Source: a virus. Taken from it: a stretch of 41,750 nucleotides of DNA. The position numbers and the translations under genes were made by a program. Positions 1 to 41,750 of this stretch are shown here, piece by piece. Position 1 is the stretch's first letter; every line of letters starts with the position of its first letter. The DNA lies in the IMG/VR virus record IMGVR_UViG_3300031787_000277, positions 1 through 41,750 of that record; one strand, written 5' to 3'. The notes beneath the pieces were generated by a model, which had not been told where the DNA came from, did not search any database, and saw nothing but the letters and a program-made list of their open reading frames with translations.

Positions 1-1
1 A

Positions 2-415
2 GAGATTTTTAAATTTCAACCAAATAGAAGTTTAAAATCAAAACTTCTAACAGTAGATCTAACAGGATCTCTTATGTCTGTTGATAATGTTTTTGAATCA
101 ACACATATAGCAAAAGTAATTAAACTCCCAAAAGATAGCAGTAACTATGATTATTCAGAGGGTGATTTAGTTATTATGAGTTATTCAGATACTGTAGGAC
201 AAGATATTAATCCAGACTACGCATTCTTATTGCAATTTTCTCAGAGCAATATGGAGCCAAAGATGCCTAAGTCTGTTCCTCCTTTTACACATAGGTATGT
301 AGCAAAACTTTTTGACAATGTGTTTTTACCTCCACATGAGTTTAACACAAAATCTGAAGATGTCAGCACGTTTGCTGTAGAGCCTTACAAAATAATCGGT
401 AAATATGAAATATAA
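2..415 (+). CDS. Unknown phage protein, 5' end cut by window edge
   Basis: The reading frame is open from base 2 through the first visible ATG (base 74) to the stop at 415. The real start therefore probably lies left of the window, and the ATG at 74 is an internal Met rather than a proven start. About 137 residues are visible. They are mixed beta-type sequence with a segment IAKVIKLPK followed by a YSEGDLVIM stretch. That pattern resembles the beta-barrel of GroES-type co-chaperonins (a KV..V segment followed by GD.V), and small phage co-chaperonins of about 110 residues exist. The similarity is too weak to name the gene. It overlaps the next gene by 11 nt, so the two are translationally linked. 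Confidence 0.6.
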   Translation, partial: EIFKFQPNRSLKSKLLTVDLTGSLMSVDNVFESTHIAKVIKLPKDSSNYDYSEGDLVIMSYSDTVGQDINPDYAFLLQFSQSNMEPKMPKSVPPFTHRYVAKLFDNVFLPPHEFNTKSEDVSTFAVEPYKIIGKYEI

Positions 416-734
416 ATTTAATGATATTATCAATCCAGTTAAATGGTGGGCTTTTTGCAAGTTTTTATTTAACAGCGTTTTTGGGGAAAGAGTTACACCA
501 GAAGATAAACAATGGCAATCTGAGGTTATTGTCTTCAGAGGAATAATGTGCCCAAAATGTAAAGAAGCAGGAGCATGCATTGACTGTGGTTGTAACTGGG
601 CTGGAAAAAGCGCTGACATGTCTTTAGAATGTAGCATGGGAAACTGGAAAGCAGTTAAAGATAAAGAAGATTGGGAAGATCAAAAGAATAAATATTTGAA
701 TGGATTAAAAATAGGTTTAGTTAAAAATGAGTAA
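405..734 (+). CDS. Small protein with a zinc-ribbon-like Cys cluster
   Basis: A 109-residue protein. It has an aromatic, partly hydrophobic N-terminus (WWAFCKFLF around residues 14-22) and then a cluster of Cys at about 49, 52, 58, 61, 63 and 76 arranged as CPKC...CIDCGC...C. This spacing is typical of a structural zinc site. The C-terminal third is charged and helical. It overlaps its upstream neighbour by 11 nt and its downstream neighbour by 8 nt, which supports one transcript. The function is not recognised. A zinc-binding regulatory or nucleic-acid-binding role is inference only. Confidence 0.65.
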   Translation: MKYKFNDIINPVKWWAFCKFLFNSVFGERVTPEDKQWQSEVIVFRGIMCPKCKEAGACIDCGCNWAGKSADMSLECSMGNWKAVKDKEDWEDQKNKYLNGLKIGLVKNE

Positions 735-1092
735 TGTAGTATTTGATAATATGGAATTTAACTTAGGTGATGTCCATTATAAGAGTGTAATAAACCTTGA
801 AGCCGATTGCTTAGAAAATGCAGATAGAGTGCATTATATTAATGGAGGCTGTTGGTGCACAAAACCTTCTTTTGACGGAAAGAAGCTAAAAATAGAATTT
901 AATGTAGAGGCGGCAGTCGGGAATCTCCAAAAAGGAGAATATAAATCTGTCCCAAAATATGTTGATATTTATTTGGATAAAGAAGTGAACCACTACGTAC
1001 CTGACCCTCATACTATGAAAATGATAAATAACCCTGATAAAGTTGTAATTAAGATTCCTATTAATTTCAGGGCACACGGAGATTTGGGGTAA
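727..1092 (+). CDS. Ig-like beta protein, DUF1573-like pattern
   Basis: A 121-residue protein of alternating beta-strand character. It starts with a FNLGDVHY segment and has a GGCWCTKPSF motif near residues 40-49. Proteins of the DUF1573 family, which are abundant in Bacteroidota, have a similar layout: an N-terminal LGxV strand followed by a CGCTxP motif in an Ig-like fold. This is a pattern resemblance only. No signal peptide is present, so it would act in the infected cell or in the virion. It is the last gene before the terminator at 1131-1172, so it probably ends an upstream operon. Confidence 0.6.
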   Translation: MSNVVFDNMEFNLGDVHYKSVINLEADCLENADRVHYINGGCWCTKPSFDGKKLKIEFNVEAAVGNLQKGEYKSVPKYVDIYLDKEVNHYVPDPHTMKMINNPDKVVIKIPINFRAHGDLG

Positions 1093-1130
1093 TTCTCTCC
1101 ACTTAGTTTTTGGTTATTTTGTCTCACCTC

Positions 1131-1172
1131 GATGAAGGGCGGTATCCTCTGCCGTCCTCATCTTTTTTTATT
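1131..1172 (+). terminator. Strong intrinsic terminator
   Basis: Bases 1131-1135 (GATGA) pair with 1158-1162 (TCATC). After one bulged A, 1137-1144 pair with 1150-1157 (GGGCGGTA with TGCCGTCC, two G-T pairs), leaving the 5-base loop TCCTC. A run of seven T follows at 1163-1169. This is a classic Rho-independent terminator, and it separates the upstream small genes from the HNH/RecA/packaging genes. Confidence 0.88.
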
Positions 1173-1547
1173 ATGAAATCATACACAGAAAAATCTTTAA
1201 GTAAAAGGAAGGAAGAAAGAAAAGACTTCCCTGATTTCTATAAAAAACATATTGATATAATCAAAAATAATAAAGAGTGCTGTAAAGAATGTGGTATTAG
1301 ACTACTTGGAGATGTTAGTGAAGTTGCGCATATATTGAACAAAAGCTACTTTAAATCTGTTTCTATTAATGATGATAATGTAATTTATCTATGCGGATGG
1401 AAGCAGAATAATTGCCATGATAAATTTGATAGTGGCAAAGAAAAAGAAATGAAAGTATTTAGCATTGCTAAAGAAAAGTTTAATATATTAAAGGAAGAAG
1501 TAAAAGAAAAAATCAATTATAAAATTTGGGATAAATATGGCAACTGA
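1173..1547 (+). CDS. HNH-type endonuclease
   Basis: The ATG at 1173 is chosen because an upstream in-frame start at 1110 would place the coding sequence across the terminator hairpin. The 124-residue product has a basic N-terminus and a Cys-His core: C37-x2-C40, then AHIL with H53, then DDNVIYLC with N69 and C74, and NCHDKFD with C81-H82. This is the zinc-stapled H-N-H layout seen in phage HNH and NinG-like recombination endonucleases. It overlaps the RecA-like gene by 11 nt. A role in recombination is plausible, as is a terminase-assisting nickase as in HK97-type phages. A free-standing homing endonuclease is less likely because of the tight operon packing. Confidence 0.75.
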   Translation: MKSYTEKSLSKRKEERKDFPDFYKKHIDIIKNNKECCKECGIRLLGDVSEVAHILNKSYFKSVSINDDNVIYLCGWKQNNCHDKFDSGKEKEMKVFSIAKEKFNILKEEVKEKINYKIWDKYGN

Positions 1548-2541
1548 CGTTTTAGATGTTTTAAAGAAACTAAATAAAGACAAAGCAGAGGAAGATAAAA
1601 TTAAAGTAGCAAAGGATTTGCCTGACGAATATTTTGTTAGAAATGTTATATCAACTGGAAGCCCTTATTTAGATTACAGAATAAACAGAGAAATCGGAAA
1701 AGGTGGTTTAGTAAAAGGTTCTTTCAATTTATTAATAGGAGGAGAAGGATCAGGAAAAACTTCTATAGCTCTTTTAGCTGCGGCTAATGAACAAAAAGAA
1801 ACTGGAAAATATGTAGTATTTTATGATGGAGAAGGGTCCATGAGTGAATCTTATATAGAGAGATTTGGAGTGGATAAAGAACTTCTAATATATAGAAAAG
1901 GAAGGAACTTAGAAGAAATGCTTGACACAATTGAGGCTTTATCTTTAGCCGATAATGTTGGCATGATTATAATAGATTCTATTCCTATCTTTGTATCTTC
2001 TGTTGTAGAAGAAAAAAGTGCAGGTGATAACACAATTGGAGTTGAGGCTAAGAAGTTTTCAGCCAGAATGACAATCATAGAGGGTAATTGTAGTAGGAGA
2101 GATATTTGTCTAACAGCTTTAACATTTTATACTCTTAATCCCGGAAGCATGGGCGACCCAAGAGTATTAAAAAGAGGTGAGTGGCAAAAGTATATGTCTA
2201 ATTTAACATTAGAGTTTACTAAGAAAGATTTGATAAAAGATGAAAATGGAAGCCCTATTGGGCACATTATTGATGTTAGGACAAAAAAATCTAAACTTCA
2301 AGAGTATGACGCAAAAGATGCCTTTCAAATAAATTTTTATTATAAAAACGGATTTAATAAATACGATGAATACGCTTCAATATTTATTGAAGAAGGTTTA
2401 ATAAAACAAGGAGGCGCTTGGTTTTCTTTTGCTGATGAAAATGGAGAAGAAGTAAAGTTGAATGGAAAAAGCAAAGTAATATCTTTTTTGAAAGAAAACG
2501 AAAATCATTTTCAAACACTATTAAATAGAATTGGAAAATGA
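1537..2541 (+). CDS. RecA/UvsX-like recombinase
   Basis: A 334-residue ATPase of the RecA core fold. The Walker A motif GGEGSGKT spans residues 68-75. The catalytic-glutamate strand reads VVFYDGEG at 93-100, corresponding to the D-x-E segment of RecA. The Walker B strand MIIIDS lies at 143-148, corresponding to the DS motif of RecA. A segment around residues 200-225 (NPGSMGDP, then beta strands) corresponds to the DNA-binding L2 region and following strands. The family forms a filament on single-stranded DNA and drives strand exchange for recombination-dependent replication and repair. It sits between an HNH nuclease and a helical protein that overlaps it by 4 nt, so the three probably form a recombination set. 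It could instead be a RadA/KaiC-like ATPase, but the motif order favours RecA/UvsX. Confidence 0.87.
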   Translation: MATDVLDVLKKLNKDKAEEDKIKVAKDLPDEYFVRNVISTGSPYLDYRINREIGKGGLVKGSFNLLIGGEGSGKTSIALLAAANEQKETGKYVVFYDGEGSMSESYIERFGVDKELLIYRKGRNLEEMLDTIEALSLADNVGMIIIDSIPIFVSSVVEEKSAGDNTIGVEAKKFSARMTIIEGNCSRRDICLTALTFYTLNPGSMGDPRVLKRGEWQKYMSNLTLEFTKKDLIKDENGSPIGHIIDVRTKKSKLQEYDAKDAFQINFYYKNGFNKYDEYASIFIEEGLIKQGGAWFSFADENGEEVKLNGKSKVISFLKENENHFQTLLNRIGK

Positions 2542-2969
2542 GAGAGCTAAAAGATATACTTGAAGATTTTGATAATTTAAGACAAAACTTTAGGCATTTT
2601 ACTACTAAAGGGGATGGGAATAGAATAACTCTAATTGAATATCAAGGAAGGTTTGTAGACTTAAAATCTGATTTAACATATTGGAAATCGCATTTTTTAA
2701 ATGAGTGGACTAGAAGGGACGATAAAGCTGCCACAGCTATAAAATATAGGTTAGCTGGAGCAATTAGCAGAGGCGAGTACACAGACCACACAGGAAAACT
2801 ATTAGACAAATGTTCATTATCGATTGCTGAAAAAATAGCTGCCGGTACAAAAGAGTATCAAGAATTTATTCAGCAAAGATCTCATTATAAAGAATACGCT
2901 TCAAATATTTCTGACAGAAGAGAAGATATTTTAAGTTATATAAACGAAATAAAGGACAGACTAAAGTAA
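2538..2969 (+). CDS. Helical protein downstream of the recombinase, unknown
   Basis: A 143-residue charged, mostly alpha-helical protein. It starts inside the recombinase stop codon with a 4-nt ATGA overlap, so it is almost certainly translationally coupled to it. No catalytic motif is visible. Central residues include an aromatic YWKSHFLNEW stretch and a C-terminal coiled-coil-like helix. The coupling suggests a recombination accessory such as a mediator or a DNA-binding partner. This is inference from position only. Confidence 0.65.
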   Translation: MRELKDILEDFDNLRQNFRHFTTKGDGNRITLIEYQGRFVDLKSDLTYWKSHFLNEWTRRDDKAATAIKYRLAGAISRGEYTDHTGKLLDKCSLSIAEKIAAGTKEYQEFIQQRSHYKEYASNISDRREDILSYINEIKDRLK

Positions 2970-2981
2970 AAACACTAAGTA

Positions 2982-3176
2982 ATGAAACTGCACATTTACT
3001 CATCTAAAAATTTTCAAAACTGGTATTCTGATGAGCAGGAAATACCAGATAAATATTGCGTTGATAGTGATTGTGTAATTACTGTAAAAAGAAGAGAATT
3101 TTGCCCAAAGGAATGCGAATTAGATCGACCCTTTGGGCAAAATGCTTATGAGAAATCTTGTTGTAAAAATTGCTAG
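2982..3176 (+). CDS. Small Cys-rich protein, unknown
   Basis: A 64-residue protein with seven Cys, mostly in the C-terminal half (CVDSDC, CPKEC, then SCCKNC at the very end). The spacing suits one or two metal sites. No signal peptide is present. It lies 12 nt after one gene and 3 nt before the next, so it belongs to the same operon as the packaging genes. Confidence 0.6.
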   Translation: MKLHIYSSKNFQNWYSDEQEIPDKYCVDSDCVITVKRREFCPKECELDRPFGQNAYEKSCCKNC

Positions 3177-3179
3177 AAT

Positions 3180-3698
3180 ATGACACCAATAAGGGTAAAG
3201 GATATAACTAAAGACTTTTGGAATCAGAACCAGCAACTTTCTATAATGGCTCCGTTCTCTGATTTTAAAAAGGAAAAGAATTCTTCAAAAATAATGATGG
3301 CTATTTATTTGATTTATGATAGTAAATCAGATTTTATAAAAGCCGGAATGACGACTGATGAAATAATAAAAGACGTAAATAAAAACTATTTAGAAGACGA
3401 AAATTTTCCGTGGGAAAACTACCAAAAAATAGTTGACGCTTATAAAGAAAAATGCACATCTAGGCTTCATAAAAAAGTTATGAATATGCTAGATGAAATC
3501 GATGAGATAGAGAGATCAAGATCTGAGTTATCTTGGGACGACCCTAATGAGGCAGAATTAAAAATAAAACTTTTTGATGCTTCTAAAAAATTGTATAATG
3601 AAGCAATAGAACTTCAAAAGAAATTAAACGAGGAAGTTGCAGAGCTTGAATTAGAAGGTGATTATGTTCCTAGTTTAACTGAGGAGTTTAGTTTATGA
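3180..3698 (+). CDS. Probable terminase small subunit
   Basis: A 172-residue, strongly helical, acidic protein. Its stop codon overlaps the start of the large terminase gene by 4 nt. An N-terminal globular half (residues 1-95) is followed by a long helix pair (about 100-165) rich in Glu, Lys and Leu, ending in the acidic tail SLTEEFSL. Small terminase subunits typically have an N-terminal DNA-binding part, a central oligomerisation helix region and a C-terminal segment that contacts TerL, and they sit directly upstream of it. Assignment rests mostly on position and size. No clear helix-turn-helix motif can be named by eye. Confidence 0.55.
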   Translation: MTPIRVKDITKDFWNQNQQLSIMAPFSDFKKEKNSSKIMMAIYLIYDSKSDFIKAGMTTDEIIKDVNKNYLEDENFPWENYQKIVDAYKEKCTSRLHKKVMNMLDEIDEIERSRSELSWDDPNEAELKIKLFDASKKLYNEAIELQKKLNEEVAELELEGDYVPSLTEEFSL

Positions 3699-6055
3699 GT
3701 TTACTAGATAGATATATAAATTTTGATAACGGTGACTTTGCTGTAGATTTATTTCCATATAAGATAAAGAATGTAAATAATTTCTATTTCAGAGAGCACC
3801 CTAAAAACCTAAACCCTAAAACATTTTTATATAAAAAATATTGGGAAGAATTCCTTAAATGTTGTTTAGAAGGTAGGTGGGTTGATGATGATGGCACATG
3901 GGTATACATGATGCCTAAATTATTTTTTTATATAAACTACGTAGTTATATCTGATGAGGACAGGGATAAAATAAACCCAAGACTTAGAGATATAGAAATG
4001 ATAATGTATACATATTTTTTATGCTCAGAAGGTTTTTCTGGGTTTGATGAAGATGAAAAATATACATGTAATAAATATGTTGGAAAAATAGAAAGTGGAG
4101 AAAAATTACAGCAATACGAACAAGAAGAGTTAGATTTAGATTTATCTGCAAAAAATGAACTTGGTGAGTATAAAAAGTACGTAGACCCATGGACTTATTT
4201 AACAGAGACTTACTTATTAACTGATAATAGAAATAAACCTTTAGGTCAAGCATTGTATAATAATGGTTATTACAATGTTATGTTATTATCAGCCAGGGGC
4301 GTGGCAAAATCTTTTAATACCTTCTTAGGAGATTTTTTCCATGAATGGTTATTTGGAAATGTCCGCAGATACGAAGATAGGCATAAAATAAACAATGACG
4401 TTTTATTTGGTATAACGTCTCCATCTAGCAAAGCTTTGTCTAGAACTATAGCGAACTTGTCAAGATCTTATGTTCAAATGCCTGGACAGTATGAATTCCC
4501 TACAAAAAAGAAAGATAAAACTGTTAAGTACTGGGGTCCATTTTATAAAAATATAAGAGGTACTTGGTCTGTAAGTCAATCCGGTTCTAACATACAACAT
4601 ATTGTAAAGTCTAGGCAAGGTAAAGAATTGATAAACGGATCCCAAGTAAACATATCTTTAATGGGACCCACAGATTATAAAATATTTGCCGGAGACCGTT
4701 TTAGAAGAGCTTACGTAGAGGAGGTTGGTTTTGCCAATAATTTAAAGAAATTATTTGCAGCGACAAAAGATGCTATTACTCTTGGTAAAAAACAAGTTGG
4801 CCAGTTATTTATGATTGGTACTGGCGGAGATATGAAAACTATCGTAGAACCAAAAGAACTTTTTGAAAATCCAAGAGCGTACAATATTTTCCCTATACCT
4901 AATTACTGGTTAAGATCTGACGGTAAAGAATGTGGCCTTTTTATACCAGCTTATTATAAATCTGAACAATTTAAAAAAGACGGTAATACTAATTTGTATG
5001 ATTCTCTTTTTGATATTATAAAGACGAGAGAGAATGATAAGGCTATAAAGGATTCTGCCACATTTGGCATGGATATAATGTGGAATCCTATATATCCAAA
5101 AGAATTACTTAGGCCATCACATAGATCTATTATTCCTGTGCAGGAACTATCTGAGCATAGAGAATATATAGTGACAAACGATGTTTTCAAAAAAGTAGCA
5201 GCAATAGGTTCCTTTAAGTATGATATGTCAGGTGAAATAAAATTTACACCTGATCTTGAAAAAACTTTAACACCTATACTAGACTGGGGAAGAGATAAAG
5301 ATTTAGAAGACACTACTGGCGCTTGGATCTTATATGAGGATAGACCTGAGTTTATACCAGAAGGTTTGTATTATGTCTTATATGACCCTTATTCTCAATC
5401 AGGAGCTGGTACTTCTTTGCAATCAATTCTTGTGTATAAACACAAATTTAAAGGGCATGGAGACAATTCTTTGGAAGATACTATAGTATGCTCTTATATA
5501 GGTAGATTAAGCGATCTAGACAAGTCTTACGAGGAAGTAATAAAAGTAGCTAGATATTTTAATGCAAAGATTTTCCCGGAAATGAATACAATGGGTTTTG
5601 CAGAATATATTGTGAGAAAAAACTTACAACATATGATGCAGAGAACTCCTATAAATATTTTAGAGACTATAAAAGGAAGTACACATAAAGCTCACAAATC
5701 AAGCCCGTATATTTTTGGGATAAAAGTAAACGAGGCAATGAATATATGGAGTATAAATAAATTGGCGAATTGGTTAACGGAAGTTATTATAGAGGATGAA
5801 AATGGATTACCATTAAAAAGAAATTATCAAAAGATAAAAGATTTAAGATTACTTTCAGAATTAATTAATTTTGATTTTGAAAATAAGCAAGACTTTGACT
5901 CTGTTTCTGCACTAATGCTATTACCATTTTTATTATCTGATTTAGAAGGTTCAGTTGTAGAAATACCGTATGAGGATGATGACGATCCTTATGCAAAATA
6001 CAATATAAAACCTGTTATGGAAAAAAATTTAAAAGCTAAAATTAACCAATACTGA
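3695..6055 (+). CDS. terL: Terminase large subunit (TerL)
   Basis: A 786-residue DNA-packaging motor protein. The ATPase domain has a Walker A-like loop LLSARGVAKSF at residues 197-207, Walker B plus catalytic Glu in RRAYVEEVG (337-345), and a coupling motif FMIGTGGD (372-379). The C-terminal RNase H-like nuclease carries acidic residues in the expected order: D564 in VLYDPY, E629 in IFPEM and D735 in FDSVSAL. The protein pumps DNA into the prohead through the portal and cuts concatemers. It is long for a TerL because of an N-terminal extension of nearly 200 residues before Walker A. The Walker A loop has Ala where Gly normally precedes Lys (GVAKS instead of GxGKS/T). The order small terminase, TerL, portal is classical. 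Confidence 0.93.
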   Translation: MSLLDRYINFDNGDFAVDLFPYKIKNVNNFYFREHPKNLNPKTFLYKKYWEEFLKCCLEGRWVDDDGTWVYMMPKLFFYINYVVISDEDRDKINPRLRDIEMIMYTYFLCSEGFSGFDEDEKYTCNKYVGKIESGEKLQQYEQEELDLDLSAKNELGEYKKYVDPWTYLTETYLLTDNRNKPLGQALYNNGYYNVMLLSARGVAKSFNTFLGDFFHEWLFGNVRRYEDRHKINNDVLFGITSPSSKALSRTIANLSRSYVQMPGQYEFPTKKKDKTVKYWGPFYKNIRGTWSVSQSGSNIQHIVKSRQGKELINGSQVNISLMGPTDYKIFAGDRFRRAYVEEVGFANNLKKLFAATKDAITLGKKQVGQLFMIGTGGDMKTIVEPKELFENPRAYNIFPIPNYWLRSDGKECGLFIPAYYKSEQFKKDGNTNLYDSLFDIIKTRENDKAIKDSATFGMDIMWNPIYPKELLRPSHRSIIPVQELSEHREYIVTNDVFKKVAAIGSFKYDMSGEIKFTPDLEKTLTPILDWGRDKDLEDTTGAWILYEDRPEFIPEGLYYVLYDPYSQSGAGTSLQSILVYKHKFKGHGDNSLEDTIVCSYIGRLSDLDKSYEEVIKVARYFNAKIFPEMNTMGFAEYIVRKNLQHMMQRTPINILETIKGSTHKAHKSSPYIFGIKVNEAMNIWSINKLANWLTEVIIEDENGLPLKRNYQKIKDLRLLSELINFDFENKQDFDSVSALMLLPFLLSDLEGSVVEIPYEDDDDPYAKYNIKPVMEKNLKAKINQY

Positions 6056-8541
6056 TGACAAATCTTTATGACGGTAATATAAAACCGACCGCATCTAGGT
6101 ACGAAAAGGAGAAGAATAACTTTGAGCGTCAAATATCCATTATGGATTATTATGACACTTATTATGGTGACTATAGAGATGATGATAAGTTAAAAAAGTT
6201 TGAAATAAATTACGACTTATCTAACGGTCGATTAGATACTTCTTTGTATGAGATAGAGGATTTCTGTATGATTGGTCAGGAGAAAGTGACTATATCAAGA
6301 GGAGAAATACCTCATATACCTATTATAGCTCAAGTAGTTAATACTCTTAGAGGTGAACAGCTTTTAAGACCATGGAAACTATCTGTAGAAGACGAATCTC
6401 CTTTAAAAGAATCTATACAAAACGAGGAGTATAGAAAGCTTTTTAAGAATTACATACAGACAAATATTATAGCCCCACAAGAACAACAAGCTTATCAAAA
6501 ACTAAGTTCTGAAATTCAGAACTTAGATACTAGTTTGTTATCCCCAGAAGAGCTACAGCAAATACAGGCGGAAGTAGAACAAAAAGTTCAGGCAGAGGTA
6601 TCGTTTAATACTCCAGAAGAAATAATGGATTATATGCAAAACCAATACCAAAACCCAATAGCTAGACAAGCCCAAGAGATTATGAATTATTTGGATAAAA
6701 AATTCAGGCTTAAAGATATTGAGGTTGAGGGTTTTAGTCATATGGTTCCTACTGGTGAAGAGTATTATTACGTTAATATAGGTGAAAGAGGGTTAGAGTT
6801 TGATATGATTCCTCCAGATTCTATAACATACGGTGGACCAGCAGAAGAAGTTTGGGTACAAAATATGGATTGGGCTAAAAGAGAAAGATGGACAACAATA
6901 ACAGAGATAAGACATAAATATGCTGAAGTATTAAAGTCTGAGCATATGAAAGAGTTGGATAAAATGTATGAACCAAAATTTGGATCTAAACATTATGACA
7001 ACGATAAGAGTCCTTTGACAAAAAGATACATGTTTGAATTGTCCAGAGATCCAGAAGGAATACAAGAAAAATTTGGAAATCAAGACTATAGAAAAAAAGA
7101 GAACTTTAACAATATAGCCTCTGCCTATGCAAATATTCAAGCTAGATGGGGTCTAGATGTAGACTTCTCTGAATTTGCTATTAGAGAAACTCATATAGTT
7201 TGGAGAGAGGACAGGTTAATGTACAGAGTGTACAGATTAGAAAATGGTAAAGTAAACAGATATTATTTTGACGAACATTATGTTCCAACAGAAGAAGATC
7301 TAGAAGTCAAAAAGATAATCGCACCTGAAATTTGGGAGGGCACAAAGATAGGAACTGAGGATCCTATCTACTTAAACATAAGACCTTTAAGAGGTCAATA
7401 TTCTTCCAATAATGACCCATATTTTGTACAGCTTCCATATATAGGCAGAAAGTACAATACTTATAGAGGAAGATCTAAAAATCTTGCTATTGTTGATTTA
7501 ATGAAACAATTCCAAAGAGACATAGATACTGAAATGGCAGCATTAAGAAAAGATCTCGCTACTAACATAGGAAAGGTTTTTGTAATGCTTATGAACTCTA
7601 AGCCTCAAAACATGACCTGGAGCACTATGCTACAAATAGCTAAAGATCATAATATATTAATGATTGATCCTGTTCAAAGAGGTTTGAGTGGTGTTGACCC
7701 ACAATTTATGAGAGAGGTTAATATGTCTAAAATGAGTGAGATTGCCGAAAGGGTAAATCTTATAAAAGAAATGACAAATAATCTTTATCAAGTTGCTGGG
7801 TTTAATGCTAATAGAACGGGTCAAGGAGGGCAGTATGCAAATGCCATGAACATACAGACTCAACAACAATCCTCGTATAATCAAACAGAGCCTATGTTTG
7901 AGACACACAGGATTATTGTAGAAAAGGCTTGCGACAGGTTGATGAATTTAGCAAGAGTATATTATAAAGATAACCAGGAAGAACTTAGAAATATACTATC
8001 TCCAACTTCTTATGCAGAATTAGAATTTGGTTATCCTTTTTGGTATTCTTATTTTAACGTAAGATTAGAAAATTCAGGAAAAGTAGCCAGACAAGTAGAA
8101 ATGCTAAAGCAATATATGCAAGCATTTATACAAAATGGTATGGAGCCTATTGATGTTGTACATTTGGCTTTAGCTGAAACTAAGAATGATCTTATGGATA
8201 TTCTATCTAAGATAGACAAAAGACAAAAAGAAGCAGCACAGCAAGCACAGCAATCTCAGTCAGAACAAATGCAACAAGCAATGGCTATGGAAGCAGAGCA
8301 AGCTCAAGTTGAAAGAGACTTCAAAATGGCCATTAAGAAAATGGAACTTGATGCTTCTGATATTAGATCTCAAAGAGACTCAGAGAAATTTAGAATTGCT
8401 GCTGACGTTGACTCTGACGGCAGGTCAGATCTTCTCGAAGCTAAGATGATAGAAATAGAACAAAGAAAGAAAGAACACGAAGATAAAATGGAATTGGCTA
8501 GACAGAAAAACGCAGATACTCAGGTCTCTGCAAGAATCTAA
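6055..8541 (+). CDS. Portal protein
   Basis: An 828-residue protein that starts at the last base of the TerL stop codon. It has the features of large portals of short-tailed phages. A helical, Gln-rich region lies at about 140-215. A beta-rich wing/clip section follows (GEEYYYVNIGERG, then PPDSITYGG, around 230-270). Next comes a long helical stem and crown region, then a C-terminal Gln/Ala/Glu-rich coiled coil (about 720-800) that could form a barrel inside the capsid. The portal is a dodecameric ring at one vertex that docks TerL and later the neck and tail. Its position between TerL and the scaffold/capsid genes supports the call. Confidence 0.88.
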   Translation: MTNLYDGNIKPTASRYEKEKNNFERQISIMDYYDTYYGDYRDDDKLKKFEINYDLSNGRLDTSLYEIEDFCMIGQEKVTISRGEIPHIPIIAQVVNTLRGEQLLRPWKLSVEDESPLKESIQNEEYRKLFKNYIQTNIIAPQEQQAYQKLSSEIQNLDTSLLSPEELQQIQAEVEQKVQAEVSFNTPEEIMDYMQNQYQNPIARQAQEIMNYLDKKFRLKDIEVEGFSHMVPTGEEYYYVNIGERGLEFDMIPPDSITYGGPAEEVWVQNMDWAKRERWTTITEIRHKYAEVLKSEHMKELDKMYEPKFGSKHYDNDKSPLTKRYMFELSRDPEGIQEKFGNQDYRKKENFNNIASAYANIQARWGLDVDFSEFAIRETHIVWREDRLMYRVYRLENGKVNRYYFDEHYVPTEEDLEVKKIIAPEIWEGTKIGTEDPIYLNIRPLRGQYSSNNDPYFVQLPYIGRKYNTYRGRSKNLAIVDLMKQFQRDIDTEMAALRKDLATNIGKVFVMLMNSKPQNMTWSTMLQIAKDHNILMIDPVQRGLSGVDPQFMREVNMSKMSEIAERVNLIKEMTNNLYQVAGFNANRTGQGGQYANAMNIQTQQQSSYNQTEPMFETHRIIVEKACDRLMNLARVYYKDNQEELRNILSPTSYAELEFGYPFWYSYFNVRLENSGKVARQVEMLKQYMQAFIQNGMEPIDVVHLALAETKNDLMDILSKIDKRQKEAAQQAQQSQSEQMQQAMAMEAEQAQVERDFKMAIKKMELDASDIRSQRDSEKFRIAADVDSDGRSDLLEAKMIEIEQRKKEHEDKMELARQKNADTQVSARI

Positions 8542-8591
8542 AATACGCCAATTCCCCGATTGAGTAAAATTAATTTTTAAATAACAGCCAA

Positions 8592-8617
8592 TTTTGGCAA
8601 AACATGTATTATATTTG
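8592..8617 (+). promoter_or_regulatory. Candidate Bacteroidota-type promoter for the capsid genes
   Basis: The 84-base gap between the portal and scaffold genes contains TATATTTG at 8610-8617, an exact match to the TAnnTTTG -7 element of Bacteroidota promoters. TTTTG lies at 8592-8596, 13 bases upstream. The known -33 element is normally about 19-21 bases away, so the upstream box is unusually close. Transcription from here would start only a few bases before the ATG at 8626, giving an almost leaderless message. The same spacing occurs at 36203-36228. Confidence 0.5.
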
Positions 8618-8625
8618 CATTTGAT

Positions 8626-9864
8626 ATGGACACGACTGTATTAGAAAAAGAAACAAGCGTAGAAACTGCACAAAATAACTCAGAAGATTCTGTAGAGTAT
8701 AGAGGTGGCGGTTTCAATAAGTGGGGAGTTAACGTAGAGAATAACAGCAAGTCTAGCAGACATTCAGCTTTTCTTGATGAAGAACCATCAGGAGATGATG
8801 GATCAGAGCCTCCTATAAATATGGACCCAGGCCAAATAGGCCAAATAGCTTCATCCATAACTCCGACAGAAGAATCTGTTGAAGCAGTTAGTACTCCAGA
8901 GAGTAATGAAGAAGTTACCTCATCTGACGAGCCACAAACTGAAAACTTTGCATATTATGTTGCAAAGCAAATGATTCAAGAAGGAGCACTTCCTAATTTT
9001 GATGATGTTGATGAAGATATAACTTTTGAAGATATTTATGAAAATTATAAAGTAGTAACTGAAGAAAAAGTAAAGACTCAAGTATTAGGTGAAGTACAAG
9101 CTACTTTGCAATCTGCCGGAGTCACAGATGAAAATTTGGTATTATTACAAGCAATACAAAACGGAGTTCCGTTAGATGAGTTATATGAAGTAAATAAATA
9201 TCAAAAGTATTCTCAGTTTGACGACTCGGCAGATTCTGACTTAAAACTTGAAGTTATAAAAGAGTGGTATAAATCAAGAAATTTATCTGAGAGAGAGATT
9301 AATAGAAATCTAGAGGCTATAGAATTATCAGATGAAATAGACACTGAATTTGATGATGCTAAAAACTTCTTCGCCCAAACATTAGAAGAATACCATAAAG
9401 CTCAAAGACAAATAGCTTTACAAGAATTAGAACAAAGAAAAGCAATTCAACTTAGAAATGCAGATGTTTTAAATAAAGCTGTAACTCAGGGGGTCTTAGC
9501 AAATGAAAGATTAACCTCAGAACAAAGCCAACAACTTCAAAGAGATATATACGAAAGGAATAAAGTGTATAATATTGAAGGACAACAAGTTCCGCTATCT
9601 CCATTTGAAGAATTTATGTATTTAATGAATAATGATTTTGAGTTTCAGCTTTTAAACTTTAAAAATTTTAGGTTTAAAAACTCTGAAGCAGAGATGTTAA
9701 AAGTACAAGCTCAGGAACAAGCTGACAAAGATTACTTAGAGGCTTTTAAAAAAGCTCAGGGAAAATCAGCGATGAAGGGCTCCTTAAAGAAAAAAACGAA
9801 TAATACTCAAGATGGTTATACCTCTTATATAAACGAGACTGGAGGTAGGAGCTATGAGTTTTAA
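8626..9864 (+). CDS. Probable capsid scaffolding protein
   Basis: A 412-residue protein between portal and major capsid, the usual scaffold position. Residues 1-110 are acidic, low in hydrophobics and probably disordered. Residues 120-370 are helical and rich in Glu, Gln and Lys (for example the HKAQRQIALQELEQRK region). The last 40 residues are basic (SLKKKTNN), as expected for a scaffold tail that binds the capsid inner surface. No protease motif is visible. Scaffolds guide assembly of the major capsid protein and are then released or degraded. A separate candidate promoter precedes the gene. Confidence 0.68.
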   Translation: MDTTVLEKETSVETAQNNSEDSVEYRGGGFNKWGVNVENNSKSSRHSAFLDEEPSGDDGSEPPINMDPGQIGQIASSITPTEESVEAVSTPESNEEVTSSDEPQTENFAYYVAKQMIQEGALPNFDDVDEDITFEDIYENYKVVTEEKVKTQVLGEVQATLQSAGVTDENLVLLQAIQNGVPLDELYEVNKYQKYSQFDDSADSDLKLEVIKEWYKSRNLSEREINRNLEAIELSDEIDTEFDDAKNFFAQTLEEYHKAQRQIALQELEQRKAIQLRNADVLNKAVTQGVLANERLTSEQSQQLQRDIYERNKVYNIEGQQVPLSPFEEFMYLMNNDFEFQLLNFKNFRFKNSEAEMLKVQAQEQADKDYLEAFKKAQGKSAMKGSLKKKTNNTQDGYTSYINETGGRSYEF

Positions 9865-9880
9865 TAAAACATGACAAAAT

Positions 9881-9904
9881 AACTAAAACTAAAACTTAGA
9901 AAAA
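9881..9904 (+). promoter_or_regulatory. A-rich translation-initiation leader of the major capsid gene
   Basis: The bases directly before the capsid ATG read ACTAAAA followed by ACTTAG and a run of A. No Shine-Dalgarno sequence is present. The leader of the other highly expressed-looking gene (13512-13529) has the same ACTAAAA...ACTTA...AAAA arrangement and also leads into ATGAG. A-rich, SD-less leaders are the known strong initiation signal in Bacteroidota. Confidence 0.5.
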
Positions 9905-11440
9905 ATGAGCGGAATTAGAACTAAACCGTTTCCATCCAAATATATCGTTGAAGAGCAGTATGCTAATGACGATAAATTGTTTAGCGGTCACTTTAGGTAT
10001 GAAAACTTGCTACAATCAAAAGGTGGAACAGTACACGATTACACAGACTTAACAGAATTAGCTAGAGGTTTCTACGCTAGAACTTCTGAAACTCTTTCTG
10101 AGAATACAGCTCCTTGGTTACAATGGATCAAAGGAACTGGCGGAATGAAAGACGTTACTACTCAGAAAGTTCGTTGGAGACACTACGGTAAGCCAAAGAG
10201 AAAATTCATTTCTCAGGGTAACCCAAACACATGTGAATATATTGGAGCAGCTGGCTCTACTTTTAAAGTAATTTTTGATGTAGACCATTTCCAGCCTTCT
10301 GATGAATTAGCACCAGTTGAAAACGGACGTGCTAAAATTATTATTGAATCTTACGCTAGAAAAGTAGCCGGTGGTTATCAGTATGATGCTGTTTTAGCAA
10401 ACCCTGAAACACACTTGCCTAAAGTTTATTTACAAGGAAAATTCTGGACAAGAGCAGGTCAATCTTCTGCATATTTATCTCCTATTACAGGACGTGCAGG
10501 TAGCTTCTCTTTCAGCTCAGGTTTTGCTTATATCGAATTTGAAGTTCCTTTACACACTATGACTAAGGAGTTCTCTGTAGACATGGAGACACACCTTAAA
10601 GAAGGTTCTTTGAAAGTTGGTTGTAAGTATGACGATAATGTAATCGAAGAGAAAATTACAAATAGACTTGAGATCGAGTTTGATGCGGCTTTTGAAAAAG
10701 AAATGGAGCACATCCTCGTTCACGGAGAAATGACAAACAACAGGGTTGATCCTGTTAATAGAAAGCCTATTACAACTTCTCCTGGTCTTTACGCATATTT
10801 GGAAGAATCCAATATTATTAAGTATAATCCATTTGTCAACAGCGTTGACATGATCATGGACCTTATCCAAGTTTACTGGTACGACCGTGTACCTACAAGC
10901 AAGAGAAATCTTGTATTGATGACTGGAGAAGCTGGTCTTAAATTGTTCCACAACTGGTTGGTTGAGAAGTTCGGATCTATGCCTGTAGAAATTGAGCACA
11001 ACTTCGTACTCGATTCTTCTAAGTCACATGACATGGCTAAGAGAGGATTTGCTCTTGGTGGATTCCAATTTACAAAGTACCACGTACAGCCATTTGGTAG
11101 CGTTACAGTAGGTCACTGGCCAATGCTTGATGACACATTGTTTGATGCTAAGACAATGCCTGGAAGTATCTATACAGTTCGTTCTCACGAGTTCATCGCT
11201 ATGGACTGGGGAATGGGCGAGCCAAACGTAACTCTATTAAAGAATACTCAGAGAGATAGAGATTTGATCGTACCTGGTTACTGGTCTCCTTGGGGTGCAG
11301 TTGGTTTAAAGAACCCTTACTTCAAGACTGTTGGTCAACCTGAATTAGAAGATACTTATTTAGTTCGTAAGAGTAGAACTTTCGGTCTTGCGGTTATGGA
11401 TGTATCTAGAATCTTATTGTTCAGACCTTCTGTAGGATAA
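9905..11440 (+). CDS. Major capsid protein
   Basis: A 511-residue protein directly after the probable scaffold. It has mixed alpha/beta composition with no low-complexity parts. A long N-terminal arm (residues 1-60) precedes a middle section rich in beta strands, and the C-terminus is hydrophobic (LAVMDVSRILLFRP). These traits suit an HK97-fold capsid subunit with an unusually long chain. Codon choice differs from most neighbours, with many C-ending codons (AAC, TTC, TAC, CAC) and CGT/CGC arginine codons beside AGA, a sign of very high expression. A strong terminator follows immediately. The call rests on position, size and codon use. No single diagnostic motif was used. Confidence 0.85.
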   Translation: MSGIRTKPFPSKYIVEEQYANDDKLFSGHFRYENLLQSKGGTVHDYTDLTELARGFYARTSETLSENTAPWLQWIKGTGGMKDVTTQKVRWRHYGKPKRKFISQGNPNTCEYIGAAGSTFKVIFDVDHFQPSDELAPVENGRAKIIIESYARKVAGGYQYDAVLANPETHLPKVYLQGKFWTRAGQSSAYLSPITGRAGSFSFSSGFAYIEFEVPLHTMTKEFSVDMETHLKEGSLKVGCKYDDNVIEEKITNRLEIEFDAAFEKEMEHILVHGEMTNNRVDPVNRKPITTSPGLYAYLEESNIIKYNPFVNSVDMIMDLIQVYWYDRVPTSKRNLVLMTGEAGLKLFHNWLVEKFGSMPVEIEHNFVLDSSKSHDMAKRGFALGGFQFTKYHVQPFGSVTVGHWPMLDDTLFDAKTMPGSIYTVRSHEFIAMDWGMGEPNVTLLKNTQRDRDLIVPGYWSPWGAVGLKNPYFKTVGQPELEDTYLVRKSRTFGLAVMDVSRILLFRPSVG

Positions 11441-11469
11441 TAAAAATTATTATATAACTTTAAAATAAA

Positions 11470-11499
11470 GGTGGAGGCTTAACGGCCTCCACCATTTTT
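11470..11499 (+). terminator. Strong intrinsic terminator after the capsid gene
   Basis: GGTGGAGGC at 11470-11478 pairs perfectly with GCCTCCACC at 11485-11493 around the loop TTAACG. TTTTT follows at 11495-11499. It ends the capsid transcript and lies only 4 bases before the next ATG, so the downstream small gene depends on read-through or its own start. Confidence 0.93.
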
Positions 11500-11503
11500 A
11501 GCT

Positions 11504-11737
11504 ATGAAAACAATGAAGAAAATTACATCTGCTACCACTAAGATGAAATCTGGCGGTAAAGTTAAAAAAATGCAATCTGGCGGTGAGGCTGTTTTGGTAA
11601 AATCTGCACCAAAAGATATGTCTTTGAAGAATTATGTAAATTCTCAAAAGAATAAGACTGCAAAAGATAAACTTAAAGATGCACAATCATCTAAAAAGAT
11701 GATGAACGGTGGTTACGGAAAAAAGAAAATGAAATAG
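11504..11737 (+). CDS. Small very basic protein with KKMQSGG motif
   Basis: A 77-residue protein dominated by Lys with Gly, Ser and Met. It contains a KVKKMQSGG motif near residues 19-27 and ends in MMNGGYGKKKMK. Another tiny protein in this window (23080-23235) shares both the KVKKMQSGG motif and an MKNGG...KKK ending, so the two look like paralogues. It sits immediately behind the capsid terminator. The charge suggests DNA binding or a role inside the head, for example as a DNA-condensing or internal protein. No homologue is recognised. Confidence 0.6.
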   Translation: MKTMKKITSATTKMKSGGKVKKMQSGGEAVLVKSAPKDMSLKNYVNSQKNKTAKDKLKDAQSSKKMMNGGYGKKKMK

Positions 11738-11738
11738 T

Positions 11739-11783
11739 ATGAAAGCTAAAGGACCTTGCAAACCTTGTGGAAGACCAAGGTAA
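11739..11783 (+). CDS. 14-residue microprotein with a CxxC motif
   Basis: An ATG one base after the previous stop opens a 14-codon frame, MKAKGPCKPCGRPR, ending in TAA. The composition (four Lys/Arg, two Pro-flanked Cys in PCKPCG) is not random-looking, and placement directly behind a similar basic gene suggests a real microprotein, possibly metal-binding. The evidence is limited to one sequence. It may be a chance frame in a 79-base gap. Confidence 0.35.
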   Translation: MKAKGPCKPCGRPR

Positions 11784-11817
11784 GCTAACTTAATTAAATA
11801 AAAAATCAAAAAGGGGA

Positions 11818-12786
11818 ATGGAAACATTAATAGTAAGAAGAAAAAGCGATCTAAGTAAACTCAAGACTTCTGATGAAATTTATTATCAGGATTCAAAAGA
11901 TTATACTAAAGATGGCGAAGCGATTGATACATTTAGTAAAAACAGTCAATCTGTAATTGGCACAATGTCTAATTTGACACCTCACTGGGACTACACTAAA
12001 AATGAGTGGTCTTTTTATGGAGGATTTCAATCTCTTTTAGAAATTGCTAAAAAATTGCAGCTAAGAGGTCAAAATAACGAACTACTTCTACCTACTGAGT
12101 ATTCTTTAAAAAATCCAAATGATCCTTTCTTTGCTCATAAAAGTTTGTGGCAAAGTACATTCATGGAGGAAGGATCTAAGTATTTGACAGAAGAAACTCC
12201 TTTAGAGGAGTTCTATATGCGAGTTCTAAAAGGAAGAGAAGACATTGAGCAGCCAGATAGAGAGCCAGGAGAGCAATCAGCTTTTTTAACATCTGGTTCA
12301 AAGTTGGAGATTTTATCCCCAAGGGCTGAGTTAAAAGTACAATCAAATAAAATTGACGAGGAAGTAGAAGCTATTCTATTGTACGATTCATTAAGAAAGA
12401 ATTTTGATAAGATGAAGAGGATTGTGTCTATTGCAGATCCACCATCTTATGATGAATCTTATAATGACCCAGTAGCCATGGCGGCTTTGTTAAAACACGA
12501 ATTAGTTGACAATACTCAATACGTCACTAAATACGGGATGGAAGCTAGAAAATATTTTATGCATTTATGCAATTTGCCAAATGAAGATTTGGAAGTATAT
12601 AGCAAAGTATTAAGAGCGGCTCAAGACGGTATTATTAGACGAAATAGTAAATCTGGGTATACAATGAAGGGTGAGTTATTAGCCGAAGGTTCTATCAGGG
12701 ATGACAAGAAATTAGTAGAATTTTTCCAAAAAGACGAAAATATTTCATATTACTCCAAATTGGAGGATTTAATAGCAAATAAATAA
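11818..12786 (+). CDS. Phage head/neck region protein, unknown
   Basis: A 322-residue, mainly helical and acidic protein between the capsid region and a probable connector protein. It has no signal peptide or membrane segment. Residues about 100-170 are charged and rich in Glu and Pro (QPDREPGEQ), which suggests a flexible linker between two helical halves. Its place after the capsid gene suggests a structural or assembly role, such as a neck, ring or internal head protein. It is not recognised by motif. Confidence 0.6.
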   Translation: METLIVRRKSDLSKLKTSDEIYYQDSKDYTKDGEAIDTFSKNSQSVIGTMSNLTPHWDYTKNEWSFYGGFQSLLEIAKKLQLRGQNNELLLPTEYSLKNPNDPFFAHKSLWQSTFMEEGSKYLTEETPLEEFYMRVLKGREDIEQPDREPGEQSAFLTSGSKLEILSPRAELKVQSNKIDEEVEAILLYDSLRKNFDKMKRIVSIADPPSYDESYNDPVAMAALLKHELVDNTQYVTKYGMEARKYFMHLCNLPNEDLEVYSKVLRAAQDGIIRRNSKSGYTMKGELLAEGSIRDDKKLVEFFQKDENISYYSKLEDLIANK

Positions 12787-12788
12787 AT

Positions 12789-13511
12789 ATGCCTATTAGC
12801 GCCAGAAAGCTTGTTTACGATACAGTTAGAAAACTAAATGGTTTAAATACTGGAATGGGGCAGTCTTTCAGCGTGTTAGACTTGGTCAGCGCTATTAATG
12901 ATGCTTATGAAATTATTGTAGAAAATAATGTAAAGTTTACTGACACCAACTCTTTAATTAGGGACAATCTCAGAAAGCTTGAAATAAAAAATTACGAATT
13001 AGATTTATCTAACAAAGGTAATTACTATTTCGCAAAGTACCCGGACAATCTGTATAAAAGATTAAACCACGTAGCAGAAGTAACTTGTAAAGATTGTGAT
13101 GGAACAAAAATTATAGTTCCAAGATTAGTACAGTCTGATGATTTACATGAAGCTAGAAAAAACCCATATAGAAAAGCTAATTATTATTGGGAACAATTAA
13201 TAATGGATGAAGGTGGTGAGGGGTTATTTATTTATACTGACGGGGAAATGGAAGTAACTAAATTAACTATAGACTATTATAGACGTATAAACTACATAGA
13301 AGCACCTAGCTTGGTAGAATGCAATGACTATGTTTATTTGAATTATGATGACAACCTCATTTCCAATGATGTTAATTTTGATTTAGATAATACATATATA
13401 GCAAGGAAGGTAACTGATGTCGCTGTATTATTATTAAGAACTGATATTAAAGATACAGAAGCCTTCAGACTAAAGTTAGAAAGCATAATGCAAACAGACA
13501 AAATAACTTAA
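12789..13511 (+). CDS. Probable head-tail connector (adaptor) protein
   Basis: A 240-residue protein starting 2 bases after its neighbour. The N-terminal helical part has the pattern typical of phage adaptor proteins (VLDLVSAINDAYEIIVENN around residues 28-46). A beta-rich middle with a CKDCDG turn follows, and then a C-terminal helical part (ARKVTDVAVLLLR). Adaptors of this size bind under the portal to form the neck. The assignment is from size, fold impression and position three genes after the capsid, not from a named family. Confidence 0.5.
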   Translation: MPISARKLVYDTVRKLNGLNTGMGQSFSVLDLVSAINDAYEIIVENNVKFTDTNSLIRDNLRKLEIKNYELDLSNKGNYYFAKYPDNLYKRLNHVAEVTCKDCDGTKIIVPRLVQSDDLHEARKNPYRKANYYWEQLIMDEGGEGLFIYTDGEMEVTKLTIDYYRRINYIEAPSLVECNDYVYLNYDDNLISNDVNFDLDNTYIARKVTDVAVLLLRTDIKDTEAFRLKLESIMQTDKIT

Positions 13512-13529
13512 ACTAAAAAAACTTAAAAA
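13512..13529 (+). promoter_or_regulatory. A-rich initiation leader resembling the capsid leader
   Basis: The whole gap before ATG 13530 reads ACTAAAA...ACTTAAAAA, nearly the same as the last 24 bases before the major capsid start. Both lead into ATGAG. The shared leader, in the two genes with the strongest codon bias, suggests a common high-efficiency initiation signal. Confidence 0.45.
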
Positions 13530-15158
13530 ATGAGTTCAGAAAAAAGCGAAATCAAAAGACACCTAGTTACTTCCGGTAACTTTGCGTTCGTTGCAACAGG
13601 TACTCCATTATATAAACTTGTTAAGACTGGAGAGAAGTTCAAGAAGTACTATAATGTAGCCCCAGGTCAACCAGTTATGTGGGTTGAGGATACAGATTGC
13701 GGGGATATTCCTGATACAATTGCACCAGCAAACTTAACACTTGCTGACTTAGCTAATATCAAAATTGGTGTTGGTTACTCTTCACAAGGTAATGGCATGA
13801 CTGATGCTATTAGACTTTTGTCACCTGTGAATATCCAAGGTTGTACAATCGACAAATTGGATGCTACTGATGCACAATGTGCAGTTCCTTGGATTAAGGC
13901 AGTTTATCCTGATTGCGTTAGCTGCGATACAGTTAGTGCCCGTGTTAGGGTTTACGACAACCAAAGTATTTCTTTCTCAGACCATCCGTTGAAAGCATAC
14001 CAAGAATTTGTTGGATCTTACACTCCTGATTGCTCTTCTTGCAACGACTGTGAGCAGACAGCTACTTGCGATGAAATCGTTTGCGGTTTGGTTGATGCAT
14101 TGAATAATGACACAGACCTTCGTATTGAAGGGGATCCATATCCACACTATTACAACACAGGTTTGGTTCGTCCTTACACTGCGTTTAAAATTCACAACAC
14201 TTGGAAATCTTACTGTATTTCCCCATCTATTGGTGCTGATTGTACTGAGTGTAATTCAATTTCTGCATTGACTACATTTACAATTGATGGTGACAATTAT
14301 AACTTCGATTTAACAGACCCATCAACATCTGGCGAAACACTCCAAACTTTGGTTGGTCAGTTAGAAGTTGCTGTTGACTTAATTAACGAGAAATTTACAG
14401 AAGTTTTAGGTCGTCATGCTGGTAAGGCATTCCTCTCTAAAGGAGAAGGTAAGTGCTGCCCATTGCAGTTGTTTGTTACTACTTGTGACAGCACATTTGC
14501 TATTGCAGGTTTAACTCAGTGCCAAGATGCAGTTGACCAATGGCCTGATTTCGTAACTAGCGGTTACTGCAAGCAGTGTGGTTCTACTGAAGATACTACT
14601 ACTCCTAACTGCGGTATTGGTGTTTTCGTTAAGCCTGATGTTGAGCCTTGCAATTGCTGGGAATTAAACCAGCCTAAGCAGTTCAACAGCCGTTGGATTG
14701 AAATCGACATCTTGTCCGGAACTGGTAACGATAATACACCTAAGTACACTAAAAAGGCTACACTTCTTGAAGGTCAAGTTGCGAGCAACTACGGATCACA
14801 GATTCAGTACCTTGAGTACGCACACAACATCGATGCTATCGGATTTGAAGGTTTCGATTATGAAATCGGAAATGAAGTAGCCGGATGGTTGGGAGTTCCT
14901 AATAAGAGGTCCAGAATTAGAAAAGCAATTACAGCAGACTGCGAAAAGTCATACTGTACTTATTATATGAGACATAAAGGCCAGACTGAAAAAGGTCCAT
15001 TGAAGACATTCATCAATCTTTATATTGACGGATTCATTCACGTACCTGAGAATGACTTTACTACGAAGACAAGCATTAATGCCTTGTTCGACAAATTCGT
15101 TGACTTGGTTCCTCAAGAATGTAAAGTTCTTACAAGCGCTAGCTGCTACGTAGACTAA
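13530..15158 (+). CDS. Abundant virion protein, Cys-rich, unknown type
   Basis: A 542-residue beta-rich protein with many Cys in pairs and clusters (for example CSSCNDCEQ near 170-178, and CKQCG and CNCW further on). There are no membrane segments and no signal peptide. Codon use is strongly biased in the same way as in the major capsid gene (CGT arginine, C-ending codons), the leader is almost the same, and a strong terminator follows. These signs indicate very high late expression, so it should be a multi-copy virion component such as a major tail or tube protein, a capsid-lattice partner or a head fibre. Which of these cannot be decided from the sequence. Clustered Cys in an intracellularly assembled protein may bind metal. 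Confidence 0.7.
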   Translation: MSSEKSEIKRHLVTSGNFAFVATGTPLYKLVKTGEKFKKYYNVAPGQPVMWVEDTDCGDIPDTIAPANLTLADLANIKIGVGYSSQGNGMTDAIRLLSPVNIQGCTIDKLDATDAQCAVPWIKAVYPDCVSCDTVSARVRVYDNQSISFSDHPLKAYQEFVGSYTPDCSSCNDCEQTATCDEIVCGLVDALNNDTDLRIEGDPYPHYYNTGLVRPYTAFKIHNTWKSYCISPSIGADCTECNSISALTTFTIDGDNYNFDLTDPSTSGETLQTLVGQLEVAVDLINEKFTEVLGRHAGKAFLSKGEGKCCPLQLFVTTCDSTFAIAGLTQCQDAVDQWPDFVTSGYCKQCGSTEDTTTPNCGIGVFVKPDVEPCNCWELNQPKQFNSRWIEIDILSGTGNDNTPKYTKKATLLEGQVASNYGSQIQYLEYAHNIDAIGFEGFDYEIGNEVAGWLGVPNKRSRIRKAITADCEKSYCTYYMRHKGQTEKGPLKTFINLYIDGFIHVPENDFTTKTSINALFDKFVDLVPQECKVLTSASCYVD

Positions 15159-15164
15159 ATAAAT

Positions 15165-15237
15165 CCGTCCTTGAAGACGGCTTCCTTACCCCAATCCCAA
15201 TTGATTTTTACAGGGGCCTAACCAGCCCCTGTTTTTT
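15165..15237 (+). terminator. Double hairpin with strong intrinsic terminator
   Basis: A small hairpin, CCGTC (15165-15169) with GACGG (15176-15180), lies directly after the stop. The main terminator is ACAGGGGC (15210-15217) paired with GCCCCTGT (15225-15232) around a 7-base loop and followed by TTTTTT to 15237. It closes the transcript of the abundant 542-residue virion protein. Confidence 0.9.
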
Positions 15238-15261
15238 AGAAAAAAAAATACATGAAGTAAA

Positions 15262-15798
15262 ATGAACAATATAAAATTAACAGGAAATTCAAAACTCCTA
15301 AAAAAGACAAAATCTAAGATCAATCCTAGAGAATTATCTCTTGCGCTGGCCGAAGCCACTGAATGTGGTAACGGCCTTAATCCGTTGAAGGGATATATTG
15401 TTCTTCCTAATTTTAATTCATCTTCAGGAGATGTTGACAATAGAGTAGCATTATATATTGTAGATGGAGAATTAGTAATTGAGCCAATCGAAGATGCAAA
15501 AGCAGCTATTTCTGCTTTCTGCTCAAACTCTTTAGTTAGCGCTACTGGAGCGTCTATATCAGGATGCTTAACTGGACAAAATTTAACAGTAGGCGGGACT
15601 AGACAATTAACAGCTTCAGTAACTCCTTCCACTGCGTTACAAACTGGTACTTGGACAACATCTAACGCGGGTAGAGCGACAGTTAACTCATCTGGATTAG
15701 TAACAGCTGTTGCAGCCGGTTCCGTGACAATTACGTTTACTTCTACTGATGGAGGATTTACGGCTACTTGCGCTATTACTGTGGTTGCTCCATTATAA
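15262..15798 (+). CDS. Virion decoration protein with Ig-like (Big_2) domain and shared N-terminal tag
   Basis: A 178-residue protein with two parts. Residues 1-30 carry the tag KLTGxSxxLKKTxSxINPxExSLA, also found at the start of the protein at 23232. A middle beta segment follows. Residues about 100-178 form a bacterial Ig-like group 2 (Big_2) domain, shown by LTVGGTRQLTASVTP, then W.TSN.GRATVNSSGLVTAVAAG, then VTITFTS. Big_2 domains on phage heads or tails commonly bind carbohydrate weakly and help the phage stay near host surfaces. The N-terminal tag probably attaches it to the virion. It follows directly after a terminator. Confidence 0.78.
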   Translation: MNNIKLTGNSKLLKKTKSKINPRELSLALAEATECGNGLNPLKGYIVLPNFNSSSGDVDNRVALYIVDGELVIEPIEDAKAAISAFCSNSLVSATGASISGCLTGQNLTVGGTRQLTASVTPSTALQTGTWTTSNAGRATVNSSGLVTAVAAGSVTITFTSTDGGFTATCAITVVAPL

Positions 15799-15821
15799 TT
15801 TTATAATAAAAATATAATAAC

Positions 15822-16340
15822 ATGACTAATGCTAATTGCTCCTGTATAAAAAGGGAGGATCAATCATTTGATTTCATAATCAATACTTATGATTGCAGAA
15901 GCTTAGTTATTACTGATTTAACAAATTGGATGATAGGTGATGGTTACGTTTTGCCAACAACGCACAACGTAACCGTTACCTTACCAACTCAATCAAAAGT
16001 AGATATAAAAATTATACCTAACTCAGTAACAAGTGTTAGCGCAAATACATTAGGTTTTGGCGAATGTCTAAAAGACGGTATATACGGCTTTTATACAGAG
16101 AGTTGCGGGTATAATTATAGTAAAGTAAAAGCTGTTGTCTGTACACTTAGGTGTAAATTAGATAATTATATATCTAAGGCAATGGATAAAGAAGATTGGG
16201 ATAACATAACAAGAATCTCTAACCTTATCGATTTAATAGAAATCGATGCAGAAATGGGCAATGAAATAAATGCTAAAGAAATGTTTAAGATTGTGGATAA
16301 GGAACTTGATAAACATTCTTGCACTTGCTATTGCAGGTAA
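15822..16340 (+). CDS. Cys-rich virion-type protein with helical tail, unknown
   Basis: A 172-residue protein. Residues 1-90 are beta-rich (HNVTVTLPTQS, VDIKIIPNS). The C-terminal 75 residues are helical and acidic and end in the Cys cluster CTCYCR. Cys also occur at the start (CSC). The composition matches the following Cys-rich proteins, so it is likely to be part of the same surface or tail assembly. It is not recognised by family. Confidence 0.6.
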   Translation: MTNANCSCIKREDQSFDFIINTYDCRSLVITDLTNWMIGDGYVLPTTHNVTVTLPTQSKVDIKIIPNSVTSVSANTLGFGECLKDGIYGFYTESCGYNYSKVKAVVCTLRCKLDNYISKAMDKEDWDNITRISNLIDLIEIDAEMGNEINAKEMFKIVDKELDKHSCTCYCR

Positions 16341-16365
16341 TTTTAAATTTAAAGTAAAAAATAGA

Positions 16366-16902
16366 ATGGCAAATATATATTCATGTTGCAATTGTTTTGG
16401 CAACTCTTTGACATTGAACAACAACTGTAATCCAACCTCAACTAGTGAATGTGGGGGTTGTTTGACTTTAGGTCATATTATGGTTGGGTGTGAAAATAGC
16501 ATCGCTCCATGCGATACCGAAAGCACATTAAAAGTGCCATTCGATTGTTTTTGTTTTCCTTGCGACAACCCACAATTTAAGATAACTAACCTAAGCAAAA
16601 TAAAGTACGCAACTGTAGTGTCAATTGATAAAACAGGTGTGACTATTCAACCTGATGGAACCGGAAAAGCCAACTCTAAAGTAGAGATTGAATTTTTTGC
16701 TATGTGTTCTGACGGGTGTGATGTAAAATCTGATTACGGTAGTGTTAGTATTTATCTTAGAGATATTTGCAAAGGTGTTATTTGTGAGGATGGATATAAG
16801 TGCAATGATTGCACTGGAGACTGCGACCAAGTAACTATAGATTTATCAGGACAAAGGCCGGTCGAAGAAACTGAAGAAAATACTAGCGGTTTTATACTAT
16901 AA
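16366..16902 (+). CDS. Cys-rich virion-type protein, unknown
   Basis: The ATG at 16366 is preferred. The frame is open further upstream to an ATG at 16270, but that region overlaps the previous gene and encodes an unrelated basic stretch. The 178-residue product starts MANIYSCCNCFGN and contains many Cys pairs throughout (CGGC, CFCFPC, CNDCTGDC). The body is beta-type (TVVSIDKTGVTIQPDG, KVEIEFFAMC). It ends TSGFIL, and the next protein also ends with a hydrophobic -VIL. A metal- or disulfide-stabilised virion domain is likely. The role is unknown. Confidence 0.6.
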   Translation: MANIYSCCNCFGNSLTLNNNCNPTSTSECGGCLTLGHIMVGCENSIAPCDTESTLKVPFDCFCFPCDNPQFKITNLSKIKYATVVSIDKTGVTIQPDGTGKANSKVEIEFFAMCSDGCDVKSDYGSVSIYLRDICKGVICEDGYKCNDCTGDCDQVTIDLSGQRPVEETEENTSGFIL

Positions 16903-16917
16903 AAAATAAAAGACAAA

Positions 16918-18540
16918 ATGCCAAATTATACATCCCCATCACCAGCAAATGTAGCCCTTAACGGAAACCAAACTACTTGGTGGATTCCGGCTAAAAATAA
17001 CAGCACAATTACTGTTACTAACGTAATTGTTACTATTACAGTTGCGCCTACTAGTGGGTTACAACTTTTAACTTTCCAACCAGAAGTCGGCACATTTAAT
17101 CCAACTACAGGTATTTGGAATATAGGAACTCTTTTACCAGGGTCTACAAAATGGCTTAAACTTGTTACTTCTGTAGCAGATATTGGATTAGCTCCTTTCA
17201 CAGTTACATCTGTAATTAGCGGAAATGGGGTTGATTCAAATGCATTAAACAATACATTAGTTCAGACTGTAACATCTGTTGTTACTTCTGCTACAGCAGG
17301 AGCTATAGATGATCCGCATTCTTGCTCTTGTGTTAATGTGGCGGAGAACGACACTCCGTGTAACTTAGGAACAACTACTTATGTTCTCAATGAGCCTAGC
17401 ATTACTAACTCTACAGAATACTGGTGGGATGATGCTACAGGGCAGGGTAAATTTATCCCTGTAGACCCAAAAGTAGATATTACTTTTGAATACAGTATTT
17501 GGTGTAATGATGGATCCGGAGCTGTAGAAATAAGCGGACCTGCATTAGTTACAATAGATAAATTATTTTCTGATGTATCCTCTTTTGATCATACAATCTC
17601 AACTGTACCATATTCGGCATTATGCCCGCAAGAAATTTCTGTTTTATCTGCACAATACCCAACATTAGATTTAAGTAAATATTGTTGGAGAATTCTTAAA
17701 AATGTATTAGGAGACGCAACTTCAGGTGAACCTGTAGATTGTGATGAAGCTATTGATACTAGGACATTTTTTATTTGTTCAGAAATAGATTGCAATACAC
17801 CAGAACAACCTTGTCCGTGTCCTACAGATGAATTACCAGCAGACATACCATCTCAATTACCTGTCGGTTACGAAGCAGAAAAAGGAGACACAGTAGTTAT
17901 ATACCATCCAAATGCAATGTCTGTTTGGACTTATGATGGAACATTGTGGAATAAGTGGTCTTGTGGATGTATTTATAAAATATCTCAAGACGAAGATAAT
18001 GATTTAACTTTAGGCTCAGATGGAGCTCCTTATTTTGATTTATCTTCAATGACAGAAATTATTGAATTGCAAGATAAGGTAGTTACAAGTATAGCCTTTA
18101 CAGGTACAAGCACAAAAACACTTACTCTTACATTCGATGATGGTTCTACATTAACAGCAAATTTTGCGGATTTATCAGCAGCATCTAGCACTTATGTAGA
18201 GGTATCTGATACTTGTTCTATAAACATGTCTATTTCTGGAACAGGTTCTTCAGTTAATCCATTTGTAATTAGTGCAGAATATAATGAAGGAAGTCCACTA
18301 TATGCTTATGACTCTGGAGTTGTAGGTTCTACAGCAAATACACTAAATGTGACTACTTTATTTGATGTGTCTTGTCCAGAAGACTGTGCAGTTATTTATA
18401 CATTAAACGGATATTCTACTGATGTCTTTCAGAATGTAACTTTAGTAGGAACTACCCTAACTTATGATATAAAATCAACAGCTCCATCTGGGACACATTA
18501 TATTAATGTAGACAGGGAGTGCGGAGGCGTAATACTCTAA
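16918..18540 (+). CDS. Multi-domain beta-sandwich virion protein with DUF11-like domain
   Basis: A 540-residue protein. Residues about 1-125 resemble the DUF11/CARDB type of Ig-like repeat: TVTNVIVTITV, then GTFNPTTGIWNIGTLLPG, then a VTSVIS strand. The middle (about 130-320) is Cys-rich, with an acidic/proline linker DELPADIPSQLP. A segment GYEAEKGDTVVIYHPNAMSVW with VWTYDGTLWNKW follows, similar to the short WNGT..Y modules that precede phage fibre domains. The C-terminus holds at least one more beta domain. No catalytic site is seen. It is a likely surface adhesin or fibre-linked protein. Confidence 0.62.
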   Translation: MPNYTSPSPANVALNGNQTTWWIPAKNNSTITVTNVIVTITVAPTSGLQLLTFQPEVGTFNPTTGIWNIGTLLPGSTKWLKLVTSVADIGLAPFTVTSVISGNGVDSNALNNTLVQTVTSVVTSATAGAIDDPHSCSCVNVAENDTPCNLGTTTYVLNEPSITNSTEYWWDDATGQGKFIPVDPKVDITFEYSIWCNDGSGAVEISGPALVTIDKLFSDVSSFDHTISTVPYSALCPQEISVLSAQYPTLDLSKYCWRILKNVLGDATSGEPVDCDEAIDTRTFFICSEIDCNTPEQPCPCPTDELPADIPSQLPVGYEAEKGDTVVIYHPNAMSVWTYDGTLWNKWSCGCIYKISQDEDNDLTLGSDGAPYFDLSSMTEIIELQDKVVTSIAFTGTSTKTLTLTFDDGSTLTANFADLSAASSTYVEVSDTCSINMSISGTGSSVNPFVISAEYNEGSPLYAYDSGVVGSTANTLNVTTLFDVSCPEDCAVIYTLNGYSTDVFQNVTLVGTTLTYDIKSTAPSGTHYINVDRECGGVIL

Positions 18541-18549
18541 TAAAGAATT

Positions 18550-18951
18550 ATGAACAAGACTCAGTCTAAAATAGGAATAACAATACCAGAAACTCCTCCG
18601 CAGGAAAACTATATATATTCAGCTTATTTCCAGTATGACGCTATAGGAGGATTTGCTGAAGGGGAGGTTTACAACAATTTTCCTTCTACTCCTACTTGGA
18701 GTATGACAGGTACAGGTATTATAGAAACGACAAGCGGTTTAGGTTATAATTTCGCAAACAAAAACTCAGTAGAAATTCTTGTGTCAAAAGTTATAACGAC
18801 GGGGATAGCAGGAGCATCTAGCGATTATCACGTATCCGCTAGCATATCTAGTGGCGGAGCTGATGATATAAGGATTGAATTATTAGATTCTACATTCGCC
18901 GCCACAAATGATTTTGGTGCATTTTATTTACGTGTTACAGTATACCAATAA
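18550..18951 (+). CDS. Small beta-rich virion protein with MNKTQSKIGITI tag
   Basis: A 133-residue protein. Its first 12 residues, MNKTQSKIGITI, are identical to those of the next gene, and the remaining 121 residues are unrelated. The body is a beta-sandwich-like domain with many Thr, Ser and Gly (SASISSGGADDIRIELLDS, FYLRVTVY). The shared tag suggests that both are displayed at the same attachment point. The function of the body is unknown. Confidence 0.62.
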   Translation: MNKTQSKIGITIPETPPQENYIYSAYFQYDAIGGFAEGEVYNNFPSTPTWSMTGTGIIETTSGLGYNFANKNSVEILVSKVITTGIAGASSDYHVSASISSGGADDIRIELLDSTFAATNDFGAFYLRVTVYQ

Positions 18952-18954
18952 AAA

Positions 18955-19293
18955 ATGAATAAGACACAATCTAAAATAGGAATTACTATAACTGCAAGTC
19001 CGACTTGTTGTTGCTGGACAAATATATATTATTATTCTTCAGAAGAATATTCAGTTGGGGCTATGAAAGCCTATGTAACTGGTTGTGATGATGCCGATTT
19101 AACTTGGGAAATATTAGTAGGCTCGACTTGGACTGAAATACTTTTATCAGATCCTGGCTTCGGTTTGGACCCTACTATATATGATCCAAATGCATTAGGA
19201 GCACAAGGCCCTGGATTGTATAGAACAAAAATGTCATCGGTTGGATGCTGTGATACATACTCTAATATATTAGAATCTTTCGGACCAGTTTAA
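18955..19293 (+). CDS. Second MNKTQSKIGITI-tagged small virion protein
   Basis: A 112-residue protein starting 3 bases after its neighbour with the identical 12-residue tag. After the tag comes a CCCW segment and an Ig-like body. The pattern (YSVGAMKAYVTG, then LTWEILVGSTWTE, then GPGLYRTKMSSVGC) resembles Ig-like surface domains in Bacteroidota adhesins. The tag was probably duplicated together with, or recombined onto, a new body. Confidence 0.62.
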   Translation: MNKTQSKIGITITASPTCCCWTNIYYYSSEEYSVGAMKAYVTGCDDADLTWEILVGSTWTEILLSDPGFGLDPTIYDPNALGAQGPGLYRTKMSSVGCCDTYSNILESFGPV

Positions 19294-19302
19294 TATAAAT
19301 AA

Positions 19303-20055
19303 ATGTATCCATCAAATTCACAAAGAATAGAACAGCAGTTAAAAAACTTAAAGCACAAGGTAACTTGTGGAGTGCAGTTTTTTGACACATTTGAAGACTT
19401 TCCTGCAACAGGTAAAGAATGCGCAGTATATGTAGATAAAAGCACTGGCGCGTTTTTTATTTGGAATGGTACGGCTTATGTAACTTGTTGTGGGGAAGGA
19501 AGTACTATAGTAGCTCAGGGAATACAAGGTATACAAGGTTTAAGAGGACTCCAAGGTTTACAAGGTTTATCTGGTTCTTACGGGTTAGCTAACGGAGCTT
19601 TTTTTAGTACTCTATCACAATCTATTTCAACATTGGGCTCTGTAGTTCCTATGACTTTTAATAGCGAAATAGAGTCTAATGGTGTTTATTTAGATAATGT
19701 AGCATCTCCTAACTTAAATTCATTTTATCTTACAAATCCGGGTATATATAATATACAATTTTCAGCACAATTACTTAGAGAATTTGGAGGATCTGATGCT
19801 CATATTGGTATTTTTTTAAAACGAAATGGAGTTACTGAACCTTATACGGGCACATATTTACATTTTAATAGTAATAATACTTATTTAGTTGCGGCTTGGA
19901 ACTTTTTTGTTACAGCACAAGCGGGTGACTATTTTCAGTTAATGTGGACAGTAGATGATTTAGATATACAATTAGTGTATTTGGGAGAAGATAGTATTTT
20001 AGCAGGAGTTCCTGAAACACCTTCGGTTATTTTAACAGTAAATCAAATAATGTAA
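19303..20055 (+). CDS. Short collagen-like protein with C1q/TNF-like head
   Basis: A 250-residue protein. Residues 1-66 are an N-terminal domain with a coiled-coil start and a YVDKSTGAFFIWNGTAY motif, also seen at the start of the long collagen-like fibre at 24440. Residues about 72-95 are eight or so Gly-X-Y triplets, mostly GIQ and GLQ. Residues about 100-250 resemble a C1q/TNF-type trimeric jelly-roll (YLTNPGIYNIQFSAQL, then IGIFLKRNG, then GDYFQLMW). Such proteins form trimeric fibres with a binding head. This is probably a short head or tail fibre. Confidence 0.75.
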   Translation: MYPSNSQRIEQQLKNLKHKVTCGVQFFDTFEDFPATGKECAVYVDKSTGAFFIWNGTAYVTCCGEGSTIVAQGIQGIQGLRGLQGLQGLSGSYGLANGAFFSTLSQSISTLGSVVPMTFNSEIESNGVYLDNVASPNLNSFYLTNPGIYNIQFSAQLLREFGGSDAHIGIFLKRNGVTEPYTGTYLHFNSNNTYLVAAWNFFVTAQAGDYFQLMWTVDDLDIQLVYLGEDSILAGVPETPSVILTVNQIM

Positions 20056-20059
20056 AAAT

Positions 20060-20713
20060 ATGTATTCAAATAAGTTTTCTTTAACATTTCTTTCTTTATT
20101 TTTTATTATTTTTATAATTATAGGTTGTTTGAAGGATGAGGAGATTACTTCATCTTCGGTGCCACAAACAGAAGAAAAGGTAGAGACTATCAAAGATACA
20201 ACATCACAAGTTCTACCAAGAAACGGACAAGGAGACTTAGTATTATACAGAGGTACATTATCTATAGACAACTACTTGTTAGTATCTACAACAAACAGAG
20301 TATTCAGAACACACACAGTGTACAATAAAGATAAAGTAGCTTATTTATCTTTTCGCCCAGGCACACTAGGAAAAGCAAATATCGGCGGTGTGGTTACAAA
20401 GCATTATAATATAGAGGTAAAGTACAAAGATAGTACAGTATCTACAATCAATGCATTCTCAAAAGACACGTTAGATAGATTCAGATTTTATCCAAAAGGT
20501 GTAAATCTACTTAACAGCTTACATCCTTCTAAAAAGTTAGAATGGGTGTATGCTAATAAAACAACTGCAAGCATAAACGAGTGGAGAGGGACTACGTACA
20601 CAAACTTGCAAAATTGGAACATTTATGCAGACGGAATGTTTGTGGCGCAAAAAGTAAAAGACCCGGTTGATAAAAACTCAACACAATTTATCATACCGCA
20701 TTCACATAAATAA
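20060..20713 (+). CDS. Predicted lipoprotein, unknown
   Basis: A 217-residue protein with a lipoprotein signal: a short positive start, a hydrophobic segment at residues 7-21 and the lipobox IIGC with the lipidated Cys at 23. Mature N-terminal residues 24-60 are acidic and flexible. The rest (60-217) is a compact-looking beta/alpha domain with many Lys, Asn and Thr. It precedes the endolysin genes, so a role in lysis (outer-membrane spanin partner) is possible, although it is longer than most o-spanins. A surface-exclusion lipoprotein that blocks superinfection is an equally reasonable alternative. Confidence 0.62.
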   Translation: MYSNKFSLTFLSLFFIIFIIIGCLKDEEITSSSVPQTEEKVETIKDTTSQVLPRNGQGDLVLYRGTLSIDNYLLVSTTNRVFRTHTVYNKDKVAYLSFRPGTLGKANIGGVVTKHYNIEVKYKDSTVSTINAFSKDTLDRFRFYPKGVNLLNSLHPSKKLEWVYANKTTASINEWRGTTYTNLQNWNIYADGMFVAQKVKDPVDKNSTQFIIPHSHK

Positions 20714-20745
20714 AGACATTAATAAACCAGAGGAAAAACTAAAAA

Positions 20746-21033
20746 ATGGAATCACTTTTAGAAATTATTAAAGAATATTTAGGAGAAGCGGTTGTCGCAA
20801 TAGTTACAGGTCTTGTAGCTTATTTATCAGGAAAGAAAAAAGCCGAAGTAGAATTAAGAAGCTCAGAAGGAGAAGCACTCAAAACAATGCAAGAGGCTTA
20901 TGATAAATTTACAACAGATAGCCTAAAAAAATACCAAGAACTTTACGAAGAACTGCATGAAGTAAAAGAAATGTTAAAAATAGTAAAGAAAGAATTAGAA
21001 GACTGTAGAAACGGAGTATTAGCACCAAGATGA
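20746..21033 (+). CDS. Membrane-anchored coiled-coil protein of the lysis cassette
   Basis: A 95-residue protein. A single membrane segment at about residues 13-29 (AVVAIVTGLVAYLSG) is followed by KKK and a long coiled coil (about 35-85) rich in Glu, Lys and Leu. The layout resembles an inner-membrane spanin (Rz-like). However, the positive charges lie after the membrane segment and the N-terminus is acidic, so the positive-inside rule would place the coiled coil in the cytoplasm. A holin or holin-regulator role is therefore also possible. It overlaps the endolysin start by 4 nt. Confidence 0.6.
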   Translation: MESLLEIIKEYLGEAVVAIVTGLVAYLSGKKKAEVELRSSEGEALKTMQEAYDKFTTDSLKKYQELYEELHEVKEMLKIVKKELEDCRNGVLAPR

Positions 21034-21527
21034 CAGACAATATAACAAAACAAAGAATAAAACTAGCCCACCCTAAATTACGAAATGAGTTAGAGGATTT
21101 AATTGAAAATATTAACACAAATATACTTACAGGCCAGTCAAAAGTAAGATTAGCTTATACCCTTAGAACTTGGGACGAACAAGACGAACTTTACGCACAA
21201 GGCAGAACAAAACCAGGTAAAAAAGTAACAAATGCGAAAGGAGGAGACTCTATGCATAACTACGCTTTAGCTGTTGATATTGTTCTTATCATAGATGGAA
21301 AAGATGCGTCATGGGATACCAAGAAAGACTGGGACAAAGATAAACAATCCGATTGGATGGAAGTTGTTTCAGAGTTTAAAAAGAAAGGTTGGGAATGGGG
21401 CGGAGACTGGGTTAAGTTTAAAGATATGCCACACTTTGAAAAATCATTTGGCTTATCTGTAAAGAAACTTAAAGAAAAGTATTTAAAGAAGGATTTTATT
21501 CCGGGAACAGAATACGTAAATATATAA
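21030..21527 (+). CDS. Endolysin, M15 family L-Ala-D-Glu-type peptidase
   Basis: A 165-residue protein with the VanY/M15C peptidase core. R46 lies in LRTWDEQ, followed by YAQGRTKPG. The zinc motif SMHNYALAVD provides ligands H76 and D83, and MPHFE provides the third ligand, H135. This family, which includes Listeria phage Ply500 and the T5 endolysin, cuts the peptide stem of peptidoglycan. A short C-terminal tail (about 145-165) is basic. No signal peptide is present, so release needs a holin (candidate at 23934). Ala79 replaces the commonly seen Gly in the SxHxxG part of the motif. Confidence 0.88.
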   Translation: MTDNITKQRIKLAHPKLRNELEDLIENINTNILTGQSKVRLAYTLRTWDEQDELYAQGRTKPGKKVTNAKGGDSMHNYALAVDIVLIIDGKDASWDTKKDWDKDKQSDWMEVVSEFKKKGWEWGGDWVKFKDMPHFEKSFGLSVKKLKEKYLKKDFIPGTEYVNI

Positions 21528-21528
21528 T

Positions 21529-22308
21529 ATGGAAGGTTTTAAATGCTCACACGCAGAGAAAAGTAATTATTCAGTTATTACACCAAATCAACATTTAAAG
21601 CCTATCAACGGCAAGATAACGTGGCATATCGACGAGCAGAGTTTAACTACCGATATGGAAAAATACAAAGTGTTATTTGCTTTTGAGCAAGCGTTTAACA
21701 AGTGGGGTGAAATAATTAACCCTATATCTTTTCAGCCAGTTGCTGCGATTAATGATGCACAAATTGTTATCAAGTTTAAGAGTAATGGTGACGAAGGTCT
21801 GCCTTATGAATTTGATGAAACAACATTAGCTTATGCTTTTGCTCCGCAAGATACAAGTTTAGGTATCTATGCGGACATGTATTTTAATGATGCTTACAAG
21901 TGGGATGAAATACATAAAGCTGGTAGCATTTATCTTTTTAAAGTTGTTGTTCATGAATTAGGCCATTGCTTGAATATTGGGCACCAAACAAAAGATATAA
22001 ATGATATTATGTATCCTATTTACCAACCTTTTGGTGAAGTAGTTGTAAATAAAGACACAAAGCAAGGGATATATGATTTGTATAAACAATATGGCGTTAA
22101 AAGCCCAACTCCAATCCCATCTGAAGGAATTGATAAAGAAGTTGGCCAATTTATAAAAGCCATGTATAAATCAAAAAATGATTTATTAAAATTAAACTCA
22201 TCCCAATTGCAGAATTTATCTTCTACTTTAGGAGTTACCTTTGGAATCAAAGACAATATACAAAAGAGAGTTAATACTCTTTGGTCTGTAATATTAGGCA
22301 TAAAATAA
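21529..22308 (+). CDS. Matrixin-like zinc metallopeptidase (M10 type)
   Basis: A 259-residue protein. The zinc site HELGHCLNIGH covers residues 142-152 (H142, E143, H146, H152), and the Met-turn IMYP with M161 follows at the usual distance. Upstream, TTLAYAFAPQ...IYADMYFND...W (about 98-125) matches the calcium/structural-zinc region of matrixins (LAHAFxPG...GDxHFDxxExW). Asn149 replaces the conserved Gly of HExxHxxGxxH. No signal peptide and no cysteine-switch propeptide are present. A helical C-terminal part (about 205-259) may be a targeting domain. It sits one base after the endolysin stop. Possible roles are lysis, degradation of host surface proteins, or maturation of virion proteins. 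Confidence 0.82.
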   Translation: MEGFKCSHAEKSNYSVITPNQHLKPINGKITWHIDEQSLTTDMEKYKVLFAFEQAFNKWGEIINPISFQPVAAINDAQIVIKFKSNGDEGLPYEFDETTLAYAFAPQDTSLGIYADMYFNDAYKWDEIHKAGSIYLFKVVVHELGHCLNIGHQTKDINDIMYPIYQPFGEVVVNKDTKQGIYDLYKQYGVKSPTPIPSEGIDKEVGQFIKAMYKSKNDLLKLNSSQLQNLSSTLGVTFGIKDNIQKRVNTLWSVILGIK

Positions 22309-22311
22309 TTT

Positions 22312-22494
22312 ATGAAAAAAGTTACTAAAAGTAAAGTAAATGAAGCTGGTAATTACACTAAACCAGGAATGAGAAAAACCTTATTTAATAAAATAAAATC
22401 AGGATCAAAAGGTGGAGACCCAGGGGAATGGAGTGCTAGAAAGGCGCAGTTGCTCGCTAAAGAGTACAAGAAAAAAGGAGGTGGATATAAATAG
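22312..22494 (+). CDS. Small basic protein of the WSARKAQ/GGGY family
   Basis: A 60-residue highly basic protein. It has the signature GNYTKPGMRK...LFNKIK, then PGEWSARKAQLLAKEYKKKGGGYK. I recognise this pattern from small proteins widespread in environmental phages and large DNA viruses. It may correspond to DUF5872, but that accession is from memory. Its function is not established. It belongs to a run of tiny basic proteins behind the lysis genes. Confidence 0.75.
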   Translation: MKKVTKSKVNEAGNYTKPGMRKTLFNKIKSGSKGGDPGEWSARKAQLLAKEYKKKGGGYK

Positions 22495-22621
22495 CATTCT
22501 ACTTTCTATATTAATATTAATTACTATAGTCTCGCCATTTAGTTTATTACACACTATATTAAAACTTACAATAAGTGACCCAATTAAAAAAATCGCAGCA
22601 AAGTTTAAAAAAGTGGACTAA
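22481..22621 (+). CDS. Possible small single-span membrane protein (GTG start)
   Basis: A 46-residue frame opens at GTG 22481, overlapping the end of the previous gene and the start of the next in other frames. It encodes a hydrophobic segment (INSILLSILILITIVSPFSLL) of about 20 residues and then a basic amphipathic tail ending AAKFKKVD. It fills an 80-base gap that would otherwise be empty. The overlap of 47 bases with the next gene and the non-ATG start make it uncertain. It could be an antiholin-like peptide or a chance frame. Confidence 0.35.
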   Translation: MDINSILLSILILITIVSPFSLLHTILKLTISDPIKKIAAKFKKVD

Positions 22622-22853
22622 AGAAGAGTGGATGACTTCTGGGACATACGCTAATAAAAATAAAGGATCAGGCAAAGAAGTAAAATCAAGCGGTAATAAA
22701 AGGTACTTACCTAAAGAAGCTTGGTCAAAATTATCCGCATCCGAAAAGAAAGCAACAAATGCAGCCAAATCAAAGGGCAATAAAGCAGGAAAACAATTTG
22801 TAAAACAGCCACAGAAGATAGCAAAAAAGGCGGCACAAGTTAGAAACAAATGA
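22575..22853 (+). CDS. Small basic protein with SLKKWTKEEW motif (GTG start)
   Basis: A 92-residue Lys-rich protein. The GTG start is chosen because the N-terminal block KSQQSLKKWTKEEW is part of a pattern I recognise from small phage and viral proteins, and no ATG precedes it. The middle reads RYLPKEAWSKLSASEKKATNAAKSKG, and the end reads KQFVKQPQKIAKKAAQVR, again conserved-looking. It is probably nucleic-acid-binding or packaged with the genome. The biochemical role is unknown. Confidence 0.7.
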   Translation: MTQLKKSQQSLKKWTKEEWMTSGTYANKNKGSGKEVKSSGNKRYLPKEAWSKLSASEKKATNAAKSKGNKAGKQFVKQPQKIAKKAAQVRNK

Positions 22854-23077
22854 AAAAAGTAAAAGTAGGCGGTGTGCCTCATGTCGTAAAGAAAAAAGGA
22901 AAAGACATTGTTGTAGAGCATCCAACCATTAATAACGGTAAATACGATAAACTTAATCTAAGTAAACAGACAAAAGGTAAAGTCAAAACCGTAAAGCAGG
23001 GAATAAAATCTACAAAAGAATGGCACAAAGAAAACCCGCATTCTTATAAAGATAAAAGCAAGTCAAAAAAGAAGTAA
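22850..23077 (+). CDS. Small basic protein, unknown
   Basis: A 75-residue Lys-rich protein overlapping the previous stop by 4 nt. It begins with MKKVKVGGVPHVVKKKGKDIVVEHP, a short beta-hairpin-like segment, and continues as a basic tail ending in KSKKK. It belongs to the same cluster of tiny basic genes. A DNA-associated role is inferred from charge only. Confidence 0.58.
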   Translation: MKKVKVGGVPHVVKKKGKDIVVEHPTINNGKYDKLNLSKQTKGKVKTVKQGIKSTKEWHKENPHSYKDKSKSKKK

Positions 23078-23079
23078 CA

Positions 23080-23235
23080 ATGAAAGTTAAAAATACTAAA
23101 GTAAAGAAGATGCAATCAGGCGGCTCTTTAAAAGCAGTTGATTCTTATAAAAACCCAGGTTTATCAAAACTACCAACTGAAGTAAGAAATAAAATGGGCT
23201 ATATGAAAAACGGGGGTAAAGCTAAAAAGAAATGA
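23080..23235 (+). CDS. Tiny basic protein, paralogue of the 11504 product
   Basis: A 51-residue protein with KVKKMQSGG at residues 8-16 and the ending MKNGGKAKKK. The protein at 11504-11737 has the same KVKKMQSGG motif and a similar MMNGG...KKK ending, although the sequences between differ. The stop overlaps the next ATG by 4 nt (ATGA), which supports real translation. Confidence 0.6.
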   Translation: MKVKNTKVKKMQSGGSLKAVDSYKNPGLSKLPTEVRNKMGYMKNGGKAKKK

Positions 23236-23735
23236 CAAAGTTAAAATTAACAGGCAAGTCCAATATATTAAAGAAAACAACTAGCGGTATTAATCCTAAA
23301 GAATTTTCTTTGGCTACTAAAGAAGCCGAGCAATGCCCAGATGATTCATGCGGTGGCGGAGGTGGATCTAGCGTTGGCTATAAAAAATATGTAGCTTTAT
23401 TAAACCCTGGAGAAAATCCACTTACTGACGCACCTGTCGCCACTGTATTAGAAAATACTCTTGGTAGCAATATTATATGGTTTCCACAAGCACCATCAGG
23501 TGCTTATAGTGGGGGGAATATAAACTTCGCAGACCCGTCTAAAGTTTTCATACTTATGACAGGAAATTATTCAGGAGAAGGTGCTGGGAATGTTCCATAT
23601 GTAGGTGCTGAAATTTATGATGACGGAAGTGGTTTTAAACTTTGGTTTTTTCCTGTTAATTATGTAGGTGATCCTATTGCATATTGGGGTACCCCTAACG
23701 CACCTCTATTTATAGAAGTAAGAGTATATCCATAA
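23232..23735 (+). CDS. Virion protein with KLTG/INP N-terminal tag
   Basis: A 167-residue protein. Residues 1-34 (KLTGKSNILKKTTSGINPKEFSLA then EAEQC) match the N-terminus of the Big_2 protein at 15262. A Gly-rich linker follows (GGGGGSS, about 41-47). The C-terminal 115 residues are a different beta-rich domain ending FIEVRVYP. The tag is therefore joined by a flexible linker to a different cargo domain. It is translationally coupled to the tiny basic gene upstream. Confidence 0.68.
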   Translation: MTKLKLTGKSNILKKTTSGINPKEFSLATKEAEQCPDDSCGGGGGSSVGYKKYVALLNPGENPLTDAPVATVLENTLGSNIIWFPQAPSGAYSGGNINFADPSKVFILMTGNYSGEGAGNVPYVGAEIYDDGSGFKLWFFPVNYVGDPIAYWGTPNAPLFIEVRVYP

Positions 23736-23753
23736 TATAAAAGAAAAAATAAT

Positions 23754-23912
23754 ATGGCTTTAGGAGTTAAACATTACACAAAGGACGGAAAGGAATATAA
23801 GGGCCCAATGCACAAAGATGCTAGCGGCAAACTTATGACTGGCAAAACGCATACAAGTAAGAGTGAGTATCTTACCCATTCAAAGCCTAAGCCAAAAACT
23901 AAGAAGAAGTAA
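23754..23912 (+). CDS. Tiny protein of the KHYTKDG/TGKTHT family
   Basis: A 52-residue protein reading VKHYTKDGKEYKGPMHKDASGKL, then MTGKTHTSKSEYLTH, with a basic tail ending KTKKK. The repeated pattern of DGxxxxGxxHKxxxGxxxTGxTHT is one I associate with tiny proteins common in environmental phages. Function unknown. It lies 18 bases after one gene and 21 bases before the holin-like gene. Confidence 0.62.
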   Translation: MALGVKHYTKDGKEYKGPMHKDASGKLMTGKTHTSKSEYLTHSKPKPKTKKK

Positions 23913-23933
23913 TAACAGTTTAAAATATAAAAC

Positions 23934-24221
23934 ATGGATCCTATTAGTAAATTTTTAATAGAATTGGTAAAAAGATTTTCAGCAGAAACTCCTTGGTTCT
24001 TTAAAGTAATTAGGAATTTATCTATTGCCCTTGCTATTGTAGCAGGTCTTCCTAACTTGTTATCATTTTTAACTATTGCGGGTATTGAATTACCCCAAGC
24101 AGTTTTCGTATTTTCTAACAAGGTAGTTGCTATTTCTTCACTGGTCGCAGCATTTATTGCACAATTAACTGCGACTAGTAATGAGAAAGAAAGGCTAGGT
24201 CTGCCTGATAATATAAAATAA
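23934..24221 (+). CDS. Holin-like membrane protein
   Basis: A 95-residue protein. An amphipathic N-terminal helix (1-24) is followed by two membrane segments at about 27-50 (IALAIVAGLPNLLSFLTIAG) and 58-80 (FVFSNKVVAISSLVAAFIAQ) and a short charged tail ending ERLGLPDNIK. Size, two spans and the charged tail are typical of class II holins, which open the inner membrane at lysis. It lies 2.4 kb after the endolysin gene, separated by tiny basic genes. The next small membrane protein starts right after its stop. Confidence 0.65.
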   Translation: MDPISKFLIELVKRFSAETPWFFKVIRNLSIALAIVAGLPNLLSFLTIAGIELPQAVFVFSNKVVAISSLVAAFIAQLTATSNEKERLGLPDNIK

Positions 24222-24222
24222 A

Positions 24223-24405
24223 ATGGACAAAGATTTAACCATAAAGCTGGCTATTTTCATAGGCAGCTTATTCTTTTTAGTATCGGTCCTATACAAAGCT
24301 GCTGATTTTTCTAATGTAAAACCGGCGGAAATAAAAATATACCAAGACTCAATTTCTTTAGACACTTTAATTGTCAAAGATACCCTTATATTAAAAGAGG
24401 ATTAA
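24223..24405 (+). CDS. Small single-span membrane protein
   Basis: A 60-residue protein with an N-terminal membrane segment (about residues 8-25, LAIFIGSLFFLVSVLY) and a 34-residue polar C-terminus with beta-like repeats (DSISLDTLIVKDTLILKED). It starts one base after the holin-like stop, so the two are probably co-translated. It may be a holin partner or a small spanin-like protein. A specific role cannot be shown. Confidence 0.58.
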   Translation: MDKDLTIKLAIFIGSLFFLVSVLYKAADFSNVKPAEIKIYQDSISLDTLIVKDTLILKED

Positions 24406-24439
24406 TTACCTCTTATATAAAACCTAAACCTTCATAATA

Positions 24440-27400
24440 GTGGCGGAAATTCCATCTAATTGCAAAACAATTTTAGTTGACCAAGAGTGCTGCGATAGAA
24501 TCCAATACTATCCAAGCACTGAGTCTATTCCTTTAGAAGGAGAGTTAAATGTTTTGTATGTAGACCAAAGCACAGGTAATGTTTATGTTTGGAATGGTAC
24601 ACAATATTTAGGCGGGTATACTGGAACTGGGGCGCAAGGAATACAAGGAATACAAGGATTAACAGGATTACAAGGCTCAAATGGTATTCAGGGTATTACA
24701 GGAATACAAGGAGCTCAAGGATTAAAGGGGTCTCAAGGTGCCATAGGTATACAAGGTAAAAATGGAATTCAAGGTACACAAGGCTTATTAGGGTATCAAG
24801 GTATTATTGGTTCTAAAGGGCTACAAGGAATACAAGGTACTTCTGGGCAGCAAGGTTTAACTGGATATGGAGTACAAGGTACTCAAGGATCAAAAGGTTC
24901 GCAAGGGACTATAGGAGTCCAAGGTAAAGACGGTATCCAGGGATTTTATGGATTACAGGGGACACAAGGTATATCCGGATCTAAAGGATTGCAAGGAGTC
25001 CAAGGCATAACTGGTACACAAGGTGCCACAGGATATGGCATACAAGGGGCAAAAGGAGCCCAAGGTATACAAGGTACTACAGGTATTCAAGGAGAAGATG
25101 GAGTACAAGGATTTCACGGCTTTCAAGGAACTCAAGGTATTTCAGGATCTAAAGGAAGCCAAGGAGTACAAGGCATATCTGGACACCAAGGACTAATTGG
25201 AATTGGCGTACAAGGTATACAAGGTTACGATGGAGCCCAAGGTCAATCTGGAATACAAGGTAAGAATGGTGTACAAGGTTTTTATGGCTTACAAGGCATA
25301 CAAGGTACAAGTGGGTGCGAAGGGGCACAAGGAACGCAGGGAATACAAGGGGCCCAAGGTATTATAGGTTCTTCTGGCTCTCAGGGTATCCAAGGTGCAA
25401 AAGGGTCACAAGGAACAGTTGGCATTCAAGGAAGACAAGGTACGCAAGGAATTCAAGGATTAAAAGGAAACAACGGACTCCAAGGAATACAAGGCGCTAA
25501 TGGTGCTCAGGGTATATTATACCAACAACTTTATACACTATCACAAAGTAATTGGAATTTAGTAGCTGGTTTATATCAATACGATTTATTTGATTCGTAT
25601 ATAAACCAAGGAAGATATATAACAGTAACTCCAGTAAGACAGGATGATCCTATTGTAGATGCTGCACAAATAATGCCGGAAATAACAGTATTTCCTACAT
25701 CTATAAGGATGTATTCTGTTAATTTACCTACTGCTGATTTTGATGTTTATTTATCAATAGTAGAAGTGGGTATAGCTGGAGCGCAAGGCACACAAGGTAT
25801 ACAAGGTACCCAAGGACTTCAAGGATTGCAAGGTTTACAAGGTTTACAAGGAGTACAAGGAATCCAAGGTATTCAGGGCTTGCAGGGACTTCAAGGATTA
25901 CAAGGGGTTCAAGGAGAACAAGGAATACAAGGTTTTTTTGGTATTCAAGGGGCCCAAGGTATTCAAGGCTTACAAGGAGCACAAGGATTACAAGGAGCAC
26001 AAGGAGTGCAGGGTTTCGTTGGGTTACAAGGACTCCAGGGAACAAGTGGGATTCAAGGGATTCAAGGCTTGCAGGGGCTTCAAGGAAGCAGGGGTGCTCA
26101 AGGTATACAAGGGACTATAGGATTGCAAGGGGTACAAGGCTTACAAGGGCTTCAAGGGATTCAGGGAATTCAAGGTCTACAAGGCTTACAAGGTTTGATA
26201 GGTGTCCAAGGAATACAAGGGCTTCAAGGGCTTCAGGGAATTCAAGGGGTACAAGGAGTTCAGGGAAATTTTGGAATACAGGGTTTTGACGGAGCACAGG
26301 GTGTACAAGGCATCCAGGGAGGCCAAGGTACCCAAGGTCTTTTAGGAGTACAGGGTAACGATGGTTTAATAGGCCCCCAAGGAATACAGGGTGTACAAGG
26401 CATCCAGGGCACACAAGGAATCCAGGGGGTAACCGGAGAAAAAGGTATAAGTTCTGGATTAGTATTATATTTAGATGGAGTTGGAGGATCAGCACCTGTC
26501 AGCCATAACTTATTAACAAATCCAAATACAGGTACACAAACCTCTATAACTACTTCGGTTAATAACTCAACACCCACATTAGTTGGAACTTTTGTTACAG
26601 ATACAGGTGTTCCAAATTCTACAACAGTAGCTGGGGGGTTTTGGAATTTATTTCTTTATGCTAGCCGCACTACTCAGAATGTAAGATTTTGGATTGATGT
26701 TAAAGAAGTAGCATCAGATGGCGTTACGGTTTTACAAACTTTAGCTTCTGGAGCATACGCACAAGGTACTGTAGTTACTGCGACAATTGCTACTGTGTAT
26801 GATTTTTCAGTGTACGTCCCATTAACTTCATTAGCTAATTCTAGTAGCCGAATATTGATTGATATTTATGCTCAATCTGAATCAGGAGGTCCAACCTTTA
26901 CTTCGTATTTAAGAGATGGTACTATATCATACTTAGTTAGTACAATTTCTAGTAATATACAGGGTGTACAAGGGATGCAAGGAATTATTGGTACACAAGG
27001 GGGGTCAGGAATACAAGGTCTACAAGGGTTACAAGGTATAACTGGTGCCCAAGGAATACAAGGGCTTCAAGGATTGCAAGGGGCCGATAATAATATTTGG
27101 GTAATGAAAGATTTTATAACTCCATTATATACTTTTTCGCCAGGTCTTTCTGGAGTTGGTTATGTTGATTTAAACGGCATAGCGGATTTTGATATAAAAA
27201 GATTAGTAGCTATTATAAACCAAACAAATGGTTCTATTATTTACGCTACTGCAACCCCGTCCGCAAAATATACAAATGTAACTGGAACACAAGTAACTTT
27301 ATTTGCGGATACGTCTGGGCAAAATTCAGCAGACAATTTACAAATTGTATATAATTCAAAAGAGGATTTACCTGTTACTGATTCTAATTTAGCTGATTTA

Positions 27401-27631
27401 GTTAAGTTAATGAGTAGAATGGTAAAACAATTAGATTCATTAGCTGTAGTTGATTCTGCTCAAAGACAAAAAATTGCGATTGATGCGGGAACGTTATCAA
27501 CAGTATCGACTGTGACAACAGTAGCGACTGTGTCAAATATTGCTTTAGTTTCTGGTATGGGGATTGAACAATACTTAAATATAGCTAGAAATACTTACGC
27601 AAACGGGATTAGAAGTAAATTATCATTTTAA
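24440..27631 (+). CDS. Long collagen-like fibre protein 1
   Basis: A 1063-residue fibre protein with a GTG start. N-terminal domain (1-64) includes LYVDQSTGNVYVWNGT, as in the short collagen protein. Collagen blocks of Gly-X-Y triplets lie at about 65-359, 448-669 and 839-882. Y is Gln in most triplets, X mostly Ile, Leu, Thr, Ser or Ala, and Pro is nearly absent. Two globular domains interrupt the blocks (about 360-447 and 670-838). The C-terminal domain (about 883-1063) ends with a helix, a Val/Thr-rich repeat (STVSTVTTVATVSNIA) and YANGIRSKLSF, a tail pattern I recognise from other phage structural proteins. Trimeric fibres for host attachment are expected. Confidence 0.85.
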   Translation: MAEIPSNCKTILVDQECCDRIQYYPSTESIPLEGELNVLYVDQSTGNVYVWNGTQYLGGYTGTGAQGIQGIQGLTGLQGSNGIQGITGIQGAQGLKGSQGAIGIQGKNGIQGTQGLLGYQGIIGSKGLQGIQGTSGQQGLTGYGVQGTQGSKGSQGTIGVQGKDGIQGFYGLQGTQGISGSKGLQGVQGITGTQGATGYGIQGAKGAQGIQGTTGIQGEDGVQGFHGFQGTQGISGSKGSQGVQGISGHQGLIGIGVQGIQGYDGAQGQSGIQGKNGVQGFYGLQGIQGTSGCEGAQGTQGIQGAQGIIGSSGSQGIQGAKGSQGTVGIQGRQGTQGIQGLKGNNGLQGIQGANGAQGILYQQLYTLSQSNWNLVAGLYQYDLFDSYINQGRYITVTPVRQDDPIVDAAQIMPEITVFPTSIRMYSVNLPTADFDVYLSIVEVGIAGAQGTQGIQGTQGLQGLQGLQGLQGVQGIQGIQGLQGLQGLQGVQGEQGIQGFFGIQGAQGIQGLQGAQGLQGAQGVQGFVGLQGLQGTSGIQGIQGLQGLQGSRGAQGIQGTIGLQGVQGLQGLQGIQGIQGLQGLQGLIGVQGIQGLQGLQGIQGVQGVQGNFGIQGFDGAQGVQGIQGGQGTQGLLGVQGNDGLIGPQGIQGVQGIQGTQGIQGVTGEKGISSGLVLYLDGVGGSAPVSHNLLTNPNTGTQTSITTSVNNSTPTLVGTFVTDTGVPNSTTVAGGFWNLFLYASRTTQNVRFWIDVKEVASDGVTVLQTLASGAYAQGTVVTATIATVYDFSVYVPLTSLANSSSRILIDIYAQSESGGPTFTSYLRDGTISYLVSTISSNIQGVQGMQGIIGTQGGSGIQGLQGLQGITGAQGIQGLQGLQGADNNIWVMKDFITPLYTFSPGLSGVGYVDLNGIADFDIKRLVAIINQTNGSIIYATATPSAKYTNVTGTQVTLFADTSGQNSADNLQIVYNSKEDLPVTDSNLADLVKLMSRMVKQLDSLAVVDSAQRQKIAIDAGTLSTVSTVTTVATVSNIALVSGMGIEQYLNIARNTYANGIRSKLSF

Positions 27632-27645
27632 AAAAATAATGGTGT

Positions 27646-30600
27646 ATGCCACTTACAAATAATTTAAAACAACAAGTTGATTTACCAGTATGGGAATGGT
27701 GCAGATTTGCGCCAATTAGTACAACTAGTGTATCTGCATTAACAACATCTAGAGATGGTTCAAATAGATACTTATATTATCTTTCATCGACACAATTGTA
27801 TAAATACGATACAATAGGAGATGCATGGTCTGTTTTAAGTGTGGGGCCTACTCCATCTGTAGCTATGTCTTTAAAATATGTAAAAAATAAAGGATATAGA
27901 GGTAATGTTTTAAGTGCTACATCTTCTACACTTCAGATATCATCAACTGGTGTTAATTTAGATGGGTATAAAATAAGGATTATTTCTGGGACAGGAGCCG
28001 GGCAAGAAAGGACAATAGTTTCCACAAATGCAGAAGTTGTACATGATTTTGGAGTAGCGACTACTGCAACTCAAAGTGCTATTGGAGATAACTTAAAAAA
28101 ATGGAAATTTAATGAATGGGAAGGGTATTCAGTAAGGGTTGTTTTTAATACTGGTTTATCACAGTATAGGGAAATATTGTATAATGATACCAATTCAGTT
28201 GCAGTAAATGATTCAAATTACGAAGGCAGAAATTTTTCAATGGCCCCTCTTCAATCAGGGTCTCCATATGGCACATTAACTGCTACTGTTCCAAATCAGG
28301 CTGATTTTTTTATAGTATCTCAAACTGTAAATTTAGATTCTGCATGGGCTACCACTCCAGATGATTCATCTAAGTTTATGATTATGTCAGATGGTATATG
28401 GATGTTTTCTAATACAATGATGTATTACTATGATATACTTAGTGATAGATGGGTACAAAAAATGCTTCCTTCCGGTATTGTGCAAGGAGGTAGTGTATTT
28501 AGTACTGATTTAGCTATACTTCCAACTACAGAAATATCTGGAACTCTTTTATCTGGGACCCCAACTTCTGTTACAAATTATTCTTTAACTGATAATACAT
28601 TAACATTAACTAAAGGGGCTTGGATTAATTATGCTATTAAAATAGTTTCTGGGCCAGGAGCCGGGCAAGAAAGAAGAATAGTAAATAATACTTCGGATAA
28701 ATTTTCGATACAAAAAAGATGGGATATAAATCCAGATATAACTAGCCAATATATAATAACTTCTGAAGATGCTATTTATTTTTCTGGTAACGCCAGAGCT
28801 CAGTTATTAAAACAACATCCGGAACAATCTTTGTGGACTACTGGAAATATGAGCGATTACGGAGTTCCAAAAAACTTCGCATTGATAAAGAATGATAAAT
28901 GGCAAAATCATGCAGCTAGTTCAGCCAATAGAGTAACAAATGGTATAACTGGAGTAAATGCAACTCCTACAGTAGCAGGAAGTGGTTATACTATAGGAGA
29001 CTTATTAACTATTTCAACTGGAGGTACATTAGGCAGAGTTATAGTAGAAAATATTTCATCTACTGGACAAGTTCTTTCTGTGTCTTTGTATACATGTGGT
29101 TCTGGATATACTACTGGAACTGGCAAAGCAACTACTGGTGGAACAGGAACTGGGTGTACTATAGAAATTACAAGCGTAGGTACAATTGGAGTTATAACCA
29201 CCCCTATATTTCATGATTTTAAGGTTAGTGAGACTTTTACTTTTGCAGGGGCTACCGAAACAGCGTGGAATACTTCATATACAATACTTGGTATTCAAAG
29301 TTTAAATATAATAGAAGTTGCTATAACTGCAACAGCTAATGCTATAGCAAAATATTTACAAGCAGCTACTTTATTAGTAGATGCTGATAAAAATTGGATT
29401 CCAAATGAGCATGCTGGAAAACTTTTAGGTTTTCAAGCATCTACTTTAACAGGAATAACGACATGGAGAAGAATTTTAGGAAATTCAGAAACAACAATTT
29501 CTTTTATATCTGGAACCTCTCCAGTAAATGGCAACTCTAGATATTTTATACAAGATCTTGATGCTTTTGGTGATGATAAACAATATCCTCCAGATAATCA
29601 AATATCTTTTGGATATCCTACTTCTGCGAATATATCATCTATAACTAATTCGTCAAACAATTGGGTACCAGGCGCGTACATAAATAATAAAATATTATTA
29701 ACTGATTCTAACGGATTATCCGTAGAAAACATTATAACAAATAATACAAAAACAGTTTTAAGTTTTGGCAGGAATGTTATTGTAGGATCTGGTACAAACG
29801 CAATTGCTTATAATGATTTTAATGGAGTAGGTACATATATAGGACTTGGAACTAGCATATTTTCTACTCAAGGCAATGGTATAGTTTGGACTGGAACTAG
29901 ATTTGTTGCGGTAGGTGCAGGAACAAATACAATAGCTTGGTCAAATGATGGTATTAACTGGAATGCTTTAGGCGCTACTATACATTCAACATCTGGCTTA
30001 GGTTTAGCTTTTAATGGAGTTAGATTTGTAACAGTAGGATCTGGGACAAATACTATTGCTTGGGGATATGATAATACAGCTGTTGCTGCTATTACAGGAC
30101 TTGGAGCTACAGTATTTACAACACAAGGTAACGCCATAGCATGGAACGGATCTATATGGGTAGCAGTAGGACAAGGTACTAATAGTATTGCTTGGGCTAA
30201 TGATACTGGGACATTTGCGTTTACTGGTTTGGGTACAGCAACATTTTCTACAGCAGGTAGAGGGATTTGTTGGGCAGGGACTCAATGGATAGCAGTAGGT
30301 AATGGTACAAATTCAATAGCTACTTCTACAAATGGCACTACTTGGACAGGTCTTGGATCTACAATATTTACGACACAAGGTAATGCAGTAGCATGGAATG
30401 GAACTAGAGCAGTTGCCGTAGGTTCCGGAACTAATACTATTGCATATTCTAATGATAATGGCGCAACTTGGACAGGTCTCGGTACCACTATATTTTCAAC
30501 TTCAGGTAATACAATTAGTTGGAATGGAACATATTGGGTAGCTGGTGGTCAAGGTACAAATACAACCGCTTATTCATCGGATGGTATTACTTGGACTGCA

Positions 30601-31350
30601 AATGGTTCTACAGGGTTAACTACAACAACAAATGGATCAACGAGCACTACTCCTTTGCAGTCTGTAGTTCCAAATATAGGTTTAACCCCAGATACTAATA
30701 CTAGGTATAAAATATTTGATTCTACGGGACATGTAATATCTGGATCTACTACTAGCTTAACAGATCCTACAAAAAAATGGAAAGTAAATCAATGGGCTGG
30801 AAAAAGAGTTTTAATAACATCTGGAGATGCTGCTGGATATGAGCATACTATAACAACAAATACTGCAACTCAATTAACATGGGCAACTAGTGTTTCTCCT
30901 ACTTTGAACTCAACGTATACAATTATAGGGAGACCTGTTGTTGGAACTGGTATTGGCTTAGAATGGAATTTTAATGGGTCAGCAGATAAAGGTAAATACT
31001 TATATGCTACAAGAGGTAGCGGGTCTCATACATTAGATATTTATAATATAAATACTAATAAATGGGATTACGGTAAATTTATTTTAGGCCACGGTTCTTT
31101 ATTAACAACAGGCACAATGTATGCCTATGATGAAGATAGAATCTATTTTTTAGCAAATAATACAAATCAAGTTTACTATTATAATATAGTAAAAAATGAA
31201 ATAGTACCTTTTGCGACCATACCGTATGGTATGAGTACAACTATCCTAAGCAATAGGATGGAAATTATAAAAACAAGTGATGGTTTAAAATACTTATATA
31301 TAATGAGGCACTCTGGGGCGGAAATGTGGAGAACATTAATATACTATTAA
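27646..31350 (+). CDS. Giant repeat protein, probable beta-propeller adhesin
   Basis: A 1234-residue protein with three kinds of repeat. Kelch-like strands occur near both ends (YKYDTIGDAWSV, YYYDILSDRWVQ, DIYNINTNKWDY). A module with the pattern W..y.i.I.SG.GAGQER.I..N appears several times at about 105-380 and again at 1045-1100. From about 713 to 1000 seven copies of a 40-44 residue unit follow, VGxGTNTIAxSxDGxxWxGLGxxxFxTxGNAIxWNGxxxVA, the right number for one closed seven-bladed propeller. No catalytic motif or signal peptide is present. It lies between two collagen-like fibre genes, so a tail-fibre or baseplate receptor-binding role is likely. Confidence 0.75.
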   Translation: MPLTNNLKQQVDLPVWEWCRFAPISTTSVSALTTSRDGSNRYLYYLSSTQLYKYDTIGDAWSVLSVGPTPSVAMSLKYVKNKGYRGNVLSATSSTLQISSTGVNLDGYKIRIISGTGAGQERTIVSTNAEVVHDFGVATTATQSAIGDNLKKWKFNEWEGYSVRVVFNTGLSQYREILYNDTNSVAVNDSNYEGRNFSMAPLQSGSPYGTLTATVPNQADFFIVSQTVNLDSAWATTPDDSSKFMIMSDGIWMFSNTMMYYYDILSDRWVQKMLPSGIVQGGSVFSTDLAILPTTEISGTLLSGTPTSVTNYSLTDNTLTLTKGAWINYAIKIVSGPGAGQERRIVNNTSDKFSIQKRWDINPDITSQYIITSEDAIYFSGNARAQLLKQHPEQSLWTTGNMSDYGVPKNFALIKNDKWQNHAASSANRVTNGITGVNATPTVAGSGYTIGDLLTISTGGTLGRVIVENISSTGQVLSVSLYTCGSGYTTGTGKATTGGTGTGCTIEITSVGTIGVITTPIFHDFKVSETFTFAGATETAWNTSYTILGIQSLNIIEVAITATANAIAKYLQAATLLVDADKNWIPNEHAGKLLGFQASTLTGITTWRRILGNSETTISFISGTSPVNGNSRYFIQDLDAFGDDKQYPPDNQISFGYPTSANISSITNSSNNWVPGAYINNKILLTDSNGLSVENIITNNTKTVLSFGRNVIVGSGTNAIAYNDFNGVGTYIGLGTSIFSTQGNGIVWTGTRFVAVGAGTNTIAWSNDGINWNALGATIHSTSGLGLAFNGVRFVTVGSGTNTIAWGYDNTAVAAITGLGATVFTTQGNAIAWNGSIWVAVGQGTNSIAWANDTGTFAFTGLGTATFSTAGRGICWAGTQWIAVGNGTNSIATSTNGTTWTGLGSTIFTTQGNAVAWNGTRAVAVGSGTNTIAYSNDNGATWTGLGTTIFSTSGNTISWNGTYWVAGGQGTNTTAYSSDGITWTANGSTGLTTTTNGSTSTTPLQSVVPNIGLTPDTNTRYKIFDSTGHVISGSTTSLTDPTKKWKVNQWAGKRVLITSGDAAGYEHTITTNTATQLTWATSVSPTLNSTYTIIGRPVVGTGIGLEWNFNGSADKGKYLYATRGSGSHTLDIYNINTNKWDYGKFILGHGSLLTTGTMYAYDEDRIYFLANNTNQVYYYNIVKNEIVPFATIPYGMSTTILSNRMEIIKTSDGLKYLYIMRHSGAEMWRTLIYY
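29782..30600 (+). repeat. Seven tandem coding repeats (propeller blades)
   Basis: The sequence encoding VGxGTNxIA recurs seven times, starting near 29782, 29914, 30034, 30163, 30295, 30415 and 30544, so units are about 120-132 bases long. The copies are clearly diverged, including in synonymous positions, so the array is old rather than a recent amplification. Confidence 0.8.
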
Positions 31351-31363
31351 AATTATATATAAT

Positions 31364-31516
31364 ATGAACGTAGATCAAATAAAACAAATACTTCAAAATA
31401 AATTGCAAACATTACATAACATGAAAATGGATGCAATAAATACTGGAGATTTAGAATTAGTTGTAAAAATAGATACTGAATTACTAGAAACAGAATCTAC
31501 ATTAAATAAATTATAA
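31364..31516 (+). CDS. Small helical protein, unknown
   Basis: A 50-residue protein with ATG at 31364 and stop at 31516, too short for routine calling. It is a single amphipathic, acidic helix pair (QIKQILQNKLQTLHNMK, then DLELVVKIDTELLETES). It fits exactly between two fibre genes with gaps of 13 and 8 bases. Size and helicity suggest a fibre chaperone or connector, similar in kind to the small coiled-coil protein at 40482 before the next fibre gene. Confidence 0.6.
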   Translation: MNVDQIKQILQNKLQTLHNMKMDAINTGDLELVVKIDTELLETESTLNKL

Positions 31517-31524
31517 CAAACTAA

Positions 31525-34500
31525 ATGACTGTAGGTAGTTTTATAGCTAACGGTGGTAGTGGGGGAAGCGGAGGAAGCGGAGCCCAAGGTATCCAGGGTA
31601 TTCAAGGAATCCAGGGGACACAAGGAGCTATTGGAACACAAGGTCTAAGGGGTATACAAGGTATACAAGGATCCCAAGGAAATATTGGAATACAGGGTTT
31701 GCAAGGTGTTCAAGGGGCACAAGGTTTAAGAGGTTCCCAAGGAATTCAAGGAAACCAAGGTGTGCAAGGAACACAAGGGGCTTCTGGAAATAGTGGGTTA
31801 CAAGGATCCCAAGGCGCAAACGGAAGCCAAGGATTACAGGGTTCTAATGGATTACAAGGAGTACAAGGTTTACAAGGCAACCAAGGTTCAGTAGGATTAC
31901 AAGGGTCTATAGGAACTCAAGGTTTCCAAGGGACTCAAGGAATCCAAGGAAATGAAGGTACTCAAGGTGTGCAGGGAATTCAGGGCTCTCAAGGTTCAAT
32001 AGGAATTCAAGGCACTCAAGGTATTTTTGGAAATCAAGGTACTAATGGGTCTCAAGGGATTCAGGGAGTTCAAGGAGATAATGGTACTCAAGGCACTCAA
32101 GGCTTGCTTGGGTTTCAAGGTTTAGCTGGTTCCGCAAGTTCACAAGGCATCCAAGGGATACAAGGTGATTTAGGCATACAAGGGATCCAAGGGTTACAGG
32201 GATTAATTGGACAGGGAATTCAAGGTTTTTTTGGTATTCAAGGTTTTACAGGAATTCAAGGAGTTCAAGGTTTACAAGGATTAACTGGATCTCAAGGCGC
32301 AACAGGATTACAAGGTTCTAATGGAACTCAAGGTAGCGCAGGATCTCAGGGCTCTACTGGATTACAAGGTTCTAATGGAACTCAAGGTATTCAAGGTATT
32401 CAAGGTATTCAAGGTTTACAAGGAAATATAGGATTACAAGGGATTACTGGAAGCCAAGGAGCAACAGGTACTCAAGGTTTACAAGGTTTACAAGGGTTAC
32501 AAGGTAGACAGGGTACAACTGGTTTGCAAGGAGCAACAGGTACTCAAGGTTTACAAGGGTTACAAGGTAGACAGGGTACAACTGGTTTGCAGGGTTCTAA
32601 TGGAACTCAAGGAATACAGGGTATTCAAGGTATTCAAGGAAACACAGGATTGCAGGGTTCTAATGGAACTCAAGGCTTTACTGGAACTCAAGGTATTCAA
32701 GGAAGTACCGGATTACAAGGTTCTAATGGAACTCAGGGTTTACAAGGATTTATAGGTAATCAAGGTACTCAGGGATTTCAAGGAACTATCGGTACTACTG
32801 GATTAACTGGTTTACAAGGGTCTCAAGGTTCACAAGGTACTCAAGGTTCACAAGGTACTCAAGGTTTACAAGGTAGTGTAGGATTACAAGGATTACAAGG
32901 ATTTATAGGTAATCAAGGTACCCAGGGATTACAAGGTTTAAATGGTTTTCAAGGAGTCCAAGGTCTACAAGGATTTAATGGAGCTCAAGGCATTCAAGGA
33001 ACTCAAGGCTTGCTTGGGTTTCAAGGTTTAGCTGGTTCCGCAAGTTCACAAGGCATCCAAGGGATACAAGGTGATTTAGGCATACAGGGTATACAGGGTA
33101 TTCAAGGAGCTTTTGGAGTAATAGGTAATGAAGGTCCGCAGGGTATACAGGGTATACAAGGAAGGCAGGGAATACAAGGGATTCAAGGAAGTAATGGTAT
33201 TCAAGGTCTGCAAGGATTACAAGGATTACAAGGAGTACAAGGAGTACAAGGAAATAATGGTTTACAGGGAATTCAAGGAATTCAGGGGTCAATAGGGGCT
33301 CAAGGGTTGCAAGGAATACAGGGTCTAAACGGATTGCAAGGTCTTCAAGGCTTTACAGGTCTCCAAGGATTGCAAGGGTTACAGGGATCAATAGGAGTTC
33401 AAGGGTTGCAAGGAATTCAAGGCAACCAAGGAACAACTGGTAATACTGGACCTACTGGCTCACAAGGTACTCAAGGTGCTCAAGGTTTTACTGGGGCCCA
33501 AGGTTTACAAGGTAGTACTGGATCTCAAGGTACGCAGGGTTTACAAGGTGGAGTTGGTCAAAGAGGTTTACAAGGTACAGATGGAGCTCAAGGAACAACT
33601 GGATTACAGGGGCCACAAGGAACTCAAGGTATTTTTGGATTAACAGGATTACAAGGCCCTCAAGGCACTCAAGGATCAAATGGATCACAAGGATTACAGG
33701 GATCAAATGGCTCTCAGGGTATTCAAGGAATACAGGGACCAATTGGTCCGCAAGGTATACAAGGGCTTCAAGGAGGCAACGGTACGCAAGGAATACAGGG
33801 CCCATGTTGTCAAGGAACAATAAAAGACCTTTCATTAGTTTCTTCTTCACATAATACATCTCAAGCTTTAGGCGGAGATTACACAGATATAGCTTTTAAT
33901 ACAGATTCTATTGTATCTGGAGGGAGAGTCTCACATGATCCAACAGGATTTATAACAAATAATGCCAGATTCACAGCTAATATAACTGGTAACTTTTTAG
34001 TTCAGTATACTTTAAGATGGAGTAAGGCTACAGATAATGTTTATTTATATGCTAGGCTAGCAAAAAATGGCACGGCTGTAACTGATTCTATAAGATACTC
34101 ACATACTTCCACTACTGCTCTGAATGAAGTTTCAGGTCAATATATAATTAGTTTAGCTGCTAATGATTATATAACCCTACAAGGCAGATCGAGTACAGGA
34201 GCAGACGGTAGCTGGGATAATGCTTATATAGAAGTTGTACATTTAGCCAATGAAGGTCCACAAGGTACAACAGGAATACAAGGTATTCAAGGTATACAAA
34301 GTTTACAAGGAATTCAAGGCATTCAAGGTTCTTCTGGGGGAGGTGGCGGTGAATATACCGCATCTTTAGTAGATGCCCCAACAAATGGAACCACCTTAAC
34401 ATTAGCTAGATCTAATGAGACATACATGAGAACCCAGTTAACAAATGCTAACTCGTTTACAATAGGATTAGCAACTCAGTCAACTGGATATGTAAATGAA

Positions 34501-34683
34501 TATATTTTTATATTTAAGACAGGTGCAAGTGTTCCCACATTAACCCAACCAGGAGGAATTGTTTGGAGGGGGCAAACTCCTTCAATAAGTACAAATGAGA
34601 CTTGGACTATAGTTTATGAATATGTCCAAGTAAGCGGAACTCCTACTTGGGAAATATATGGCACTGCGGTTAAAAATGTATAA
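31525..34683 (+). CDS. Long collagen-like fibre protein 2 with C1q-like domain
   Basis: A 1052-residue fibre protein. A Gly/Ser-rich start ([10 protein letters not shown], about 10-21) leads into a nearly uninterrupted collagen block at about 22-762 with Gln in most Y positions. A break around CCQG is followed by a C1q/TNF-like beta domain (about 770-905: [28 protein letters not shown]). A second short collagen block lies at about 910-937, then GGGG and a C-terminal beta domain (about 943-1052). Only a few triplets lack Gly (for example SSQ in GSASSQG). The DNA contains an exact 86-base duplication. It probably forms a long, thin trimeric fibre ending in a binding head. Confidence 0.84.
32095..32180 (+). 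repeat. Exact 86-bp direct repeat, copy 1
   Basis: This stretch is identical to 33001-33086, 906 bases (302 codons) downstream in the same collagen-like gene. It encodes the register break [10 protein letters not shown] and its flanks. Identity ends abruptly at both borders. Perfect identity at synonymous sites indicates a recent duplication or ongoing gene conversion. Confidence 0.9.
33001..33086 (+). repeat. Exact 86-bp direct repeat, copy 2
   Basis: Second copy of the 86-base repeat at 32095-32180. Recombination between the copies would remove or add 906 bases in frame (302 codons), changing fibre length without breaking the reading frame or the Gly-X-Y register. Confidence 0.9.
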
Positions 34684-34685
34684 TT

Positions 34686-35678
34686 ATGCCTTATTTTTCT
34701 GAAAAATTATTTTTTCCAATAAATAAAAGTGTAAGAGTAGTTGCAATATCTACAACTACTTTTATACCTAGAATTAATATAAATTTATCAGGCAGCTTAG
34801 ATAGTAATGGGACTGCATTACCTCTTGCGTCAGGTACCCCTTTAACTTCTGTAATAGCTAGAAATAACCCTAATGTAGTAGCAGTTACTATGAACTCTGC
34901 GTCTAGTGTAAGACTTGGTTATTATTCAACAAATGGGGGTTCTACATTTACATCTCACCCAACATCTGTCGGATTTTGTGTGGGTTCCGCAATATCAGAT
35001 GACGGTCAGTTTATTATATTTGCTAATTCATCCGCCCCGGCTACTATGTATTATACATATAATCAAGGGGGTACTTGGAGCACAAAATCTGCTAATAATG
35101 TATGTGGTAGTGTTTGCTGTTCTTCAGATGGGTCAAAAGTATTTATGTCTCCTACAAGTACGGCATACGCTCAAGGAAGTATATCTACGAATAGTATGAG
35201 TACTTTATCTACTGTAACTATGCCAGCAACTGGATGGTATGGATGTTGTATGACTGGAGATGGTAGTAGAATTTGGGCGGCCCGGTACGCAAACGTAGCA
35301 AATAAATTAGTTTATTATTCTGATAATAATGGTTCAAGTTGGACTTCAGTTGTTGTTGATTCTGCAATAACTAGTAATCATGCTCAATTTATTAAATGCT
35401 CTAAAGATGGAAAACATTTAATTGTTGGGGGTCTAAATGCTGATGTTTATGTTAGTAATAACTCAGGAGCTAATTGGACTAAAAGAACAATGTCAGAAAA
35501 CGTGTATGGGTTATCAGTAAACGTATCGTCTTCTGGGAGATATATGGTAGTTGTATCTACTGTTACAAATGGAAGATTTTTTTATTCTAAAGATTTTGGA
35601 GCAACATGGGCATCCAAAACAATAAGCTCTTCAACTACTCAATTTAGATGTATAGCAATTGAAGAACAAACAAGTTAA
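34686..35678 (+). CDS. BNR/Asp-box beta-propeller protein
   Basis: A 330-residue protein starting 2 bases after the collagen-like gene. At least five Asp-box-like motifs occur at roughly regular distance: YYSTNGGSTF, YTYNQGGTW, YYSDNNGSSW, YVSNNSGANW and FYSKDFGATW. Each is preceded by a strand pattern such as ISDDGQFIIFA. This is the BNR (sialidase-type) propeller layout. The conserved Arg triad and catalytic Tyr/Glu of true sialidases could not be identified, so a binding head rather than an enzyme is favoured. Its place after the fibre gene suggests a receptor-binding tip. Confidence 0.78.
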   Translation: MPYFSEKLFFPINKSVRVVAISTTTFIPRININLSGSLDSNGTALPLASGTPLTSVIARNNPNVVAVTMNSASSVRLGYYSTNGGSTFTSHPTSVGFCVGSAISDDGQFIIFANSSAPATMYYTYNQGGTWSTKSANNVCGSVCCSSDGSKVFMSPTSTAYAQGSISTNSMSTLSTVTMPATGWYGCCMTGDGSRIWAARYANVANKLVYYSDNNGSSWTSVVVDSAITSNHAQFIKCSKDGKHLIVGGLNADVYVSNNSGANWTKRTMSENVYGLSVNVSSSGRYMVVVSTVTNGRFFYSKDFGATWASKTISSSTTQFRCIAIEEQTS

Positions 35679-35680
35679 AT

Positions 35681-36178
35681 ATGAATTACGCTAAGATAGT
35701 AAATAATAATTTAGAATATTTTGTTCAGCCAAATTGGATATTAGGAGATGCGTCTCAATACGCAATTGAAGGCGGGTATAAAGAAGTCGTACAAAATACA
35801 AATATTCCAGAAATTCCAACTAATGAAAAGTTAGTTATTACTTGGGAGGAATTTAGCACTTATATAACACAATCTTATCAAACAATAGTAAAAACTCCAG
35901 AGGAGTTAGAAGAAGAGAGAATAGCGGCAATACCGTTAGAAATTTCAAAAAGACAACTTAATCTTGCTTTATTTGCCCAACTTAATATAGAAAGTACGCA
36001 AATAGAAAATATGATTCAGCAAATAACTGATGAATATCAAAGAAAGATAACTGAAATAGAGTGGAGAGATGGCGCTTTTGTAGCAAGAACACACCCAGTA
36101 GTTAATTCATTTGCGGAACAACTTGGGCTAACACAAAGACAACTAGACGATTTGTTTACATACGCAAAAACATTATAA
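35681..36178 (+). CDS. Probable tail-fibre assembly or small tail protein
   Basis: A 165-residue protein. N-terminal half: YAKIVNNNLEYF..., a pattern common in phage tail-fibre assembly and XkdW-like proteins. C-terminal half: helical, with ISKRQLNLALF, then IEWRDGAFVARTHPVVN and LTQRQLDDLFTYA. Proteins with this RQ-L-L...I-W-rich helical end usually follow fibre genes and help fold or attach them. It closes the adhesion block, just before a candidate promoter. Confidence 0.6.
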   Translation: MNYAKIVNNNLEYFVQPNWILGDASQYAIEGGYKEVVQNTNIPEIPTNEKLVITWEEFSTYITQSYQTIVKTPEELEEERIAAIPLEISKRQLNLALFAQLNIESTQIENMIQQITDEYQRKITEIEWRDGAFVARTHPVVNSFAEQLGLTQRQLDDLFTYAKTL

Positions 36179-36202
36179 TAATAACAAAAAATTATGATGT
36201 TT

Positions 36203-36228
36203 TTTTGAACCTTTTTCTTTTAAATTTG
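36203..36228 (+). promoter_or_regulatory. Candidate promoter of the glycan island
   Basis: In the 81-base gap before ATG 36260, TAAATTTG at 36221-36228 matches the TAnnTTTG element of Bacteroidota promoters. TTTTG at 36203-36207 lies exactly 13 bases upstream, the same spacing as in the candidate before the scaffold gene. The leader to the ATG would be about 25 bases and is A/T only. Confidence 0.5.
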
Positions 36229-36259
36229 TTTATAAATTGTATTTCATATTTATAAATAA

Positions 36260-37312
36260 ATGATAAACAATTTAACAAAAATAGCTTTAGAAAAGGGCGG
36301 AGACATAACTCCTTTGCTAGTTAATTCTCAGTATAAAACAGGATTATTAAACCCGTCTATTTTCTTACATAAGGATAATTTTTACTTAAATATAAGGCAT
36401 GTGCAGTATTCACTTTACCACAGTGAAAACAAGCAGAACTTTCAAAGTAGATGGGGTCCATTGTCTTATTTACACCCAGAAAACGATCAAACATTAACTA
36501 CAGTAAATTACTTCGGGGAAATAAATAAAGAAGAAATATCTGTGTCTAAAGTAGACACATCTTTGTTAGATGTAAAACCTTTATGGGAATTTGTTGGATT
36601 AGAAGATGCTAGGGTTGTTGTTTGGAATGATGATATTTGGATGTGCGGAGTTAGGCGAGACACAACAACAAATGGGCAGGGAAGAATGGAAATGTCAAAA
36701 GTTATAAAAGACGTAGACCATTATAAAGAGGTTGAAAGATATAGGTTAGATACTCCAAATAGCGGAGATTCTTATTGTGAGAAAAATTGGGTGCCTTTAA
36801 ATGATAAGCCGTTCCATTTTTTAAAATGGTCTAATCCAATAGAAATAGTTAAAGTAGATTTGTCTACTAAAATGGAAAACGGTTTTTTCAAATGCGACCA
36901 AGTATTTCTTTCTGATAAAAAATATAATTTTCAGAGAGATTTAAGAGGAGGGTCTAATATAGTAAAATGGGGTCAAGGGTATTTAACAGTATCCCATGAA
37001 GTTTCGCTTTTTAAAAGTGAGTTAGGAAATAAAGACGCTTTTTACTATCATAGATTTCTATACTTAAATAAAGATTTTGAAGTTGAAAAATGTAGTGATT
37101 ATTTCAACTTTATGACAGGACATATAGAATTTGCAACAGGGTTATCATTAATTGATAACGACAACGAAAAATTAGGGATAAAAAAAGGAGAAGTCTACAT
37201 AACATTTGGTTTTCAGGATAATTCAGCATTTTTACTAAAAACTAATAATGATTTTGTAGATGGTTTATTAAATAATCTACAAGAATGGGGAATAGAAGAA
37301 ACTACAAAATAA
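36260..37312 (+). CDS. GH130-like five-bladed propeller glycosidase/phosphorylase
   Basis: A 350-residue protein. NPSIFLHKDNFYLNIR (31-46) looks like the first blade of GH130/GH43-type enzymes. FVGLEDARVVVWNDDIWM (111-128) contains the GxEDxR motif characteristic of GH130 (D116 as candidate catalytic acid). Later blades include RGGSNIVKWGQGYLTVSHEV, then YYHRFLYLNKDFEV, then GEVYITFGFQDNSAFL. GH130 enzymes break or phosphorolyse beta-mannosides. The phage enzyme may instead build or trim a virion or host glycan. It is followed by glycosyltransferases, and its end overlaps the next gene by 28 bases. Confidence 0.68.
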   Translation: MINNLTKIALEKGGDITPLLVNSQYKTGLLNPSIFLHKDNFYLNIRHVQYSLYHSENKQNFQSRWGPLSYLHPENDQTLTTVNYFGEINKEEISVSKVDTSLLDVKPLWEFVGLEDARVVVWNDDIWMCGVRRDTTTNGQGRMEMSKVIKDVDHYKEVERYRLDTPNSGDSYCEKNWVPLNDKPFHFLKWSNPIEIVKVDLSTKMENGFFKCDQVFLSDKKYNFQRDLRGGSNIVKWGQGYLTVSHEVSLFKSELGNKDAFYYHRFLYLNKDFEVEKCSDYFNFMTGHIEFATGLSLIDNDNEKLGIKKGEVYITFGFQDNSAFLLKTNNDFVDGLLNNLQEWGIEETTK

Positions 37313-38805
37313 TTGATTGTTTTCCTTACTTTGATGAAACTGGGAAAGAGTTATTAGAGTTAAGGATAAATATGTTAAAAAACCACGTTGATTACTTTAT
37401 AATCACTGAATCTAATAAGACTCAAAGTGGCTTACCTATAAAAAGAAAACTTAGAGACAGGATAAAAGAACTATACCTGCCGGATGAAAAAATTATTGTT
37501 ATTGAATTAGATATACCCGATGATAAAGATTTAGATATACAAGATATTGATAGTCTTAATTCATACGAAGGGAACTATACTAACAATAAGTCAGTAATGG
37601 CTAGAACTAGGGAGAGGATGCAAAAAGATGCCATAGTTGGTATTTTAAAATCTTTTTCTTACGATGATGTTTTTATAGTTAGCGATTCCGATGAGATAAT
37701 AAAACCAGATATAATTTCTTTTTACGCAGAAGAAGTAAAAAAGTATCCTGAATTTATTATAAAATTTCCGCTTGTTCATTTAGAAGGACGGGCTGATTTA
37801 AGAGTTGTAAGTAAAGAGACTAAAGAACCTAAATGGTGGGATAGTTTATTTATGTGTACAAGATCTCAATTAGAGGCGGCTACCCCAACTCAAATACGAT
37901 CAAACATAAATCATCCATTTGTTTTAACTAATTATTACCATAACGGTAATATTTGTTTAGACTTAGGGTGGCATTTTTCATGGATGGGGGATTATAATAA
38001 AAGAAGAATAAAAGCTGCGTCATTCACACATTTTGATGACACTCTCTCTTTTTTAGAGAAGTCCAAATATTCAAATTCTTTTGATGTTCTTTTAAAGACC
38101 CCAGAGGAAGGAGAGATACCACCAAGTGGAGATAAAAATTTTATTTTAGAGAAATACGACATAAGTAATTTACCACATGAGTTATTTTCTTTAAGTAGTG
38201 TTGAGAATTACTTGCTACCAAAAAGTAAAGAGTTATTTTCAGAAGAGTACAAAAAACTTTGTGATACTAGTTCAGATATAAATGAGCATTTACCCACTCT
38301 TTACAATTTAGCAAAAGAGTGCGGGCATGTAACTGAGATGGGTGTTAGGGATGGTAAAAGCACAACTGCATTTCTTCATTCTGGCGTATCTTTAAGATCT
38401 TACGATCTATATATAGATAAGTCAGTATCACCTTTATTTGTAATAGCAAAGTCAAACGGAAAGGACGTGCAGTATATAAAGGGGGACTCTACAGAGGTAG
38501 ATATAGAGGAGACAGATATGCTTTTTATAGATACTTGGCACTGTTATCCACAAATTAAAAAAGAATTAGAAAGACATCATAATAAAGTTAGTAAGTATTT
38601 AGTATTCCACGATACACATACTTATGGAGTTATTGGGGAAAGATATAGCGGAAGTAAAGAAGATATACTTACAGATGTTATAGATAACCCTTTGGGTATA
38701 TTGCCTGGGATAATAGAATTTACTATAGAGAATAAAGAATGGTCATTCTATAAACACTATACAAATAACAATGGCCTAACAGTATTAAAAAGAAATAGCA
38801 TATGA
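37285..38805 (+). CDS. Fusion of GT17-type glycosyltransferase and SAM-dependent methyltransferase
   Basis: A 506-residue two-domain protein. The N-terminal part (1-300) matches the GT17 pattern: IIDCFPYFDETGKELLELRINML (9-31), VDYFIITESN (35-44), the metal-binding D-x-D in IVSDSDEI (D134, D136) and GWHFSWMGD (228-236). The C-terminal part (about 335-506) is a class I methyltransferase: VTEMGVRDGKST (349-360) as the SAM loop, acidic residue region GDSTEVD (400-406), then MLFIDTWHCYPQ and FHDTHTYG (441-448). GT17 enzymes add GlcNAc to mannose-containing glycans. The fusion suggests a sugar that is added and then methylated. Confidence 0.78.
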   Translation: MGNRRNYKIIDCFPYFDETGKELLELRINMLKNHVDYFIITESNKTQSGLPIKRKLRDRIKELYLPDEKIIVIELDIPDDKDLDIQDIDSLNSYEGNYTNNKSVMARTRERMQKDAIVGILKSFSYDDVFIVSDSDEIIKPDIISFYAEEVKKYPEFIIKFPLVHLEGRADLRVVSKETKEPKWWDSLFMCTRSQLEAATPTQIRSNINHPFVLTNYYHNGNICLDLGWHFSWMGDYNKRRIKAASFTHFDDTLSFLEKSKYSNSFDVLLKTPEEGEIPPSGDKNFILEKYDISNLPHELFSLSSVENYLLPKSKELFSEEYKKLCDTSSDINEHLPTLYNLAKECGHVTEMGVRDGKSTTAFLHSGVSLRSYDLYIDKSVSPLFVIAKSNGKDVQYIKGDSTEVDIEETDMLFIDTWHCYPQIKKELERHHNKVSKYLVFHDTHTYGVIGERYSGSKEDILTDVIDNPLGILPGIIEFTIENKEWSFYKHYTNNNGLTVLKRNSI

Positions 38806-39566
38806 TTCCTATAATAGGAACTGCTGTTGTAAACACTCCTTATTGGGTGTATAGGTTAATAAAATCAATTGACTACCCGGTAGATAAGTTTATTATAATA
38901 AATAATAATGGGAGGGGTCAAATAGATGAAGAGTTAAATAATATAACATTAATTAAAAACGACTTTATCAACGAAATAAAAGTTTGCCATATGCCAGGTA
39001 ATATAGGTTGCTCAGGCGCATGGAACTTAATAATAAAGTCTACTATGATGTCAGGATCCTGGTTAATAGTAAACCACGATGTAGAATTTTCCAAAGGGTT
39101 ATTAGAGAATATGTATGAAAAATCAAAAGAAAATTTTGGTGTGATTCATGCAGAATCTAATGAGGATGGGTTTGGAAAATGGGATTTATTTTTGATAAAA
39201 GATTGGGTAGTGGAAATGTGTGGGTTATTTGATGAAAATTTATATCCCGCATACACTGAAGATTTTGACTACATAATGAGATTGATAAATCTAAATATTC
39301 CATGCGCAACTTTAGGGATTAACTACAAGCATGGATTTTCATCTTACGAGCAATCTGGGTCTCAAACATGGAGATCTGATGAGTCTCTTAAAGATAAACT
39401 ACACAACTGTTCTTATTTGAATTCAGTTGAATATATGGACAAAAAATGGGGGGAATTATGGAGGGGATATTTACCTACAAAAACTCCTTTTCAAAATGAA
39501 AGTTTATATCAATCATATACAACTTATGATTTAAGTTTTGTAAGAAAAAAGAATTTGGGGTTTTAA
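38802..39566 (+). CDS. GT2-like glycosyltransferase
   Basis: A 254-residue GT-A type enzyme overlapping its neighbour by 4 nt. The N-terminal Rossmann strand is FIIINNNG (30-37). The acceptor/donor segment GNIGCSGAWN (66-75) is typical of GT2 enzymes (N-G-G-N pattern). The metal-binding motif appears as NHDVEF (91-96) in place of DxD. The late motif GLFDENLYPAYTEDFDYIMRL (141-161) corresponds to the GxFDExxF...ED.D region. Likely acts with the GT17-methyltransferase and GH130-like genes on the same glycan. Confidence 0.78.
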   Translation: MIPIIGTAVVNTPYWVYRLIKSIDYPVDKFIIINNNGRGQIDEELNNITLIKNDFINEIKVCHMPGNIGCSGAWNLIIKSTMMSGSWLIVNHDVEFSKGLLENMYEKSKENFGVIHAESNEDGFGKWDLFLIKDWVVEMCGLFDENLYPAYTEDFDYIMRLINLNIPCATLGINYKHGFSSYEQSGSQTWRSDESLKDKLHNCSYLNSVEYMDKKWGELWRGYLPTKTPFQNESLYQSYTTYDLSFVRKKNLGF

Positions 39567-39577
39567 AAAAAGTTTAA

Positions 39578-40165
39578 ATGAATAAGTCATTAAAAGATAG
39601 GTTAGTAGAATTTGTACAAAATCCTTATGACCTAATGGCCAATTTTAATTTAGGTTTGGAGTACGAAAAAGAAAATCAACTTGCCTCCGGACTATCGCAT
39701 TATTTAAGAGCGGCAGAATTTGGAGTTGATCAAGATATATATAATAAAAAGAATCTAATATCAGAGTCATTACTAAGGGCGGCAGAGTGTCTTAATAAAC
39801 TTGGCGGAAGGCATTTTTCAACGAAATCTTGTATAATGCATGCAATTTCAAACCAGCCAAATATAGCACAGTCTTATTTATTACTCAGCAAAGTATATGA
39901 GCAAACAAGAGAGTGGAACGAGTGTAATTATGTTTGCAACATAGGTCTGGCAATGATGCATAATTTTTCACCTCTTATGTATGACAATAAAACTGAGGAT
40001 GATATATCAAATGAATTTCTATTCCAAAAAGCAGTCTCTAACTATCACATAGGAAGAACGCAACTAGCCAAAAAAGAATTTCTTGAGTTAACTGAAAAGA
40101 AGGGTGTTCAATCTTGGATTAAAGATGCTTCCATAAGAAGTTTGAAAGCTATAAGACCAAAATAA
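39578..40165 (+). CDS. TPR-like helical repeat protein
   Basis: A 195-residue all-helical protein. Repeats of the tetratricopeptide kind can be seen: LMANFNLGLEYEKENQLASGLSHYLRAAE (about 19-47), then a second unit with AAECLNKLG, a third AQSYLLLSKVYEQTREWNECNYVC, and a fourth FQKAVSNYHIGRTQLAKKEF. TPR proteins next to glycosyltransferases in phages often act as scaffolds or acceptor-binding parts. It lies 11 bases after the GT2-like gene. Confidence 0.68.
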   Translation: MNKSLKDRLVEFVQNPYDLMANFNLGLEYEKENQLASGLSHYLRAAEFGVDQDIYNKKNLISESLLRAAECLNKLGGRHFSTKSCIMHAISNQPNIAQSYLLLSKVYEQTREWNECNYVCNIGLAMMHNFSPLMYDNKTEDDISNEFLFQKAVSNYHIGRTQLAKKEFLELTEKKGVQSWIKDASIRSLKAIRPK

Positions 40166-40168
40166 AAA

Positions 40169-40477
40169 ATGAAAACATTACTACTATTATTTTTCTCTTT
40201 AAATTTATATTCGCAAATACCGCAAATACCCCAAGACAAACTTCTGCATTTTAGTGCAGGATATATTGTGTCTACAGGAGTTACAGCCTTTGCCGATAAG
40301 AAAGGGTATAAAAATCCTGAACTATACGGATTGTTTGCAGGATTTGCTGCTGGTATAATAAAAGAATTGATAGACACAAACCCAGATCCGATGGACGCTT
40401 ATTTTACAATGTGGGGTTCGTCTGTTGGTTGCGCGATTATAACAATACCTATAAATAATAAAAAAATTAAATATTAA
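40169..40477 (+). CDS. Small exported/membrane protein, YfiM-like pattern
   Basis: A 102-residue protein with an N-terminal hydrophobic signal (residues 2-15, KTLLLLFFSLNLYS). Next comes DKLLHFSAGYIVSTG (23-37), the D-K-x-x-H-F-x-x-G pattern of YfiM/DUF2279-type envelope proteins, and further membrane-like segments (LFAGFAAGIIKEL; GSSVGCAIITIPI). An envelope role such as altering the host surface is inferred. It is the first gene after the glycan genes. Confidence 0.58.
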   Translation: MKTLLLLFFSLNLYSQIPQIPQDKLLHFSAGYIVSTGVTAFADKKGYKNPELYGLFAGFAAGIIKELIDTNPDPMDAYFTMWGSSVGCAIITIPINNKKIKY

Positions 40478-40481
40478 ATTT

Positions 40482-40700
40482 ATGTCAAAAATCAATGAGT
40501 TAAAGGTAGAAGCCGCAAATCTTTTTTATTTAAGAGAACAATTAAATGCTAACTTAGCAGATGTTAATGTAAAACTTCAAGGTATTACAAATCTTATAAG
40601 TAAAGAAGAAGAAAAAGAAATGGAAGCTAAAAAAGAAAATGAGCCAGTTAAAAAAGTAAGTAAAGAAAGTTCTGAAAAATCAATAGAACCAAATACTTAA
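40482..40700 (+). CDS. Small coiled-coil protein, unknown
   Basis: A 72-residue protein. Residues 1-45 form a likely coiled coil (LKVEAANLFYLREQLNANLADVNVKL). The rest is highly charged and disordered (EEEKEMEAKKENEP, ending SEKSIEPNT). It stands right before a fibre gene, like the 50-residue helical protein at 31364, so it may be a fibre-associated helper. Confidence 0.58.
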   Translation: MSKINELKVEAANLFYLREQLNANLADVNVKLQGITNLISKEEEKEMEAKKENEPVKKVSKESSEKSIEPNT

Positions 40701-40712
40701 TAAAATACAAGT

Positions 40713-41750
40713 ATGTTAACTACTTCTGAAAAACAAGAATTACAAAAAAAATTCAGCTACATAAATTCAAAACTGTGTAATATAAGCACTGAGTTGGATT
40801 CTAAAGCTGATTTAGTAAATGGTGTTGTACCTGAAGAACAACTTCCATTTACTGCCGGTACTTCTATTGAAGTAGTTAGTACGTATTCAAATTTACCCGC
40901 AGCAAATACTGCAAATGGGGAATTCTATTGGGTAGAGAATTCACAAGGAACTGCTTGGTTACCAGGGTCTGTAGGAGGAACATATTACTCAAATGGATTA
41001 TATTACTCAAATGGGGTAAACTGGATTTATACAGATATACCTTACAACGCTAGTCAAGCTGAAGTAGATGCCGGATTAAATAATAATAGGTTTATAACAC
41101 CTATGACGTTTAATAACGCATCTAAGTGGGCAACAAAACAAGATACAGTATCCCTCACCACCACAGGAACTAGCGGAGCGGCTACGTTAGTAGGTAGCAC
41201 GTTGAACATCCCGCAGTATCAGAGTGTGTTAACCAACCCGGTAACGGGGACGGGGACGGCGGGGCAGGTGGCGTATTGGAGCGGAACGGGAACACAGACG
41301 GGGAGTGCTAATTTGTTTTGGGATGCGGCGAATAGTAGGCTGGGGGTGGGGACGAGTACGCCTCTAAACACGTATACACAATCACAGTTGCAAGGTGTTT
41401 TTGCGCGTTATGAAATAAGAAATTCAAACGCAAATCAAAATATAGCATCTTGGGATGTTTATTCTAACACGCTTGTTAGTCCTGATTTTTTTGGTAGAAC
41501 TGCGTTTAAATTTGAAGGCGGCATAAATAATGCATCACGACAATATCAGATTTATGTATCCGATACATCAACGCCAAAAATTGCAATTAATGGCTCTGGA
41601 AATGTAATGATTAACTCAATTGTAGATGCTGGCCAACGTCTACAAGTATACGGCCCAACACTTCTTCGCGGCTCAGGCACTACCTCCGCTACTACTGCGC
41701 TACTTGTGCAGAATAGTACGCCGAGTGAGTTGTTAAGAATATATGACGAC
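40713..41750 (+). CDS. Tail-fibre protein, 3' end cut by window edge
   Basis: The frame runs from ATG 40713 to the end of the window without a stop (346 codons visible). It has an N-terminal helix, then GEFYWVENSQGTAWLPG, then the fibre motif RFITPMTFNNASKW. Residues about 146-216 hold the module TGTGTAGQVAYW...NLFWDAANSRLGVGTSTP, encoded by unusually GC-rich DNA. The later part (FKFEGGINNASRQ, GNVMINSIVDAGQRLQVYG) is typical of fibre shafts that end in an intramolecular chaperone (peptidase S74 type). The chaperone itself would lie outside the window. Confidence 0.78.
   Translation, partial: MLTTSEKQELQKKFSYINSKLCNISTELDSKADLVNGVVPEEQLPFTAGTSIEVVSTYSNLPAANTANGEFYWVENSQGTAWLPGSVGGTYYSNGLYYSNGVNWIYTDIPYNASQAEVDAGLNNNRFITPMTFNNASKWATKQDTVSLTTTGTSGAATLVGSTLNIPQYQSVLTNPVTGTGTAGQVAYWSGTGTQTGSANLFWDAANSRLGVGTSTPLNTYTQSQLQGVFARYEIRNSNANQNIASWDVYSNTLVSPDFFGRTAFKFEGGINNASRQYQIYVSDTSTPKIAINGSGNVMINSIVDAGQRLQVYGPTLLRGSGTTSATTALLVQNSTPSELLRIYDD
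41150..41360 (+). other. GC-rich inserted coding module
   Basis: About 210 bases with long G/C runs (for example ACGGGGACGGGGACGGCG) and G/C-ending codons (ACG, GCG, GGG, CTG) inside a gene and genome that are AT-rich. The reading frame continues across it. Codon use returns to the local AT-rich style on both sides, so this looks like a domain acquired by recombination. Confidence 0.75.

Follow-up and report, generated by a model that had tools for sequence, protein, structure and literature searches.

Why should small proteins of one phage begin with the same short sequence and continue into unlike bodies? The window, which is the whole 41,750 nucleotide stretch of virus DNA analysed here, raises this question twice. 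ORFs 15262 and 23232 (178 and 167 aa; genes are named here by their first coordinate) share an N-terminal tag A, and the adjacent ORFs 18550 and 18955 share another, tag B (Table 1). An earlier note on the letters alone had read all four tags as short docking peptides through which surface display domains could be swapped on one fixed virion site.

Phage type and virion gene neighbourhood

By sequence relatedness the window belongs to a crassvirus-like phage, kin of the gut crAss phages, and covers its structural module. Its TerL matches best that of Cellulophaga phage phi14:2 (26% over 92%, E 9e-50). The 92 records matching TerL begin with the word "uncultured" in 43 cases and Flavobacterium in 29, and among the matches listed (the best 60 of 92) the uncultured ones carry crAss names. 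The major capsid protein (MCP) search gave 47 records, 14 of them uncultured cr-named phages, and Fpv1-type and crAss-like phages are among the matches. TerL and MCP both place the phage with the Crassvirales type, on the basis of relatedness rather than formal taxonomy, and so does its ring protein, which belongs to the phicrAss001 gp34/gp35 family. Judged by these relatives, a host among Flavobacteriia or Chitinophagales would be a guess.

Gene 13530 lies directly upstream of 15262. Sequence searches with its 542 aa product found no match and Foldseek gave nothing significant (best E 0.17). In a VIA search of structures with its AlphaFold model (mean pLDDT 62), phicrAss001 chains take the first three places, led by 7qof_a (Z 9.3, 277 residues aligned, rmsd 10.6), and the gene order agrees with the position of the auxiliary capsid protein (AUX). 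At that model confidence and rmsd it is probably AUX, and the earlier description of it as a virion protein fits this match within the same limits. On the other side of 15262, the adjoining gene 15822 occupies the tail-hub position, and homology of its product to the phicrAss001 tail hub gp38 was not found. The 16918 product is probably fibre-associated and would be part of the fibre itself.

Table 1. Tagged proteins of the window and neighbouring virion genes
Feature	Coordinates	Strand	Basis
Major capsid protein (MCP)	9905..11440	+	PHROG 11589, E 4e-29; matches in Fpv1-type/crAss-like phages
Ring protein, phicrAss001 gp34/gp35 family	12789..13511	+	hhalign probability 98.4%, E 9e-15
Probable auxiliary capsid protein (AUX, phicrAss001 gp36-like), 542 aa	13530..15158	+	AlphaFold model, fold match
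Tag A of 15262, residues 1-36	15262..15369	+	Core residues identical in all 6 sequences aligned; AlphaFold
Middle domain of 15262, about residues 37-94, strands + helix	15370..15543	+	Conserved in orthologs; model
Big_2 Ig-like display domain of 15262	15544..15798	+	PF02368, E 1.7e-14; incongruent with capsid genes
DUF11 protein	16918..18540	+	PF01345, E 7e-12; alignment with orthologs
Tag B protein 1, MNKTQSKIGITI + 121-residue body	18550..18951	+	133 aa; searches found no relative
Tag B protein 2, MNKTQSKIGITI + Cys-rich body	18955..19293	+	112 aa; body is C-terminal domain of 16918 orthologs
Tag A of 23232, residues 1-36	23232..23339	+	58% identity to 15262 tag, E 5e-10
Gly-rich linker + presumed beta display domain of 23232 (YKKYVALL...EVRVYP)	23340..23735	+	Body also in L139/L140

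Tag A and the domains behind it

When the N-terminal 40 residues of 154 ORFs (those of the window together with the remainder of a 121-kb contig nearly identical to it) were compared all against all, the tag A pair ranked first (score 101; 21 of 36 residues identical) and the tag B pair third (score 59; 12 of 12), the best score in five shuffled sets being 47. Residues 1-38 of 15262 as a query on the window record found only themselves and 23232 (58% over 36 residues). The bodies are unlike: in phmmer searches those of 23232 and 18550 matched no further ORF of the window at E 0.1. Both pairs described in the earlier note are thus real, as are the Big_2 domain of 15262 and the Gly linker (GGGGGSS) of 23232. 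Among nine stretches screened (the window and eight of 14 to 36 kb), like starts on unlike bodies occur only in the window; the other pairs scoring at least 48 are gp25/gp26 of phicrAss001, its ring paralogs and one Lys-rich ORF pair in the window.

The K-T-x-S motif that the note saw in all four tags also holds, K-T-x-S-x-I being present in exactly these four of the 154 ORFs. The form KTxS[KG]I is expected 0.01 times in the first 25 residues of the 154 ORFs, a figure for a motif picked after the tags had been seen, and it links tags A and B weakly. One fixed site for all four finds no support beyond this motif, and tag B more likely belongs to the fibre than to the capsid.

For the most part tag A is the ordinary N-terminus of one family, the 15262 orthologs; 23232 is the sole other carrier found. 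It is present in seven of eight records compared and is found twice only in the three of the window lineage. Among relatives that are mostly fragments, no contigs but the nearly identical ones of that lineage showed two carriers for a tag. A tag A pattern search of IMG/VR gave ten stretches, of which eight lie on six contigs included in the comparison anyway, and no in-frame ORF of at least 30 aa lies at the matches in L047 and L050. A tblastn search with tag A had no match up to E 10 among 50,697 phage records. A profile of the tag plus the middle domain was run on 395 genomes from the class to which the L135 genome belongs and matched two of them at E 0.01: the L135 genome and L138, where the match (E 0.002, 59-aa frame) has cellular-looking neighbours and was taken as chance. 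It did not match the L136 genome at E 1. The 15262 ortholog of L018 has a different N-terminus, present once only in its 73-kb record, and L097 and L099 have no tag gene after AUX.

This concentration in one family would be expected if tag A were a plain structural N-terminus, 23232 a chance fusion and tag B the leftover of a partial duplication, with no docking at all; the adjacency of 18550 and 18955 is also what tandem duplication would leave. However, ten core positions of tag A (K14 K15 T16 S18 I20 E24 L27 A28 E31 C35) are invariant in six aligned sequences, both pairs fit the tag to different bodies in frame and at residue 1, and the two copies of tag B differ only at synonymous sites in front of bodies that are not detectably related. 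We regard this explanation as unlikely.

What is conserved among the 15262 orthologs is more than the short tag of the earlier note. Tag A itself is kept, but so is a middle domain some 50 residues long, which is absent from 23232; L092 and L093 have the tag core and middle domain without Big_2. In the AlphaFold model pLDDT is below 50 at residues 1-16 and a helix spans 22-34, and the matches in fold searches with 15262 are all taken up by the Ig domain. The gene sits directly after AUX; in L018 it follows the 15822 ortholog.

The Big_2 domain has a different history. Between the window and its nearest kin L004, identity is 99% for MCP, 92% for AUX, 85% for tag plus middle domain and 57% for Big_2; between L004 and L019 the values are 49%, 43%, 47% and 85%, and between the window and L018 they are 27%, 24%, 38% and 75%. 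Near-identical capsids thus carry differing Ig domains, and diverged capsids share one. A forced clade of window and L004 is rejected in the Big_2 tree (p 2.4e-7), and a forced clade of L004 and L019 in the AUX tree (p 7.8e-6). Tag plus middle identity correlates with that of MCP (r 0.93) and AUX (r 0.92) in seven phages, whereas Big_2 identity is uncorrelated with either (r -0.15 and -0.17; six phages). These comparisons support the view that Big_2 is phylogenetically uncoupled from tag plus middle and from the capsid proteins, and has been exchanged between phages. 23232 gave two matches (E 0.9) in phage records. Its body recurs in L139/L140, part of a genome from the class to which L135 belongs, and follows another shared N-terminus there. 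The swapping of display domains behind conserved N-termini proposed in the note is supported by these two cases and by the 18955 body discussed below.

Since tag plus middle also tracks the 15822 family (r 0.87) and the ring protein (r 0.86) in the same seven phages, linkage or plain vertical descent could explain its correlation with the capsid. All four proteins might instead be tail-fibre accessories whose tags bind hub or fibre rather than the head: 15262 lies between AUX and 15822 (and after the 15822 ortholog in L018), the tag B genes lie between 16918 and 19303, and the phicrAss001 fibre gp22 docks on the hub by its residues 1-26 (PMC10172136, in the part drawn on here). The slightly closer tracking of MCP and AUX than of the 15822 family in the seven phages speaks against this, as does the failure to find homology between 15822 and gp38, and a tail site for all four seems distinctly unlikely.

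Tag B and the proposed attachment sites

The two copies of tag B differ in 5 of 12 codons, every difference being synonymous, while 11 of the next 12 codons differ in amino acid; the chance that five random substitutions would spare the peptide is 0.0002-0.0003. Such differences, in front of bodies without detectable kinship, show that the peptide is selected for itself. Neither protein matched phage records at E up to 1. The tag B pattern occurs in 40 IMG/VR stretches, three of the window lineage; 11 of the other 37 lie inside an in-frame ORF of at least 30 aa, six of them within 40 residues of its start, and none is convincing as a tag, the nearest candidate being a 43-aa ORF in L089.

In the sister phages L005, L019 and L018 a larger protein, the 16918 ortholog, has the 18955 body as its C-terminal domain (E 2e-12, 2e-10 and 2e-6), and this domain is missing from the window's own 16918. 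For that reason tag B would most likely re-attach detached display domains to the 16918 fibre assembly. T4 internal proteins carry short N-terminal peptides on unrelated bodies as head-targeting signals, and the present tags might likewise place proteins inside the head for injection. Crassvirus virions do have internal cargo (as far as PMC10172136 is drawn on here), but Big_2 is a domain typically found in decoration and surface proteins and a collagen-like stretch precedes the 18955-type body in two sister phages, so that we hold an internal location to be very improbable.

We lean, with no great assurance, towards capsid-anchored tag A proteins and a fibre role for tag B, all four being modular display proteins of the virion. 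15262 would be a decoration protein of the head-fibre type, anchored by tag A and the small middle domain, the tag most likely held in a pocket of MCP and the AUX encoded upstream, with Big_2 pointing outward and replaced through recombination close to where it joins the middle domain. With tag A, a flexible linker and another display domain, 23232 would occupy a site of this kind, and one virion could then show two kinds of head display. A stronger form, in which each tag is a peptide address of its own, tag A leading to the hexon (MCP/AUX) and tag B to the fibre, and each accepts several display proteins per virion, is a tentative possibility. If it holds, a single particle could carry mixed plug-in binding domains, changeable without touching capsid or fibre shaft. 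A tag A that suffices by itself as a capsid address would explain fast change of surface adhesion and offer a short tag ready for use in protein display on such capsids, and the tag B case would be one of a fibre domain turned into a separate plug-in protein. In these phages the anchor-to-display junction is a point of recombination.

Comparison with known anchor and display proteins

The best reading of 15262, by analogy, is that it works like phicrAss001 gp21 (HFT) and gp29 (HFD). According to the part of PMC10172136 used here, the N-termini of these proteins (residues 1-38 and 1-58) lie in hexon pockets of MCP and AUX and each shows a small C-terminal domain, Ig-like in gp29; the C-terminal Ig-like domain of 15262, found by Pfam and by fold, is a common one and not diagnostic. 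Unlike them, tag A serves two proteins rather than one per anchor, and the gp21 gene follows the portal gene and the gp29 gene lies upstream of MCP. Sequence homology to either was considered and dropped after negative hhalign comparisons of the tag A family (probability 0.1% for gp21 and below 1% for gp29, two of six gp29 rows in one comparison being 8-residue fragments); for gp29 it had rested on a gap-free resemblance seen by eye.

The Ig-like arm of 15262 also recalls the Ig-type capsid decoration proteins, and among its matches in a viral-structure library are two that bear the name of capsid decorating or decoration proteins. Hoc, T5 pb10 and Sf14 gp20 combine a capsid-binding domain with Ig-like arms, as 15262 would, and in Sf14 gp20 the binding part is likewise N-terminal; it is a helical domain of 118 residues there, and here a much shorter tag reused within one genome. 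In this group the number of arms varies and horizontal exchange has been proposed (PMC11821841, in the part consulted).

The phicrAss001 tail fibres gp25 and gp26 are two proteins of one phage with a common N-terminal segment, the only other such pair in the eight comparison stretches besides the full-length ring paralogs, but both are large fibres whose bodies are also somewhat alike (score 55). In the modular adhesins of gut crAss-like phages, too, Ig-like domains are regarded as display units, about 64% of them being BACON domains, unlike the window, and the portion of that account used here describes no shared N-terminal docking tag (PMC13370021). Set beside these systems, the window would hold a variant of the known anchor-plus-display type, with one short tag placed on different bodies within a single genome.

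Shared tags and the identity of the phage

The four ORFs that begin at 15262, 23232, 18550 and 18955 are present as the earlier note stated, and so are both of their shared N-termini (tag A on the first two, the 12-residue tag B on the last two). A comparison of N-terminal similarity across the contig lineage, 154 ORFs in all, put the tag pairs first and third, each scoring higher than the best pair from any of five shuffled sets. The tag B copies differ at five codons with no amino acid change and are followed directly by unlike sequence; because every codon difference is silent and the similarity stops behind the tag, selection acts on tag B as a peptide. The motif KTxSxI is indeed found in all four tags and is absent from the 150 remaining ORFs. 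As the motif was selected once the sequences had been looked at, and the two pairs are not independent of each other, it does little to tie A to B.

The window, a virus record of 41,750 bases, corresponds to the final third of a near-identical 121-kb IMG/VR contig. Its TerL, portal and major capsid protein (MCP) match phage families; among 50,697 phage records the closest TerL relative is the crassvirus Cellulophaga phage phi14:2, and the MCP matches crAss-like and Fpv1-type Flavobacterium phages. The 12789 protein (240 residues) is a crassvirus ring protein. The same contig lineage has an ORF of 4,934 residues (L123:4536–19340), whose size suggests that it may be a crassvirus cargo protein or virion RNA polymerase.

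The 13530 protein (542 residues), encoded directly upstream of 15262, has no sequence match to gp36, the auxiliary capsid protein (AUX) of phicrAss001, and Foldseek alone with its AlphaFold model gave no significant match. In VIA, the first three matches of this model (mean pLDDT 62) are all phicrAss001 chains: 7qof_a (Z 9.3 over 277 residues, rmsd 10.6), whose 333 residues equal the length of gp36, and two others with Z of 7.8 and 7.2, the latter tied with 8es4_E. The flagellar cap protein FliD (6iwy) also matches (Z 5.9), and a passage of the phicrAss001 paper likens gp36 to this same structure (PMC10172136). We take 13530 to be AUX, fairly confidently though short of certainty.

Descent of the proposed anchor and of the Ig domain

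Orthologs of 15262 occur in six lineages, near-identical contigs apart. Tag A, the middle domain and Big_2 are all present in L005/L016, L004/L020 and L135 (a contig annotated as a Chitinophagaceae MAG). The 82-residue L092/L093 ortholog consists of the tag core and the middle domain and lacks Big_2; those of L019 and L018 retain both domains behind different starts, that of L019 keeping the Cys and some of the helix. Proteins of 83 and 79 residues in the same position in L096 and L136 (the latter truncated by the contig end) are too diverged for an ortholog call. Counting these two and the window, a gene of this kind lies directly after AUX in 8 of 10 lineages with AUX and downstream sequence; in L018 it lies one position later, and L097/L099 have none at that place. 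Ten tag core positions are invariant across six sequences, 23232 among them. In the 15262 model, residues 1–16 (pLDDT below 50) precede a helix at 22–34, then strands and a helix, with the Ig domain last.

The window and L004 are 99% identical in MCP and 92% in AUX but 57% in Big_2, whereas L004 and L019 are 49%, 43% and 85% identical, respectively; against the remote L018, the values for the window are 27%, 24% and 75%. Identity shifts near residue 90, at the boundary of the middle domain and Big_2. Tree tests, made after the identity table had been inspected, rejected Big_2 clades of the window with L004 (p 2.4e-7) and with L004 plus L005 (p 3e-5); for AUX, a clade uniting L004 with L019 was likewise rejected (p 7.8e-6). 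Across seven phages, tag plus middle domain gave Mantel correlations of 0.93 with MCP (p 0.0008), 0.92 with AUX (p 0.0006), 0.86 with the ring protein and 0.87 with the family of the following gene, 15822; Big_2 (six phages) correlated positively with none of the four. Identity contrasts, tree tests and Mantel results together indicate that the anchor shares its descent with the capsid while the Ig domain is exchanged, which upholds the display-domain swapping proposed earlier. Big_2-type matches are common in phages: 733 of the 50,697 phage records match 15262, and in 726 the match covers under 80% of the protein; among the 12 listed, those annotated are Ig-domain or structural proteins.

Bodies behind the tags

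The 23232 body was found in one of 395 searched genomes of the L135 genome's class, where two ORFs (148 and 152 residues) carry it behind a common N-terminus of about 43 residues unlike tag A; here again the same body stands behind another start. In the window, 23232 is situated among very small Lys-rich ORFs, of which 23080 and 11504 have a common KKMQSGG motif.

The 18955 body resembles the last ∼100 residues of orthologs of the DUF11 protein 16918 in L005 (E 2e-12), L019 (E 2e-10) and L018 (E 2e-6), preceded in L005 and L019 by a collagen-like stretch; the window's own 16918 resembles these orthologs in its first part and ends differently. Tag B genes are absent before the next large ORF at this locus in L005, L019, L018 and L092, the last having a shorter DUF11-like gene there. 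Judged by where the 18955 body is found in these phages, tag B would be addressed to the fibre assembly. The sequence searches made found no relative of the 18550 body. Among the collagen-like proteins, 19303 and 24440 have starting segments that are alike by eye.

Features of the window and of the genome sharing the 23232 body
Feature	Position	Match or sequence	Remark
ORF with 23232-type display domain	L139:1381–1827	N-terminus MAKKWSEKTEK...	shared by both ORFs
ORF with 23232-type display domain	L140:1366–1824	N-terminus MAKKWSEKTEK...	shared by both ORFs
Matrixin-type metalloprotease	21529–22308	Peptidase_M10, E 2e-25	among structural genes
M15/VanY-type peptidase	21030–21527	E 3e-16	likely endolysin
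Very small Lys-rich ORFs	22312–23235, 23754–23912, 11504–11737
Collagen-like proteins	19303–20055, 24440–27631, 31525–34683	GIQGTQG
Two glycosyltransferase-like proteins	37285–39566	GT17, E 2e-6; GT2 below cut-off	after fibre genes

Proposed docking and known head fibres

In phicrAss001, the N-terminal 38 and 58 residues of two head fibres, gp21 and gp29, are held in hexon pockets of MCP and AUX and the C-terminal domains stand outside, that of gp29 being Ig-like (PMC10172136). Like these fibres, 15262 has this plan and this kind of neighbour, and because it also has the expected descent we infer that tag A with its middle domain would occupy a hexon site or another place on the capsid. The tag alone may suffice for anchoring, since 23232 has it without the middle domain. 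Sequence gives no support for placing the tag A proteins in the gp21 or the gp29 family. None of the titles and abstract openings among the literature matches listed describes such tags, which does not prove their absence from print. Anchored, exchangeable Ig decoration is an already known kind (PMC10172136, PMC13370021, PMC11821841); what is new here is that a single genome uses the same short anchor for different bodies, and that a second tag carries a detached fibre domain.
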